64,000 nucleotides of DNA. It comes from Bolinopsis microptera. Its lineage: Eukaryota; Ctenophora; Tentaculata; Lobata; Bolinopsidae. This document shows, one piece after another, positions 1-64,000 of the stretch; the first letter of the stretch is position 1, and every line of letters starts with the position of its first letter. The DNA is taken from positions 13,614,983-13,678,982 of the forward strand of contig NC_087077.1 of the NCBI RefSeq assembly GCF_026151205.1, read 5' to 3'. A model generated the notes under the pieces. It worked only from the letters and a program-made list of their open reading frames with translations, ran no database searches and was not told where the DNA came from. Both the position numbers and the translations under genes were made by a program.

Positions 1-1813
1 CATACATAATTATTAATTACATATTATCTGGCTTCTAGTATTACGCTCTCCTCCCCCCCCCCCCCCTTCCCCCTTCCCCCTTTCCCAATATCAATAGGTT
101 CCATGTTTGTTTTGATTTTACGATATTGTATACTTGCCAAGTTTTCATAATCGTATGAGGTACATGTAATTAGGCTTGCCTTGCTTTCGAGAGGTGCAAA
201 ATAGTTAATTTCAGAAATTTATTGTCAACGAATATTTTTTCTGCATACTGAAACGTGATGATACCATAAATGATATGCTTCCAGTTCCTTGAAATTTTTG
301 CTAAAAATTATAGTAATTTTCATTTTTCAATTCCACCGGCATGAAGGTAGCTGCTGACGCCCTGAAGGGACGAGTATATGAGTACAGTGTGCCCTCACTG
401 ATTTGTACACGTGCAGGAAGTTCAAGCTGGTCTGCGAGGATGTCTAGGGCAAATAATGCTACACCAACAATCAACATCTACAGCATGGATCTCATCAGAG
501 ACAAGCTCTGCTCTCCGAAAGTGGTAGACCCTCATCGAAGCTCATGTTGTTGGCAAGCCCACCGATCGATATTTTCTCCGTTGTTTCTGCGCATCATCAC
601 ATCATGTGTAGAAAAAACCTTGGTAAGATTGTTGTCTGCAGCTAAGCTATCTGGAGTGCAGTCAGACTATCTGCAGCCAGGCATTTGTAATACAATTAGA
701 CCCTCTGCAGCTAAGTTATCTGAAGCTGCTGGCAGGCCCTAGAATGCATTTAAAATCGTATTATTTGAATCGTTCTCTAAACTGCGTTTAAAAATGATCT
801 CTATTGCCAAATTGCTTCTAGGCCTTTTGCACGAACAAAATCCTCGAAAATATTTTGCCATTGCTATCCTCAGCCACTCAAATTTTGACAGAATACTTTA
901 ACTTTTTAACAGGAAAAAGTGACACTAAATGTTTTACCGCAACTTAAATCCTAACTGCACACAAAAATACCTGTTGCATCCTCATTAAACTTTTATCTTG
1001 AGGCATGGATTAGTTTCTTATTTTTTGTCGAAAATGTCATGCTAAAACTATCAAAATGCGCTTTGCAGTTATGGACAGGGTACTATGGTGACTAAATCCA
1101 TATAGTAGAACCCAGGAATACCTGGCACATAAGCGATACTGTAATAAACCATGAAATGTCAGGAAATGTCAGAGGCAAATATTTGAAGTTTGAACCACAT
1201 AAAACACGATTATATGGTAGATATTCGGGATTGTTCTTTGAGCTGTTGATAAAATCTTAAGATAACGAGAAGCTTATTGATTATAACATATATACGCACA
1301 CCTTATTCAATATTCATATATCATAAAATATGATAATGTAATAACAGGGGATCATTGCTGTGACGTGAGAAGAGGCACCTCAAGCTCACCTGACCTCCCC
1401 TGTACCCAATCACAGCGATTGTCAGCCCCACGTGACTACAGAGGCTAGGTGACCTAGTGGTATTACGCACATGATCGACAACTGAAACCAAGCAAGGAAG
1501 ACGCCTTGATCCGTGAGTCAAATACAGACAGTGACGGAGGATTTGTCTGGATAACTCTAGAGGAACTGTTCTTATACCGTGTGGTCATGTTTGTGTGTGT
1601 GTGCTTGTTGTGCTTAGAACGGCTACTAATGCTTGAATTGTCAGAGTTTTAATGCTACAATTTTCAGAACTTATTTTATATCAAACAGATCTTGTAGTTG
1701 TCCGTAATGAGTCGCATGATTAATAAAAAACGGATTTCTCATTATTTGTTCTATTTATTTGTTCTAATTCTATTTATTTCGAATCGGTTTATGTATTGGT
1801 TTGAAAGTGTAAT
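1..1813. other. gene-poor flank
   Basis: I find no supportable gene. There is a pyrimidine tract with a long C run near 50-80. An open stretch on the plus strand at 341-742 has no recognisable domain and contains a loosely repeated CTGCAGCTAAG-type motif near 640-720. The right boundary is the 6-bp direct repeat TGTAAT (1808-1813) that flanks the next element. Confidence 0.5.
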
Positions 1814-1920
1814 GGGGGGGGGGGGGGGGGTCAACCTCATTTTACCTCATTTTACCTCATCCCAATTTTGCCTTTTTTGGCTGGCCTCATGAGGTAAAAT
1901 GAGGTAAATCTCGGCACAAA

Positions 1921-2370
1921 TTTTTAACAGGTAAAATTCTCTAAATCGTCAATTTAGTCACGAAGGAGTATGGAAGGAGATCTAAATGTGTGCTCCTCTA
2001 ATATAAACAGTAGGAAATGGTTAACTTTATTCGAGGTCTCAGGTCTCTACAATGTCGGGAAGTTCCTGCAGGAATTTGCGCATTGCGCTTGAAGCGCAAG
2101 ATTCACAGCGCCAAAAGCGAAGGTCGTAGAGACATGAGACCTTGACTAAAGTTAACCATTTCATACCATTGCTATAAGAGTATGCCACTTTCAGAGTCCT
2201 GAACACGCTCCCATATCTCTTAATCGTCAATTATATGAATTTTACCTGTTAAAATATATCATCTTTAACTGATATTAATTTAGTTTAACACTGTTAGTTT
2301 AAAAAAGAAAATAATACTTCACACCAAACTAACACACAATATGAGAATATAAAAAGGAAGGTTTTCTTGG
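1921..2370. repeat. left arm of internal inverted repeat, containing a MITE-like unit
   Basis: Reverse-complement match to 3299-3752. The first ~335 bp is itself bounded by short inverted ends, TTTTAACAGGTAAAATTC at the left and its complement near 2237-2254, so a small palindromic MITE-like unit is embedded in a larger arm. Confidence 0.75.
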
Positions 2371-2893
2371 AGACCTGGACCGAGCATCAAAATAGTGTTG
2401 TCACTGTCAAGACTCAAGAATAAGAGAGTCTAGTTGTGGGATTATGCTGGATAACAGATATTATATGATAAGTGGTAACATCCTACAAAAGAATGTTAGC
2501 TTACTAAGGAATTTTCCTCTTACTGAATCATACAAGAAGTTAACTAAGTTCCTCCTAGTCCTAAGCATTATCTTGTTTCAGAGGGAATGAGTGATTTAAA
2601 AAGATGAGGCCAAAGAGTTAGTTGTAAAGAAGGCATTTGTACTCTGTAATTTCTAAGCTAATTTTTTTCGATATTTATAGCTGATCTTCTCTTGACGTAT
2701 CAGCAAAAGATCACTGGACCTCGTTAGTTGTTAGTCATGTTATGCTGATCCAGTTAGTGACGAGCTATGAAGTAATCATTCGACCTCATTTAATACTGAT
2801 CCTATCAATGACGAGCTATGAAGTAATCAGTGGATCTCGTCAATGCTCATCCTGTCCGGACTGTCAGTGACGAGTTATGAAGAAATAAATGGC

Positions 2894-3092
2894 AAGTTGG
2901 TCGTTTAGCTCCGGTCAGTCTATGCACGGTCCCTGCACGGTCCATACAACAACAAGAGAACACTCCATGCACAGTCCCTGCACGGTCAGTCCCTGCACAC
3001 TCCCTGCACGGTCTATGCACACTCCGTGCACACTCCCTGCGGCTACTAACCGTGCAATGTGCATAGACTGTCCGGAGCTAAACGACCAACTT
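2894..3092. repeat. nested hairpin with TGCAC-rich tandem loop
   Basis: Arms 2894-2927 and 3059-3092 are reverse complements over 34 bp with one mismatch. The loop is a degenerate tandem of ten-base units built on CTGCACGGTC and CTGCACACTC. Just left of it (about 2700-2880) a second tandem repeats GACGAGCTATGAAGTAATCA about three times. Confidence 0.75.
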
Positions 3093-3298
3093 CCCAAATA
3101 AATGAAGACCTCATTAATTCCCTTGTTCCAAGAAGATATTCCTCTGGTAACAACCCCTTCTGGCCTGCTTCTGAACAAAATATGAAGATGCGAAAACCTA
3201 GTCTACCTAAATTGGAACTTGCTGACTGCATTGGTAAATGGATAACAATCGAGAAATGATAATCAGTGCCAGGATATAATCAAAGTTGAATTTGGAAT

Positions 3299-3752
3299 CC
3301 AAGGAAAACCTTCCTTTTTTATATTACCATATTGTGCGTTAGTTTGGTGTGAAGTATTATGTTCTTTTTTAAAACTAACAGTGTTAAACTAAATTGATAT
3401 CAGTTAAAGATGATATATTTTAACAGGTAAAATTCATATAATTGACGATTAAGAGGTATAGGAGTGTGTTCAGGACTCTGAAAGTGGCTTACTCTCATAG
3501 CAATGGTATGAAATGGTTAGCTTTAGTCAAGGTCTCATGTCTCTACTACCTTCGCTTTTGGCGCAGTGAATCTTGCGCTTCAGCGCAATGCGAAAATTCC
3601 TGCAGGAACTTCTCGACATTGTAGAGACCTGAAACCTCGACTAAAGTTAATCATTTCCTACTGTTTATATTAGAGGAGCACACATTTAGAACTCCTCCCA
3701 TACTCCTTCGTGACTAGATTGACGATTTATAGAATTTTACCTGTTAAAAATT
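3299..3752. repeat. right arm of internal inverted repeat
   Basis: Diverged reverse-complement partner of 1921-2370, with the same MITE-like unit bounded by TTTTAACAGGTAAAATTC near 3418 and its complement near 3738. Confidence 0.75.
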
Positions 3753-4672
3753 GGTGAAAAATATGGGCATGGCCCAAGTCAGTATTATACGAAACCGTAG
3801 AGACACAAAAAATTTTTTGGTTGTTCCTGACCCTATAGAGCAACTAATTCGAGGTGATATCTAATTATTTGAACGAAAATTGGTTTTGTGAACCGCCCTA
3901 TATTCTACAGCGAATCATGAACATTGAACATGTACATAAGAACTTAGAATTGTATGAAGTATGAGTTTATACGAGAAATTTATTATGGAATGACCTTTCA
4001 CTATGCAATTTCGACTAAATTCATGTAGATATCCAATCCAGTTCCATGCACAACTGTTGTTTACATTTGGTCTAGTTAGACACAATTTGTTTCAGAGTGA
4101 CTCGATAATCGCAATATCAAATTAAGATATTATTTAAATGGTCCATGTCATGCAATGCGGAAATATCCCCATAAATTGGCAACTGCCAAAGTGACACTAA
4201 AGTTGTTGCTAATTCCTTAACAAAACTTAGCAAGTGCTATTAACAATATCCTAATGGATCATGGAAATTGAAATGTTCAATTTTCTTTTCATAAATAATA
4301 ATTATAATGCGAAGTTTTATTTACCCCAAGTTTGGAGAGTAAGTAGGTTAAACTGGGAATGTCCCTTCCCAGGGACCACATCACCCCTAATAAACCATTA
4401 AATATCATGGGAGACCATGCACAGCCTCGAATTATAGTATAATAACTTCGAATAAACCTTTTTTGTCTCTAAAAAAAGGCTTAGAAAACTAGATTTATTT
4501 ACCTCATTTTACCTCATTTTACCTCATCCCAATTTTGCCTTTTTTGGCTAGCCTCATGAGGTAAAATGAGGTTGACCCCCCCCCTGTAATCTTTGCAATG
4601 ATATTCACTTATACGGTTCCAAAAATCCACTTGGGGCAAATACATTAAATAGTTCTAAAAAGATCCGAGTAG

Positions 4673-4714
4673 CCCCCCCCCCCCCGGCCCCCCCCCCCCC
4701 GGCCCCCCCCCCCC
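4673..4714. repeat. poly-C tract with two GG interruptions
   Basis: Three C runs separated by GG. Low-complexity DNA; the length is likely unreliable in an assembly. Confidence 0.85.
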
Positions 4715-6138
4715 TACTAGTGCACCGTTCTATCTTCACGTACCCGGACTCCGGAGCCCTCGACAGAGATACGATTCTATAGCTGGCAGTCGTAATATGG
4801 GTTAATCATGAGATACATCATTATCTACTTTGTTATAGATGACAGAATAGCCAGGTTACTGGGATTCCTGAGACTAATGTCTCTTATAATATGGGCATAA
4901 TGTACAATTCTAGATTCAAGAATGTTACAGACATGCTTTGGCTGCTCTTGTAAACTTTATCACATCAGAAAAGTCAATCTTAAACTATCTCTGTACCCAT
5001 TTTTATTCATTTTGCGACACCTGTCCTTTTAAACAGGTGTCACCAGCTCTACGCATTTCGAGCTAATTATTAGTAATATTAAATTACTAATTTACAATTA
5101 TTAGTAATATGTAAGCTTATTAGTAAGCCAATTATTAGTGATAGTATAACGTTATCAATGTATTGAGATTTCAATAAATTTGGAATATAGAAGTTTATTC
5201 TTGGTTTAATTTAATGAGTTGGTTAATTGATTTGATTCATGAAAGTGGAGTTTTTCCTACGCAGGGACGGGGGGGGGGGGGTGGTTTACTTTTGACATAA
5301 TTGTTCAACAAATCGGTTTTCTGAAAAAAAAAAGTGGAAAAACCCCATGCCCTTTGTATCAGTTATACGTAACACAACAGAGCAGTCTAAAACAGATGAC
5401 ATTTAAGAAATGTACGTACGTCCATAGCTCTAGCACTGTAGAGAACTAGTTTCTGAGCTGGCTCCTTCATATCATCCATCTCCTTATCACGGTCAGATAA
5501 CAGGGATCCTGATCAATTAAGTCATTAAATCAATCAATTAGAAAAGTTAATGAATTAATTAATTAATCTCGATGAAGCAGGTAATCGATAATCTATCGCG
5601 TTCAAAGACCAATAATGGTCCGAATTTAACAAGGAAAATCATGTTATGACAAATAACCTTTGTATAGGATGGGAATGTTGCCATGTTCGATCTTGTTAGC
5701 CAAATTCCTCCCTTCTTTGGACGAAGCTCTGTCACTCACTGCCGTTCCGTTATCTTTCCCTGCTGTGTAACTCTGCCGTGAACTACTACCTACTTCACCA
5801 ATGACATGGTGTAATAAGATAATTTGGAATGTAATTATTGTAATATTTCTCTCTCTTTATTTTAGGGTTATGTTGTTATTGTTCTCATATTGTGTTAGTC
5901 TCTACTCTCTACCATCTTGAGTTTAATAAGCTGGGGATTTTAGTAGTTTTAGTTACTGTTGCCCTACTGTTATTGAATACAAGCCAAGTTGTCGCCGACT
6001 TTTTTCGTAAACTCGCATTGCTATGTAAACAGACAGTTAATCATTATTCAAATCGCTGACTAGCATGAAAGTGTGCTTGAAACATGATCACAGCAACAAT
6101 GAAATGACATCTTATAGATTGAAACATGATCCATTGAT

Positions 6139-6144
6139 TTTATT
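6139..6144 (-). terminator. poly(A) signal of the MAX gene
   Basis: AATAAA on the minus strand, about 170 nt downstream of the stop codon at 6313-6315. It supports the last exon being terminal rather than spliced onward. Confidence 0.55.
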
Positions 6145-6312
6145 CCCATCCTTCAAAAACCCTTTAAAATTTAAAATGCAATTAAACACGCTCTTGAAGA
6201 AATAAAAAGGTTAAAATAAAAATAAAATAATTGCAAGATTTCGGAATAATTCCCACATGGTATAAAATCTCTGGAACTTGTTTCAATCTACAGAGAAGAC
6301 GGTGGTGAGCAG

Positions 6313-9300
6313 CTAAAAGTGTGCGCGTCTAAACAAGTTACGCAAGTTACCTGCGTTGTTAGTAGGTCTGGTCAGGAATGCCAGCTCCGACTCGCTGATC
6401 GTAGCAATGGCACTGGGGTCCCTTTTCAGGGCCTGCATTTTGTTTTGGGTCATCGTCGGAGCGTTACCCTCACCAGGGAAATTGGGTTCCGTTTTGTAGG
6501 AATCAAATTCTGATGCTCCTGTATTTTCAGCCGGCTTATCTTTTAAGTTTTTCTTTTCTTTTGAAGGACTTGAGTGGAGGATGCGATGTCGAGCATATAG
6601 TGGCTGATTTTGCGGCGTCCTCGGGCCATCTGACATGGGTCTCCTCTCTGGTTTCTTTTCAGTGGAAGTTACTGCAGGGGCGGCTTCACCCTGGGTTTTT
6701 GCTTCCTCCTTCTTTTCTTCAGGCTCTTTATTCTCAGCTTCCTTTTCTTTTTTCTCGCTGCTGATAGCAATGTCCTTTAAATCTTTTACAATGTTGCCGT
6801 CTTTCTTGTCCTGAACATCTTGCTTGTCCTTGTTGGCATCTGGAGCTGTTTTCTTGGGGCTGTTAGTTTTAACGGAGAAGAGCTGAGCCCCCTTGGCTCC
6901 AGTCGTAGCACCATTATGAGTGATTATCTGCAGTCTTATTGGCTTGTTGTTGCCAGCTGAAAATATTTGTTCGGGTTAAGTTGGATAGATTGCTCACGCT
7001 CTAGCTTGGTTAGATCTATCACAAATTATATGTAATGAATATTTACTTGCTAAAAGCATTTTTAATGCTGAAAGCATTAAAACTATCTTTATAAAAGACG
7101 TTTAACTACATTAAACTAGTGTTACTATAACCAGAATGGACGATCAAAATGGTGAAAAACAGACAACAGACAATCCAACATACTTTGTTTGTAAATCGCC
7201 GTAACATTTTTAAATCCGTTAGGTAGAGCCTTTGCAAGGGCTGATGCGGGGATTTGTATGGTTCCTCCGTTCTTATTAGCACTTCCGGCTCTGAAGGATA
7301 AAAATATTGAATATTATTAAAATATCTGAGTGGCTCTGGTGCAAGTCATTTGTATACATCTCAAAAATAGAAACAGCCCTAAATCAATCTCGAAGAAAGG
7401 TAAAAATGACGTGCTGGGACCCACATCCAGAAACACGCCATCTTGCCAGGCAGCCTGGGAGGAAATTTTTTTTGGGAGGAAAAACGGGAGAAAAAGAGGA
7501 AATTTTTGAGAAGTAACTCCTAAATTTCGAAATATTTTTTTGGAATGAAGACAAATTAATTGAGGAAATTTTTGAAGAAAATGTTTCGATTGTATAAAAA
7601 TCAAAGAGGAACATCCTGTCAGTTTTGGAACACAATGAAATATTCTGATTGGAGAATGCAGATTGCTGTTGTGAAGTTATCAAATTTACGTGATTACTTG
7701 ATTCTTTTCAATCCCAGTTTATTGCTGTCCTACAAATTTCTTTAATGCCAAATGCCGTCTAAAACACCCTATTTCGCAAAAAATTTCCGGGGGGCTGCGC
7801 CCCCTGGCCCCCCGCCAAGGGGCTTCGCCCCTAGACCCTGCTGGGGGCTGCGCCCCCGACCCCAGCCACAGCTTGCTCGCTGCGCAGCTGGATTGGACAC
7901 GTCGACTTGCTTCGCTCGCCGACAGCCCCCTCCCCAAACTTGCAAGCGAAGCGAGCGGGCCACAGAATTTAGAAAAAAACGCATCTGGGAGGAAATATAA
8001 AACTTTCTGGATGTGGGCAGCTGGGATATTGGTCCGATTCTGGGTGCAAGTGATCTTGTTACAAGTGACAATTGCTCCCAATAATCTAATTGATCTTTCA
8101 ACCGCACCGCAACCACAATATGACATTTAGAAAATCATACATCTTTCTAGACCTTAACGGTACTAGATATCGAAACTAATTTATATAATTTAATCCTGTA
8201 AACTGCTATCCCCTGATCTCAATAAATTTTAGCAGTACATTTGCATTATAGGAATTGTCGCGTAATCAATTCCGTAATTAATCACCAATGCAATTATGAA
8301 AGCGTATCCCTGTGTATATAATATACAAACTTGTACTTCGTATGTGGTTATAGATTCTATAACCACATACGAAGTACAAGTTTGTACATGGCGTAGAGTC
8401 TAACCATTTTTACCGCCAATTCATCAACAATTCAGGACGATATATATAAATCACCACGGTCCACACCATCCAATCACAGCGAAGACAAATCACTGCTAAC
8501 CAATAAAAATTGCCGTATCGACGAACTGCCAATCGGGGCGGAGCTTGGTTTCCTAGTTCAGGCCCATTGCTTGCACAAGGTCACGTGCTGATTATAACGA
8601 CATCTGATTGGCTGGCGTCTAGCCGGATATACAATCTAGGCATGGAGTAAGCATGGCACATGTGGAGAGAGCTATTTTTATACACACTGCTGTCGGGAAC
8701 GTGCTTTATATAGCTGCCAGAATGGGAACACGCATTTAGAATCACGTGACGTATCACGTGAATTACAGTGGACAAGACTAGTTTCCATAACTCAACAGTC
8801 AACCCTCGCTACCTTGATATTGACTCCTATCAGCTTGGTTACTTATAGATAGCACAGTTCACAGTTCTATTAGAAACAATCTTCCGGTCAAGTACGCCGG
8901 TGCTGAGCAGCAGGTTTCTTGTTATATCAGCCTTGCTAAGAAGCTGTGTGGACAGTTCAACAGATCATAAATATCAGAATATGACTCTCACTTTCTTTAA
9001 AACAATATAATGATTTAGTTCTACGAGTTCAATTAATTCGTGGAATTAAATTAAGTAGACCTAACATAATGATCTTTGCGGTGAAAAAACCCAGGGGTGT
9101 GAATTTTGTGGAAAAGTTATATAATGCAGTGCAAGGAGAACAGCAGAACCGTATCTTGCAAAAACGTAGACAAATACAGCGTATATAAACTAAATTAGTT
9201 ATGGAAATACCGATCTTGAACTAAATTAGTTGGCGATTAATAGCATCCACTTACTGAGCAAATGCTATCTTGGCGGTCTGTGGTTTTACAGAGCCGATGT

Positions 9301-11481
9301 TGACTCTCACTGGGTTCTTCACATCAGTCTTGGTGTCTGAAACATTCTCTGTTCTGGGGGATAGAAGGAGTTAGTCGAACAGGATGAGGAGTGAATTTTA
9401 TTCGCTCTCATAAGACATACTGCATAGAGAAGACAATTTGCTGCGATCAGCGGCAAAATGTTACTGGTAGGGCACGTATTGTCGGGGTAAATGTTATTTA
9501 AATTAAACAGTTTTCAAGTTTAAATGTTCAGAATTAATTCGTATGATTATATTATGTCCCGGTTGACCTCACGCATTTATCATCGGTGTCACGAAGAAAA
9601 ATTTGGCTTTTGCGAGTAGAAAGATTTCAACAGACTTGCAAATTTTTGTCGAGTGTGCTATAAATCATTCTACACTCGAAGTATAGTATATAATATTATA
9701 TTATATACGGAATAATGTTAAAAGGTAACAAGAAGAATAAGCTGAGGTTGGGATAGATCATAGAGGAGTCAGGGTTGTGCAATGAGAATGCTCCCTTTAC
9801 ATTGACATACGAGATCATCCTATTATTTCTAAATTAATTAAGCTCCTGGGCTAATTTATTATAGCACGAAACTATAAAATCGGGAAGTAGGAAATTGGAA
9901 AAGTAAGACATGGTAAATGGTTATTGGATATAAAGTAATATTCCCATTAATTAAGGCTCACGAAAAAGGCTATCTTCGAGATTTTCTCTCCTAATTTTTC
10001 TTAATTTCTTGGAACAGTAAAACCCCAGAGTTTGGGGGAAATTAAATGAGAGAGCCGCAATATGTCGTGGTCCGCAGCAAGTCAGGGTTTTGATTTTTGT
10101 CGTATTCAAGTTAAGCTCCCATTTAAGGGGAAGAAAATGACCGCGGTATTTGCGGTAAATCGGGCGCAGTAAATCGGGGTTTTACTGTATAAGGTCACTT
10201 AATACACAGAAAGATTTGGACCAGGTAATAAAGTCAGGTGAGCGTGAAGTAATTTGCTCGAGGACAGAGAAAGTTCACTCACTTGATGAGGGGTTTTGTG
10301 ATCTTCATTACGGTTGTTTTACTGTCACCAGGTTTGACATCTTCAGAACCCTCTTCAAGATCGGGAAAGTCGAGTTCCCGTTTCCCTATACACGGTCCTT
10401 TATCCTTTTCCGTTATCCGTCTGAGGGAATACAAATTAAATCAGCTAGAAGGAGGCACTACAGAGGAAATGTTAAAATATTTGTGAAGATTACGACCACG
10501 GGTATGACAATGTCGTTTAGATTGTTGTAGTATCTCAAATAGTTGTCTTAAAGTGTCTTAAATATTTCAGACTTACGTAAAGGTAGGAGGTGTGGACTGA
10601 GGATTACCAGCGGTCGTGTTCCCATCAACCACTTTAACAAACTCTTCACCAACTAGCTCAATACGATCCTTACCAAGCGAGTTGTTTAGCTTGATTATCT
10701 TATCGACTGGGAAGAGAAGAATATCGTTAATAAGTTTGTTCATCATATTATAATTTGAATATTTAACATTTTAAAACCTTCAAAGTATAGTATGACGAAT
10801 ACATTTTTGGATGATTAAAAAGAATGATAAGGTAATAATATGTACGAGCTGAATGGGCAATAATTTTGTACTTACTTTCTTGCTCCAGAACATCGTTCTG
10901 TTTCTTGATATCGTCGATCTCTTTTTTGTGGCACATGTTTTTGCCCTTCAACGATTTGATGTAGTCCGTGGCTTTATTCAGAATAAGAGCTCTGGATGCC
11001 TGAATAATAATTCATGGTACCAATAACTTATAGGATACTGAACTTAGTACAATAGTAAGGTTACACATACAGTACTATTTAAATAGATCATTTTCTGATC
11101 TAAGTTGAAATTTTTACCTTCTCTCCACGGAGTTGGGGGACAGCATCCCGCAAGCAGTAGAAACTGTCTTTAATGTGATCCCTTCTTTTCCGTTCTAACG
11201 CATTATGGTGTGCACGTTTCTCAGCCTGAATATGATTGAGAGTAATAACATAGAGTAAAAAAAGAGACTTAAATCATTTAGTTGTAAATAAAACTGATGG
11301 TTTGTCATAATTTAATTAAGTTGCAATCAAAAACTAAAGCTTTAGTCAGTGATTATTAAATGCTTAAAAGTGTCCAGCATGGAAATTTTCAATAAATTGA
11401 TGGATATAAGATAGTCACCTCATCCTCAATGGCTGCCATAGAAACAAGCTCTATTCCATTAGAATCAACCGAAGTTTCCAT
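6313..11481 (-). CDS. max: MAX-like bHLH leucine-zipper transcription factor with long C-terminal extension
   Basis: MAX is the obligate nuclear dimer partner of MYC/MXD proteins and binds CACGTG E-boxes. I assembled eight minus-strand exons with GT-AG borders and one continuous frame: 11419-11481, 11118-11225, 10876-10999, 10577-10706, 10283-10420, 9255-9353, 7184-7290 and 6313-6956. The sum is 1,413 nt, 470 aa. The start is METSVDSNG. Residues ~22-57 carry the basic region and helix 1 ([20 protein letters not shown], with the His, Glu and Arg-Arg DNA-contact positions kept). Residues 58-98 hold helix 2 and the zipper ([14 protein letters not shown], then [15 protein letters not shown]). After about residue 110 nothing resembles vertebrate MAX (160 aa). 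The extension is polar, with a Lys/Glu-rich block near 315-360. Family identity is very secure; the extension's function is unknown. Alternative splicing could also give a short form. Confidence 0.93.
7420..8019. mobile_element. ~600-bp MITE-like element in a MAX intron, with GC-rich core
   Basis: Terminal inverted repeats CCCACATCCAGAAA at 7420-7433 and complement at 8004-8017 are flanked by GCTGGGA at 7413-7419 and 8020-8026, a probable target duplication. The core (about 7785-7965) is a GC island of small hairpins (GGGGCTTCGCCCC, GGGGGCTGCGCCCCC) in an AT-rich gene. It lies in the intron between the 9255-9353 and 7184-7290 exons. Open frames on both strands here are by-products of the GC-rich repeat. 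Confidence 0.6.
8324..8386. repeat. perfect 30-bp inverted repeat with 3-nt loop
   Basis: Bases 8324-8353 and 8357-8386 are exact reverse complements separated by ATT. It sits in the same MAX intron, about 85 bp from a CCAAT/E-box cluster. It could form a cruciform or an RNA hairpin from either strand; function is not shown. Confidence 0.9.
8470..8760. promoter_or_regulatory. CCAAT / GC-box / E-box cluster inside MAX intron
   Basis: Within 291 bp there are three plus-strand CCAAT boxes (8470, 8500, 8529), one minus-strand CCAAT (8607-8611), a GC box GGGGCGGAGC (8535-8544), and three CACGTG E-boxes (8582-8587, 8743-8748, 8755-8760). This is the type of composition seen at promoters. CACGTG is also the site bound by MAX dimers, so feedback on the gene is possible but only inferred. 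Confidence 0.4.
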
Positions 11482-12083
11482 ATCTAGATTGTATGAGAAT
11501 TTAGTTACTGATTTGAGATGAACGATTACTGTAAAACATCAAATTCGATACCAAAGATAATTTCATTCATCCAAACATGCAATTATTGATATTCCAGTGG
11601 GGGGTTTCTTTATCAAGCAAGGAGGATTCTTTGTCAAGTAAGGGAAAGTATTGATAACGCCTAGAGTTTTAGGCTAATTAGTAATGATTTTTTCACCACA
11701 CAATTGGAAATAATGTAACATTAAATTGCAATTGATTATTAACATAACCGTCCCTCAGAAGTTTTTAATGACATGTGCTACTCACTAGTACATCACCGGC
11801 CCAAGCTGTGCAAAGATGATGCAAGACATTTTTCAAACTATGTTCAAAATTAAAATAACCCTATCCTGCAAGAAAGCTGTAGATGTAGAAACTTGTTTTC
11901 CTATTTAAACAACATTTTAAAACACAGAATCTATTACAATCACGGCCCCCTGTGTGCTGTGGTATGGTTTACTCGTTAACACTCTAAGCCAAGTAATACG
12001 TTAAATTCTCGTTGGGCTTACGAAATGCTGTTATGAAAATAAATTGATTACGGGATTTTTGTACATAGCATGAACACTTATTA
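11482..12083. other. 5' flank of MAX gene
   Basis: Upstream of the MAX start codon. AT-rich; no TATA/initiator arrangement or upstream exon could be identified with confidence. Confidence 0.4.
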
Positions 12084-12091
12084 AAAAATTG

Positions 12092-12821
12092 CAGGAGGTG
12101 ACCGGGACATGATTTTAGGCCTGACCGGGACCGAGACCGGGACCGGGATACAAAATGTGACTTGACCGGGACCGGGACCGAGATTATCAATTTACCGTGA
12201 CCGGGACCGGGACCAATAATTTCTGGGATTTCTATCTTACCGGGACCGGGACCGGGACCGGGACCAACAATCCAATTTGACCGGGATGACCGGGATGACC
12301 GAGATTTGACCGGGATGACCGGGACCAAAACTGGTATTCTCATATTGAAAGCTGCAACTTTCATTTACATTATAATTGAACAATTTGAATAAGTAATAAC
12401 TAGAATATTAAATTAGAAAAAACTATAAAAAAACCGTCAATATGGGGCATGGGCCTAATGTACTACACCAATAATGTTCATGTACTGATTACTCAAGTTC
12501 ACCCTCATACCTCACTCCTCAATCAATGATCCCTCAAATTATTCAACAGTTTCATTCTCCAATTCCAATTGACAATTGGACGTAGCCCGAGTTGAAAACT
12601 TGATGTTAGTTTGCACTTATGAGTTATGTAACGATATTAGTTACCTAAACTTGTTTAGCAATTTTAAACATTGTTTTATTTGGCTCAGAGGTTGTTCAAA
12701 GATGAAATTCACAAAAACTTAAAATCACAGTGAATGAAATTATGTAAAAGATCCCGGTCAAAATCCCGGCAAATTTGAGTGATTGACCGGGATCGGGACC
12801 GGGATTCCCGGTCACCTCCTG
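12092..12821. mobile_element. non-autonomous hAT-like element with ACCGGG repeats
   Basis: Flanked by identical 8-bp direct repeats AAAAATTG (12084-12091 and 12822-12829). The ends are CAGGAGGTGACCGGGA and TCCCGGTCACCTCCTG, a 16-bp perfect terminal inverted repeat beginning CAG. An 8-bp target duplication and CAG-type ends are hallmarks of the hAT superfamily. The left third (12100-12330) and right subterminal part (12750-12815) are packed with ACCGGGA hexamer/heptamer repeats, reminiscent of subterminal transposase-binding repeats. There is no transposase. A long minus-strand open frame here (Gly-Pro, Ser-Arg repeats) is a repeat artefact. Confidence 0.85.
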
Positions 12822-12829
12822 AAAAATTG

Positions 12830-14356
12830 GAATTTTAATAAAAGGACAACGCTAACATCTACTCGGAAAGTTGATCATTGATTACTTATTGACTTTAAAA
12901 GACATCTATTTAAGTGACTACGGCAATGGCAAAAGATTCAGGATCTTTTGGAGGCCCCTCTTCTTTCAGCTTACAATCGCTGTTTCACAATCGTCAAGTG
13001 CCCGAGTCGCCCTCGGGCCACCGAGACAAGCCTCGGTGATTAAAGGCACACAACAAAGTCGGACCTCAAATCTTCCAATAAAACAGTACAAACTAACAGA
13101 CTTCACTGGTAAACACTACCACCTCTGAACGGTACGGGATTCAAATCCCAGCATCACCTATTCTAGAGGTGAGCTAATAATCCCAATAATATCATTGTTT
13201 TTAAGCAATATTACAACACTGTGTAGAATCACCTCAGTGGACTCAGCTGAATGATCGGGATATCTGTGATTGATGGTTTAATGAGGAAAGTCCCTTCCCG
13301 GAACATAGAAGCAATGTAGGTATGATAACTAAAAATCCTGTATATCAGAGAAAGTTGAACACGATCATCACATGTCTTTTATTTCTGAAACAGAGAGGCT
13401 GTTGTATGAATTATGAATCTCCAGCTCACACAAATGCAACACCATCGTGCTGTAATCATGACGGCGGTTCAGCAAGTATAGCACTGTAGAATCGGCAACA
13501 TCAAAAAGTTAGTGCACACGCTTTGTTGACTGTTTTGAATAATTCAAGGATAGCGCTCGATTCTTTTAGTGCGCTATATTTTAGATTCCCAGAATTTGCG
13601 CGGCTCAATTATTTATTATCTCATTCCACATTCTAAAGCAATAAATTATTTGTTAATATAATAATGTTTAATTAACGGCAATACAATATTTCGCTTTATT
13701 ATATTTTGAATGTTGGTGGTTTCAATTTATATGGTTTTGTATTGTATCACGTTGCGACCCCCACGGTCGTTTCACTATACCTGTTTCAAAAGCATCCTGT
13801 CTGGAAGTTCCCTGACTGCCGTGTGAATCTTTGGATCTATTTTTGGATCTATTTTTATATTGATATGATTTTTATATACCTATATATTCCTCGCATAATT
13901 TCCATGTCCGCCTAAACAAACCTGGCACCATCAAATCTTAACTCTAGAAACCCCAGAACTCATCAAGCCTAGTCTGAATTCAAAACTAGTTGACCAGCTA
14001 CGTACAGTTTCCTGGTATGGACAACTGGAACCTTTTGGGCCATGCACAAGCCAATATCATGTATGGTCCTGCAGTGGGGTCTCCTTGTCCTTGGATTTGT
14101 GTTTTGATCCGTCTTTTCTTAAAATTTTCCATTCGTGTCACTTAGAATCACCTTTTAAATGTAAATCGACACCACTGGTCCTAGTTAAATTTAGCCATGG
14201 CACGACTACTCGAACGTAACAGTTAACTGGGTGTGACGTACTATTATATTCTTATAATTATATCATATGAATTGATTGCACTGCTAATAAATAAAATACT
14301 TTGTTTTACTAAAAAATACTTTGTTTTACTACTATGGTCCTGACGATATGGTCCTG
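12830..14356. other. intergenic, no supported gene
   Basis: No exon is supported. At about 13130-13150 the palindrome GGGATTCAAATCCC resembles a tRNA T-arm/B box followed by CAGCATCACC, but I found no matching 5' half, so it is at best a SINE relic. Confidence 0.4.
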
Positions 14357-14644
14357 ACGATACAGGGGGAGCTGCGCACTTCGTACGCGGCGGGTCATAC
14401 AACGTATGACAAGTTTTGTACAGCTTAAAACTTTTAGCATAACGCAAAATTTGCGGCAGATTAAGTGATCATATGTAATATATATTGAATATGGCGCAAT
14501 TTATTATATTTCCCTCGATAAAGCAGTACACTCCTTTCAAACTTCATAGATCGAGATCAAATCATTTGCAATGTATTTAGAATCAATTATATAATATGTT
14601 GTCATACGTTGTATGACCCGCCGTGCGCGGCTCCCCTGTATCGT
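14357..14644. mobile_element. ~290-bp foldback/MITE-like element
   Basis: Arms ACGATACAGGGGGAGC... at 14357 and its complement ending at 14644 pair over about 50 bp, including GGCGGGTCATACAACGTATG and its mirror. The internal part is AT-rich and non-coding. A fragment of the same arm (ACAACGTATGACAAGTT) recurs near 59240. I see no clean direct target duplication. Confidence 0.65.
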
Positions 14645-14650
14645 AGAAAC

Positions 14651-15030
14651 TTGATTCACGATGTCAATCCTTCGCATCTCGCCGATTTGCATGTGGTTGC
14701 GAGAAGTATTATTTGATGCGCGCGCGACCCAGTAGTGCATCGCGCTACAACGTAGAAACTCTACAGTGAAATGACCGTGGGTCACGACGTGATACAAATA
14801 ATATGCACTTAAATAAATTACTTGAGATAATTTTAAAATATATCAACAAGCGCAAGCGATCAAAAACGCTAGTGTCCTATTTCCCCGCGTAAAAAGCACA
14901 ATTACATAAAATTAATTTATTGTAAATTTTTTAAACCATTAGTTTTCTGGTTTTTGCCTTACTTTAAAAAAATAAAAAGTTTACCATTGTTAATGGTTTG
15001 GCCCGGCGCGCGCTACTTCGTAGCATTTGC
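14651..15030. repeat. dispersed GC-rich repeat family, copy 1
   Basis: Contains TTGATTCACGATGTCAATCC (shared with 52228), GCGAGAAG followed by ATTTGATGCGCGCGCGACCC (shared with 58927), and near 14990-15025 GGCGCGCGCTACTTCGTAGC (shared with 59041). Between the shared ends the copies differ, suggesting a non-autonomous element with conserved termini. Confidence 0.6.
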
Positions 15031-15745
15031 CATAATATTATATAATATGTGCGTTTCAATGAAACTAATAAATCAATGAAACTAATAAATCAATGTTTTA
15101 GCTCATTTTACAAAGTCAAATATTTAAAACAATTAAAATTGTATAGTGCTCAATTTGTAAATGACTAGTTGATCTTTGCTATTGGAAGTTTGTCAAGGAC
15201 TGGCAGCTAGCGGGGCAAGGAATGCACGGGCTTAGGTGCTTTTGTGCACACCAGAACACTAGCTCGGTAGATTTTTGGAAACTAGAAGGACTGAAAACTA
15301 AAATTGTTTTTGATGGAGGCTGAGGCATGTTTTTGAGAGGGACGGTATAATAGCTTGTGGTAACAACTGGCCTTTACTTTAATAGGATGAAGTTTTAGTT
15401 TTAGGACAGGAAGAAGGCATTAAGAAGATTTGCTCTTTGTTTACAAGGCAGAATATAAGCAATGTTGGTTATAATATGTATCAATATGATTTGATTTGAT
15501 TTATATCTAGATCTTCGTTTATCAATTTTCACTAAATGGGTTTAAAATTTTAATAGGGAGGGAAATTCATCAACTTTATTAAGTACCTGTCAAAAATAAA
15601 TCTTATATCAATGTAATATATTAAAAATCATAATCCTAAGTCTAATAATAAATCTGTTAAAAACACTTTCTCACTACACTGCGCTCACACACGTTAGTAA
15701 GACAAAGGAAAATGCACACCCAGCTAATTTTCAATTTCAAGATAA
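15031..15745. other. intergenic, no supported gene
   Basis: AT-rich. No reading frame with recognisable content. Confidence 0.4.
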
Positions 15746-16010
15746 TCATTTTGGATGTGTGGACCCTAGGGTAGACTTAATGTCAAAGTTTAGATTAGAG
15801 CATTCGAAATCTTTGTTTGTCCAATCAAGATCAGCATGGTTATGCTGGTTGACGAGCAGTGATTGCTTCATCCTAGACTTCAGGCAGGCCACACTTAGAC
15901 AGTAGTCACGTATACCAAGCTTAGGCACAATTACGTTCCAAATACGAGTCGTTCTGCTATTGAAGTTGTTTGATGTGGGTGCCTGTTTAGTTTTATTCGA
16001 CCTGATTTTT
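15746..16010 (-). pseudogene. 3' fragment of a LINE (non-LTR retrotransposon) ORF2
   Basis: About 88 codons on the minus strand contain SRTTRIWNVIVPKLGIRDY followed by an LKSRMKQSLL-type segment. This matches the conserved end of LINE reverse-transcriptase proteins, where an R-T-x-R-x-WN motif precedes the stop. The upstream part of the ORF is absent: the frame is cut at 16010 by the insertion of the adjacent foldback element. It is a dead relic. Confidence 0.65.
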
Positions 16011-17810
16011 AGGGCCTGTCGTGATATCATGGATCGCTTAGGTTCCACCAGGATCTGGTAGTCCTCATAATTCTGCGGCCTCTATGTGTCGTCATCTCGC
16101 ACAACTCCGAAAAACCGTTGTGAGTTTGGCATGTGAAAATTTGCAGCCCTCCAGACATCGATTGGGTTAACGAGTTGTCGTACGTCACCTCAAGATCGGG
16201 TGACAGGGGGCTGAACAGGCCAGAACCCAATTGATTGGGTCGGAGGTCACGTGATTATGAGCCTGAGGTCACGTGACTATGACGTCACCAGAGCTGAGAG
16301 CTCGTTCTCCGTTTCCCGCTCTTTGGACCAGGTGAGCTTGCATGCTTGTGAAAGTGGGTGTAAGTACAGCTGTACTGTAGTTACATCCAATTACCCCTAA
16401 TAGAACGAAGATTTATTTTCTGACAGAAAGCTAGAAATTTACCAAAATATCGACTTTGTTCAAAATTTATTTTGATGACCACTCCTGACCTAAAATTGCA
16501 CGAGAAATCGATTAAACTTGGTTTCAGAACTCAACAATGCTTCCTTATGCCTTAAAATCCATTTTTATCGATACAATAAACATTTTGATCCTGTGGATTA
16601 ATTAGTAACAGGCACAGAAAAAACCGTCGCACTTACATTGTATTCTTAACGGGTCGATTTCGAGTGACCAATAATCGTCGTGATGATATTTATACGTCAT
16701 GCGTTCCTGATCATCATCAGCAATCAAGAGACAGGAGCGGCGATTGCTTTAAATCAACGGTTTACGTTATTTTTTGTGAATTCGACCCCTGTTTTAACAG
16801 TTATCACACTTTGTCATTGAATGTATTGAGGATATCTTTACAAATAAGAGGACCAGTAAATAAAATTGTCACAAGTGTTCTCTTACTCACTTTCGATAAG
16901 ACACAATGCAAATTCTTACTTAACCATAAGATTCGGAATTTTTCAACCGTTCGCGTTGAAGAATATCGGAATTTTATAAAATATAAGTTCAATTTTTACA
17001 AAAAATCAACGAATCGTATGAAATTCCATCAGCAGTTAGTTCCAGAGTAGGGATCACAGCAAAACGAAGGAATATAATTTCTTGCGGGAATCATTCCTGA
17101 AATATTGTCGACACTCGACAGGTTAAAGTCTACTAGCAGGAACCCGTCTAACCCCTGAGTGGTTTTAAGACTCAAGAGACTAAATAAATTATTACCTATT
17201 TAATTCGCGTTTTTGCGGAAAATCGTGTTAAATTTGATGCCGTGGTGTCAGTAAAATGGTACGGATATATATCGTCTCGCTTTATATATAGTAAGATTGT
17301 ACTTCCGTCACTTGGGTGACATATAGTTGTTAAAAGCCTAAATAATAAGTTACATTCACTTAATATGGCTTATGTTTAGTCATATTTATAACCCATTAAT
17401 GATGTGATCTGAAATTTAATTAAGCTACAGACGTTTTTTTGTGAAGTAACAAGAAATCGTGGACCTTCCTCATGGTCACGTGAAGCTTCTTCAGTTTTCT
17501 AAAGGTAAAAGATAAATGAATAAAATCTGTTATAGTTTGAGGATCAGTTAACGAATTTTAATGTTACATAGGAAAAATGTTACAGCACAAACAAACAAAG
17601 TCCGTCCGTAATTCGCTGATACGTGCTCTATGTTCAAACTTGCTCCCTTCTTAAACTTCTGACTTAGTCTACGGATATTGAATAAAAAATTCACGTGTAA
17701 AGTTACAAGTAATAATGGGGGGGGGGGGGGGGGGGGGGTGTCACGTCCGTCTATGTCCGCCTATGTCCTGTCCTTTTTGGATTCTATGAGACAACGGACG
17801 TGTTTTTTGG

Positions 17811-17932
17811 GACATTGGCGGACACGGACGGACATTGGCGGACACGGACGGACATTAGCGGACTCGGACGGACATTGGCGGACCCGGACGGACATTGGCG
17901 GACTCGGACGGACATTGGTGGACATTAGCGGA
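17811..17932. repeat. 20-bp minisatellite, ~5.5 copies
   Basis: Tandem units of GACATTGGCGGACACGGACG with point variants, following a G run at ~17717-17738. A complementary-strand version (GTCCGCCTATGTCC units) flanks it at ~17745-17775 and ~19085-19140. Confidence 0.9.
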
Positions 17933-17934
17933 CA

Positions 17935-18905
17935 AGGAGGAGGAGTAGGAGGAGGACTGAGGAGGGGAGGAGGAAGAGGACTGGGGAGGATCAGGAAGAC
18001 CCAGGAGGAGGACCCAGGAGGAGGACCCAGGAGGAGGAGGAGGAGGACTCAGGAGGATGACTCAGGAGGAGGAGGACTGAGGAGGAGGACTGAGGAGGAC
18101 TGAGAAGGAGGAGGACTGAAGAGTACTGAGGAGTACTGAGGAGGATGGCTGAGGAGGATGGCTGAGGAAGATGGCTGAGGAGGATGGCTGAGAGGGAGGA
18201 GGAGGAGGACTCAGGAGGAGGACTTAGGAGGAAGAGGAGGAGGAGGACTCAGAAGGAGGACTTAGGAGAAATGAGAAGGAGGACTGAGGAGAACTGAGGA
18301 GGACTGAATAGGAGGAGGATAAGGAGGGGGAGGAGGAGGAGGACTGATGAGAAGGATGAGGAGGAGGACTGAGGAAGAGGACTGAGGACCGAGGAAGAAG
18401 AGGAGGAGGATGAAGAGGAGGAGGAGGGCCCAGGAGGAGGAGGACTGAGGAGGAGGACTGAGGAGGACTGAGGAGGATGGCTGAGGAGGATGACTGAGAG
18501 GGAAGAGGAGGAGGAGGAGGACTCAGGAGGAGGAGGAGGAGGACTGAGGAGGACTGTGAAGGAGGAGGACTGAGGAGGAGGAGGAGGACTGAATAGGAGG
18601 AGGAGGAGGGGGACTGGGGGAGGACTGAGGAGGAGGATGGAGGACTGAGGAGAAGGATGAGGACTGAGGGGGACTGAGGACTGAGGAGGAAGAGGAGGAG
18701 GATGAAGAGGAGGAGGAGGACCCAGGAGGAGGACCCAGGAGGAGGACTCAGGAGGAGGAGGAGGACTGGGGAGGAGGACAGTTGAGGACTGATGAGAAGG
18801 ACTGAGGACGAGGAGGAAGAGTAGGAGGAGGACTGAGGAGGGGAGGAGGAAGAGGACTGAGGAAGATCAGGAAGACCCAGGAGGAGGAGGAGGAAGAGTA
18901 GGAGG
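17935..18905. repeat. ~970-bp polypurine (GGA/GGACTGA) satellite
   Basis: The plus strand is almost entirely GGAGGA and GGACTGAGGA units, so the minus strand is polypyrimidine. A 280-codon minus-strand open frame (18224-19066) encodes only Ser/Pro/Leu runs and is a by-product. Long mirror-like purine tracts can form triplex DNA. Confidence 0.95.
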
Positions 18906-19138
18906 AGGAAGCATCTAAATGTTATTTCCATTTTTGTCCGTTTTTGTCCATTTTTGTCCGTTTTTGTCCGCTCTATTTTTTGTCCGTTTTGAAAATATAG
19001 GGTACCGAACGGACAAAAAACATGATCCCCCCTATAACAGCAAAAATTGAACATTTTATTTAGCAATTTAGGTGTCCATTAATGTTCGTATATGTCCGCC
19101 TATGTCCGTCTATGTCCGCCTATAGCTATGTCCGCCTA

Positions 19139-19312
19139 GAAGGAGGAGGACTGAAGAGTACTGAAGACTGAAGAGTACTGAGGAGGATGGCTGAGGAGGA
19201 TGGCTGAGGAGGATGACTGAGGAGGATGACTGAGGAGGATGACTGAGGAGGATGACTGAGGAGGATGACTGAGAGGGAGGAGGAGGATCAGGAAGACCCA
19301 GGAGGAGGAGGA
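19139..19312. repeat. second block of GGATGGCTGAGGA satellite
   Basis: Continuation of the purine satellite after a TTTTTGTCC and TATGTCCGCC-rich spacer, ending shortly before the right arm of the foldback element. Confidence 0.9.
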
Positions 19313-19972
19313 CATTCTAAAAGATCGATTATTACGCTAAAACCCTGCTGTAAACAGCTTACCAAATTGGCCACTGTGTATGTGCTTATAGTCATATTAA
19401 GGTTGATAAGTGTGATTAGATTTTATAAAATTCCGATTTTCTTCAGCGTTTAAAAAAATTCCGAATCTTTACAAATAAGAGGACCAGTAAGTGGTCATCA
19501 AAATAAATTTTGAACAAAGTCGATATTTTGGTAAATTTCTAGCTTTCTGTCAGAAAATAAATCTTCGTTCTATTAGGGGTAATTGGATGTAACTACAGTA
19601 CAGCTGTACTTACACCCACTTTCACAAGCATGCAAGCTCACCTGGTCCAAAGAGCGGGAAACGGAGAACGAGCTCTCAGCTCTGGTGACGTCATAGTCAC
19701 GTGACCTCAGGCTCATAATCACGTGACCTCCGACCCAATCAATTGGGTTCTGGCCTGTTCAGCCCCCTGTCACCCGATCTTGAGGTGACGTACGACAACT
19801 CGTTAACCCAATCGATGTCTGGAGGGCTGCAAATTTTCACATGCCAAACTCACAACGGTTTTTCGGAGTTGTGCGAGATGACGACACATAGAGGCCGCAG
19901 AATTATGAGGACTACCAGATCCTGGTGGAACCTAAGCGATCCATGATATCACGACAGGCCCTACCTGATTTT

Positions 19973-20980
19973 GGAGATATTTTAACATATTGTACTGCTG
20001 TAAAATATAAATTAAATGTGCCGTGACCTGTTTGTTTTATCAATGTAGTTTTTGCTTGTGTTGTTTGAGCCCACAAATATTGCTATATGAGCTAATTCTT
20101 GAGACTTGACACCGTGTCGGGGGGCCGGGAAACGTTTGGCACCACATCGCAAATGGCTGCATTAATCTCCATAAAGTGTACTAGACAGTGTGAACCCTTG
20201 TCTAATAAGACAAAAGAAAATATTGATCAAATATGAAAGTGGATTTGTTTAAAATCGAATCTACAGTGTCACAGATCTCTCCAACAGATAAGAAGCCTGC
20301 TACTCAAACCCCCGAGTTTGTTGCAAGAAGTTCGAGCTTGACAGTAGTGTCCTCCTCACAGGAGGACTATAGTGCAAAGAAACTGCTGCTCACTGCTCAC
20401 TGCTGCTCACTGCTGCTCACTGCTGCTCACTGCTGCTCACTGCTGCTCACTGCTGCTCACTGCTGCACTGCTCACAGCTGCTAACTGCTGCTGTCGCGTG
20501 TGCGCCCATAGCAGCAGTGAGCAGCAGTTAGCAGCAGTTGAATTGGGGCGGCTCAAATTAACACACGAAATCAATGTTTAGAGCCGCATCAATTCAGAGC
20601 CATGCCAATTTAGATGTGAAGGACACACTGTTACAATTCAAGAAAGTATAATACCACACCTCTAATTTAAGTGTAATAAACTCGTGTTTCTTATAACTAG
20701 GATAGTCTACCATTTATTATCTAGTTAATTGGGAACAAGATACAATTTATAATTACAAAATTAAGCCCCATTATGTAATGATGATAAATCTCTAACTCAA
20801 AATACATCAACTTTTGTGACAATGAAATGAGGTATTTATATCCCGCTCATATGATTAACCAACAACACAAGGAAGCTGGTTAACCATGTCAGAGCGGCTG
20901 ATTGTGAGTGATGTGAGCAAATGTGTAAAAATGAACAAAAGCATAACTCATTATAAGGCTAAGACAAAATTAAAACATCT
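19973..20980. other. intergenic; possible stray exon at 20233
   Basis: From ATG at 20233 the plus strand reads MKVDLFKIESTVSQISPTDK and stays open into the adjacent CTG-rich repeat, ending at 20484. The first ~50 codons look coding in composition, but there is no splice partner, homology or clean end. Treat as an orphan. Confidence 0.25.
20380..20541. repeat. 9-bp CTGCTCACT minisatellite with inverted tail
   Basis: About eight tandem CTGCTCACT units are followed, after ~25 bp, by AGCAGCAGTGAGCAGCAG on the same strand, so the block can fold into a CTG/CAG hairpin. Confidence 0.85.
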
Positions 20981-20986
20981 TTTATT
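20981..20986 (-). terminator. poly(A) signal for the minus-strand gene ending at 21184
   Basis: AATAAA on the minus strand, about 200 nt beyond the stop codon. Confidence 0.45.
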
Positions 20987-21183
20987 GTAAACCACACTAA
21001 ACTAAAAAGAAGCAGAAACCATACAATACATGTAGGTAAGAATCATGGAATTTCCAAACTTCTTGATTTGCACAGAATGCTAGACTTCCTTGCCGACCTT
21101 GGGTCAATGTGAAAAATAGATTTAGATATAATGCTGTATTATGGCCTTAAGGTGAGAGTTCAAGAAAATCATGAGACGATGAA

Positions 21184-22566
21184 TTACATCCAAGCCCCTT
21201 TGAGTGTTATTGGAGGTTCATCTCTTAATTCGTTCACTGACACTGTCTTCTCGTTTTTGAATCTTGTCGTACTGATGTGAGTTTTCAGTCCGAGGTGAGG
21301 TTCAGGAATACTTCTCTTATTTATTGAAGGAGATCCTGCTATCCTTACACTGGTTGCCGAAACTTTGCACAATTCGCGCTTGCTCTTTCTTGAAAATCTG
21401 TATTGTATCTGGGTAAAGTACTTGCTTAAATATTAATGGAATAGATAATAATATTAATGTAAAATTGAGTGGAAAAGGTGAAATGTTTGTGTGAGCAGAA
21501 CTAATGAAAAAATTTAATATAATAACCAAAGTCAGTGGGATGAGTGTCAAGCTTGTCAAATACAATGAAACGAGTTGATATGATGAAATAGGGTAATCCG
21601 ATGTATCGTTATATAATCATTACAAATACATAGTACTTCCTAGATGGGAGTGATGGTTAATCTTAAGGTAAAATGTATTGTACTAAAATATAATATATAA
21701 ATGGCCCCTGACAGGGGTCATAGAATCACCAACATAATCTGAAAATCTAGGTAAGTACTCATCATAACTATAGCACTGGTTTGTGGAAGGCAGGCATGGC
21801 TCCACCGTGTAGGTGAAGGTGGGTGCGCACCCACCCAAAGGATGTTGCACCCACTCAGTTTGGACTTGCACCCACCCAAACGATTTGAAAATTTGTCCAC
21901 CAAAATTGTCAAATTTTGTATAAATTACGGGTCAATTCAATCTTCTGACTTCTAGTCAATTGAGACTGTTTTAGAGATATTGAAATACGTTTAGGAGGGT
22001 AAAATTCCAAAATTTTCCAGGGGGCTTCACCCCCCCCCCCCCCCCCTGCGCCGCGCTGCACCCACCCAAAGATTTTGAGCTGGAGCCATGCCTGGTGGAA
22101 GGTAAATGTGGGGTAGGTTGCCCTGATATTCATAATACCTCAGCATAAGATAAAGTTCGGGGCTTCCTTTCGATTTGCCTGTTTGAGTTACTTGTAGTTT
22201 TAGCACACAGGTATAGTAAAAACACTGAAATGAGAAATTAATCAAAGGCTACTTAAGCTAGGTAGGGCAAAATTTCGTCATAAGCTTTTTAAATATGGCA
22301 GTATTGAGATAATTATAAGTGATGTGTTTCATCATAGCAAATAAAACAGTAGTTTATTTGATAACACAGACACAGTCAATCATGTGTTATCTGCTTGAGA
22401 ACAATCTTTTATTGAATCTTAGCTCAGTTTAAAAGAATCAACATAACTTTACCTGAAAGAACTCCTGAGAATGTAAGGAAAAATACAAGTATCTGATTGT
22501 TTTGAATATGAGTCTCTGACATTCAAGGTGTCCTGTTTCCCGTTGCAATTTTCACAGGCACATGTT
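21184..22566 (-). CDS. unrecognised protein, last two exons
   Basis: I do not recognise this gene. Two minus-strand exons join in frame: 22453-22566 (acceptor after TTTTTCAG, donor GTAAAG) and 21184-21397 (acceptor after ATACAG). They encode 37 codons beginning TCACENCNGK, a junction Arg, and 70 codons ending PPITLKGAWM before the stop. The first exon has a clustered Cys motif C-A-C-E-N-C that might be part of a metal-binding site. The second is basic at its start (RFSRKSKRELCK) and Ser/Thr-rich, so probably disordered. The 5' part of the gene was not found. An AATAAA follows. A hAT-like MITE sits in the intron. Frame continuity and splice sites support it; the product is unknown. Confidence 0.5.
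21791..22094. mobile_element. 304-bp hAT-like MITE, 8-bp target duplication
   Basis: Terminal repeats CAGGCATGGCTCCA and TGGAGCCATGCCTG (14 bp, perfect) are flanked by GTGGAAGG at 21783-21790 and 22095-22102. CAG-type ends and an 8-bp duplication indicate hAT. The interior repeats CACCCACCCAAA and has a poly-C run; it is non-coding. Confidence 0.9.
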
Positions 22567-22777
22567 CTGAAAAAGTCCATTATATATCAGAGTATAGTAT
22601 AAACTGACGACAAAAAAAAGTTAGTTTTATTGTATTGGCAAACAGCTCTTGTAAGTTTGTTGTGAACAGTTTTGGTAAATTATGCAAGACAAACCTATAT
22701 AACTGGAAGGTTATCCAATTGTTGAAAAATTGTGATTTTTAGACTTTTAATATTGAACGATTAAAATGATTCTACAG

Positions 22778-22899
22778 CTGCTTTGGTTTTTATGTTTGAT
22801 GGAAGTGGCCAGGACCCATCTGATGGTCATGTCATGGACTTCACCACTGGTTGGGTGGACGATGTCTTCATTGGAACCTACACTCACTCTCTAACATAA
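22778..22899 (+). CDS. weak candidate terminal exon
   Basis: After an acceptor-like TTCTACAG, the plus strand reads 39 codons including FDGSGQDPSDGHVMDF and GWVDDVFIGTY, then stops. The base composition is richer in GC than its surroundings and codons look purposeful. However, the minus strand is also open across most of it (VHPTSGEVHDMTIRWVLATS), so neither strand can be chosen. No neighbouring exon in a matching phase was found. Identity is unknown. Confidence 0.25.
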
Positions 22900-23629
22900 G
22901 ATTATCTCAACATATTTATGTGCAGCAGTTCATTAAAATTGGAGTTAAACTGAAAACTTTGGGCAAGATATATTATAATATACTGAGCTAAACCTCTAAA
23001 TTTGTGCAACAAGACACATCAAAATATAATGCAGGTTTTTGTAGTGTCAAAAAGGACAAACCTTATGAGTTATGATACCTAGACATATAGTAAAAGAAAA
23101 CCTGGCCTGGGGTGCAATGAAAAGGGGTTTGTGGGCAACGGCAAACCAGATTCGTGGAATAATACAAATTGCAAAACTTAGTGACGAAATACAAGTAGAT
23201 TGCTGATTGTTAATTTTAGAATCGATAAGAAACAGAAGTTCAGCATGTAATTTGAAACTTTACATCATCACTGATGCCTTAAAAAATGACAGCCTATAGG
23301 CATCCGTACAGTATAATATCTCAAAATTTGATATCGTATCTCCTTATTTGTTACCATGGCACCTGAGCCCTGAGTGTTACTTAAGACCTAGTTTCTAGAT
23401 TCTATTTAATTGAATCAAATTTGGTTCTGCTCCAGTAGTTTTAAAACTCGCTGGAAATTATAAAGCGATAAAATCTGTTATCTGACAATTTTGTTGTATC
23501 GGATTATATCTGAATTAATGTATTAATTAATGTCTTAATTATTCTATGAATTGCTATTGTAATCTAGTATAATTCCCAGAAGAAAAACAATCAGACAATT
23601 AATATTTGAAAATCAATCATTTTACAGCT

Positions 23630-24676
23630 ATGAGAAGATCAAAACGTGTTAGTTTTCACCAAGAAGTGACGGTAAAGGAATTCATCAAGAAACAAGGTAA
23701 CAGTTCCGTTGAATCAGACATAAGCTCCCCTGACTTATACCGAGCGCCCATAAACCACCGTGGCCAGGACATTGATGGCCAAGTTTCTGGTGATGATTCA
23801 TCCATGGAGCTGACAGAAATATTTTCCAAGTCCAATAACTCGGGGATGAGTTCAGATGATTCTAACATGGATTTGACTGATGTTAGTTTACCAGGCGCGG
23901 GCCAGGGCGAGCTAACAATGATGATAAACAAAGATAAAAGAGAGTATGCTAACAATATGTCGCTGTTGGGAGACTGCACTGAAGTTGTGAACTCTAAAGC
24001 GGTTGCTAATGAAATGATCTTTGACAACCTGGATATTAGCCTGAATACAACTTCAAAGGGATGGAACCTCGACTCTTTAGCCAGAAAAATGCTTCCAGGG
24101 AACGCAAATTTCAACAATTCTATAAATGTGTCCCACAACTTATCTCATAACGTCTCTCACAACGTGTCTAACATGTTAGATGAATCTGAAAGTTCATCTG
24201 TTCGGAGAAGTCTTCGAATTGCCAAGCGTAGCAGTGAAGGAGGAGACACTCCCCAGTTTAAAACACCTCAAGTCAATCTGCAGAAAAAGAAAAATAAGGG
24301 AGGAAGTCTTTCGAGATCTAAACAGAAAAAGAATGTTTCTCTACTGAGTAGTGCTAATTCAACTTATTCCAGATCCTTTTCCAACGTCTCCAAAATGCCA
24401 TCCATAAACCTACTTGAAAATTCTGGTGAGGGTTCTGAAATTTCGCTGCTATCAAATAACGAGAGTATCGCTGAAAATCAGGCTGTGGAGAAGCAAGAAA
24501 GACACAGCCAACTCATCCAATTAAGAGACGAAAAGTTGGCAGAACTGAAAAAGCAAGACGCAGAAATTGTTATGTGGGAAACGAAGATCAAAGAGGTCGA
24601 AGAAAAATTGAGAATGACTCAAAAGTCACGCCCTCACCCCTATACAGTGGAACTTTTAGAGTTGCTCGAAGGTTGA
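23630..24676 (+). CDS. KNL1-like kinetochore scaffold candidate (short)
   Basis: A single open frame of 348 aa. The ATG lies three bases after an acceptor-like TTTTACAG, so a non-coding exon probably precedes it. Residues 1-9 (MRRSKRVSF) carry the RVSF-type PP1-docking motif found at the N-terminus of KNL1/Spc105. Two repeats follow, DDSSMELTEIF (MELT at 59-62) and DDSNMDLTDVS (MDLT at 80-83), and a weaker GELT at ~93. In KNL1, MELT motifs phosphorylated by MPS1 recruit BUB3-BUB1. The middle is Ser/Asn-rich and basic (RRSLRIAKR). The last ~60 residues form a predicted coiled coil (QLRDEKLAELKKQDAEIVMW). The C-terminal RWD region of KNL1 is not visible and the protein is far shorter than KNL1, so it could be a paralogue, an unusual KNL1, or a different PP1-binding mitotic protein. 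An ATTAAA at 25051 may end the transcript. Confidence 0.55.
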   Translation: MRRSKRVSFHQEVTVKEFIKKQGNSSVESDISSPDLYRAPINHRGQDIDGQVSGDDSSMELTEIFSKSNNSGMSSDDSNMDLTDVSLPGAGQGELTMMINKDKREYANNMSLLGDCTEVVNSKAVANEMIFDNLDISLNTTSKGWNLDSLARKMLPGNANFNNSINVSHNLSHNVSHNVSNMLDESESSSVRRSLRIAKRSSEGGDTPQFKTPQVNLQKKKNKGGSLSRSKQKKNVSLLSSANSTYSRSFSNVSKMPSINLLENSGEGSEISLLSNNESIAENQAVEKQERHSQLIQLRDEKLAELKKQDAEIVMWETKIKEVEEKLRMTQKSRPHPYTVELLELLEG

Positions 24677-25347
24677 ATCTTTTAGTTGATAAGATTTGAA
24701 GTAATTGATGCCAAATTGAAGAAAAGCAACGAAAGATGGACGGTCATATTTGTGAAATACATGACGTGATCATATTATTGTGATGAGCCGTTACTTATAG
24801 CTCTCTTTTGTTACATGACATTCGCAATATCTTGTCTCTATATTATGACAATCATTACGCTGTATCATGTTTACTTGAAGTAGAAATTTTGAACATTTCG
24901 TTTCTTTTTGTCTGTGGATTCTTTTCGGTTTTTATCATGTCAATTAGCAAAATGCATACCACCTAAAATTATTTGCTTTATTTTCATGACGTCGAATGCT
25001 TACATGTTTTAATTTGTAGTAAAATTGATCTTGGATTTAGTCATTTTGATATTAAAATGTTAACGTTTTTAATGTCATCCTGTGATTTCAATTCAATTTT
25101 TAATTGTAAATTAATTATTAATTGGAGTTTATAAGTTCGAAATTATGAAACATTTTCCTTCTTCAACATGTCCTAACTATTTAATCTCATTAGCACCAAT
25201 TGATGATTGGTTATAACACCGATCTGCTAAAATCGCTTAACCAGAAATTATTTGAACTTGAAGAGTAGCCGATACATTTTCATTTCCTCACGCAATTCAC
25301 TTGAAATGAAGTTTTTATACCCATTTTACACTAGGGAACACACAGAT

Positions 25348-27866
25348 ATGGTCATGACCGTGCAAATAGGTGCTGAGTGTTTTGGACCGCCAAAACATAA
25401 GTACAGTCCTGTACGAAACAGTTTGGAGTACACTTCTGATGATGAAGGGGAGTTCAGTGATGAAAGTAGAGGTTCAGGTATGTCTGGTATTCTGGCCCAA
25501 ATTTAAAACTCTGACACGATCATGTAAGACCTTGAAGTCAACTTATACACCTTTTTTTTTCTCTACTGACAGCAGGATCATTCGAAACTCGTGTAAATAA
25601 ATCAAATGTTAATCACGTGTTAATCACGTGATAATCACGTGTTCACATTTCCAGGATCACGTAACCACCGGTTGTTCGATGCCGAGCTGTTTCAGCACTA
25701 TGTAACAGCATGCGGTAACCTCATCATCAACTACATCCCTCCTAACCTGACAGAGGAGGAGCTGCTCAACTTGTTTAAGACTGAGGGACCTGTGGAGAAT
25801 GTTAAGATTGTCAGGAAGAAACCTGAGGGTCACAGTCTCGGTTACGCTTTTGTTAAGGTAGGCTCACTTGACTGATATCGATTGAAAACGTAAACAGTTC
25901 AACTGTATTTTAAGTGTTTTGTCATGATTGGAGTTTATTTAAATATTGCTGCGCCATTTTAAAGTTGCACTTAACGATCTGTGGATGACAAATTGCTCGG
26001 ACTAAATCAATCCACTGTTACAGTACGTCTGTCCCGGTGACGCTCAGAAAGCTATCTGTAGATTTAACGGTTACCGACTCCAAAACAAGGTGACTCATTA
26101 CAGAATACTAACATGCTAACATGCTAACATGCTAACGTTAACTTAAAATGCCTTGTTAAAACATATTATCTTACTGAACTAATCTAACCATAACTTAGAC
26201 CCAGTTCCATAATACAAGGTGCTTGATTAATTGATACAACCAAGTTTTAGCATCAGCTATAATCTATATCAGCTGAACTAATCCTACTTGCAGATATTGA
26301 AAGTGAGCGTGGCACGGCCCTCCTGCTCGGAGATAAAGGACGCTAATCTGTACATCAGTGGGATACCCAAACATCTCACACAGGCTCACCTTCACGGCAC
26401 TTTCTCCGCATTCGGCACTATTATCAACTGTAAAATCATCACCGACAAGTAAGACCTGTTTTAAAATTGGCGTTTAGTTCACCGTGTCCCATGCTTAGGC
26501 CTAGGGTTCGTTCACATATATTACGTAATCAACCGAGGGGAGAAGGGGAGCGGGGCGGGGGGGGGGGGGCAGGGGGTTACCAAATGATTACGCTAGTGTA
26601 ACCTGGCACAATAGCTATGTGTAAAACTGATTACGGAGGGGGGGGGGGGGGGTTAATATAATGTGAACAACCCCTTAGAGTTCGCTAGGGATTCTTTATT
26701 TTTAAAGCTCTTCTTGGGTTGTAGTAGCCTTGTTCGGACAACTTGTCCAGGTACAATTTTTGTAGGAACAATGATCGTACAAATTTATAACAACCTTACC
26801 GTTTTTAAGCAACGGCCAGAGTAGAGGAATAGGATTTGTTCGATACAACACAAAACAGGAAGCACTGGCGGCCGTGCAGAACTTAAACAGACAGATCCTT
26901 CCTGGCTCCTCAGTTCCGTTACAGGTACGGATCATGTTCCTGTTAAGTTTACCTGTTGGCTGTTGTTCCAGTTATTTGGAAAGTGGTTTGTTGATTCCGT
27001 CATCAATCCAATAAAATTTGATTAAGCTAAGCTAATTAATCTGACTAATTATAATAATGATTGATTAATGACCTATTACTCGGCAGGTGAAGCTGGCCGA
27101 GAAACCGTCTCACCGTAACGTGAAGAGCGGCATGTATGATGAGATGCAGAAGTTGCTGTCTACCTACAAGCTGGACTCTAATAACAACGTTCATCCTGTT
27201 GTCACTAATATTCTCAAGCAGTACTTTCCCAATGTCGAGTGAGTTCTAGTTCATTTACTCATGTTTATAAGTTACGAGCGACTCTCACTAAGATTTCCAA
27301 ATCTGAGAACAATGTACAGTAACCCATTACATCCTATTTAAATGTTAACAAATATTACATTTTCAGAGAGGAAGGTAACGAGATGGAACAAGGTCGTCCT
27401 GAACACCTGACTGCTCCTAACTCCGTGTGTTTGTACGTCTACAACTTACCTCCAGAAACTGACAGAGCTTTCCTTTTCACGGTCAGTTATCTCCTGTTTT
27501 AGCTGGGTTTTATACATAAATAGTGAAGAACTGAAGATGTTAATTGCATTACTCAGCGGGTTATTTGTATCATTTGAAAGTTTTAATAACAGTTCGTAGA
27601 TTAGCAGTTCACGTATTCCATTACAATTCACATGACCCCCCCCCCCCCCCCCGGCACCCCTCCAATCATTCTATACTATTTGTCAGCTGTTTAAAGATTT
27701 CGGTGAGATCGCCTCGGTGCGCCCCATCATCCACTACCCTACCATGCAATGCAAGGGATTTGGGTTTGTGAACATGAAGCACCATTCTGCTGCTACCCTT
27801 GCTATCCACTCTCTGCACGGCAAGATCATCAACGGGAAACCACTCCAGGTTTCTTTCAAGAAATAA
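25348..27866 (+). CDS. elav-like: ELAV/Hu-family RNA-binding protein, three RRMs
   Basis: ELAV/Hu proteins bind AU- and U-rich RNA and control splicing, stability and translation. Eight exons join in frame: 25348-25477, 25655-25857, 26024-26089, 26294-26448, 26810-26924, 27087-27238, 27367-27481 and 27687-27866. They total 1,116 nt, 371 aa. RRM1 (from ~64) has RNP2 NLIINYIP and RNP1 LGYAFVKY. RRM2 (from ~149) has ANLYISGIP and RGIGFVRY, preceded by the family-typical VARPS-x-x-x-IKDANLY linker. RRM3 (from ~291) has VCLYVYNLP and KGFGFVNM, and the protein ends LQVSFKK as Hu proteins do. The RRM2-RRM3 hinge is ~70 residues. The start is the first in-frame ATG of the exon, MVMTVQIG; an upstream exon cannot be excluded. 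Exons 7 (truncated) and 8 recur twice downstream. RNP motifs are conserved but the loops diverge from bilaterian ELAV. Confidence 0.92.
25614..25641. promoter_or_regulatory. three CACGTG E-boxes at 11-bp spacing
   Basis: CACGTG at 25614, 25625 and 25636, each inside AATCACGTG, close to one helical turn apart, ending 14 nt before exon 2 of the ELAV-like gene. Perfect palindromic spacing suggests a binding cluster or a tiny 11-bp tandem; function is inferred only. Confidence 0.35.
26504..26674. mobile_element. MITE-like insertion in ELAV-like intron 4
   Basis: Imperfect inverted ends GGGTTCGTTCACATATATTA and TTAATATAATGTGAACAACC enclose two long G runs and repeated TGATTACG motifs. No clean target duplication is seen. 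Confidence 0.5.
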
Positions 27867-28317
27867 ACTGAACATTTTGATTTTAGTGTGTCTTTTAAAA
27901 CTTTATTTAAGATTTATTCAAAATTTGTTCAATTTATTTAGGGTTAAAACTTAATTAAAGATAGGTTTTTGTAATTATAACTTAATTTTCGACTTTCTGT
28001 GAATAGAATAATGGGTTATATAGTATATACTATATGGTTGTAGTAAAATTGTTCGTAGAGATTCTTTGTTAAAAGTATTTTGGGGATTATCGACTCTCGA
28101 TTATAAATTGTTTCCAAAAATTCGATAATATCCTGACTTCATTAAATGATAATGATATATAAATAGTCAACAATCAGTGGTCTTTTTAAGATATTATTAA
28201 GAGAACGGTTATTTAGTGCTTCTTTTAGTCCTTATTTTGAGATTTCAAAACATTGCAACTGTTCTTTTTATACTTCCTTCATTCACAATGTATCTATTTT
28301 CCAGTTGATTGACACTT

Positions 28318-28425
28318 CACAGTCCAAATTTTAAAAATGATTCACTGTCACAGTCCAGATTTTTAAAATGATTCACTGTCACAGTCCAAATTTTGTAAAT
28401 GATTCATTGTCACAGTCCAGATTTT
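28318..28425. repeat. 31-bp tandem repeat, 3.5 copies (also in copies B and C)
   Basis: Units CACAGTCCAAATTTTAAAAA + TGATTCACTGT with small variants, in the ELAV-like 3' UTR. Paralogous blocks lie at ~44836-44942 and ~47778-47884. Confidence 0.9.
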
Positions 28426-28610
28426 ATGCCGTTTTCTTGTATTTTAGATGATTTTATTTCCAAGTCCTATTGTTGATTTTTCACAAGAATTTTAATCATA
28501 CATTTTAAATGGAATTTTTTGCTTTACCATAATACCAAGTATGTAAATTATTCATCAATGTTACGTTGAATATTGACCTTATGCTTAATGCTTAATCGTA
28601 AAACAAATTT

Positions 28611-28616
28611 AATAAA
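28611..28616 (+). terminator. candidate poly(A) signal of the ELAV-like gene
   Basis: AATAAA ~745 nt after the stop codon. Copies occur at 45130-45135 and 48072-48077, so a transcript using exon 8B or 8C could also terminate. Confidence 0.4.
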
Positions 28617-28883
28617 ATTGTTTTGAAGGAGCAGTATATTTAACTTGAATGGTGTAATTGGAATTAATTTTGTGAGGGAAACTTTAATTTAAATAAGGGA
28701 TTATGATTATTGTTAAATCTACGTTTGTTAGTGTAAATTTGGTGTGAAGTTTGATGTTCAAAAGTATGTTTTCAATATGTTATAAAAAGTTTACGTTGTA
28801 AAATTGTTTTTCAAATTGCATAGAATTGTGGGTCATAGACTTCCCATGTCTTAACATGTCATAACCATGTCACAACCGTGTCT

Positions 28884-29080
28884 GACATGGTTATGACATG
28901 GTTATGACATGGTTATGACATGGTTATGACATGGTTATGACATGGTTATAACATGGTTATGAAATGGTTATGACATGGTTATGACATGGTTAAGACATGG
29001 TTATGACATGGTTATGACATGGTTATGCCATGGTTATGCCATGTTTGTGACATGGTTAAATGATATGGTTCTGACATGGT
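28884..29080. repeat. 11-bp GACATGGTTAT minisatellite, copy A
   Basis: Roughly 17 units with variants, preceded by the inverted sequence CATAACCATGTC, so the block can fold back. Copy A has six units before the first AACATGG variant unit; copies B and C have five. Confidence 0.9.
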
Positions 29081-30316
29081 ATTTCTAGTCTATGACCGAT
29101 TTGTGAAGGGCGATGATAACTTATTTATTGTTTCATCAGACATTATAATCGATCGAAATTGGTAAGGTATCAACCGATCAACACCCTTTCACCAATCTAA
29201 TTTATATCATATTACCGTGCAGTGCTGTGTAGAAGGTTTTTAAAATACCTTTTATTGAGCCGTACGATAAGACATGTAGATAAAATCCCGCCGGTTAATA
29301 GCACTTAAAAAGCATTGCGATATGATTGTAATTTGATCGAACTTCTTGACCGAGGTTTCTTTTATTATAAGACTTTTATTACTGTATAAGATTAAGACTG
29401 TTATAAAAAAGTGACAATCGTTTTTTGTCTAGGGGATCGTTAACATAATAAAAATGTAGAGGAAAAGTGGTTAGACAATTTTGATAATGAAGTATAATGT
29501 TAACGATCACCAGGTTTTACTAATATAGTAAAACACGAAGATCATTTATCTTAATTTTGATTGTCAAATGTTAAAAAATTAATAGGATTTCTAATTAATA
29601 TTTAGGTTTTGATATAGAGAGGCAAAGAAAGTTTTTAGGTAGATTGTGTTAACAGCACAATTTACATCAGCATTATTAGGGCCCAATAAATGAGGCATTA
29701 AACGATGGTTCACGAAAGTGTATCTCCAAAATAAAACCTATGTATGGATATGTTTCAAGGATAAATTAGGAGATATTATTGCTGGGTACAATTTTATTAT
29801 TATTATTGATTTTGGGGTTTTAAGTATTAAATTAAGTTCTGCAAGAAGGAGATTCTTATCTTGGAGGAATTATAACAACTATTTTAAATTAATTATTAAT
29901 TTGGGTAATTTTGTTTCCCAAGATCTGTTATATTTAATGACTTATTTCAAAATGCAGATACTATATTATGATTTCTCAAATAAATTGGGCGTGGAAAGCA
30001 ATGATATATTGTAAATTTGCGGTTAAGAAACTTGGATCTTGTTTTTATAATGTGTTGTGTTTTTTTCTTTCTTGTTTTCTATATACATTGTTTATTATTA
30101 TTATTATTATTAATTTAAATTGTGTTCCTATGGTCCTTATTTGATCTTTTTAATGAAACATTTGCGTTTTTCTTTGATTGCACAATTCATCGATTTCAAC
30201 TCAAAATTGGTTAAACTGAGTTCAGTCTCTGACTTAATTCTAAATGTTCAGAAATCAATAAATTCAAAGCCTTATCTCTTCTCACAAATCGAAACTTATT
30301 CTGTTATCTTATTCTT

Positions 30317-30809
30317 AACGAGATGGAACAAGGTCGTCCTGAACACCTGACTGCTCCTAACTCCGTGTGTTTGTACGTCTACAACTTACCTCCAGAAACT
30401 GACAGAGCTTTCCTTTTCACGGTCAGTTATCTCCTGTTTTAGCTGGGTTTTATACATAAATAGTGAAGAACTGAAGATGTTAATTGCATTACTCAGCGGG
30501 TTATTTGTATAATTTGAAAGTTTTAATAACAGTTCGTAGATTAGCAGTTCACGTATTCCATTACAATTCACAAGACCCCCCCCCCCCCCCCCCCCGGCAC
30601 CCCTCCAATCATTCTATACTATTTCTCAGCTGTTTAAAGATTTCGGTGAGATCGCCTCGGTGCGCCCCATCATCCACTACCCTACCATGCAATGCAAGGG
30701 ATTTGGGTTTGTGAACATGAAGCACCATTCTGCTGCTACCCTTGCTATCCACTCTCTGCACGGCAAGATCATCAACGGGAAACCACTCCAGGTTTCTTTC
30801 AAGAAATAA
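30317..30809 (+). pseudogene. duplicated ELAV-like exons 7B (truncated) and 8B
   Basis: Exon 7B (30317-30421) lacks the first 10 nt and the 3' splice site of exon 7; the bases before it (TTATTCTT) contain no AG. Its donor is intact. Exon 8B (30630-30809) keeps its TTTCTCAG acceptor, the full RRM3 second half including KGFGFVNM, and the stop. So 8B could serve as an alternative last exon spliced from exon 7A, giving an identical protein with a different 3' UTR. It could equally be silent. Confidence 0.8.
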
Positions 30810-31301
30810 ACTGAACATTTTGATTTTAGTGTGTCTTTTAAAACTTTATTTAAGATTTATTCAAAATTTGTTCAATTTATTTAGGGTTAAAACTTAATTA
30901 AAGATAGGTTTTTGTAATTATAAAGCAATGAAAGGCATTAGTTTGGTCAAATCAAATGGAACATATGCTATCAGACTTTCAACTGACTATGGCAGGGTTA
31001 AAACAGTTTTAACGCTAGCAACGATCCCCTTTTACATAGTTCCACTAAAATGATAATTTAAGATTAAATATGTATACTGTATAGTGATAGGTAGATAAAG
31101 TAAAATGTGTAATAAAACGGTAGGAATAAAGTATACTAAGTAAACGTAGTCAACACGTCATACAATGAACTGACCCAAACTACAATTACTCCCGCGTAAT
31201 TTCCCGCGTAATCCTAGAACTCCGATTTGCGCCGCCGCAAAGTTATTATAAAACTAAATTCAACACGTGCGACAAATATTTCGTAACATTAGAAAAGGAT
31301 G

Positions 31302-31323
31302 CCATAGGTCAGGCTATGGCATT
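31302..31323 (-). other. hairpin spanning the PLE stop codon (repeated in every unit)
   Basis: TGCCATAG and CTATGGCA are perfect 8-bp arms around GTCAGG. On the minus strand the TAG stop of the PLE ORF lies in the first arm. Equivalent hairpins lie 3,353, 6,706 and 10,059 bp further on. Confidence 0.85.
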
Positions 31324-34139
31324 AATATATTTCCACACCCAATACCAAACTTATTCTTTAGCCCATGCCTCTTTACCACTGATAAGTATATTTTACTAAG
31401 ACGATCCCGTCTAAAACCCAACTCAATTAAATCATCAGTAAACTTCAAAACCTTATCAGAAAAAGCAACAACGTTATTACATATCCTAGAATATCTCACA
31501 ACCTGTGAACAGTACGTGCCATATAATACACTACTAGCTTGATTACTCATCAAAGGTTGAAACTTGACCACTTTAAAACCAAACTTATCCCTTTTATCAT
31601 AAACTCTACACGAAAACTTCCCCTCGCTATTTATCGAAATATCAAGATCTAATACATTGGCGGCACTATCTACTTCATTTTCCTTATTAAGAGTAAGAGA
31701 GTCTGGATATATTAACTTAAAATATTCCTCTAAGTAACCATCAGAGTTAAGGGTAGTAATATCATCTATAAGTCTAAATGTATTATTTAACTTCTTTACA
31801 ATATAGTATCTACTTTTATACGTACTGTCTAGGAAACTGTTCTCAAAATACCAAAGTGTTAAGTTAGCAATATATGGACCAGGGTTGATTCCAATAGGTA
31901 CACCGATATGTTGCCGATATAAGATCTCTCCTACTTTAAAGTAACAATTATCCAGTAGAAACTCAACACATTTAATCAACTTAACTTCATCAAAAGCCAC
32001 AGTCCCATCTCTAAAGCTATTAACCCAAGCAGACCCTTTATCGTAAACAGCTATAAACTTCTTTTTACTATTCCTAAAGGCTAATTTAACAGTAAACTTG
32101 AGAGCATCCTTGATATCTTTATGGGCTAAATTCGTGTATAAAGTAGAAAAATCAAAAGTTTGGATGTTTCTCGCTAAGCTATTATCATTAATTTTATCTA
32201 AAGCTTCTAAAATCGGCTTATTATTCAAAATGACCCAATTCCTATTAACTCCTGTTACTTTAAACAACATGTTAGTATATCTGCAGATCTCTGAATAAAC
32301 AGCCTTTAAGGCTAAAGAAATCTTTACTGCCAAGGGCTTAATACTACAATTAGCATAAGAAATAACATACCTAAACTTTAAAATTGGCTTATGAAATTTA
32401 GGACTCGAAAACATGTGAGGTAAAATATCAATATTAGAATCTACTTTTATCCCAACGTCTTCTATGAACTTGAAAATATCTCTGTTAATATCACGAACTT
32501 CATGCTCCCCACTAACATCATCAATACCCTCATTAGATTGACACTCTTGTATAATATCACTTAAATAATAATGTTTACAAATAATAGCGACGTTCTTAGT
32601 TGCTTTGTCCACCGGACATAAAACAAAATACTTTCTGATAAACGCTAATTCTTCACAAGCTTTATCATTACTAAACACAGATTTCCGTTTAAGCTGTTTA
32701 GGATATTTCATTTTAAGAGCTTCAGTATTCTTCTTAACAATATCACTAAATTCATTAAACCAACCATTTAAACATGCACTATCGATTTTCTCTTTCCTAC
32801 TCCAAGGTTTTAAGATTTCTTTAACATTATCTATTACCGAATTACAATTCTTATCAAAATCAATCGTTTTAGGTTCTTTATAAGAAGGACCTTTCTCTAA
32901 CAGACTTCTCAAGGCGTCGTGCTTTACAAAATTAACATCCCCAGTCACAACATGACCACAATCCTGATTTACGAAATCAGTAAACATATGACATTTGCAT
33001 TCTAAAGGTTCAGTGTCTCCCTTAACAACGTTATTATAATTAAATAACTTCTTAGAAACATTATCAGTACCTTTATATACAACAGTAGGTTCTTTAATGT
33101 TACAAAAATTAACAAACGATTTCAAATTAGGAGATCTAAAAACTCTAGGTAAATTTAACATTTCAATACCCTTGTTCACAAAATCAATAGAACATAAAAC
33201 TTTAGGCTTACGGACGCTCTTACTTTTATCAGTTCTCGAGTTAAAAGGTCTAATTTTATAAGTGAATAAGTCCATTATAATACAATGTATCTGAGATCTA
33301 CTAGGGTCTAGGTTATCAATTTGAAAAACTTTATCTAAATAGCTCTCTTTAAGTTTAACGAGTGTAGACTTATTTAAAGGAAACAATAATTTACGTAATA
33401 AAATATTAACATCGCTGTGAAATGGTTCAACAACTAAACGTAATAATTCACCCAAAATATTGTCAATATCAAACTGAGATAAATCGCTTTGCTGTCTATC
33501 AGCCCAGGATCTCTTTCTAGAACTGTCTTTACAAGAAATAAATTTAGCATATTCACAATTATAACTATCTTTATTAGCTAAACTATCAATCCTATCATTA
33601 ACCCCATAAGGAAATTGTGTTTTAAGTACTCTGATCCAACGATCTTCATGTCCTTTCCTAATTTTAGAAATAATTTCATCAATAACAAATTTAGTAGAAT
33701 TAGGACGCTTAACACCAGTTCTCCCATTACCTGCAAGTTTCTGAATAATTTGAACATTAAACGAATTACAATTAATAGATTCTAAAAAATGCTGTCTCAA
33801 TCTAAAATTTCCCGAATTTCCAGTAGGATTCGTAGTCCCACGGTGTTGCGACATACGATCCTTAAGTTCTTGCACAGTCTCTCCTACATATTGAGAATTA
33901 CAACATTTACAGCTCAAAAGATAAATAACATTAGTACTTTTACAATTAATAACTTTCTCTTCTCCAACATCAAACTCAAATATACAGTCAAATTTAGTCC
34001 CAGATACAGATGACCTAAAGTCCGTACAAAACACCATATCAGCACAGGTTTTACAGCGACGAGAGCAGCGAAGGAAGGACACATCCTGTGACTTAGAAGA
34101 AGCAGCAGCAGCAGTAGTAACCATAGACATCAAAACCAT
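31314..34139 (-). CDS. PLE protein, N-terminal GIY-YIG-like nuclease + reverse transcriptase (unit 1)
   Basis: The first in-frame ATG is at 34139, giving 941 aa (numbered here from a TTG three codons upstream, 944). The N-terminus is Cys-rich (C28, C32, C35, C41). A GIY-YIG-like domain spans ~70-185: NVIYLL, then QYVGET, Arg98 in LKDRMSQHRG, and Glu168 before RWIRVLKTQFPYGVN. A linker of ~300 residues with scattered Cys/His follows. The RT spans ~505-890: PKFHKP (583), motif A FDFSTLYTNL with D666, motif B GVPIGINPGPYIANL (749), motif C LIDD with D795-D796, then VLDLDI and a YDKRDKFGF/QVVRYSR region. Nuclease-before-RT is the permuted order of the Chlamys/Naiad-type PLE group; canonical Penelope has it after RT. 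All catalytic positions are present and there is no internal stop, so it looks intact. Confidence 0.93.
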   Translation of the reverse strand: MVLMSMVTTAAAASSKSQDVSFLRCSRRCKTCADMVFCTDFRSSVSGTKFDCIFEFDVGEEKVINCKSTNVIYLLSCKCCNSQYVGETVQELKDRMSQHRGTTNPTGNSGNFRLRQHFLESINCNSFNVQIIQKLAGNGRTGVKRPNSTKFVIDEIISKIRKGHEDRWIRVLKTQFPYGVNDRIDSLANKDSYNCEYAKFISCKDSSRKRSWADRQQSDLSQFDIDNILGELLRLVVEPFHSDVNILLRKLLFPLNKSTLVKLKESYLDKVFQIDNLDPSRSQIHCIIMDLFTYKIRPFNSRTDKSKSVRKPKVLCSIDFVNKGIEMLNLPRVFRSPNLKSFVNFCNIKEPTVVYKGTDNVSKKLFNYNNVVKGDTEPLECKCHMFTDFVNQDCGHVVTGDVNFVKHDALRSLLEKGPSYKEPKTIDFDKNCNSVIDNVKEILKPWSRKEKIDSACLNGWFNEFSDIVKKNTEALKMKYPKQLKRKSVFSNDKACEELAFIRKYFVLCPVDKATKNVAIICKHYYLSDIIQECQSNEGIDDVSGEHEVRDINRDIFKFIEDVGIKVDSNIDILPHMFSSPKFHKPILKFRYVISYANCSIKPLAVKISLALKAVYSEICRYTNMLFKVTGVNRNWVILNNKPILEALDKINDNSLARNIQTFDFSTLYTNLAHKDIKDALKFTVKLAFRNSKKKFIAVYDKGSAWVNSFRDGTVAFDEVKLIKCVEFLLDNCYFKVGEILYRQHIGVPIGINPGPYIANLTLWYFENSFLDSTYKSRYYIVKKLNNTFRLIDDITTLNSDGYLEEYFKLIYPDSLTLNKENEVDSAANVLDLDISINSEGKFSCRVYDKRDKFGFKVVKFQPLMSNQASSVLYGTYCSQVVRYSRICNNVVAFSDKVLKFTDDLIELGFRRDRLSKIYLSVVKRHGLKNKFGIGCGNILMP

Positions 34140-34666
34140 CAGAACCAAACCAAAAGACAGGAAGAGAAGCCAGACAACAATGAACCATCCAAATTAACAA
34201 ACAAATACCAGTCTCCAGAGTTATCCCTTGGCCAGAGAAATCTCTTAAGCACAAGTTCCAACTCCGATGCTTATAAAGCAATGAAAGGCATTAGTTTGGT
34301 CAAATCAAATGGAACATATGCTATCAGACTTTCAACTGACTATGGCAGGGTTAAAACAGTTTTAACGCTAGCAACGATCCCCTTTTACATAGTTCCACTA
34401 AAATGATAATTTAAGATTAAATATGTATACTGTATAGTGATAGGTAGATAAAGTAAAATGTGTAATAAAACGGTAGGAATAAAGTATACTAAGTAAACGT
34501 AGTCAACACGTCGTACAATGAACTGACCCAAACTACAATTACTCCCGCGTAATTTCCCGCGTAATCCTAGAACTCCGATTTGCGCCGCCGCAAAGTTATT
34601 ATAAAACTAAATTCAACACGTGCGACAAATATTTCGTAACATTAGAAAAGGATGCCATAGGTCAGG

Positions 34667-37492
34667 CTATGGCATTAATATATTTCCACACCCAATACCA
34701 AACTTATTCTTTAGCCCATGCCTCTTTACCACTGATAAGTATATTTTACTAAGACGATCCCGTCTAAAACCCAACTCAATTAAATCATCAGTAAACTTCA
34801 AAACCTTATCAGAAAAAGCAACAACGTTATTACATATCCTAGAATATCTCACAACCTGTGAACAGTACGTGCCATATAATACACTACTAGCTTGATTACT
34901 CATCAAAGGTTGAAACTTGACCACTTTAAAACCAAACTTATCCCTTTTATCATAAACTCTACACGAAAACTTCCCCTCGCTATTTATCGAAATATCAAGA
35001 TCTAATACATTGGCGGCACTATCTACTTCATTTTCCTTATTAAGAGTAAGAGAGTCTGGATATATTAACTTAAAATATTCCTCTAAGTAACCATCAGAGT
35101 TAAGGGTAGTAATATCATCTATAAGTCTAAATGTATTATTTAACTTCTTTACAATATAGTATCTACTTTTATACGTACTGTCTAGGAAACTGTTCTCAAA
35201 ATACCAAAGTGTTAAGTTAGCAATATATGGACCAGGGTTGATTCCAATAGGTACACCGATATGTTGCCGATATAAGATCTCTCCTACTTTAAAGTAACAA
35301 TTATCCAGTAGAAACTCAACACATTTAATCAACTTAACTTCATCAAAAGCCACAGTCCCATCTCTAAAGCTATTAACCCAAGCAGACCCTTTATCGTAAA
35401 CAGCTATAAACTTCTTTTTACTATTCCTAAAGGCTAATTTAACAGTAAACTTGAGAGCATCCTTGATATCTTTATGGGCTAAATTCGTGTATAAAGTAGA
35501 AAAATCAAAAGTTTGGATGTTTCTCGCTAAGCTATTATCATTAATTTTATCTAAAGCTTCTAAAATCGGCTTATTATTCAAAATGACCCAATTCCTATTA
35601 ACTCCTGTTACTTTAAACAACATGTTAGTATATCTGCAGATCTCTGAATAAACAGCCTTTAAGGCTAAAGAAATCTTTACTGCCAAGGGCTTAATACTAC
35701 AATTAGCATAAGAAATAACATACCTAAACTTTAAAATTGGCTTATGAAATTTAGGACTCGAAAACATGTGAGGTAAAATATCAATATTAGAATCTACTTT
35801 TATCCCAACGTCTTCTATGAACTTGAAAATATCTCTGTTAATATCACGAACTTCATGCTCCCCACTAACATCATCAATACCCTCATTAGATTGACACTCT
35901 TGTATAATATCACTTAAATAATAATGTTTACAAATAATAGCGACGTTCTTAGTTGCTTTGTCCACCGGACATAAAACAAAATACTTTCTGATAAACGCTA
36001 ATTCTTCACAAGCTTTATCATTACTAAACACAGATTTCCGTTTAAGCTGTTTAGGATATTTCATTTTAAGAGCTTCAGTATTCTTCTTAACAATATCACT
36101 AAATTCATTAAACCAACCATTTAAACATGCACTATCGATTTTCTCTTTCCTACTCCAAGGTTTTAAGATTTCTTTAACATTATCTATTACCGAATTACAA
36201 TTCTTATCAAAATCAATCGTTTTAGGTTCTTTATAAGAAGGACCTTTCTCTAACAGACTTCTCAAGGCGTCGTGCTTTACAAAATTAACATCCCCAGTCA
36301 CAACATGACCACAATCCTGATTTACGAAATCAGTAAACATATGACATTTGCATTCTAAAGGTTCAGTGTCTCCCTTAACAACGTTATTATAATTAAATAA
36401 CTTCTTAGAAACATTATCAGTACCTTTATATACAACAGTAGGTTCTTTAATGTTACAAAAATTAACAAACGATTTCAAATTAGGAGATCTAAAAACTCTA
36501 GGTAAATTTAACATTTCAATACCCTTGTTCACAAAATCAATAGAACATAAAACTTTAGGCTTACGGACGCTCTTACTTTTATCAGTTCTCGAGTTAAAAG
36601 GTCTAATTTTATAAGTGAATAAGTCCATTATAATACAATGTATCTGAGATCTACTAGGGTCTAGGTTATCAATTTGAAAAACTTTATCTAAATAGCTCTC
36701 TTTAAGTTTAACGAGTGTAGACTTATTTAAAGGAAACAATAATTTACGTAATAAAATATTAACATCGCTGTGAAATGGTTCAACAACTAAACGTAATAAT
36801 TCACCCAAAATATTGTCAATATCAAACTGAGATAAATCGCTTTGCTGTCTATCAGCCCAGGATCTCTTTCTAGAACTGTCTTTACAAGAAATAAATTTAG
36901 CATATTCACAATTATAACTATCTTTATTAGCTAAACTATCAATCCTATCATTAACCCCATAAGGAAATTGTGTTTTAAGTACTCTGATCCAACGATCTTC
37001 ATGTCCTTTCCTAATTTTAGAAATAATTTCATCAATAACAAATTTAGTAGAATTAGGACGCTTAACACCAGTTCTCCCATTACCTGCAAGTTTCTGAATA
37101 ATTTGAACATTAAACGAATTACAATTAATAGATTCTAAAAAATGCTGTCTCAATCTAAAATTTCCCGAATTTCCAGTAGGATTCGTAGTCCCACGGTGTT
37201 GCGACATACGATCCTTAAGTTCTTGCACAGTCTCTCCTACATATTGAGAATTACAACATTTACAGCTCAAAAGATAAATAACATTAGTACTTTTACAATT
37301 AATAACTTTCTCTTCTCCAACATCAAACTCAAATATACAGTCAAATTTAGTCCCAGATACAGATGACCTAAAGTCCGTACAAAACACCATATCAGCACAG
37401 GTTTTACAGCGACGAGAGCAGCGAAGGAAGGACACATCCTGTGACTTAGAAGAAGCAGCAGCAGCAGTAGTAACCATAGACATCAAAACCAT
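34667..37492 (-). CDS. PLE protein (unit 2)
   Basis: Protein identical to unit 1. Unit 2 carries the only substitution I found in the array, in the non-coding pseudo-LTR part at ~34512. Coding sequence, start and stop hairpin are the same. Confidence 0.93.
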   Translation of the reverse strand: MVLMSMVTTAAAASSKSQDVSFLRCSRRCKTCADMVFCTDFRSSVSGTKFDCIFEFDVGEEKVINCKSTNVIYLLSCKCCNSQYVGETVQELKDRMSQHRGTTNPTGNSGNFRLRQHFLESINCNSFNVQIIQKLAGNGRTGVKRPNSTKFVIDEIISKIRKGHEDRWIRVLKTQFPYGVNDRIDSLANKDSYNCEYAKFISCKDSSRKRSWADRQQSDLSQFDIDNILGELLRLVVEPFHSDVNILLRKLLFPLNKSTLVKLKESYLDKVFQIDNLDPSRSQIHCIIMDLFTYKIRPFNSRTDKSKSVRKPKVLCSIDFVNKGIEMLNLPRVFRSPNLKSFVNFCNIKEPTVVYKGTDNVSKKLFNYNNVVKGDTEPLECKCHMFTDFVNQDCGHVVTGDVNFVKHDALRSLLEKGPSYKEPKTIDFDKNCNSVIDNVKEILKPWSRKEKIDSACLNGWFNEFSDIVKKNTEALKMKYPKQLKRKSVFSNDKACEELAFIRKYFVLCPVDKATKNVAIICKHYYLSDIIQECQSNEGIDDVSGEHEVRDINRDIFKFIEDVGIKVDSNIDILPHMFSSPKFHKPILKFRYVISYANCSIKPLAVKISLALKAVYSEICRYTNMLFKVTGVNRNWVILNNKPILEALDKINDNSLARNIQTFDFSTLYTNLAHKDIKDALKFTVKLAFRNSKKKFIAVYDKGSAWVNSFRDGTVAFDEVKLIKCVEFLLDNCYFKVGEILYRQHIGVPIGINPGPYIANLTLWYFENSFLDSTYKSRYYIVKKLNNTFRLIDDITTLNSDGYLEEYFKLIYPDSLTLNKENEVDSAANVLDLDISINSEGKFSCRVYDKRDKFGFKVVKFQPLMSNQASSVLYGTYCSQVVRYSRICNNVVAFSDKVLKFTDDLIELGFRRDRLSKIYLSVVKRHGLKNKFGIGCGNILMP

Positions 37493-38019
37493 CAGAACCA
37501 AACCAAAAGACAGGAAGAGAAGCCAGACAACAATGAACCATCCAAATTAACAAACAAATACCAGTCTCCAGAGTTATCCCTTGGCCAGAGAAATCTCTTA
37601 AGCACAAGTTCCAACTCCGATGCTTATAAAGCAATGAAAGGCATTAGTTTGGTCAAATCAAATGGAACATATGCTATCAGACTTTCAACTGACTATGGCA
37701 GGGTTAAAACAGTTTTAACGCTAGCAACGATCCCCTTTTACATAGTTCCACTAAAATGATAATTTAAGATTAAATATGTATACTGTATAGTGATAGGTAG
37801 ATAAAGTAAAATGTGTAATAAAACGGTAGGAATAAAGTATACTAAGTAAACGTAGTCAACACGTCATACAATGAACTGACCCAAACTACAATTACTCCCG
37901 CGTAATTTCCCGCGTAATCCTAGAACTCCGATTTGCGCCGCCGCAAAGTTATTATAAAACTAAATTCAACACGTGCGACAAATATTTCGTAACATTAGAA
38001 AAGGATGCCATAGGTCAGG

Positions 38020-40845
38020 CTATGGCATTAATATATTTCCACACCCAATACCAAACTTATTCTTTAGCCCATGCCTCTTTACCACTGATAAGTATATTTT
38101 ACTAAGACGATCCCGTCTAAAACCCAACTCAATTAAATCATCAGTAAACTTCAAAACCTTATCAGAAAAAGCAACAACGTTATTACATATCCTAGAATAT
38201 CTCACAACCTGTGAACAGTACGTGCCATATAATACACTACTAGCTTGATTACTCATCAAAGGTTGAAACTTGACCACTTTAAAACCAAACTTATCCCTTT
38301 TATCATAAACTCTACACGAAAACTTCCCCTCGCTATTTATCGAAATATCAAGATCTAATACATTGGCGGCACTATCTACTTCATTTTCCTTATTAAGAGT
38401 AAGAGAGTCTGGATATATTAACTTAAAATATTCCTCTAAGTAACCATCAGAGTTAAGGGTAGTAATATCATCTATAAGTCTAAATGTATTATTTAACTTC
38501 TTTACAATATAGTATCTACTTTTATACGTACTGTCTAGGAAACTGTTCTCAAAATACCAAAGTGTTAAGTTAGCAATATATGGACCAGGGTTGATTCCAA
38601 TAGGTACACCGATATGTTGCCGATATAAGATCTCTCCTACTTTAAAGTAACAATTATCCAGTAGAAACTCAACACATTTAATCAACTTAACTTCATCAAA
38701 AGCCACAGTCCCATCTCTAAAGCTATTAACCCAAGCAGACCCTTTATCGTAAACAGCTATAAACTTCTTTTTACTATTCCTAAAGGCTAATTTAACAGTA
38801 AACTTGAGAGCATCCTTGATATCTTTATGGGCTAAATTCGTGTATAAAGTAGAAAAATCAAAAGTTTGGATGTTTCTCGCTAAGCTATTATCATTAATTT
38901 TATCTAAAGCTTCTAAAATCGGCTTATTATTCAAAATGACCCAATTCCTATTAACTCCTGTTACTTTAAACAACATGTTAGTATATCTGCAGATCTCTGA
39001 ATAAACAGCCTTTAAGGCTAAAGAAATCTTTACTGCCAAGGGCTTAATACTACAATTAGCATAAGAAATAACATACCTAAACTTTAAAATTGGCTTATGA
39101 AATTTAGGACTCGAAAACATGTGAGGTAAAATATCAATATTAGAATCTACTTTTATCCCAACGTCTTCTATGAACTTGAAAATATCTCTGTTAATATCAC
39201 GAACTTCATGCTCCCCACTAACATCATCAATACCCTCATTAGATTGACACTCTTGTATAATATCACTTAAATAATAATGTTTACAAATAATAGCGACGTT
39301 CTTAGTTGCTTTGTCCACCGGACATAAAACAAAATACTTTCTGATAAACGCTAATTCTTCACAAGCTTTATCATTACTAAACACAGATTTCCGTTTAAGC
39401 TGTTTAGGATATTTCATTTTAAGAGCTTCAGTATTCTTCTTAACAATATCACTAAATTCATTAAACCAACCATTTAAACATGCACTATCGATTTTCTCTT
39501 TCCTACTCCAAGGTTTTAAGATTTCTTTAACATTATCTATTACCGAATTACAATTCTTATCAAAATCAATCGTTTTAGGTTCTTTATAAGAAGGACCTTT
39601 CTCTAACAGACTTCTCAAGGCGTCGTGCTTTACAAAATTAACATCCCCAGTCACAACATGACCACAATCCTGATTTACGAAATCAGTAAACATATGACAT
39701 TTGCATTCTAAAGGTTCAGTGTCTCCCTTAACAACGTTATTATAATTAAATAACTTCTTAGAAACATTATCAGTACCTTTATATACAACAGTAGGTTCTT
39801 TAATGTTACAAAAATTAACAAACGATTTCAAATTAGGAGATCTAAAAACTCTAGGTAAATTTAACATTTCAATACCCTTGTTCACAAAATCAATAGAACA
39901 TAAAACTTTAGGCTTACGGACGCTCTTACTTTTATCAGTTCTCGAGTTAAAAGGTCTAATTTTATAAGTGAATAAGTCCATTATAATACAATGTATCTGA
40001 GATCTACTAGGGTCTAGGTTATCAATTTGAAAAACTTTATCTAAATAGCTCTCTTTAAGTTTAACGAGTGTAGACTTATTTAAAGGAAACAATAATTTAC
40101 GTAATAAAATATTAACATCGCTGTGAAATGGTTCAACAACTAAACGTAATAATTCACCCAAAATATTGTCAATATCAAACTGAGATAAATCGCTTTGCTG
40201 TCTATCAGCCCAGGATCTCTTTCTAGAACTGTCTTTACAAGAAATAAATTTAGCATATTCACAATTATAACTATCTTTATTAGCTAAACTATCAATCCTA
40301 TCATTAACCCCATAAGGAAATTGTGTTTTAAGTACTCTGATCCAACGATCTTCATGTCCTTTCCTAATTTTAGAAATAATTTCATCAATAACAAATTTAG
40401 TAGAATTAGGACGCTTAACACCAGTTCTCCCATTACCTGCAAGTTTCTGAATAATTTGAACATTAAACGAATTACAATTAATAGATTCTAAAAAATGCTG
40501 TCTCAATCTAAAATTTCCCGAATTTCCAGTAGGATTCGTAGTCCCACGGTGTTGCGACATACGATCCTTAAGTTCTTGCACAGTCTCTCCTACATATTGA
40601 GAATTACAACATTTACAGCTCAAAAGATAAATAACATTAGTACTTTTACAATTAATAACTTTCTCTTCTCCAACATCAAACTCAAATATACAGTCAAATT
40701 TAGTCCCAGATACAGATGACCTAAAGTCCGTACAAAACACCATATCAGCACAGGTTTTACAGCGACGAGAGCAGCGAAGGAAGGACACATCCTGTGACTT
40801 AGAAGAAGCAGCAGCAGCAGTAGTAACCATAGACATCAAAACCAT
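38020..40845 (-). CDS. PLE protein (unit 3)
   Basis: Identical to unit 1 in translated sequence. About 520 bp of non-coding DNA separates it from each neighbour: a ~390-bp 3' portion and the region carrying the 161-bp terminal repeat and leader. Confidence 0.93.
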   Translation of the reverse strand: MVLMSMVTTAAAASSKSQDVSFLRCSRRCKTCADMVFCTDFRSSVSGTKFDCIFEFDVGEEKVINCKSTNVIYLLSCKCCNSQYVGETVQELKDRMSQHRGTTNPTGNSGNFRLRQHFLESINCNSFNVQIIQKLAGNGRTGVKRPNSTKFVIDEIISKIRKGHEDRWIRVLKTQFPYGVNDRIDSLANKDSYNCEYAKFISCKDSSRKRSWADRQQSDLSQFDIDNILGELLRLVVEPFHSDVNILLRKLLFPLNKSTLVKLKESYLDKVFQIDNLDPSRSQIHCIIMDLFTYKIRPFNSRTDKSKSVRKPKVLCSIDFVNKGIEMLNLPRVFRSPNLKSFVNFCNIKEPTVVYKGTDNVSKKLFNYNNVVKGDTEPLECKCHMFTDFVNQDCGHVVTGDVNFVKHDALRSLLEKGPSYKEPKTIDFDKNCNSVIDNVKEILKPWSRKEKIDSACLNGWFNEFSDIVKKNTEALKMKYPKQLKRKSVFSNDKACEELAFIRKYFVLCPVDKATKNVAIICKHYYLSDIIQECQSNEGIDDVSGEHEVRDINRDIFKFIEDVGIKVDSNIDILPHMFSSPKFHKPILKFRYVISYANCSIKPLAVKISLALKAVYSEICRYTNMLFKVTGVNRNWVILNNKPILEALDKINDNSLARNIQTFDFSTLYTNLAHKDIKDALKFTVKLAFRNSKKKFIAVYDKGSAWVNSFRDGTVAFDEVKLIKCVEFLLDNCYFKVGEILYRQHIGVPIGINPGPYIANLTLWYFENSFLDSTYKSRYYIVKKLNNTFRLIDDITTLNSDGYLEEYFKLIYPDSLTLNKENEVDSAANVLDLDISINSEGKFSCRVYDKRDKFGFKVVKFQPLMSNQASSVLYGTYCSQVVRYSRICNNVVAFSDKVLKFTDDLIELGFRRDRLSKIYLSVVKRHGLKNKFGIGCGNILMP

Positions 40846-41372
40846 CAGAACCAAACCAAAAGACAGGAAGAGAAGCCAGACAACAATGAACCATCCAAAT
40901 TAACAAACAAATACCAGTCTCCAGAGTTATCCCTTGGCCAGAGAAATCTCTTAAGCACAAGTTCCAACTCCGATGCTTATAAAGCAATGAAAGGCATTAG
41001 TTTGGTCAAATCAAATGGAACATATGCTATCAGACTTTCAACTGACTATGGCAGGGTTAAAACAGTTTTAACGCTAGCAACGATCCCCTTTTACATAGTT
41101 CCACTAAAATGATAATTTAAGATTAAATATGTATACTGTATAGTGATAGGTAGATAAAGTAAAATGTGTAATAAAACGGTAGGAATAAAGTATACTAAGT
41201 AAACGTAGTCAACACGTCATACAATGAACTGACCCAAACTACAATTACTCCCGCGTAATTTCCCGCGTAATCCTAGAACTCCGATTTGCGCCGCCGCAAA
41301 GTTATTATAAAACTAAATTCAACACGTGCGACAAATATTTCGTAACATTAGAAAAGGATGCCATAGGTCAGG

Positions 41373-44198
41373 CTATGGCATTAATATATTTCCACACCCA
41401 ATACCAAACTTATTCTTTAGCCCATGCCTCTTTACCACTGATAAGTATATTTTACTAAGACGATCCCGTCTAAAACCCAACTCAATTAAATCATCAGTAA
41501 ACTTCAAAACCTTATCAGAAAAAGCAACAACGTTATTACATATCCTAGAATATCTCACAACCTGTGAACAGTACGTGCCATATAATACACTACTAGCTTG
41601 ATTACTCATCAAAGGTTGAAACTTGACCACTTTAAAACCAAACTTATCCCTTTTATCATAAACTCTACACGAAAACTTCCCCTCGCTATTTATCGAAATA
41701 TCAAGATCTAATACATTGGCGGCACTATCTACTTCATTTTCCTTATTAAGAGTAAGAGAGTCTGGATATATTAACTTAAAATATTCCTCTAAGTAACCAT
41801 CAGAGTTAAGGGTAGTAATATCATCTATAAGTCTAAATGTATTATTTAACTTCTTTACAATATAGTATCTACTTTTATACGTACTGTCTAGGAAACTGTT
41901 CTCAAAATACCAAAGTGTTAAGTTAGCAATATATGGACCAGGGTTGATTCCAATAGGTACACCGATATGTTGCCGATATAAGATCTCTCCTACTTTAAAG
42001 TAACAATTATCCAGTAGAAACTCAACACATTTAATCAACTTAACTTCATCAAAAGCCACAGTCCCATCTCTAAAGCTATTAACCCAAGCAGACCCTTTAT
42101 CGTAAACAGCTATAAACTTCTTTTTACTATTCCTAAAGGCTAATTTAACAGTAAACTTGAGAGCATCCTTGATATCTTTATGGGCTAAATTCGTGTATAA
42201 AGTAGAAAAATCAAAAGTTTGGATGTTTCTCGCTAAGCTATTATCATTAATTTTATCTAAAGCTTCTAAAATCGGCTTATTATTCAAAATGACCCAATTC
42301 CTATTAACTCCTGTTACTTTAAACAACATGTTAGTATATCTGCAGATCTCTGAATAAACAGCCTTTAAGGCTAAAGAAATCTTTACTGCCAAGGGCTTAA
42401 TACTACAATTAGCATAAGAAATAACATACCTAAACTTTAAAATTGGCTTATGAAATTTAGGACTCGAAAACATGTGAGGTAAAATATCAATATTAGAATC
42501 TACTTTTATCCCAACGTCTTCTATGAACTTGAAAATATCTCTGTTAATATCACGAACTTCATGCTCCCCACTAACATCATCAATACCCTCATTAGATTGA
42601 CACTCTTGTATAATATCACTTAAATAATAATGTTTACAAATAATAGCGACGTTCTTAGTTGCTTTGTCCACCGGACATAAAACAAAATACTTTCTGATAA
42701 ACGCTAATTCTTCACAAGCTTTATCATTACTAAACACAGATTTCCGTTTAAGCTGTTTAGGATATTTCATTTTAAGAGCTTCAGTATTCTTCTTAACAAT
42801 ATCACTAAATTCATTAAACCAACCATTTAAACATGCACTATCGATTTTCTCTTTCCTACTCCAAGGTTTTAAGATTTCTTTAACATTATCTATTACCGAA
42901 TTACAATTCTTATCAAAATCAATCGTTTTAGGTTCTTTATAAGAAGGACCTTTCTCTAACAGACTTCTCAAGGCGTCGTGCTTTACAAAATTAACATCCC
43001 CAGTCACAACATGACCACAATCCTGATTTACGAAATCAGTAAACATATGACATTTGCATTCTAAAGGTTCAGTGTCTCCCTTAACAACGTTATTATAATT
43101 AAATAACTTCTTAGAAACATTATCAGTACCTTTATATACAACAGTAGGTTCTTTAATGTTACAAAAATTAACAAACGATTTCAAATTAGGAGATCTAAAA
43201 ACTCTAGGTAAATTTAACATTTCAATACCCTTGTTCACAAAATCAATAGAACATAAAACTTTAGGCTTACGGACGCTCTTACTTTTATCAGTTCTCGAGT
43301 TAAAAGGTCTAATTTTATAAGTGAATAAGTCCATTATAATACAATGTATCTGAGATCTACTAGGGTCTAGGTTATCAATTTGAAAAACTTTATCTAAATA
43401 GCTCTCTTTAAGTTTAACGAGTGTAGACTTATTTAAAGGAAACAATAATTTACGTAATAAAATATTAACATCGCTGTGAAATGGTTCAACAACTAAACGT
43501 AATAATTCACCCAAAATATTGTCAATATCAAACTGAGATAAATCGCTTTGCTGTCTATCAGCCCAGGATCTCTTTCTAGAACTGTCTTTACAAGAAATAA
43601 ATTTAGCATATTCACAATTATAACTATCTTTATTAGCTAAACTATCAATCCTATCATTAACCCCATAAGGAAATTGTGTTTTAAGTACTCTGATCCAACG
43701 ATCTTCATGTCCTTTCCTAATTTTAGAAATAATTTCATCAATAACAAATTTAGTAGAATTAGGACGCTTAACACCAGTTCTCCCATTACCTGCAAGTTTC
43801 TGAATAATTTGAACATTAAACGAATTACAATTAATAGATTCTAAAAAATGCTGTCTCAATCTAAAATTTCCCGAATTTCCAGTAGGATTCGTAGTCCCAC
43901 GGTGTTGCGACATACGATCCTTAAGTTCTTGCACAGTCTCTCCTACATATTGAGAATTACAACATTTACAGCTCAAAAGATAAATAACATTAGTACTTTT
44001 ACAATTAATAACTTTCTCTTCTCCAACATCAAACTCAAATATACAGTCAAATTTAGTCCCAGATACAGATGACCTAAAGTCCGTACAAAACACCATATCA
44101 GCACAGGTTTTACAGCGACGAGAGCAGCGAAGGAAGGACACATCCTGTGACTTAGAAGAAGCAGCAGCAGCAGTAGTAACCATAGACATCAAAACCAT
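41373..44198 (-). CDS. PLE protein (unit 4, most 5' in transcription)
   Basis: Identical to unit 1. In transcription order this is the first unit. Upstream it has only the 161-bp partial repeat and a ~140-nt leader before it meets host DNA, so any promoter for this copy must lie within that stretch or in host sequence. Confidence 0.93.
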   Translation of the reverse strand: MVLMSMVTTAAAASSKSQDVSFLRCSRRCKTCADMVFCTDFRSSVSGTKFDCIFEFDVGEEKVINCKSTNVIYLLSCKCCNSQYVGETVQELKDRMSQHRGTTNPTGNSGNFRLRQHFLESINCNSFNVQIIQKLAGNGRTGVKRPNSTKFVIDEIISKIRKGHEDRWIRVLKTQFPYGVNDRIDSLANKDSYNCEYAKFISCKDSSRKRSWADRQQSDLSQFDIDNILGELLRLVVEPFHSDVNILLRKLLFPLNKSTLVKLKESYLDKVFQIDNLDPSRSQIHCIIMDLFTYKIRPFNSRTDKSKSVRKPKVLCSIDFVNKGIEMLNLPRVFRSPNLKSFVNFCNIKEPTVVYKGTDNVSKKLFNYNNVVKGDTEPLECKCHMFTDFVNQDCGHVVTGDVNFVKHDALRSLLEKGPSYKEPKTIDFDKNCNSVIDNVKEILKPWSRKEKIDSACLNGWFNEFSDIVKKNTEALKMKYPKQLKRKSVFSNDKACEELAFIRKYFVLCPVDKATKNVAIICKHYYLSDIIQECQSNEGIDDVSGEHEVRDINRDIFKFIEDVGIKVDSNIDILPHMFSSPKFHKPILKFRYVISYANCSIKPLAVKISLALKAVYSEICRYTNMLFKVTGVNRNWVILNNKPILEALDKINDNSLARNIQTFDFSTLYTNLAHKDIKDALKFTVKLAFRNSKKKFIAVYDKGSAWVNSFRDGTVAFDEVKLIKCVEFLLDNCYFKVGEILYRQHIGVPIGINPGPYIANLTLWYFENSFLDSTYKSRYYIVKKLNNTFRLIDDITTLNSDGYLEEYFKLIYPDSLTLNKENEVDSAANVLDLDISINSEGKFSCRVYDKRDKFGFKVVKFQPLMSNQASSVLYGTYCSQVVRYSRICNNVVAFSDKVLKFTDDLIELGFRRDRLSKIYLSVVKRHGLKNKFGIGCGNILMP

Positions 44199-44335
44199 CA
44201 GAACCAAACCAAAAGACAGGAAGAGAAGCCAGACAACAATGAACCATCCAAATTAACAAACAAATACCAGTCTCCAGAGTTATCCCTTGGCCAGAGAAAT
44301 CTCTTAAGCACAAGTTCCAACTCCGATGCTTATAA

Positions 44336-44496
44336 AGCAATGAAAGGCATTAGTTTGGTCAAATCAAATGGAACATATGCTATCAGACTTTCAACTGACT
44401 ATGGCAGGGTTAAAACAGTTTTAACGCTAGCAACGATCCCCTTTTACATAGTTCCACTAAAATGATAATTTAAGATTAAATATGTATACTGTATAG
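44336..44496 (-). repeat. 161-bp terminal direct repeat of the PLE array
   Basis: Identical to the first 161 bp at the other end (30924-31084). It contains the palindrome GTTAAAACAGTTTTAAC. With the unit starts it defines a pseudo-LTR core. Confidence 0.9.
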
Positions 44497-46823
44497 TAAC
44501 TTAATTTTCGACTTTCTGTGAATAGAATAATGGGTTATATAGTATATACTATATGGTTGTAGTAAAATTGTTCGTAGAGATTCTTTGTTAAAAGTATTTT
44601 GGGGATTATCGACTCTCGATTATAAATTGTTTCCAAAAATTCGATAATATCCTGACTTCATTAAATGATAATGATATATAAATAGTCAACAATCAGTGGT
44701 CTTTTTAAGATATTATTAAGAGAACGGTTATTTAGTGCTTCTTTTAGTCCTTATTTTGAGATTTCAAAACATTGCAACTGTTCTTTTTATACTTCCTTCA
44801 TTCACAATGTATCTATTTTCCAGTTGATTGACACTTCACAGTCCAAATTTTAAAAATGATTCACTGTCACAGTCCAGATTTTTAAAATGATTCACTGTCA
44901 CAGTCCAAATTTTGTAAATGATTCATTGTCACAGTCCAGATTTTATGCCGTTTTCTTGTATTTTAGATGATTTTATTTCCAAGTCCTATTGTTGATTTTT
45001 CACAAGAATTTTAATCATACATTTTAAATGGAATTTTTTGCTTTACCATAATACCAAGTATGTAAATTATTCATCAATGTTACGTTGAATATTGACCTTA
45101 TGCTTAATGCTTAATCGTAAAACAAATTTAATAAAATTGTTTTGAAGGAGCAGTATATTTAACTTGAATGGTGTAATTGGAATTAATTTTGTGAGGGAAA
45201 CTTTAATTTAAATTAGGGATTATGATTATTGTTAAATCTACGTTTGTTAGTGTAAATTTGGTGTGAAGTTTGATGTTCAAAAGTATGTTTTCAATATGTT
45301 ATAAAAAGTTTACGTTGTAAAATTGTTTTTCAAATTGCATAGAATTGTGGGTCATAGACTTCCCATGTCTTAACCATGTCTTAACCATGTCACAACCGTG
45401 TCTGACATGGTTATGACATGGTTATGACATGGTTATGACATGGTTATGACATGGTTATAACATGGTTATGAAATGGTTATGACATGGTTATGACATGGTT
45501 AAGACATGGTTATGACATGGTTATGACATGGTTATGCCATGGTTATGCCATGTTTGTGACATGGTTAAATGATATGGTTCTGACATGGTATTTCTAGTCT
45601 ATGACCGATTTGTGAAGGGCGATGATAACTTATTTATTGTTTCATCAGACATTATAATCGATCGAAATTGGTAAGGTATCAACCGATCAACACCCTTTCA
45701 CCAATCTAATTTATATCATATTACCGTGCAGTGCTGTGTAGAAGGTTTTTAAAATACCTTTTATTGAGCCGTACGATAAGACATGTAGATAAAATCTCGC
45801 CGGCTAATAGCACTGCGATATGATTGTAATTTGATCGAACTTCTTGACCGAGGTTTCTTTTATTAAAAGACTTTTATTATAAGACTGTTATAAAAAAGTG
45901 ACAATCGTTTTTTGTCTAGGGGATCGTTAACATAATAAAAATGTAGAGGAAAAGTGGTTAGAGAATTTTGATAATGAAGTATAATGTTAACGATCACCAG
46001 GTTTTACTTACTTAATTATAAGTAAGTTATTATGGTAATAGTAAGACACGAAGATCATTTATCTTAATTTTGATTGTCAAATGTTAAAAAATTAATAGGA
46101 TTTCTAATTAATATTTAGGTTTTGATATAGAGAGGCAAAGAAAGTTTTTAGGTAGATTGTGTTAACAGCACAATTTACATCAGCATTATTAGGGCCCAAT
46201 AAATGAGGCATTAAACGATGGTTCACGAAAGTGTATCTCCAAAATAAAACCTATGTATGGATATGTTTCAAGGATAAATTAGGAGATATTATTGCTGGGT
46301 ACAATTTTATTATTATTATTGATTTTGGGGTTTTAAGTATTAAATTAAGTTCTGCAAGAAGGAGATTCTTATCTTGGAGGAATTATAACAACTATTTTAA
46401 ATTAATTATTAATTTGGGTAATTTTGTTTCCCAAGATCTGTTATATTTAATGACTTATTTCAAAATGCAGATACTATATTATGATTTCTCAAATAAATTG
46501 GGCGTGGAAAGCAATGATATATTGTAAATTTGCGGTTAAGAAAACTTGGATCTTGTTTTTATAATGTGTTGTGTTTTTTTCTTTCTTGTTTTCTATATAC
46601 ATTGTTTATTATTATTATTATTATTAATTTAAATTGTGTTCCTATGGTCCTTATTTGATCTTTTTAATGAAACATTTGCGTTTTTCTTTGATTGCACAAT
46701 TCATCGATTTCAACTCAAAATTGGTTAAACTGAGTTCAGTCTCTGACTTAATTCTAAATGTTCAGAAATCAATAAATTCAAAGCCTTATCTCTTCTCACA
46801 AATCGAAACTTATTCTGTTATCT
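44497..46823. other. copy B, right part (3' UTR and downstream DNA)
   Basis: Resumes exactly where the PLE array interrupts the exon 8B 3' UTR. Non-genic; paralogous to 27979-30309. It includes the 11-bp minisatellite at 45404-45590. Confidence 0.9.
45404..45590. repeat. 11-bp GACATGGTTAT minisatellite, copy B
   Basis: One unit shorter than copy A and identical in arrangement to copy C, including the doubled CTTAACCATGT lead-in. Confidence 0.9.
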
Positions 46824-46830
46824 TATTCTT

Positions 46831-47327
46831 AACGAGATGGAACAAGGTCGTCCTGAACACCTGACTGCTCCTAACTCCGTGTGTTTGTACGTCTACAACT
46901 TACCTCCAGAAACTGACAGAGCTTTCCTTTTCACGGTCAGTTATCTCCTGTTTTAGCTGGGTTTTATACATAAATAGTGAAGAACTGAAGATGTTAATTG
47001 CATTACTCAGCGGGTTATTTGTATCATTTGAAAGTTTTAATAACAGTTCGTAGATTAGCAGTTCACGTATTCCATTACAATTCACAAGACCCCCCCCCCC
47101 CCCCCCCCCCCCCGGCACCCCTCCAATCATTCTATACTATTTCTCAGCTGTTTAAAGATTTCGGTGAGATCGCCTCGGTGCGCCCCATCATCCACTACCC
47201 TACCATGCAATGCAAGGGATTTGGGTTTGTGAACATGAAGCACCATTCTGCTGCTACCCTTGCTATCCACTCTCTGCATGGCAAGATCATCAACGGGAAA
47301 CCACTCCAGGTTACTTTCAAGAAATAA
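46831..47327 (+). pseudogene. duplicated ELAV-like exons 7C (truncated) and 8C
   Basis: Exon 7C (46831-46935) lacks the acceptor, as in copy B. Exon 8C (47148-47327) is open with an intact TTTCTCAG acceptor and stop. It encodes LQVTFKK instead of LQVSFKK, so a transcript using it would change one C-terminal residue of RRM3. An open frame running through the preceding C-rich intron into 8C (from ~46998) is fortuitous. Confidence 0.8.
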
Positions 47328-48345
47328 ACTGAACATTTTGATTTTAGTGTGTCTTTTAAAACTTTATTTAAGATTTATTCAAAATTTGTTCAATTTATTT
47401 AGGGTTAAAACTTAATTAAAGATAGGTTTTTGTAATTATAACTTAATTTTCGACTTTCTGTGAATAGAATAATGGGTTATATAGTATATACTATATGGTT
47501 GTAGTAAAATTGTTCGTAGAGATTCTTTGTTAAAAGTATTTTGGGGATTATCGACTCTCGATTATAAATTGTTTCCAAAAATTCGATAATATCCTGACTT
47601 CATTAAATGATAATGATATATAAATAGTCAACAATCAGTGGTCTTTTTAAGATATTATTAAGAGAACGGTTATTTAGTGCTTCTTTTAGTCCTTATTTTG
47701 AGATTTCAAAACATTGCAACTGTTCTTTTTATACTTCCTTCATTCACAATGTATCTATTTTCCAGTTGATTGACACTTCACAGTCCAAATTTTAAAAATG
47801 ATTCACTGTCACAGTCCAGATTTTTAAAATGATTCACTGTCACAGTCCAAATTTTGTAAATGATTCATTGTCACAGTCCAGATTTTATGCCGTTTTCTTG
47901 TATTTTAGATGATTTTATTTCCAAGTCCTATTGTTGATTTTTCACAAGAATTTTAATCATACATTTTAAATGGAATTTTTTGCTTTACCATAATACCAAG
48001 TATGTAAATTATTCATCAATGTTACGTTGAATATTGACCTTATGCTTAATGCTTAATCGTAAAACAAATTTAATAAAATTGTTTTGAAGGAGCAGTATAT
48101 TTAACTTGAATGGTGTAATTGGAATTAATTTTGTGAGGGAAACTTTAATTTAAATTAGGGATTATGATTATTGTTAAATCTACGTTTGTTAGTGTAAATT
48201 TGGTGTGAAGTTTGATGTTCAAAAGTATGTTTTCAATATGTTATAAAAAGTTTACGTTGTAAAATTGTTTTTCAAATTGCATAGAATTGTGGGTCATAGA
48301 CTTCCCATGTCTTAACCATGTCTTAACCATGTCACAACCGTGTCT

Positions 48346-48530
48346 GACATGGTTATGACATGGTTATGACATGGTTATGACATGGTTATGACATGGTTAT
48401 AACATGGTTATGAAATGGTTATGACATGGTTATGACATGGTTAAGACATGGTTATGACATGGTTATGACATGGTTATGCCATGGTTATGCCATGTTTGTG
48501 ACATGGTTAAATGATATGGTTCTGACATGG
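48346..48530. repeat. 11-bp GACATGGTTAT minisatellite, copy C
   Basis: Same arrangement as copy B. Confidence 0.9.
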
Positions 48531-49778
48531 TATTTCTAGTCTATGACCGATTTGTGAAGGGCGATGATAACTTATTTATTGTTTCATCAGACATTATAAT
48601 CGATCGAAATTGGTAAGGTATCAACCGATCAACCCCCTTTCACCAATCTAATTTATATCATATTACCGTGCAGTGCTGTGTAGAAGGTTTTTAAAATACC
48701 TTTTATTGAGCCGTACGATAAGACATGTAGATAAAATCCCGCCGGCTAATAGCACTTCAAAAGCAGTGCGATAGGATTGTAATTTGATCGAACTTCTTGA
48801 CCGAGGTTTCTTTTATTATAAGACTTTTATTATAAGACTGTTATAAAAAAGTGACAATCGTTTTTTGTCTAGGGGATCGTTAACATAATAAAAATGTAGA
48901 GGAAAAGTGGTTAGAGAATTTTGATAATGAAGTATAATGTTAACGATCACCAGGTTTTACTTACTTAATTATAAGTAAGTTATTATGGTAATAGTAAGAC
49001 ACGAAGATCATTTATCTTAATTTTGATTGTCAAATGTTAAAAAATTAATAGGATTTCTAATTAATAATTAGGTTTTGATATAGAGAGGGAAAGAAAGTTT
49101 TTAGGTAGATTGTGTTAACAGCACAATTTACATCAGCATTATTAGGGCCCAATAAATGAGGCATTTAACGATGGTTCACGAAAGTGTATCTCCAAAATAA
49201 AACCTATGTATGGATATGTTTGGATAAATTAGGAGATATTATTGCTGGGTACAATTTTATTATTATTATTGATTTTGGGGTTTTAAGTATTAAATTAAGT
49301 TCTGCAAGAAGGAGATTCTTATCTTTGAGGAATTATAACAACTATTTTAAATTAATTATTAATTTGGGTAATTTTGTTTCCCAAGATCTGTTATATTTAA
49401 TGACTTATTTCAAAATGCAGATACTATATTATGATTTCTCAAATAAATTGGGCGTGGAAAGCAATGATATATTGTAAATTTGCGGTTAAGAAACTTGGAT
49501 CTTGTTTTTATAATGTGTTGTGTTTTTTCTTTCTTGTTTTCTATATACATTGTTTATTATTATTATTATTAATTTAAATTGTGTTCCTATGGTCCTTATT
49601 TGATCTTTTTAATGAAACGTTTGCGTATTTCTTTGATTACACAATTCATCGATTTCAACTCAAAATTGGTTAAACTGAGTTCAGTCTCTGACTTTATAAA
49701 TCTTAATTCTAAATGTTCAGAAATCAATAAATTCAAAGCCTTATCTCTTCTCACAAATCGAAACTTATTCTGTTATCT

Positions 49779-52700
49779 AGAAATCCCTGATTGGTCGTTC
49801 AGATCACGTGACTGAATTCTTAATTCTCATTGGCTGAACTGACCTTTATTGAGTCAAATCGGCCTCTTTATCTTTTCAGAGATAAGATAGAACACTGTAC
49901 TCAAAATTTTAATAAAATAACGGTCGTTTTATTTCTCATTTTAAAAGACGTTATCAGACAGCTACACGATCTTTCATTTAAGCGGGAGGAAAACGTTTTT
50001 TAAAATAACGGAATTATAAATGTATGTAACATGATTATAATATGTAGTCATATTATCTATTTATTTTAATACCCGAGGTCGTATGTGATATAAAACTTAA
50101 AAACCTAAAACAGATCCCAGATAAGTTTTGATGTACACTGAAATGATAGTTAATTATGGTTTATATACTATATAGTGACTACTTAGGGATGTAGGAGACA
50201 TTGTAAGTATGTTGATGTGACTCCCAATAAAGAAAACTTTCATATAATTGGAGGAAATGATGTAACAGAGTCGATATATTTTAATGTTGCCATGGGGTGG
50301 CAAGTCCCCATACATCGTGGCCCGGTAGTTTCATTGCATCCTAATATAAGAGAAGTTGTAACCCGGGCCTTCGCGCATCCCATCTTACTTCACGTTCATT
50401 GACACGTCTTGCAGGACCATGGCCATACAGATTCAACCCGGATAGATTTCCCAGCTTCTATAAAAAACATCGACCCTTTACATGTGGGCCTTTCTCTATT
50501 GGGTCCAGAATCTGTCCCGTATCAGGCTCCACTTGTTTTAAGTGCGAACACTTGTTTTAAGTAGTTTACTTGATTTGAGTTTTGGTTTGTACAAGTAAGA
50601 CAGCTATATAAAATGTGGTGATTAGAATAGCGTCTCACAATAAAAGTGGTTCAAACATCCTCGATCATCTTCCTATAAAGTTTGTCATCTTTTCTGTTTG
50701 TTTTTCCCATGTCCATTCTTGATCGTCAAAACATACGTCCTCGTCAAAACACCCATCTTTAACTTTCTGCCGTCACACCTTGTCCACAGGTTAAACTGTA
50801 GACTTTTGTTGCATGTATGAGACTTGAATGTGAAAGTGGTACCACTTAACTATGAGATCTGGTTGATCTCTGATCAACAAAAAATAGATCAACAAAAAAT
50901 AGATCTATATTACAGTGAAATAATCATGTTAGATCAGCGTTGCTAAAAAATTCATAGTCCGAAAATCAAGTAGAAAATCCGTAAACCACTCGTATAGTTT
51001 CTCTCTTGCAATTAATACTAAGGAAATAGGCCAAGAAAATCTGATCCCTTATCTGATGTTATACAGGCTGTATAAGACAGTATTGGATTTAAATTTAATC
51101 TTAATGTTGCCGCCATAACGGAAGGAGCGATCGCCGAACGTCAAGTTCATTGACATTGATCAGCCGCGCCGCGCGCGCGGCGGCCTTGCATGCATGCCAT
51201 TGCATGCATGCCGCGCCCGGGCGCCCACCCTGTCGTATTCGGCCCTGTATGTAGTACTCTAAGTAAACTATAGGTAAAAATATAATATTAATCATCAGCT
51301 AAAATGTACTAATCTTTGTATTCTAAATGGGGAAAAAGAAGAAACATTGTCAGTCAGTCGAGAAAATTGTCAGTCAGGCTATATGGCAGCTTTGTAGATG
51401 TTGTGACTATGCTAGTAGTGGTCCCAGGCTTGCGACTGGAATTGCGGTGTTAAATCGATTTAATGGTACCAACGATCCACCTCCCACTTGTTGTTTGGTA
51501 CTTAGCATTAATAGTGTTAGCTGTAGCCATTTATAGCAAGAATCTTAAAACATAAGGGGATGACAAGGAAAAGAGGAAGGAAAAAGAATAACGGGACAAA
51601 CAATTAATTAAAGTATTTATAGGAGCATTAGATATTGTAATTACAAGCTTCAATAATAAATCACTGACTAAAACTTCTAATTAAAATGACACTTGGTACG
51701 CTCGCCCATTTTCACTGGTCAGTCTAAATACGTTACGCATTTTAGTTTGTCCAAGAAGTGCGCGCAAAGTGGCGAAGTGATGGAGGTGATTCAAAAGTGA
51801 TGGCAAAGTGACCTCAATGCTCAATGCGCACTGATTTTTGATGCGGATATGATGGCAAAGTGATTGCGTAAATGATCGCGAAGTTAATCAAAATGATTAC
51901 GAGTGATGCGAAATGATTTGAAGTGATAGATTAATGAGAGGCATTCATGTGATAGTTGAAGTGAGTGCAGAAATGATGGCGAATGTGATGGAAAAGTGAT
52001 GGAAACTCGCTGAACGTCGTTTTGGCGATATAAATGCCGAGGCTGTTCAGAAGGGCGATTTCTGCGATTTTAATCAGATAGGATTTATCCTAGCGCCAGT
52101 GATGCCTAGCGGAGAGCTAGCGGAACTTTATCGCGCGCGGGTCTGTTATGCGCAGCATTATTACCTAGCGGAAGCTAGCGGTGTACCATTTTAATCATTA
52201 AAGAACTATTATAAGTATAATCCACGGTTGATTCACGATGTCAATCCTTCGCAGCTCGGTGAGGCACAGTGGTGCATCTCGCCGATCTACCGAAGGATTG
52301 ATGCATAACAACAAGACACGCGCTAAAGACGCGCATTTTCTGAGTGATGTTAACGATAGCTTTAAATTCACTGATGTCATTATTATTCAGCGTGACCGGT
52401 AATAGTTTAAAAATCAGAAGGAGAAAACACATGTTTAAATTACTAAAAAAGGAGTATCACTTTACAGGATTGAATTTAAATATAGTCATAATAGATAAGA
52501 GAGGAATTTGTTTCCCTTTGAATCAATCAAACTAGATGAATTGTTGTAAATACTTAGATCAAACTATCAATCTACAGGCTATCGTCAAACATGTTGCAAG
52601 GCGTCATCTTCAGTGACATAATAGATAAGAGTTTATTAACTATCATGCCAACTTTAGAGACGGTAACCACATTAAACTAAAGTTTTCCCAATCAAAATAA

Positions 52701-53532
52701 AGGGTTTATACAAAATAAAAGGTTTATGCACTAGACTGCGAGACAATTAACCTTATGCAATGCAGGTTAGTATAACTATAATATCGGACTGAGTTGAAAT
52801 TTCTGAGAGCATGATACCCCAAAATAAATATATGCCTGTGTCTGGCAATAGCGTTCAGATGGCTTCCGAACTTGTGCGGATAAGATAATATAAAAAATAC
52901 AAATAAACTATAATAACAATCTGAAAATTAATGTATCAGTACAGATCTTATACTCGAAATCAGGCACTTTCAAAACATTTCTCTTAAATTATCTTTCTTA
53001 ACACCGTTCAATTGTAACTTTAAATTGAAATATTATGATGATCCGGACGATGATAAATATTAAATTACAACTGATTATATTTATGGATTTCGGCCTGTCG
53101 ATGCTGGAAGCTGATCAGCTAATCGTTAATCGTTACCATGTGACAAGAATAGTATGATGAACCTCCCAATCAGTATCTATGTATCAAAAGAAAATATTGA
53201 TCTAATTCAACTCGTCGGGAGCCCTTTTGAAACATCTCGAAGTTAGAGTGCAGAGTGCATGATTACTGATTATCAGCACGATTGGGTGAAACAAAGACGA
53301 AACCGTGTGTTGATTAGAATTAAAAGAGGAAGATATTTAGTGATAAATTGTGCACTCTTGCATTTAAGTTTTAATTGTTAGACTTGTTCGATGTAGGGCC
53401 TTTAATTTAACCTAATACTAATGCAGTTACTTAATACTTGGTAAGTCTAGGGAAAACAGGTGCTAGTTGTCGGAAATGAAATGGAGTCTGTTCCTGATCG
53501 AAGTTACATGATGCTGATAGATTTGATGCAGC
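49779..53532. other. gene-poor interval
   Basis: No gene is supported. Notable pieces: two inverted CCAAT boxes and a CACGTG near 49790-49845 (promoter-like but without a gene); a GC-rich palindromic patch at ~51150-51230 (GCCGCGCCGCGCGCGCGGCG, with TGCATGCATG repeats); and a degenerate AAGTGATGG-type tandem at ~51775-52000. Small open frames (50217, 51327) show no recognisable domain. Confidence 0.45.
52228..52330. repeat. dispersed GC-rich repeat family, fragment
   Basis: Shares 26 bp (TTGATTCACGATGTCAATCC plus TTCGCA) with 14651-14676, followed by a divergent CATCTCGCCGAT segment. Confidence 0.55.
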
Positions 53533-56500
53533 TCAGCACTCAGCAGCCACTGTCTTCAAATAGAGTGTTCCAGTTCTGCAATCTGCAGTCTCAAATGTTT
53601 TCGCCCAGCTTTTCTTTTCATCGTGGTTATAGAAGACAGACCTGAAGAAATACTAGTATAATGATAATATAGGTAACATGTCCAGAATGAGTAAAATTGT
53701 ATTATCGGCAAATTTACTTATGCGAAAACTCCCAACAGGGTGGCGCTGGCCCAGAAGTAACTGCACACAAGCAACCCTTTAATGATCACGCACGTAATTT
53801 GTGTGAAAATATGTAACTCATTTAACGAAGTCAGTGAAAAGAACCTACCTTTATTTACCAATGTCGATTTTTTGCTTGTGATGAAGTAGTCCTCGCAAAT
53901 GTGAGATATGTATGTAGTTTGTTTTTAAAAGTAGGATTGTAGTCATAGTCGATGTATAGCGACGGTAGTTTACCAGCAGCTCCCTGTACAAATAGAAATG
54001 TGGTTTTTATATAATATTACTAGTTAAATTAATGAGTACAATGCAGGAATAAAAAAATGTGTCTTAAATGTTTTATATTAAATGTGTTATAATTATATTA
54101 ACCACCTTATATTCGTATAATATGTACTCACAAACAATGATAGTCCCAACTGTTTTTAATTGCTTATAATTTAAACCTTCTTATTAAATAATTTAGATGA
54201 CTGTGTCTGATCTAAAATTGCACGAGAAATAGAGAAAATTAGGTCTCAGACAGAACTCGACCGGGATATAACCGGCGCAGCCGGAATACCGGCTGGTATT
54301 TGGCGATTTTTTACCGGTACCGGCCGGGATTTTGGTTTTAGCCGGGATTTTTCAAAATAAATTCAGTTTTTCTCAACGTTAATTTGAGTCCAAAATTAAC
54401 AAATCTGTGAACATTTTCCTAAAACATTTTGACGAAGTCATTGAACAATGGAGACTGGAGTCAATCTATATTTAACATAATCATGGGTGTACGAATTATG
54501 GACTTCTTTCTGACTTATGACTTAATTATTGTGACTAAGTGTCACGGCTCACGGTCTTGTGTTACCGAGGGACAAGTAAAACAGAGTTCTCTGGGTAAAG
54601 AAAGCATTAATAAATGCTATTCAGTATTCATCCTATTCAATTATTCAGGTAAGGTGATGTAAACTGTAAAGTGATAAGCTCCAACGTCAAACACCATGTT
54701 CAATTAAATAAGTTTAAGTAACCAATACCAGATCACAGGATTGTTATAGTTACGGAGACTGTTGGAAACGATGCAAACCAGGATCGGACTCCTATCAGAA
54801 ATAGTCGACCACCGGTCCAGCCTCCCTCAAACTCAAATGCCCTACCACTACCCCAGACCACATCCACCTCTTCAGCCAGGAACAGCGCTCCCACTATACC
54901 ACTACCAGCAGTTCCTACCGCCTCAGAGGATACACTGCACGTGCCCGTTATTCCTCATGCCTCGTCTTAAATGTCCAGTCCATGAATCCTAGTGCATCAA
55001 GTGCGAGTATATGGGAAGTGCCAAAAATCTCAGCTCTTATTCAGGAGAAATCCAAAAACCACTCGTTACCGTTTATTGCACTTACGGAAACGTGGCTCAA
55101 GTCCTACATGTCAGACAAATACAAAATGTGCATCACCTCTTTCTCCTGCTGAGCAGAACCTCCCCCTTAAAAGTAAACAAATCTGCATCGCCTCCCAACG
55201 ACAATCCAGATATATTAAGCAGCAGAGACAATCATTTAAGGAGACTTCGATATCTATCAGGATCATGATTATACTGCCTGAGAACTCAGCACTTCAGGAT
55301 GAAACATATAATATTTGGTTTTCTCGATTTCATTCATATTTAGACAGAAGTCCGTGTAGATAATTGGTTATAGAATAATTGGATATAATTTTATGCGAAG
55401 TTGTGTCTGCGAAAATATACGTGTGAACTGGTCATCCCGCAAATGCTGAAAAAGTAGATGTTACCTATCATAAAATAACCGCTCGCACCGTACAGTGTAC
55501 ACGACAGAGTTGTGACTGCGTTTACAAATTCTTTATCATATTGATGTGTTGCCATGGCAACCGAAACTCCATCGGAAGATCGGCCTGTAAGGCATAATCA
55601 TGATAATACACAGTATCAAAACATTGCCATTGATATCATAGCAACATTCCAGAGATTAGATTATGTGTGTGTAAGAAAATGTATGTTATAGTATTATACA
55701 GTCTGCTATAACATTCCGTTTACACATGGTGGCCGATAACAACTTGTTTAATTTATCTCCGAATTACACACAAATTTCTGAAAGTTTCGTAGACTTAAAT
55801 CAATTACAGAGGGTGTGGCTATTGGCCAGCCCCTCTATTTCACTATTATGGTTGAAACTATAAGAATACAGATTATATTGATACAGTGATTTTACAAAAG
55901 TCGAAACAGTAAACACCAATTTGTAGGATACTTTAAATCACACCAAAATTGGTCCCAGAATGCAATGAAATCTGATGGCGTCTTTTCAGTGAAAAAGAGG
56001 CCACACTCTCTGTAATTGATTAAAGTTTACGAGACCTTTAGAAAATGAGTTATATAACTTGCAACTTAAACTAAGATAAATTGAGTATTTATACTCAATT
56101 TATCTTAGTTGCATGAGTAATATATATATACTCTCATTTTTTTAGAGCAAACGTAATTTAAATGGCTAAACACAATTCAATAAAATTTGGCTCGATCCGA
56201 TTATCCAAACTATCAAATAAATGCGAAAATGAACCTTCTTTTGAAAACAATGAACACAAATATGTTTCGATTTGACAAATTTCTCGAACCAGTGGTGGTA
56301 GTAAGTCATACCAGAACCAATTATTTCAATTGGGCACTCAGTGACTGAGCTATTAATGCCAACGTTTGCACACTGACTTTTGGCCCACCCTGTATATTTA
56401 TAATATACGGCTGGAAAAAATGTAACTGGATATCTGCCACAATGCTGCTATTATTAAGGTTAAAGTAACATTTAGCACATAAAGAAGTCTGGTTTGCTAG

Positions 56501-56916
56501 GTTTTAATTGGTCGTATAATAACAAATAAAAATGAGTTAAGACTACAAAAACGGTCGATAGAACCTAATTATAATACCTGTATCGAGAACTCGACTTCAA
56601 TGCACTGATAGCGTTGGTACTAACATTCTATCAAATTATGTCATATCTTGAGACTTGATAGCTGCCTGAAACAGTTTTGAGTCAACATTATCGTGATATT
56701 CTAGAAATTGAAACCAATTCTCAACTTTAAAAAAGCAGGTTTCAATAAATGCCATAGAATTAAATTCTACCTTTTTAAATTTTAAGAATTTGTTGATTTA
56801 TTAAAATTCTGTCTCAATTAATATATAAGGGTACATGCAATGTATTTCGACACGCACTGTAGACTCACTTATTGGATTCGTGCTAGATGCTGTGTACGTC
56901 ACCCTCTTAACCACCT
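53533..56916 (-). CDS. unrecognised protein, four 3' exons
   Basis: I do not recognise the family. Four minus-strand exons join in one frame: 56869-56916, 55465-55584, 53859-53979 and 53533-53641 (398 nt). Borders are GT-AG (donors GTGAGT, GTAACA and GTAAAT). The third exon needs the AG four bases downstream of a CAG. Products in order: VVKRVTYTASSTNPI; a segment with SVAMATHQYDKEFVNAV and TLSCTLYGASGYFMI, mildly hydrophobic and possibly membrane-associated; AGKLPSLYIDYDYNPTFKNK and following residues; and SVFYNHDEKKSWAKTFETAD, ending TVAAEC. The 5' end was not found. A degraded LINE lies in the second intron on the opposite strand. Phase continuity over four exons is the main support. Confidence 0.55.
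54771..55152 (+). pseudogene. degraded LINE, linker plus endonuclease N-terminus
   Basis: In one frame a Pro/Ser/Thr-rich segment ends HVPVIPHASS then stop. After a frameshift, from 54982, SLPFIALTETWLKSYMSD matches the start of the apurinic-type endonuclease domain of LINE ORF2 proteins (the FIALTETWL block). A stop follows at 55150. It is a short dead fragment within an intron of the minus-strand gene. Confidence 0.7.
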
Positions 56917-58918
56917 CTATGGCGAAGATGAGGATGGTAAGTGCAAGTACAGTAATGTGAGGAGAGGATGGGTATCATTTAGCACATTTTTGCTGTAGGT
57001 TTAAAGTAGCTCTTAGTCAAGGAGTATATAAATGACGGCACGACAAGGTTCTGCAACAGATCTCTGAACATGTTATCTTGTGAGCGCCGAGTGAACACTT
57101 ATAAGAACAAGGCCAGCGATGTAAGACAGTATCATTGACTTAGTCCATGCTGGGAGGAAAAAAGCAAGTACAGACGACCGAAAGGAGTCGTGGTTTGGGA
57201 TCCTGAGTGTGTCTCGATATTGGATAGTGCTTTTATATATCGGACCTTATGATATTCTCAAGGTCACCAAGACGGCACAGTCTTATGGCGGGAGGTAACG
57301 GTACCATCTAAAGAGCAGATTGCTGAATCATACAAGTAAAAACTCTACCGGTACAGCAGTCTTACAGCAGACTGAGATTCAAGCGAAAGAATTGTGCTGT
57401 TATAATTATGCGGTTAACGTTCTAGCACCGGGAGTAGTTGTTCACGGTTTGGAGAGAGCTGAGTAGGCTAGTACGGGATAGAAGGGAAGAAGCAGCTCAC
57501 TGTTCCAGATGGATCTACTTCTTATCAAGGAAGAAGGAGTGGTAGGTATAGTAAGGAAGATTGGAGCCTAAGAGTTAACTTAACATCTAGAGGTACCACA
57601 AACTTTATCTCGTCGCCAATTGCGAGCTTTAACGGGTTTCCTCAAGTGACTCGATGGTTTAATTGTGACAAATCATGATACGAACTTTGATGAACCCATA
57701 ATAGTATAGTGCAATAATACTATGATAGTATTCTCATAAGTTCTACCCTTGCAACCGAGTACAATGTACATACTAAGTGATATCAAGCTGCAATCTAAAA
57801 TTTATTAATTGAATCTCAAAATAACTTCAAATTTTACCTAATAATTGCGACATCGTTGGAAGTGAGAAATAAAATACATTAAATTTTAATCCAATTCTGC
57901 GAGAGAAGATTTGCCCAGACAGCTGACAAGAATGTATTACCATACTTCCTGTAAATGTGGTAGTTATTAGGTCATATCAAACTTGAAAATTATGTCAAAG
58001 TTTTTCTCAGTCTCTGGTGTCAATCACCAGTAGAGTGCCCAGCCGCACCAAAACAACCTGCGATTTTTACGTGGGAAACATCGTATAATACACATGCTAT
58101 ACACTCTAGTTTTATAGCAGCTACTGATATCATGCGGCAGTATTAATAAGCATACAAATTCAGCGCAAAAAATTGTACAGACGACACAAATTCATGCGGG
58201 ATGTTAATAAATGTGTCCATGTTGAACTCAAACTCCGACAGAATAATATTTCAAATCGGATATATTATAATTAATCAAATGGTATCTGCTCATGTTCCGT
58301 CTATATAAACTACAAAACTTAATAAATTAGTGAAGTTCTGAAACAAAGATCACGACTAGGTTTTATCAAAATTGAAAAGAAAACCGATCGAAGTGCACTA
58401 GAGATATAGTTTAAGTTTAAAGGGTCATCATTACTAAAATCTCTTCCTAGCTCCTAGCAATCAAGTTGTTAATCCTAGTTCTACACCTAAACAAGTACAA
58501 AATTACAGCCTTACATTTTGAAATTTTTCGATATCCAGCTCAACATAAGACTTCGATACCAATAATGCATAATGGGTACATACCGATGATCGGTGTTCGT
58601 AAATATTTGATTATTTATAGTATTGAAGTTTAAAATCTTCCTAATTATGTAAGAATAACAAAAGGAATCACGTACTAGTGTGCTGTTACGAAAAACAACT
58701 ATTTAATAAAAATAAATTAACAGTATTCGAGTACAAAATTAAAAATACAAACTCCAACATAATCGACAGACAAACTCAATAAGTGAAGATTTCGTCGTGA
58801 AACGAGCTATATATACAGCTATAACGTAGCGCTCGACTCCAGTCTGAACCAAAATTAAGTCGCGTTCGTAGGAAATTGACCACCAGCTGCTGGTGGTTCG
58901 AATGTTGGTTTGCACACT
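56917..58918. other. no supported gene
   Basis: Probably contains undetected upstream exons of the minus-strand gene; none could be recognised. AT-rich, with moderately GC-balanced DNA at 57000-57620 that shows no coding frame. Confidence 0.35.
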
Positions 58919-59125
58919 ACTGTGGTTGCGAGAAGCATTATTTGATGCGCGCGCGACCCAGTAGTGCATCGGCAGGCATTTATAATTTTACCTTCATAGT
59001 TAAGCTGAAGGTAAGTTGACCATTGTTAATGATCTGACCCGGCGCGCGCTACTTCGTAGCTCTTGCCATTCGTAGCTCTTGCCATTTCGAGAAGAAAGCG
59101 GCGCCGCGCGCGCTACTTCGAAGAA
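58919..59125. repeat. dispersed GC-rich repeat family, copy 2
   Basis: Matches copy 1 (14651-15030) at GATGCGCGCGCGACCCAGTA and at GGCGCGCGCTACTTCGTAGC, but with a shorter, different middle. Confidence 0.65.
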
Positions 59126-59275
59126 ATTTAGACGAGTAACATCCGTCAAAAGGTAAGCCATTCAATTTTTGATTCCTCAGTGATATGCAGTTCACCTAAT
59201 GTCATGTACAATTGTATCAGTTTCATGTAAACTTGTATACAACGTATGACAAGTTCCCCTAGGATACCTCCGATG

Positions 59276-59490
59276 AGTTCCTATCGCCGAGCGGCGATAG
59301 GATGTGTAAGTTCCGAGAGGCGATAGGATTTGCTCTCGGACCCGATAGGAAATTAAAAACCTATCGGATCCGAGCGCTAATCCTAGCGGAGATAGGATTT
59401 AACAATTCCGAGTGCCGATAGGATTTGCTCTCGGACCCGATAGGATACTCAAATCCTATAGGATCCGAGAGCAAATCCGAGAGGCGATAC
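59276..59490. repeat. CGATAGGAT / CTCTCGGA palindromic repeat block
   Basis: Several copies of GCGATAGGATTTGCTCTCGG in both orientations, able to fold into multiple stems. Related motifs recur at 61005-61080, on the other side of the 33-bp minisatellite, in inverted orientation. Confidence 0.7.
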
Positions 59491-59696
59491 AATTTCAAAT
59501 ATCAGGACCGCAATAATTGGAAGACGACGCCTATCTAACTGTAGGTTGAAACTTCATGCTTTCTGTCAGTTAACTTCAGAATCAGATCATGGCTTTATCT
59601 TAAGTTGATCCACGGTTGCCTGCAGGCTACAACAACAACATGGAGGTTGTTTAGGTTAAATTAAGTAGAGAAATGATAACTTTAAGCTAACTTGTA

Positions 59697-60113
59697 GTTC
59701 TCTTTAACTTTAAGAGTTAACTTCAGGATACCTTGTAGTACTCTTCGAGCTAACTTCAGGATACATTGTAGTACTCTTCAAGTTAACTTCAGGGTACATT
59801 GTAGTACTCTTCAAGTTAACTTCAGGATAACATGTAGTACTCTTCAAGTTAACTTCAGGATAACATGTAGTACTCTTCAAGTTAACTTCAGGATACCTTG
59901 TGGTACTCTTCAAGTTAACTTCAGGATACCTTATAGTTGATAGTACTCTTCAAGTTAACTTCAGGATACCTTGTAGTATTCTTCAAGTAGTATTCTTCAA
60001 GTAGTATTCTTCAAGTTAAGTTAACTGTTAACTCCAGGATACCTTGTAGTACTCTTCAAGTTAACTTCCGGATACCTTGTAGTACTCTTCAAGTTCAAGT
60101 TATCTTCAGGGTA
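59697..60113. repeat. 33-bp minisatellite, ~12 units
   Basis: Units of TAACTTCAGGATACCTTGTA followed by GTACTCTTCAAGT. Because 33 is a multiple of three, the minus strand reads repeated STTCYPEVNLK peptides; there is no reason to think it is translated. A last half-unit lies beyond the inserted element (60976-60999). Confidence 0.9.
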
Positions 60114-60975
60114 TAGTAGAGGCTCTTACGGGCATTGTCTGCTCGATACGCTAGGGACCCCAAATACACCTTCCTAGACGTATTTTTGACCGTAGAATCG
60201 ATTAAAAGTGGTTTCAAAATGATTGGACTGAGTTAGTGCCGTTAAAATTGAAAAAAACCGATTTTGGGGCCAAAAATTGGCCAAAAAAGCATGTTTTTTG
60301 ATAATTTGAGCAAGTTAATTTAGTTGGCATGTCGGCAAAATTTGCGTGAAGGTAGCTAAAAGACAGCCGCACAAGATGGTATAAAAATAAAAAAAATCCC
60401 TCTATTTTAGTGCAGGTAAAAACCCCAAAAAGTGATAAAAATTTTGAATTGTTTGCTTGAAGTTTGAATAATTTTCTGCAGTTGTATTAAATCAACCCAA
60501 AAATAGTCACATCGTGTTTGCCTAAATGTTTCCTTTCCGAGAAGTACCCACTTCATCTACTTTATAGAAGTTTGAATATTGTCACTCCGCAAGCGTTTTT
60601 GCCAAATTTTCGACGCGCACTACGCGCAAAAGCATTTAGTTGTTATCAATTGGCACCTGCGCGTTCATCATAAATTTCAAACAGCTATAACTCAGCGAGA
60701 TTATGTCCGTTCTAGCTCATATTTTCACACCAAATAGAAAATAATGTGATCTTATTGCTGACAAAATATGAATATAATTACTCTATTTGCCTTAGAGTAA
60801 TAGACTGTCAAAGTTTAAAACGCGCATTGGTATAGCACGTGACTAATAAGGCCAAATTTATACTTCTTAACAGATTGTCGATCCTTAGACATCATACTAT
60901 TGTGTCCAATTAGCGGTTAGGTCTCTAAACTCGTAGCAGAAAACACGTCTTTTTGCCCGTAAGAGCCTCTACTAA
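60114..60975. mobile_element. 862-bp inverted-repeat element inserted into the minisatellite, TA duplication
   Basis: Ends begin TAGTAGAGGCTCTTACGGGC and are perfect inverted repeats of ~21 bp. TA lies on both sides (60112-60113, 60976-60977). The flanks rejoin to a minisatellite unit (CTTCAGGG-TA-CCTTGTA), which shows the insertion directly. The interior is non-coding. A TA duplication suggests Tc1/mariner-type mobilisation, but assignment is open. Confidence 0.85.
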
Positions 60976-60999
60976 TACCTTGTATAGTATTCTTCAAGT

Positions 61000-61190
61000 G
61001 ATGAATCCGAGAGCACATCTCTCGGAAACATAAATCCTATCCTATCGCCTCTCAAAAATAAAATCCGAGCGCCTAGCTCTCAGGAGCGATCGGACGACGA
61101 TCTGAAATGCGATCGGATCAACCTAGGACAGCGAACGTCGTCCAATTTGAACTAAGAATGGCGAAATCCTATCGGATTAAAATCCACGCT
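61000..61190. repeat. inverted counterpart of the CGATAGGAT block
   Basis: Contains ATCCGAGAGCACATCTCTCGG and CCTATCGCCTCTC motifs, complementary in sense to 59276-59490, plus GCGATCGGAT variants. The pair may be the arms of a larger decayed element that surrounds the minisatellite. Confidence 0.5.
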
Positions 61191-63282
61191 AGAACAGCCG
61201 TGATGCGCAATGAATATCATTGCGCATGCGATGCCATACAAATTAAATAGTAGGGACCATCTACTTAGAACGTCTGCCAAAATCGCAGATTTTCATACCA
61301 CCCACCTCCCCCTGTCCGGGCGTGTCCGAATTTTCGAAACCACCCGAACGTCCGGATTTCCAGCTACTTTTAAGAGTACAAATAAAACCAACTCAAATTC
61401 ATTGTCAAAGAGTTGAAATAAATGAGACTTTTTCGTTAATTCTGCCAAAATTTCCAACGAAGTATTATATTGCCATTGTATTGTTGATTGTTATGTTGCC
61501 ATATTGGTACAATATGGAATAAGTCGACAAAAGTAAAACTGCGATTGCGGCATGTACTCAGTCGGCCGAAACATTTGAAGAATAAAGACATAAGAAATCC
61601 GATTGTCTTCAAGTTTGAAAAGTTAAATTATTGATGAGTTGGTCCATGGTCTTCTTCTAGTTCTCTGGCCACCCAGATTTTTTTTGTCGGACGTTGCCCG
61701 TCCGGCGTCCCATCATTTCACATGTGAGTATAATAATCGTAGCCGAGCCGGCGGACGAGGTGCATGCGAAGAGCTACAAGAGTTTTTCGTTTTAAAAAAT
61801 ACCCGCTAAAGATCTACAATTTCGTCCGCCTCCGAAGTCCGATCAGCAGATGTTAAAGGTTATTAGGTTTATAACCTACTTCTGACACTATCCCGAGTTG
61901 CAGGCCGGTAACATCCGTTTAATAAACTATTCACTTAAATGATTCAGGAGAGCTTGAATGGAGACTAAATTGACCAAACTTTCGACCGTTCAGTCGACCG
62001 GGTTGAAACAATTGAATAGTCAAGTGACACGTTGATAGATTATTTCTATATTCACGGTCGAAACTTTCCGCTTGCAGTTACGTTCCGCACACTTCGCACA
62101 TCTTATCTGGCCGGCCACCACTGAACACTAAAAGTATGGCACGCTTTTATTTAGGTTCGTGGTATTTGGTAAATGTTAGTTTTAGTTCCACTTTTTAGAT
62201 TTTTAGGTTTTGGCCACATTGTATTTGCAACACTCCGTCCGGCCGGTCACCTCTTAGTCTAATATAATCGATAATTTCAACCAGGTTGAAAAGTCATTTT
62301 AAATAAAAGTAATTTTCAATATTTGACGTACTGAGGTACTACCTATTAGTATTAATTGTTTCCTCAACAAGTAAAGTTCCTTGGAGACTGGAGCCAAGTC
62401 AAGTCGTTGACACATATTAAATTTTAACTTTTTTAAATATCTCGTTTGAAAAATGCACTGGCAAGGATTCCAAATTGCAACAAACTTCTAATTACCCATG
62501 AGAAAGACCCAGATTCTAGTTCAACACCTTTCACAGTTTCGCTACACTGATGACAGACTTCCAGTTCCTTAGTTCCTGAAATATTTAAACCATTCTTAAC
62601 ACATTCTGAACTCGGCTGCCAACGGCACTGTTTTACTTTTCATTGTTGACTTTAGATTTACTGCTTGCAATTTCGGCAGAGATTATATATAGTTATGCCG
62701 CGTCTCAATCATCGTATTGTTAGTAATCAAGAGTGGCTGCTTACTAAGCACGCAAACTGAAGTGCAAATGCAATAGTCTTGAAGCTGTCTTTAAAAAGAT
62801 ATTTTTTCGATCCGCTTAAGCTGCTTCTTTATTCAATTTCATGTTAGCAAGTTGTTAGACAAAGTGGTTATTGTTCCTAAAGTCCTTTAATTTTAAACTC
62901 GAGATTTAGCCGAAACAAGCGAGTAAAAGTTCAAAAACCACAATGTAGCATGGACATTGGACAATGATTGGACCAATATACATTATTAAAAGGAGAACTT
63001 TGATCGAGAAAATCTGCAGCTTTTGATAAGATCCGTTGAATAGCTATTTCGAATCAGATAATTGTCCTTGATAACATGCAACTGTTATCAGTCCAGCATT
63101 TCATTGTTAACTAATTACTGATCTAACTGTTACATCGTGTGCCCAAACTGTAATAGTGTAATCATCGTCGGCTGTTTAATTTTCTACGAAATTTTTTATT
63201 AAATTGTTTCAAATTCTATCCTCGTACATACAACCACACCCTTTTAATAGATTGTTCGGTAGGATGAGGTGGTTCGAGATTG
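61191..63282. other. gene-poor interval
   Basis: No supported gene. Scattered CGTCCGG/GTCCGGC motifs at ~61315-61355 and 61690-61710. A reading frame at 61210-61416 has no recognisable content. Confidence 0.4.
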
Positions 63283-63612
63283 ATGAAAGCATGGCTGCAG
63301 CTGATGGGCGAAGCGGCATCATCTTTAACTCCTAGATCGAAACGAGATCGTCCCTCTTCAACTGTTGTCTACACACCACCACCACCACCACCTCCACCAC
63401 CCAAACCGACCAGTAGTCAGACTCCTCGACAAGCGGGCACCTTGTCAGGAAAGCAGCCGGCCAGATCAACAAATGGTTATATCAAGAAGACCGAAAAACC
63501 AAAACCGACCAAAAAACCAATAAACTTTGGGTTTTATCCACCAGAATATGAACGGAAATTCAAGGATGAGAGGATCAGTTTCAGAAAACCTAAAAATGGT
63601 TGGTATGATTAA
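63283..63612 (+). CDS. small basic proline-rich protein or last exon
   Basis: 109 codons from the ATG at 63283 to TAA. No family is recognised. The protein begins MKAWLQLMGEAASSLTPRSK, has a nine-proline run (~residues 31-39) and a Lys/Thr/Pro-rich middle. It ends with a more structured-looking YPPEYERKFKDERISFRKPK then NGWYD. Codon content and amino-acid variety look real despite the low-complexity stretch. An in-frame TGA lies 18 bp before the ATG, so if it is a last exon the splice site must be inside the first codons. There is no signal peptide. Confidence 0.4.
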   Translation: MKAWLQLMGEAASSLTPRSKRDRPSSTVVYTPPPPPPPPPKPTSSQTPRQAGTLSGKQPARSTNGYIKKTEKPKPTKKPINFGFYPPEYERKFKDERISFRKPKNGWYD

Positions 63613-64000
63613 GAAAACTAGATATCGTCCTCACAATGAATTGCTATTCTCACATTAATGATGCTAGTACAAGCCCAATTTGAGTCTTGACCCTTGCTGA
63701 TCATTTTATGACTAACAAATATGCAGTTTGGGAGAAATTAGAATGCTGTATTATTGAGACAAGTTGGATTCAATAATCAAGAGGATGGAGTAGATCCCAA
63801 CTCTCATAAGATTGTGATTGTCCAGGCCATGTTACCTCTCAAACAACGGTATCACGACAAAATCAGCATGGCTCAATCTAATGCTGCTATTGGAATTTAA
63901 GTACTCTATGAGTATGACGTCAATGGATCTCCCATATCGTCAATAGTGACGTTAAACTAAAGTGGCCAAGGTTGCTAATTGATTGAGTCCATTGATGGAC
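63613..64000. other. 3' flank
   Basis: No poly(A) signal or further exon is evident before the window ends. Confidence 0.4.

What the first reader, a model, noticed from the sequence alone, without database searches (positions are those of the whole stretch)
30924..44496. Intact tandem Penelope-like element with permuted GIY-YIG-then-RT order
Each unit encodes a full-length protein with the nuclease motifs (NVIYLL, QYVGET, Glu before RWIRVLKTQFPYGVN) N-terminal to the RT (FDFSTLYTNL, LIDD). Canonical Penelope proteins have the nuclease at the C-terminus. The order matches the described Chlamys/Naiad group of PLEs. All catalytic positions are present and no copy is broken, so this could be a currently active element.
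Basis: partly seen in the sequence, partly recalled or inferred. Interest (0 to 1): 0.8.

Follow-up and report, generated by a model that had tools for sequence, protein, structure and literature searches.

The report
Naiad-type retroelement in four-copy array
A copy-and-paste genetic element with its DNA-cutting domain at the front of its protein sits here as four nearly identical intact copies in a row; this kind of element is already known, so the find is a well-preserved new member rather than a new system.

Summary
Window 30918-44497 (- strand) is four head-to-tail 3353-bp units plus a 168-bp partial repeat, with one SNP among the four units; each unit has an uninterrupted ORF of about 941 aa from its first ATG. 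Profile comparison with canonical Penelope-like elements (PLEs) of the same genome shows the permutation: the N-terminal part matches their C-terminal GIY-YIG domain, the C-terminal part their RT. CxC linker, CCHH residues, longer A-B' stretch, pseudo-LTR and no detected hammerhead ribozyme fit the Naiad clade (clade features recalled; the defining paper was not held). So: a new member of a known kind. Added here: genome counts (137 3' ends, 10 tandem junctions at 5 loci), a second multi-unit array, units that cluster by locus, two paralogous empty sites, and insertion lengths that make the two arrays outliers and so favour, without proving, growth after insertion. Not testable here: expression, activity, read support for exactly four copies, structure (tool off).

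The parts
30918..44497 (-). Whole PLE array: 168-bp 5' partial repeat (pseudo-LTR) + four 3353-bp units
   Evidence: Self-BLAST and unit-by-unit comparison
44330..44497 (-). 5' pseudo-LTR copy (168 bp), identical to the tail of all four units
40977..44329 (-). Unit 1 (5'-most in coding sense), ORF 41373-44207
37624..40976 (-). Unit 2, ORF 38020-40854
34271..37623 (-). Unit 3, ORF 34667-37501; carries the only SNP (about 34513, noncoding)
30918..34270 (-). Unit 4 (3'-most), ORF 31314-34148; ends ...GCTTTATAA at the insertion's 3' boundary
33579..33956 (-). GIY-YIG endonuclease domain, about residues 65-190 (NVIYL at 73, QYVGE at 86, CCHH residues); bounds approximate
   Evidence: Pfam PF01541 at 74-109, below cut-off; hhalign to canonical C-terminal EN; alignment; motif positions
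32991..32999 (-). CxC linker motif CKC, residues 384-386
31419..32711 (-). Reverse transcriptase, about residues 480-910 (motif A FDFSTLYTN at 665, B' GVPIG at 749, C LIDD at 793); bounds approximate
   Evidence: hhalign to canonical PLE RT; motif positions
27376..30315 (+). Host tandem repeat copy 1 (2.94 kb, apparent last exons of an RRM gene), with the empty site at about 27975
46830..49778 (+). Host tandem repeat copy 3, second paralogous empty site at about 47437

Best explanation
The array is a young insertion of an endonuclease-bearing Penelope-like retrotransposon of the permuted (Naiad) type. Inferred cycle: a pseudo-LTR in the upstream unit drives an RNA across a unit junction; the protein's N-terminal GIY-YIG domain cuts the target and the RT copies the RNA from a fixed 3' point (GCTTTATAA) with frequent 5' truncation. 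This copy landed in the middle one of three tandem copies of the end of a host RRM gene, downstream of the apparent stop codon. The unit number (four here, 3.3 in a second array) most likely rose after insertion by unequal exchange between the repeated ends (about 50%; lowered from 55% because one of the two length fits does not make the length gap itself unexpected), less likely by copying one long multi-unit RNA (about 30%). Shown: layout, domain order, fixed 3' end, 5' truncation of other copies, empty sites, clustering of array units by locus. Inferred: promoter, cutting, priming, exchange. The confidence below is for the element's identity and mode of insertion, not for how the arrays grew.
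For: Permutation: a profile of 5 proteins (4 of which cover the nuclease; L039's ORF does not) aligns columns 11-159 to residues 822-996 and columns 480-906 to residues 334-726 of a canonical PLE of the same genome (probabilities 97.6 and 97.3). Three other families (L040, L045, L057; 27-29% identical) hold EN then RT in one frame. A-B' spacing 84-86 in those rows, L039 and the window protein (5 of 5), 62 in 2 of 2 canonical rows, 114 in TERT. Tandem junction TATAA|GCATCGG identical at 10 of 10 places found, 5 loci. 3' end GCTTTATA in 31 of 33 insertions (that call located the end by this motif, but the BLAST boundaries agree); 5' ends scattered. Empty sites in host copies 1 and 3. Matching bases across the insertion: mean 3.48 against 2.94 (SD 0.15) in 300 shuffles, none as high. 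Units cluster by locus at the three loci tested: window 100/99, C5 99/98, L001 99/97. Arrays are length outliers: fitted on the 22 non-array lengths of 1 kb or more, 0.004 inserts of 11.2 kb or more are expected, 0.15 if the arrays join the fit; seen 2.
Against: Pfam sees the GIY-YIG of this protein only below its cut-off and no RT; in L040 it lists no GIY-YIG at E up to 1, and lists weak RdRP_1 and FLYWCH matches. The defining Naiad paper was not held, so clade features are recalled and no outside PLE sequence entered any tree; in the RT tree the five rows of this group are held together in only 23% of bootstraps when the poorly aligned TERT row is in. No excess of longer target duplications: 1 of 33 rows has 6 or more matching bases, shuffles average 0.76. 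The second array's truncated first unit (1123 bp) reaches into the ORF of an upstream unit, which needs a template or first insert of at least 1.33 units and so speaks for multi-unit RNA. The length model is crude: with the arrays left out of the fit the empty range 3.8-11.2 kb is not unexpected (P 0.09-0.17 over three thresholds; 0.0007-0.0033 with them in); its 36 lengths were entered by hand, six of them nominal (L003, L012, L013, L020, L024, L035/36), and come from the best-scored candidates only.
Confidence: 0.88

Rival explanations
1. Each multi-unit array was laid down in one event by target-primed reverse transcription of a long read-through RNA from a parental array.
For: The C5 array begins inside the ORF of an upstream unit, so a template longer than one unit is likely to have existed; the Anolis Poseidon study proposes an mRNA of multiple copies (PMC11167929, section 3 read).
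Against: Two inserts above 11 kb are more than the fall-off of the other insertion lengths predicts in both fits. Only 5 loci show the junction at up to 3 mismatches, and the only other array found differs by 27-28 mismatches per unit, so no parent array of identical units was seen.
Confidence: 0.3
2. The number of units is an assembly artefact (expansion or collapse of a shorter or longer tandem).
For: Units are almost identical (one SNP in 4 x 3353), which an assembler can miscount; no reads are held.
Against: A separate array on another contig shows the same kind of structure with its own private sequence; each array carries one internal SNP in a single unit.
Confidence: 0.1
3. A canonical PLE or a LINE whose order only looks permuted because of the tandem register (EN of one unit read next to RT of the next).
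For: Tandem units always allow such a misreading.
Against: One uninterrupted 959-codon frame holds EN then RT in each of the four units, and three other families at other loci keep EN first in one frame. The one LINE fragment compared gives no profile match (probability 0.7).
Confidence: 0.01

Closest known systems
Naiad clade of Penelope-like elements (Craig et al. 2021, Mol Biol Evol 38:5005; title seen in reference lists, text not held; features recalled)
   Same: N-terminal GIY-YIG, CxC linker, CCHH residues, longer A-B' stretch in RT, pseudo-LTR and tandem insertions, no hammerhead ribozyme detected
   Different: No in-frame TGA in the intact copies (unlike the selenoprotein Naiads, recalled); microsatellite preference not evident by eye; sequence not compared with published Naiads
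Chlamys elements (same source, recalled)
   Same: N-terminal GIY-YIG before RT
   Different: Chlamys are recalled to lack the CCHH residues; this protein has them
Penelope/Poseidon-type PLE (PAc of Anolis, PMC11167929; L054 family of the same genome)
   Same: GIY-YIG and PLE RT in one ORF; PAc has pseudo-LTRs and tandem or partial-tandem copies and cuts AT-rich DNA; the target used here also reads TTATAA
   Different: There the nuclease is C-terminal and PAc carries a hammerhead ribozyme; here the nuclease is N-terminal and no ribozyme was found

Membership tests
Naiad (N-terminal EN+ PLE) | GIY-YIG N-terminal to RT in one ORF | tested here: met
   Pfam hit for GIY-YIG below cut-off, RT models by relatives only
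Naiad (N-terminal EN+ PLE) | CxC motif in the linker | tested here: met
   CKC at 384-386, CxC in 6 of 6 aligned rows
Naiad (N-terminal EN+ PLE) | CCHH residues in the nuclease (absent in Chlamys) | tested here: met
   Two Cys and two His shared by the 4 of 6 rows that cover the domain, two of them near-copies of one family
Naiad (N-terminal EN+ PLE) | Insertion-in-fingers stretch between RT motifs A and B' | tested here: met
   Spacing 84 against 62 in canonical PLEs and 114 in TERT; by spacing only, not by structure
Naiad (N-terminal EN+ PLE) | Pseudo-LTRs and tandem insertions | tested here: met
Naiad (N-terminal EN+ PLE) | No canonical hammerhead ribozyme | tested here: met
   No Rfam hammerhead match at E up to 1 in 26 kb or up to 10 in one unit with flanks
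Naiad (N-terminal EN+ PLE) | Insertion bias for microsatellites | tested here: inconclusive
   Flanks of 33 insertions printed; no microsatellite seen by eye, no statistic run
Naiad (N-terminal EN+ PLE) | RT phylogeny inside the clade | tested here: inconclusive
   Only rows of the same genome; groups with L039 at 100/99, the rest of the group unresolved with TERT present
Canonical Penelope/Poseidon | GIY-YIG C-terminal to RT | tested here: not met
   Order is reversed
GIY-YIG fold | Fold of residues 65-190 by structure prediction | not testable with these tools

The most novel reading that the evidence does not exclude
The multi-unit arrays of this Naiad family are made in one insertion by repeated reverse transcription of a single unit (a circular or self-redundant RNA template), which would explain both why the units of an array are private to their locus and why no insertion between 3.8 and 11.2 kb was seen.
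Probability: 0.1. Interest if true: 0.6.

Novelty: new member of a known kind. Interest (0 to 1): 0.32.

Why it matters
Permuted PLEs link Penelope elements with telomerase and none has, to my recollection, been studied biochemically. This family offers intact, near-identical ORFs, canonical C-terminal-EN PLEs and a TERT gene in one genome, and two arrays with sequenced flanks, which makes the question of how PLE tandems arise (RNA-level or DNA-level) testable by resequencing. It does not change what kinds of element are known.

Tried and rejected
Pfam, PHROGs and NCBIfam on the whole protein: RT not recognised. PDB by sequence, single and profile: 0 matches. Relatives in IMG/VR: 69 pattern matches, none confirmed. 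A clue to the organism through COX1: no match in the genome; left unnamed. Hammerhead ribozyme: none; the miRNA-family matches fall on the 11-bp tandem repeats of the host sequence. RT tree with TERT: TERT row long and misaligned past motif B', so its root is not used. Selenoprotein idea: dropped, the intact frames have no in-frame TGA. Copy L001: first read as a dimer, then found to be two insertions 39 bp apart, the upstream one with its own TTAAATT repeat.

Lower bounds: one search scored 38 of 155 candidates, 48 of 1177, 40 of 148, 150 of 525; one search listed only the first places of 137. Of 38 insertion rows (36 fetched stretches, window, C5 array) 5 were left out (L003, L013, L024, L035, L036) because their 3' end is missing or altered or, for L036, because it is an inner piece of the L035 copy. 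The LINE row was left out of the tree. The tree holds 23 rows chosen from the loci that cover most of the last 1.4 kb. The BLAST E-values are for a set of 10 sequences.

Full report
What is there. Four open frames of 959 codons (944 aa from the listed TTG, about 941 from the first ATG) repeat on the - strand with period 3353. The array is 168 bp + 4 x 3353 bp, 30918-44497; among the four units there is a single difference, in unit 3, outside the ORF. A unit begins GCATCGGAG and ends GCTTTATAA; the last 168 bp are repeated at the 5' end of the array, which is the pseudo-LTR layout.

What the protein is. The GIY-YIG signal is N-terminal (residues 74-109; E 3.8e-4, below Pfam's cut-off). Three other families of the genome (L040, L045, L057) have the same order in one frame. 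L045 passes the GIY-YIG cut-off (27.4 against 22.6 bits, residues 69-123), while Pfam lists none in L040. L040 and L045 match RT models in their C-terminal part, below the curated cut-offs. The closest family (L039, 47%) has no nuclease in the ORF recovered. The same genome also holds canonical PLEs with the nuclease at residues 886-932 of 1013. A profile of five proteins (window, L040, L045, L057, L039) aligned to two canonical ones gives two strong blocks in swapped order: EN 11-159 to 822-996 and RT 480-906 to 334-726, probabilities 97.6 and 97.3; the next blocks score 0.7 and less; TERT of this genome scores 10.0 and a LINE fragment 0.7. TERT was confirmed against solved telomerases (best E 4.1e-14). 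The A-B' spacing (84-86 in 5 of 5, 62 in 2 of 2 canonical, 114 in TERT) and the CxC linker fit the Naiad description, which I recall from the 2021 paper's abstract; the paper itself was not held, only its title in reference lists. Naiad and Chlamys are in use as PLE classes in a published TE library (passages of PMC10941475).

The family in its genome. The 3'-terminal 30-mer occurs 137 times with up to 3 mismatches, reversed control 0; the tandem junction occurs 10 times at 5 loci, control 0: window 4, C5 3, and one each at C1, C6 and C9. So 127 of the 137 ends are not followed by another unit, and more diverged copies may be missed. Of 33 insertions with a readable 3' end, 31 end in GCTTTATA; L006 reads GCTTTAAA and L005 has a small duplication at that place. 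5' ends are scattered along the unit, as target-primed reverse transcription leaves them. Matching bases across the insertion are few: mean 3.48 against 2.94 (SD 0.15), 0 of 300 shuffles as high, but no excess of matches of 6 or more (1 row; shuffles 0.76 on average). Complete ORFs without stops are present in 9 units at 4 loci among the 48 matches scored. Pairwise dN/dS between those loci is 0.14-0.62 on few changes (4-12 synonymous).

The insertion site. Without the element, 27376-49778 is three tandem copies of about 2942 bp (96.9-98.3% alike over their long alignments), with the apparent last exons of an RRM gene (PF00076 E 1.7e-11 in copy 1, the only copy scanned; the short exon before it gave no match). 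Copies 1 and 3 keep the empty site GAAAATTAAGTTATAATTACAAAAA; the filled site reads GAAAATTAAGTTA|...GCTTTATAATTACAAAAA, so the insertion is precise with 0-3 bp of ambiguous overlap and microhomology at TATAA. The element came after the host triplication or is missing from the other two copies for another reason.

How the arrays arose. A second array (C5:23559378-23570550) has a 1123-bp truncated unit and three full units, again with one SNP inside, and 27-28 mismatches plus 3 gaps to the window units. In a tree of the last 1.4 kb of 23 rows, the units of each multi-unit locus tested form their own branch. Simple end-to-end template jumping of pseudo-LTR-bearing RNAs would leave an extra pseudo-LTR at each junction; none is there. 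The 36 other lengths end at 3.8 kb, and two arrays of 11.2 and 13.6 kb exceed what their fall-off predicts: expected number 0.001-0.004 with the arrays left out of the fit, 0.06-0.28 with them in, over three thresholds (the C5 length entered there was 11196, the measured value is 11173). The empty range between 3.8 and 11.2 kb is unexpected only in the second fit (P 0.0007-0.0033 against 0.09-0.17). I take unequal exchange after insertion as likeliest (about 50%); the truncated first unit of C5 still points to an RNA longer than one unit, in line with the multi-copy mRNA proposed for the Anolis element (section 3 of PMC11167929 read). A partial tandem of one full and one 5'-truncated copy is also described in a bdelloid rotifer (passages of PMC3846280).

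Verdict. Observation confirmed, interpretation supported, kind already known. I made no search for this exact family in repeat databases, since none was on hand, so 'new member' means that the family was not identified with a published one here.

Noticed in passing
window 27376-30315, 30316-30917 with 44498-46829, 46830-49778: Triple tandem duplication of the apparent last exons and 3' region of an RRM (RNA-binding) gene, 96.9-98.3% alike.
   Followed up: partly
window 28883-29080, 45403-45589, 48345-48531: 11-bp tandem repeat TGACATGGTTA with an inverted block beside it, perhaps able to form a long hairpin; related arrays lie on many other contigs.
   Followed up: no
window 17810-19273: Purine-rich satellite (AGG/AGGAGGAGGACTG units) of about 1.4 kb with strong strand skew.
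   Followed up: no
L001 (C1:22464694-22470045): Two near-identical insertions of the same family 39 bp apart in one orientation, sister to each other in the tree.
   Followed up: partly
C2:4663017 and 4666578; C5:8617111 and 8620673: GIY-YIG matches 3561-3562 bp apart on one strand, suggesting tandem copies in another PLE family too.
   Followed up: no
L053 (C1:11630007): TERT gene with a 701-codon uninterrupted frame covering the RNA-binding domain and much of the RT.
   Followed up: partly
window 51424-51481 (-): Sub-threshold match to the type-P5 twister ribozyme (28.8 bits, cut-off 37.6).
   Followed up: no
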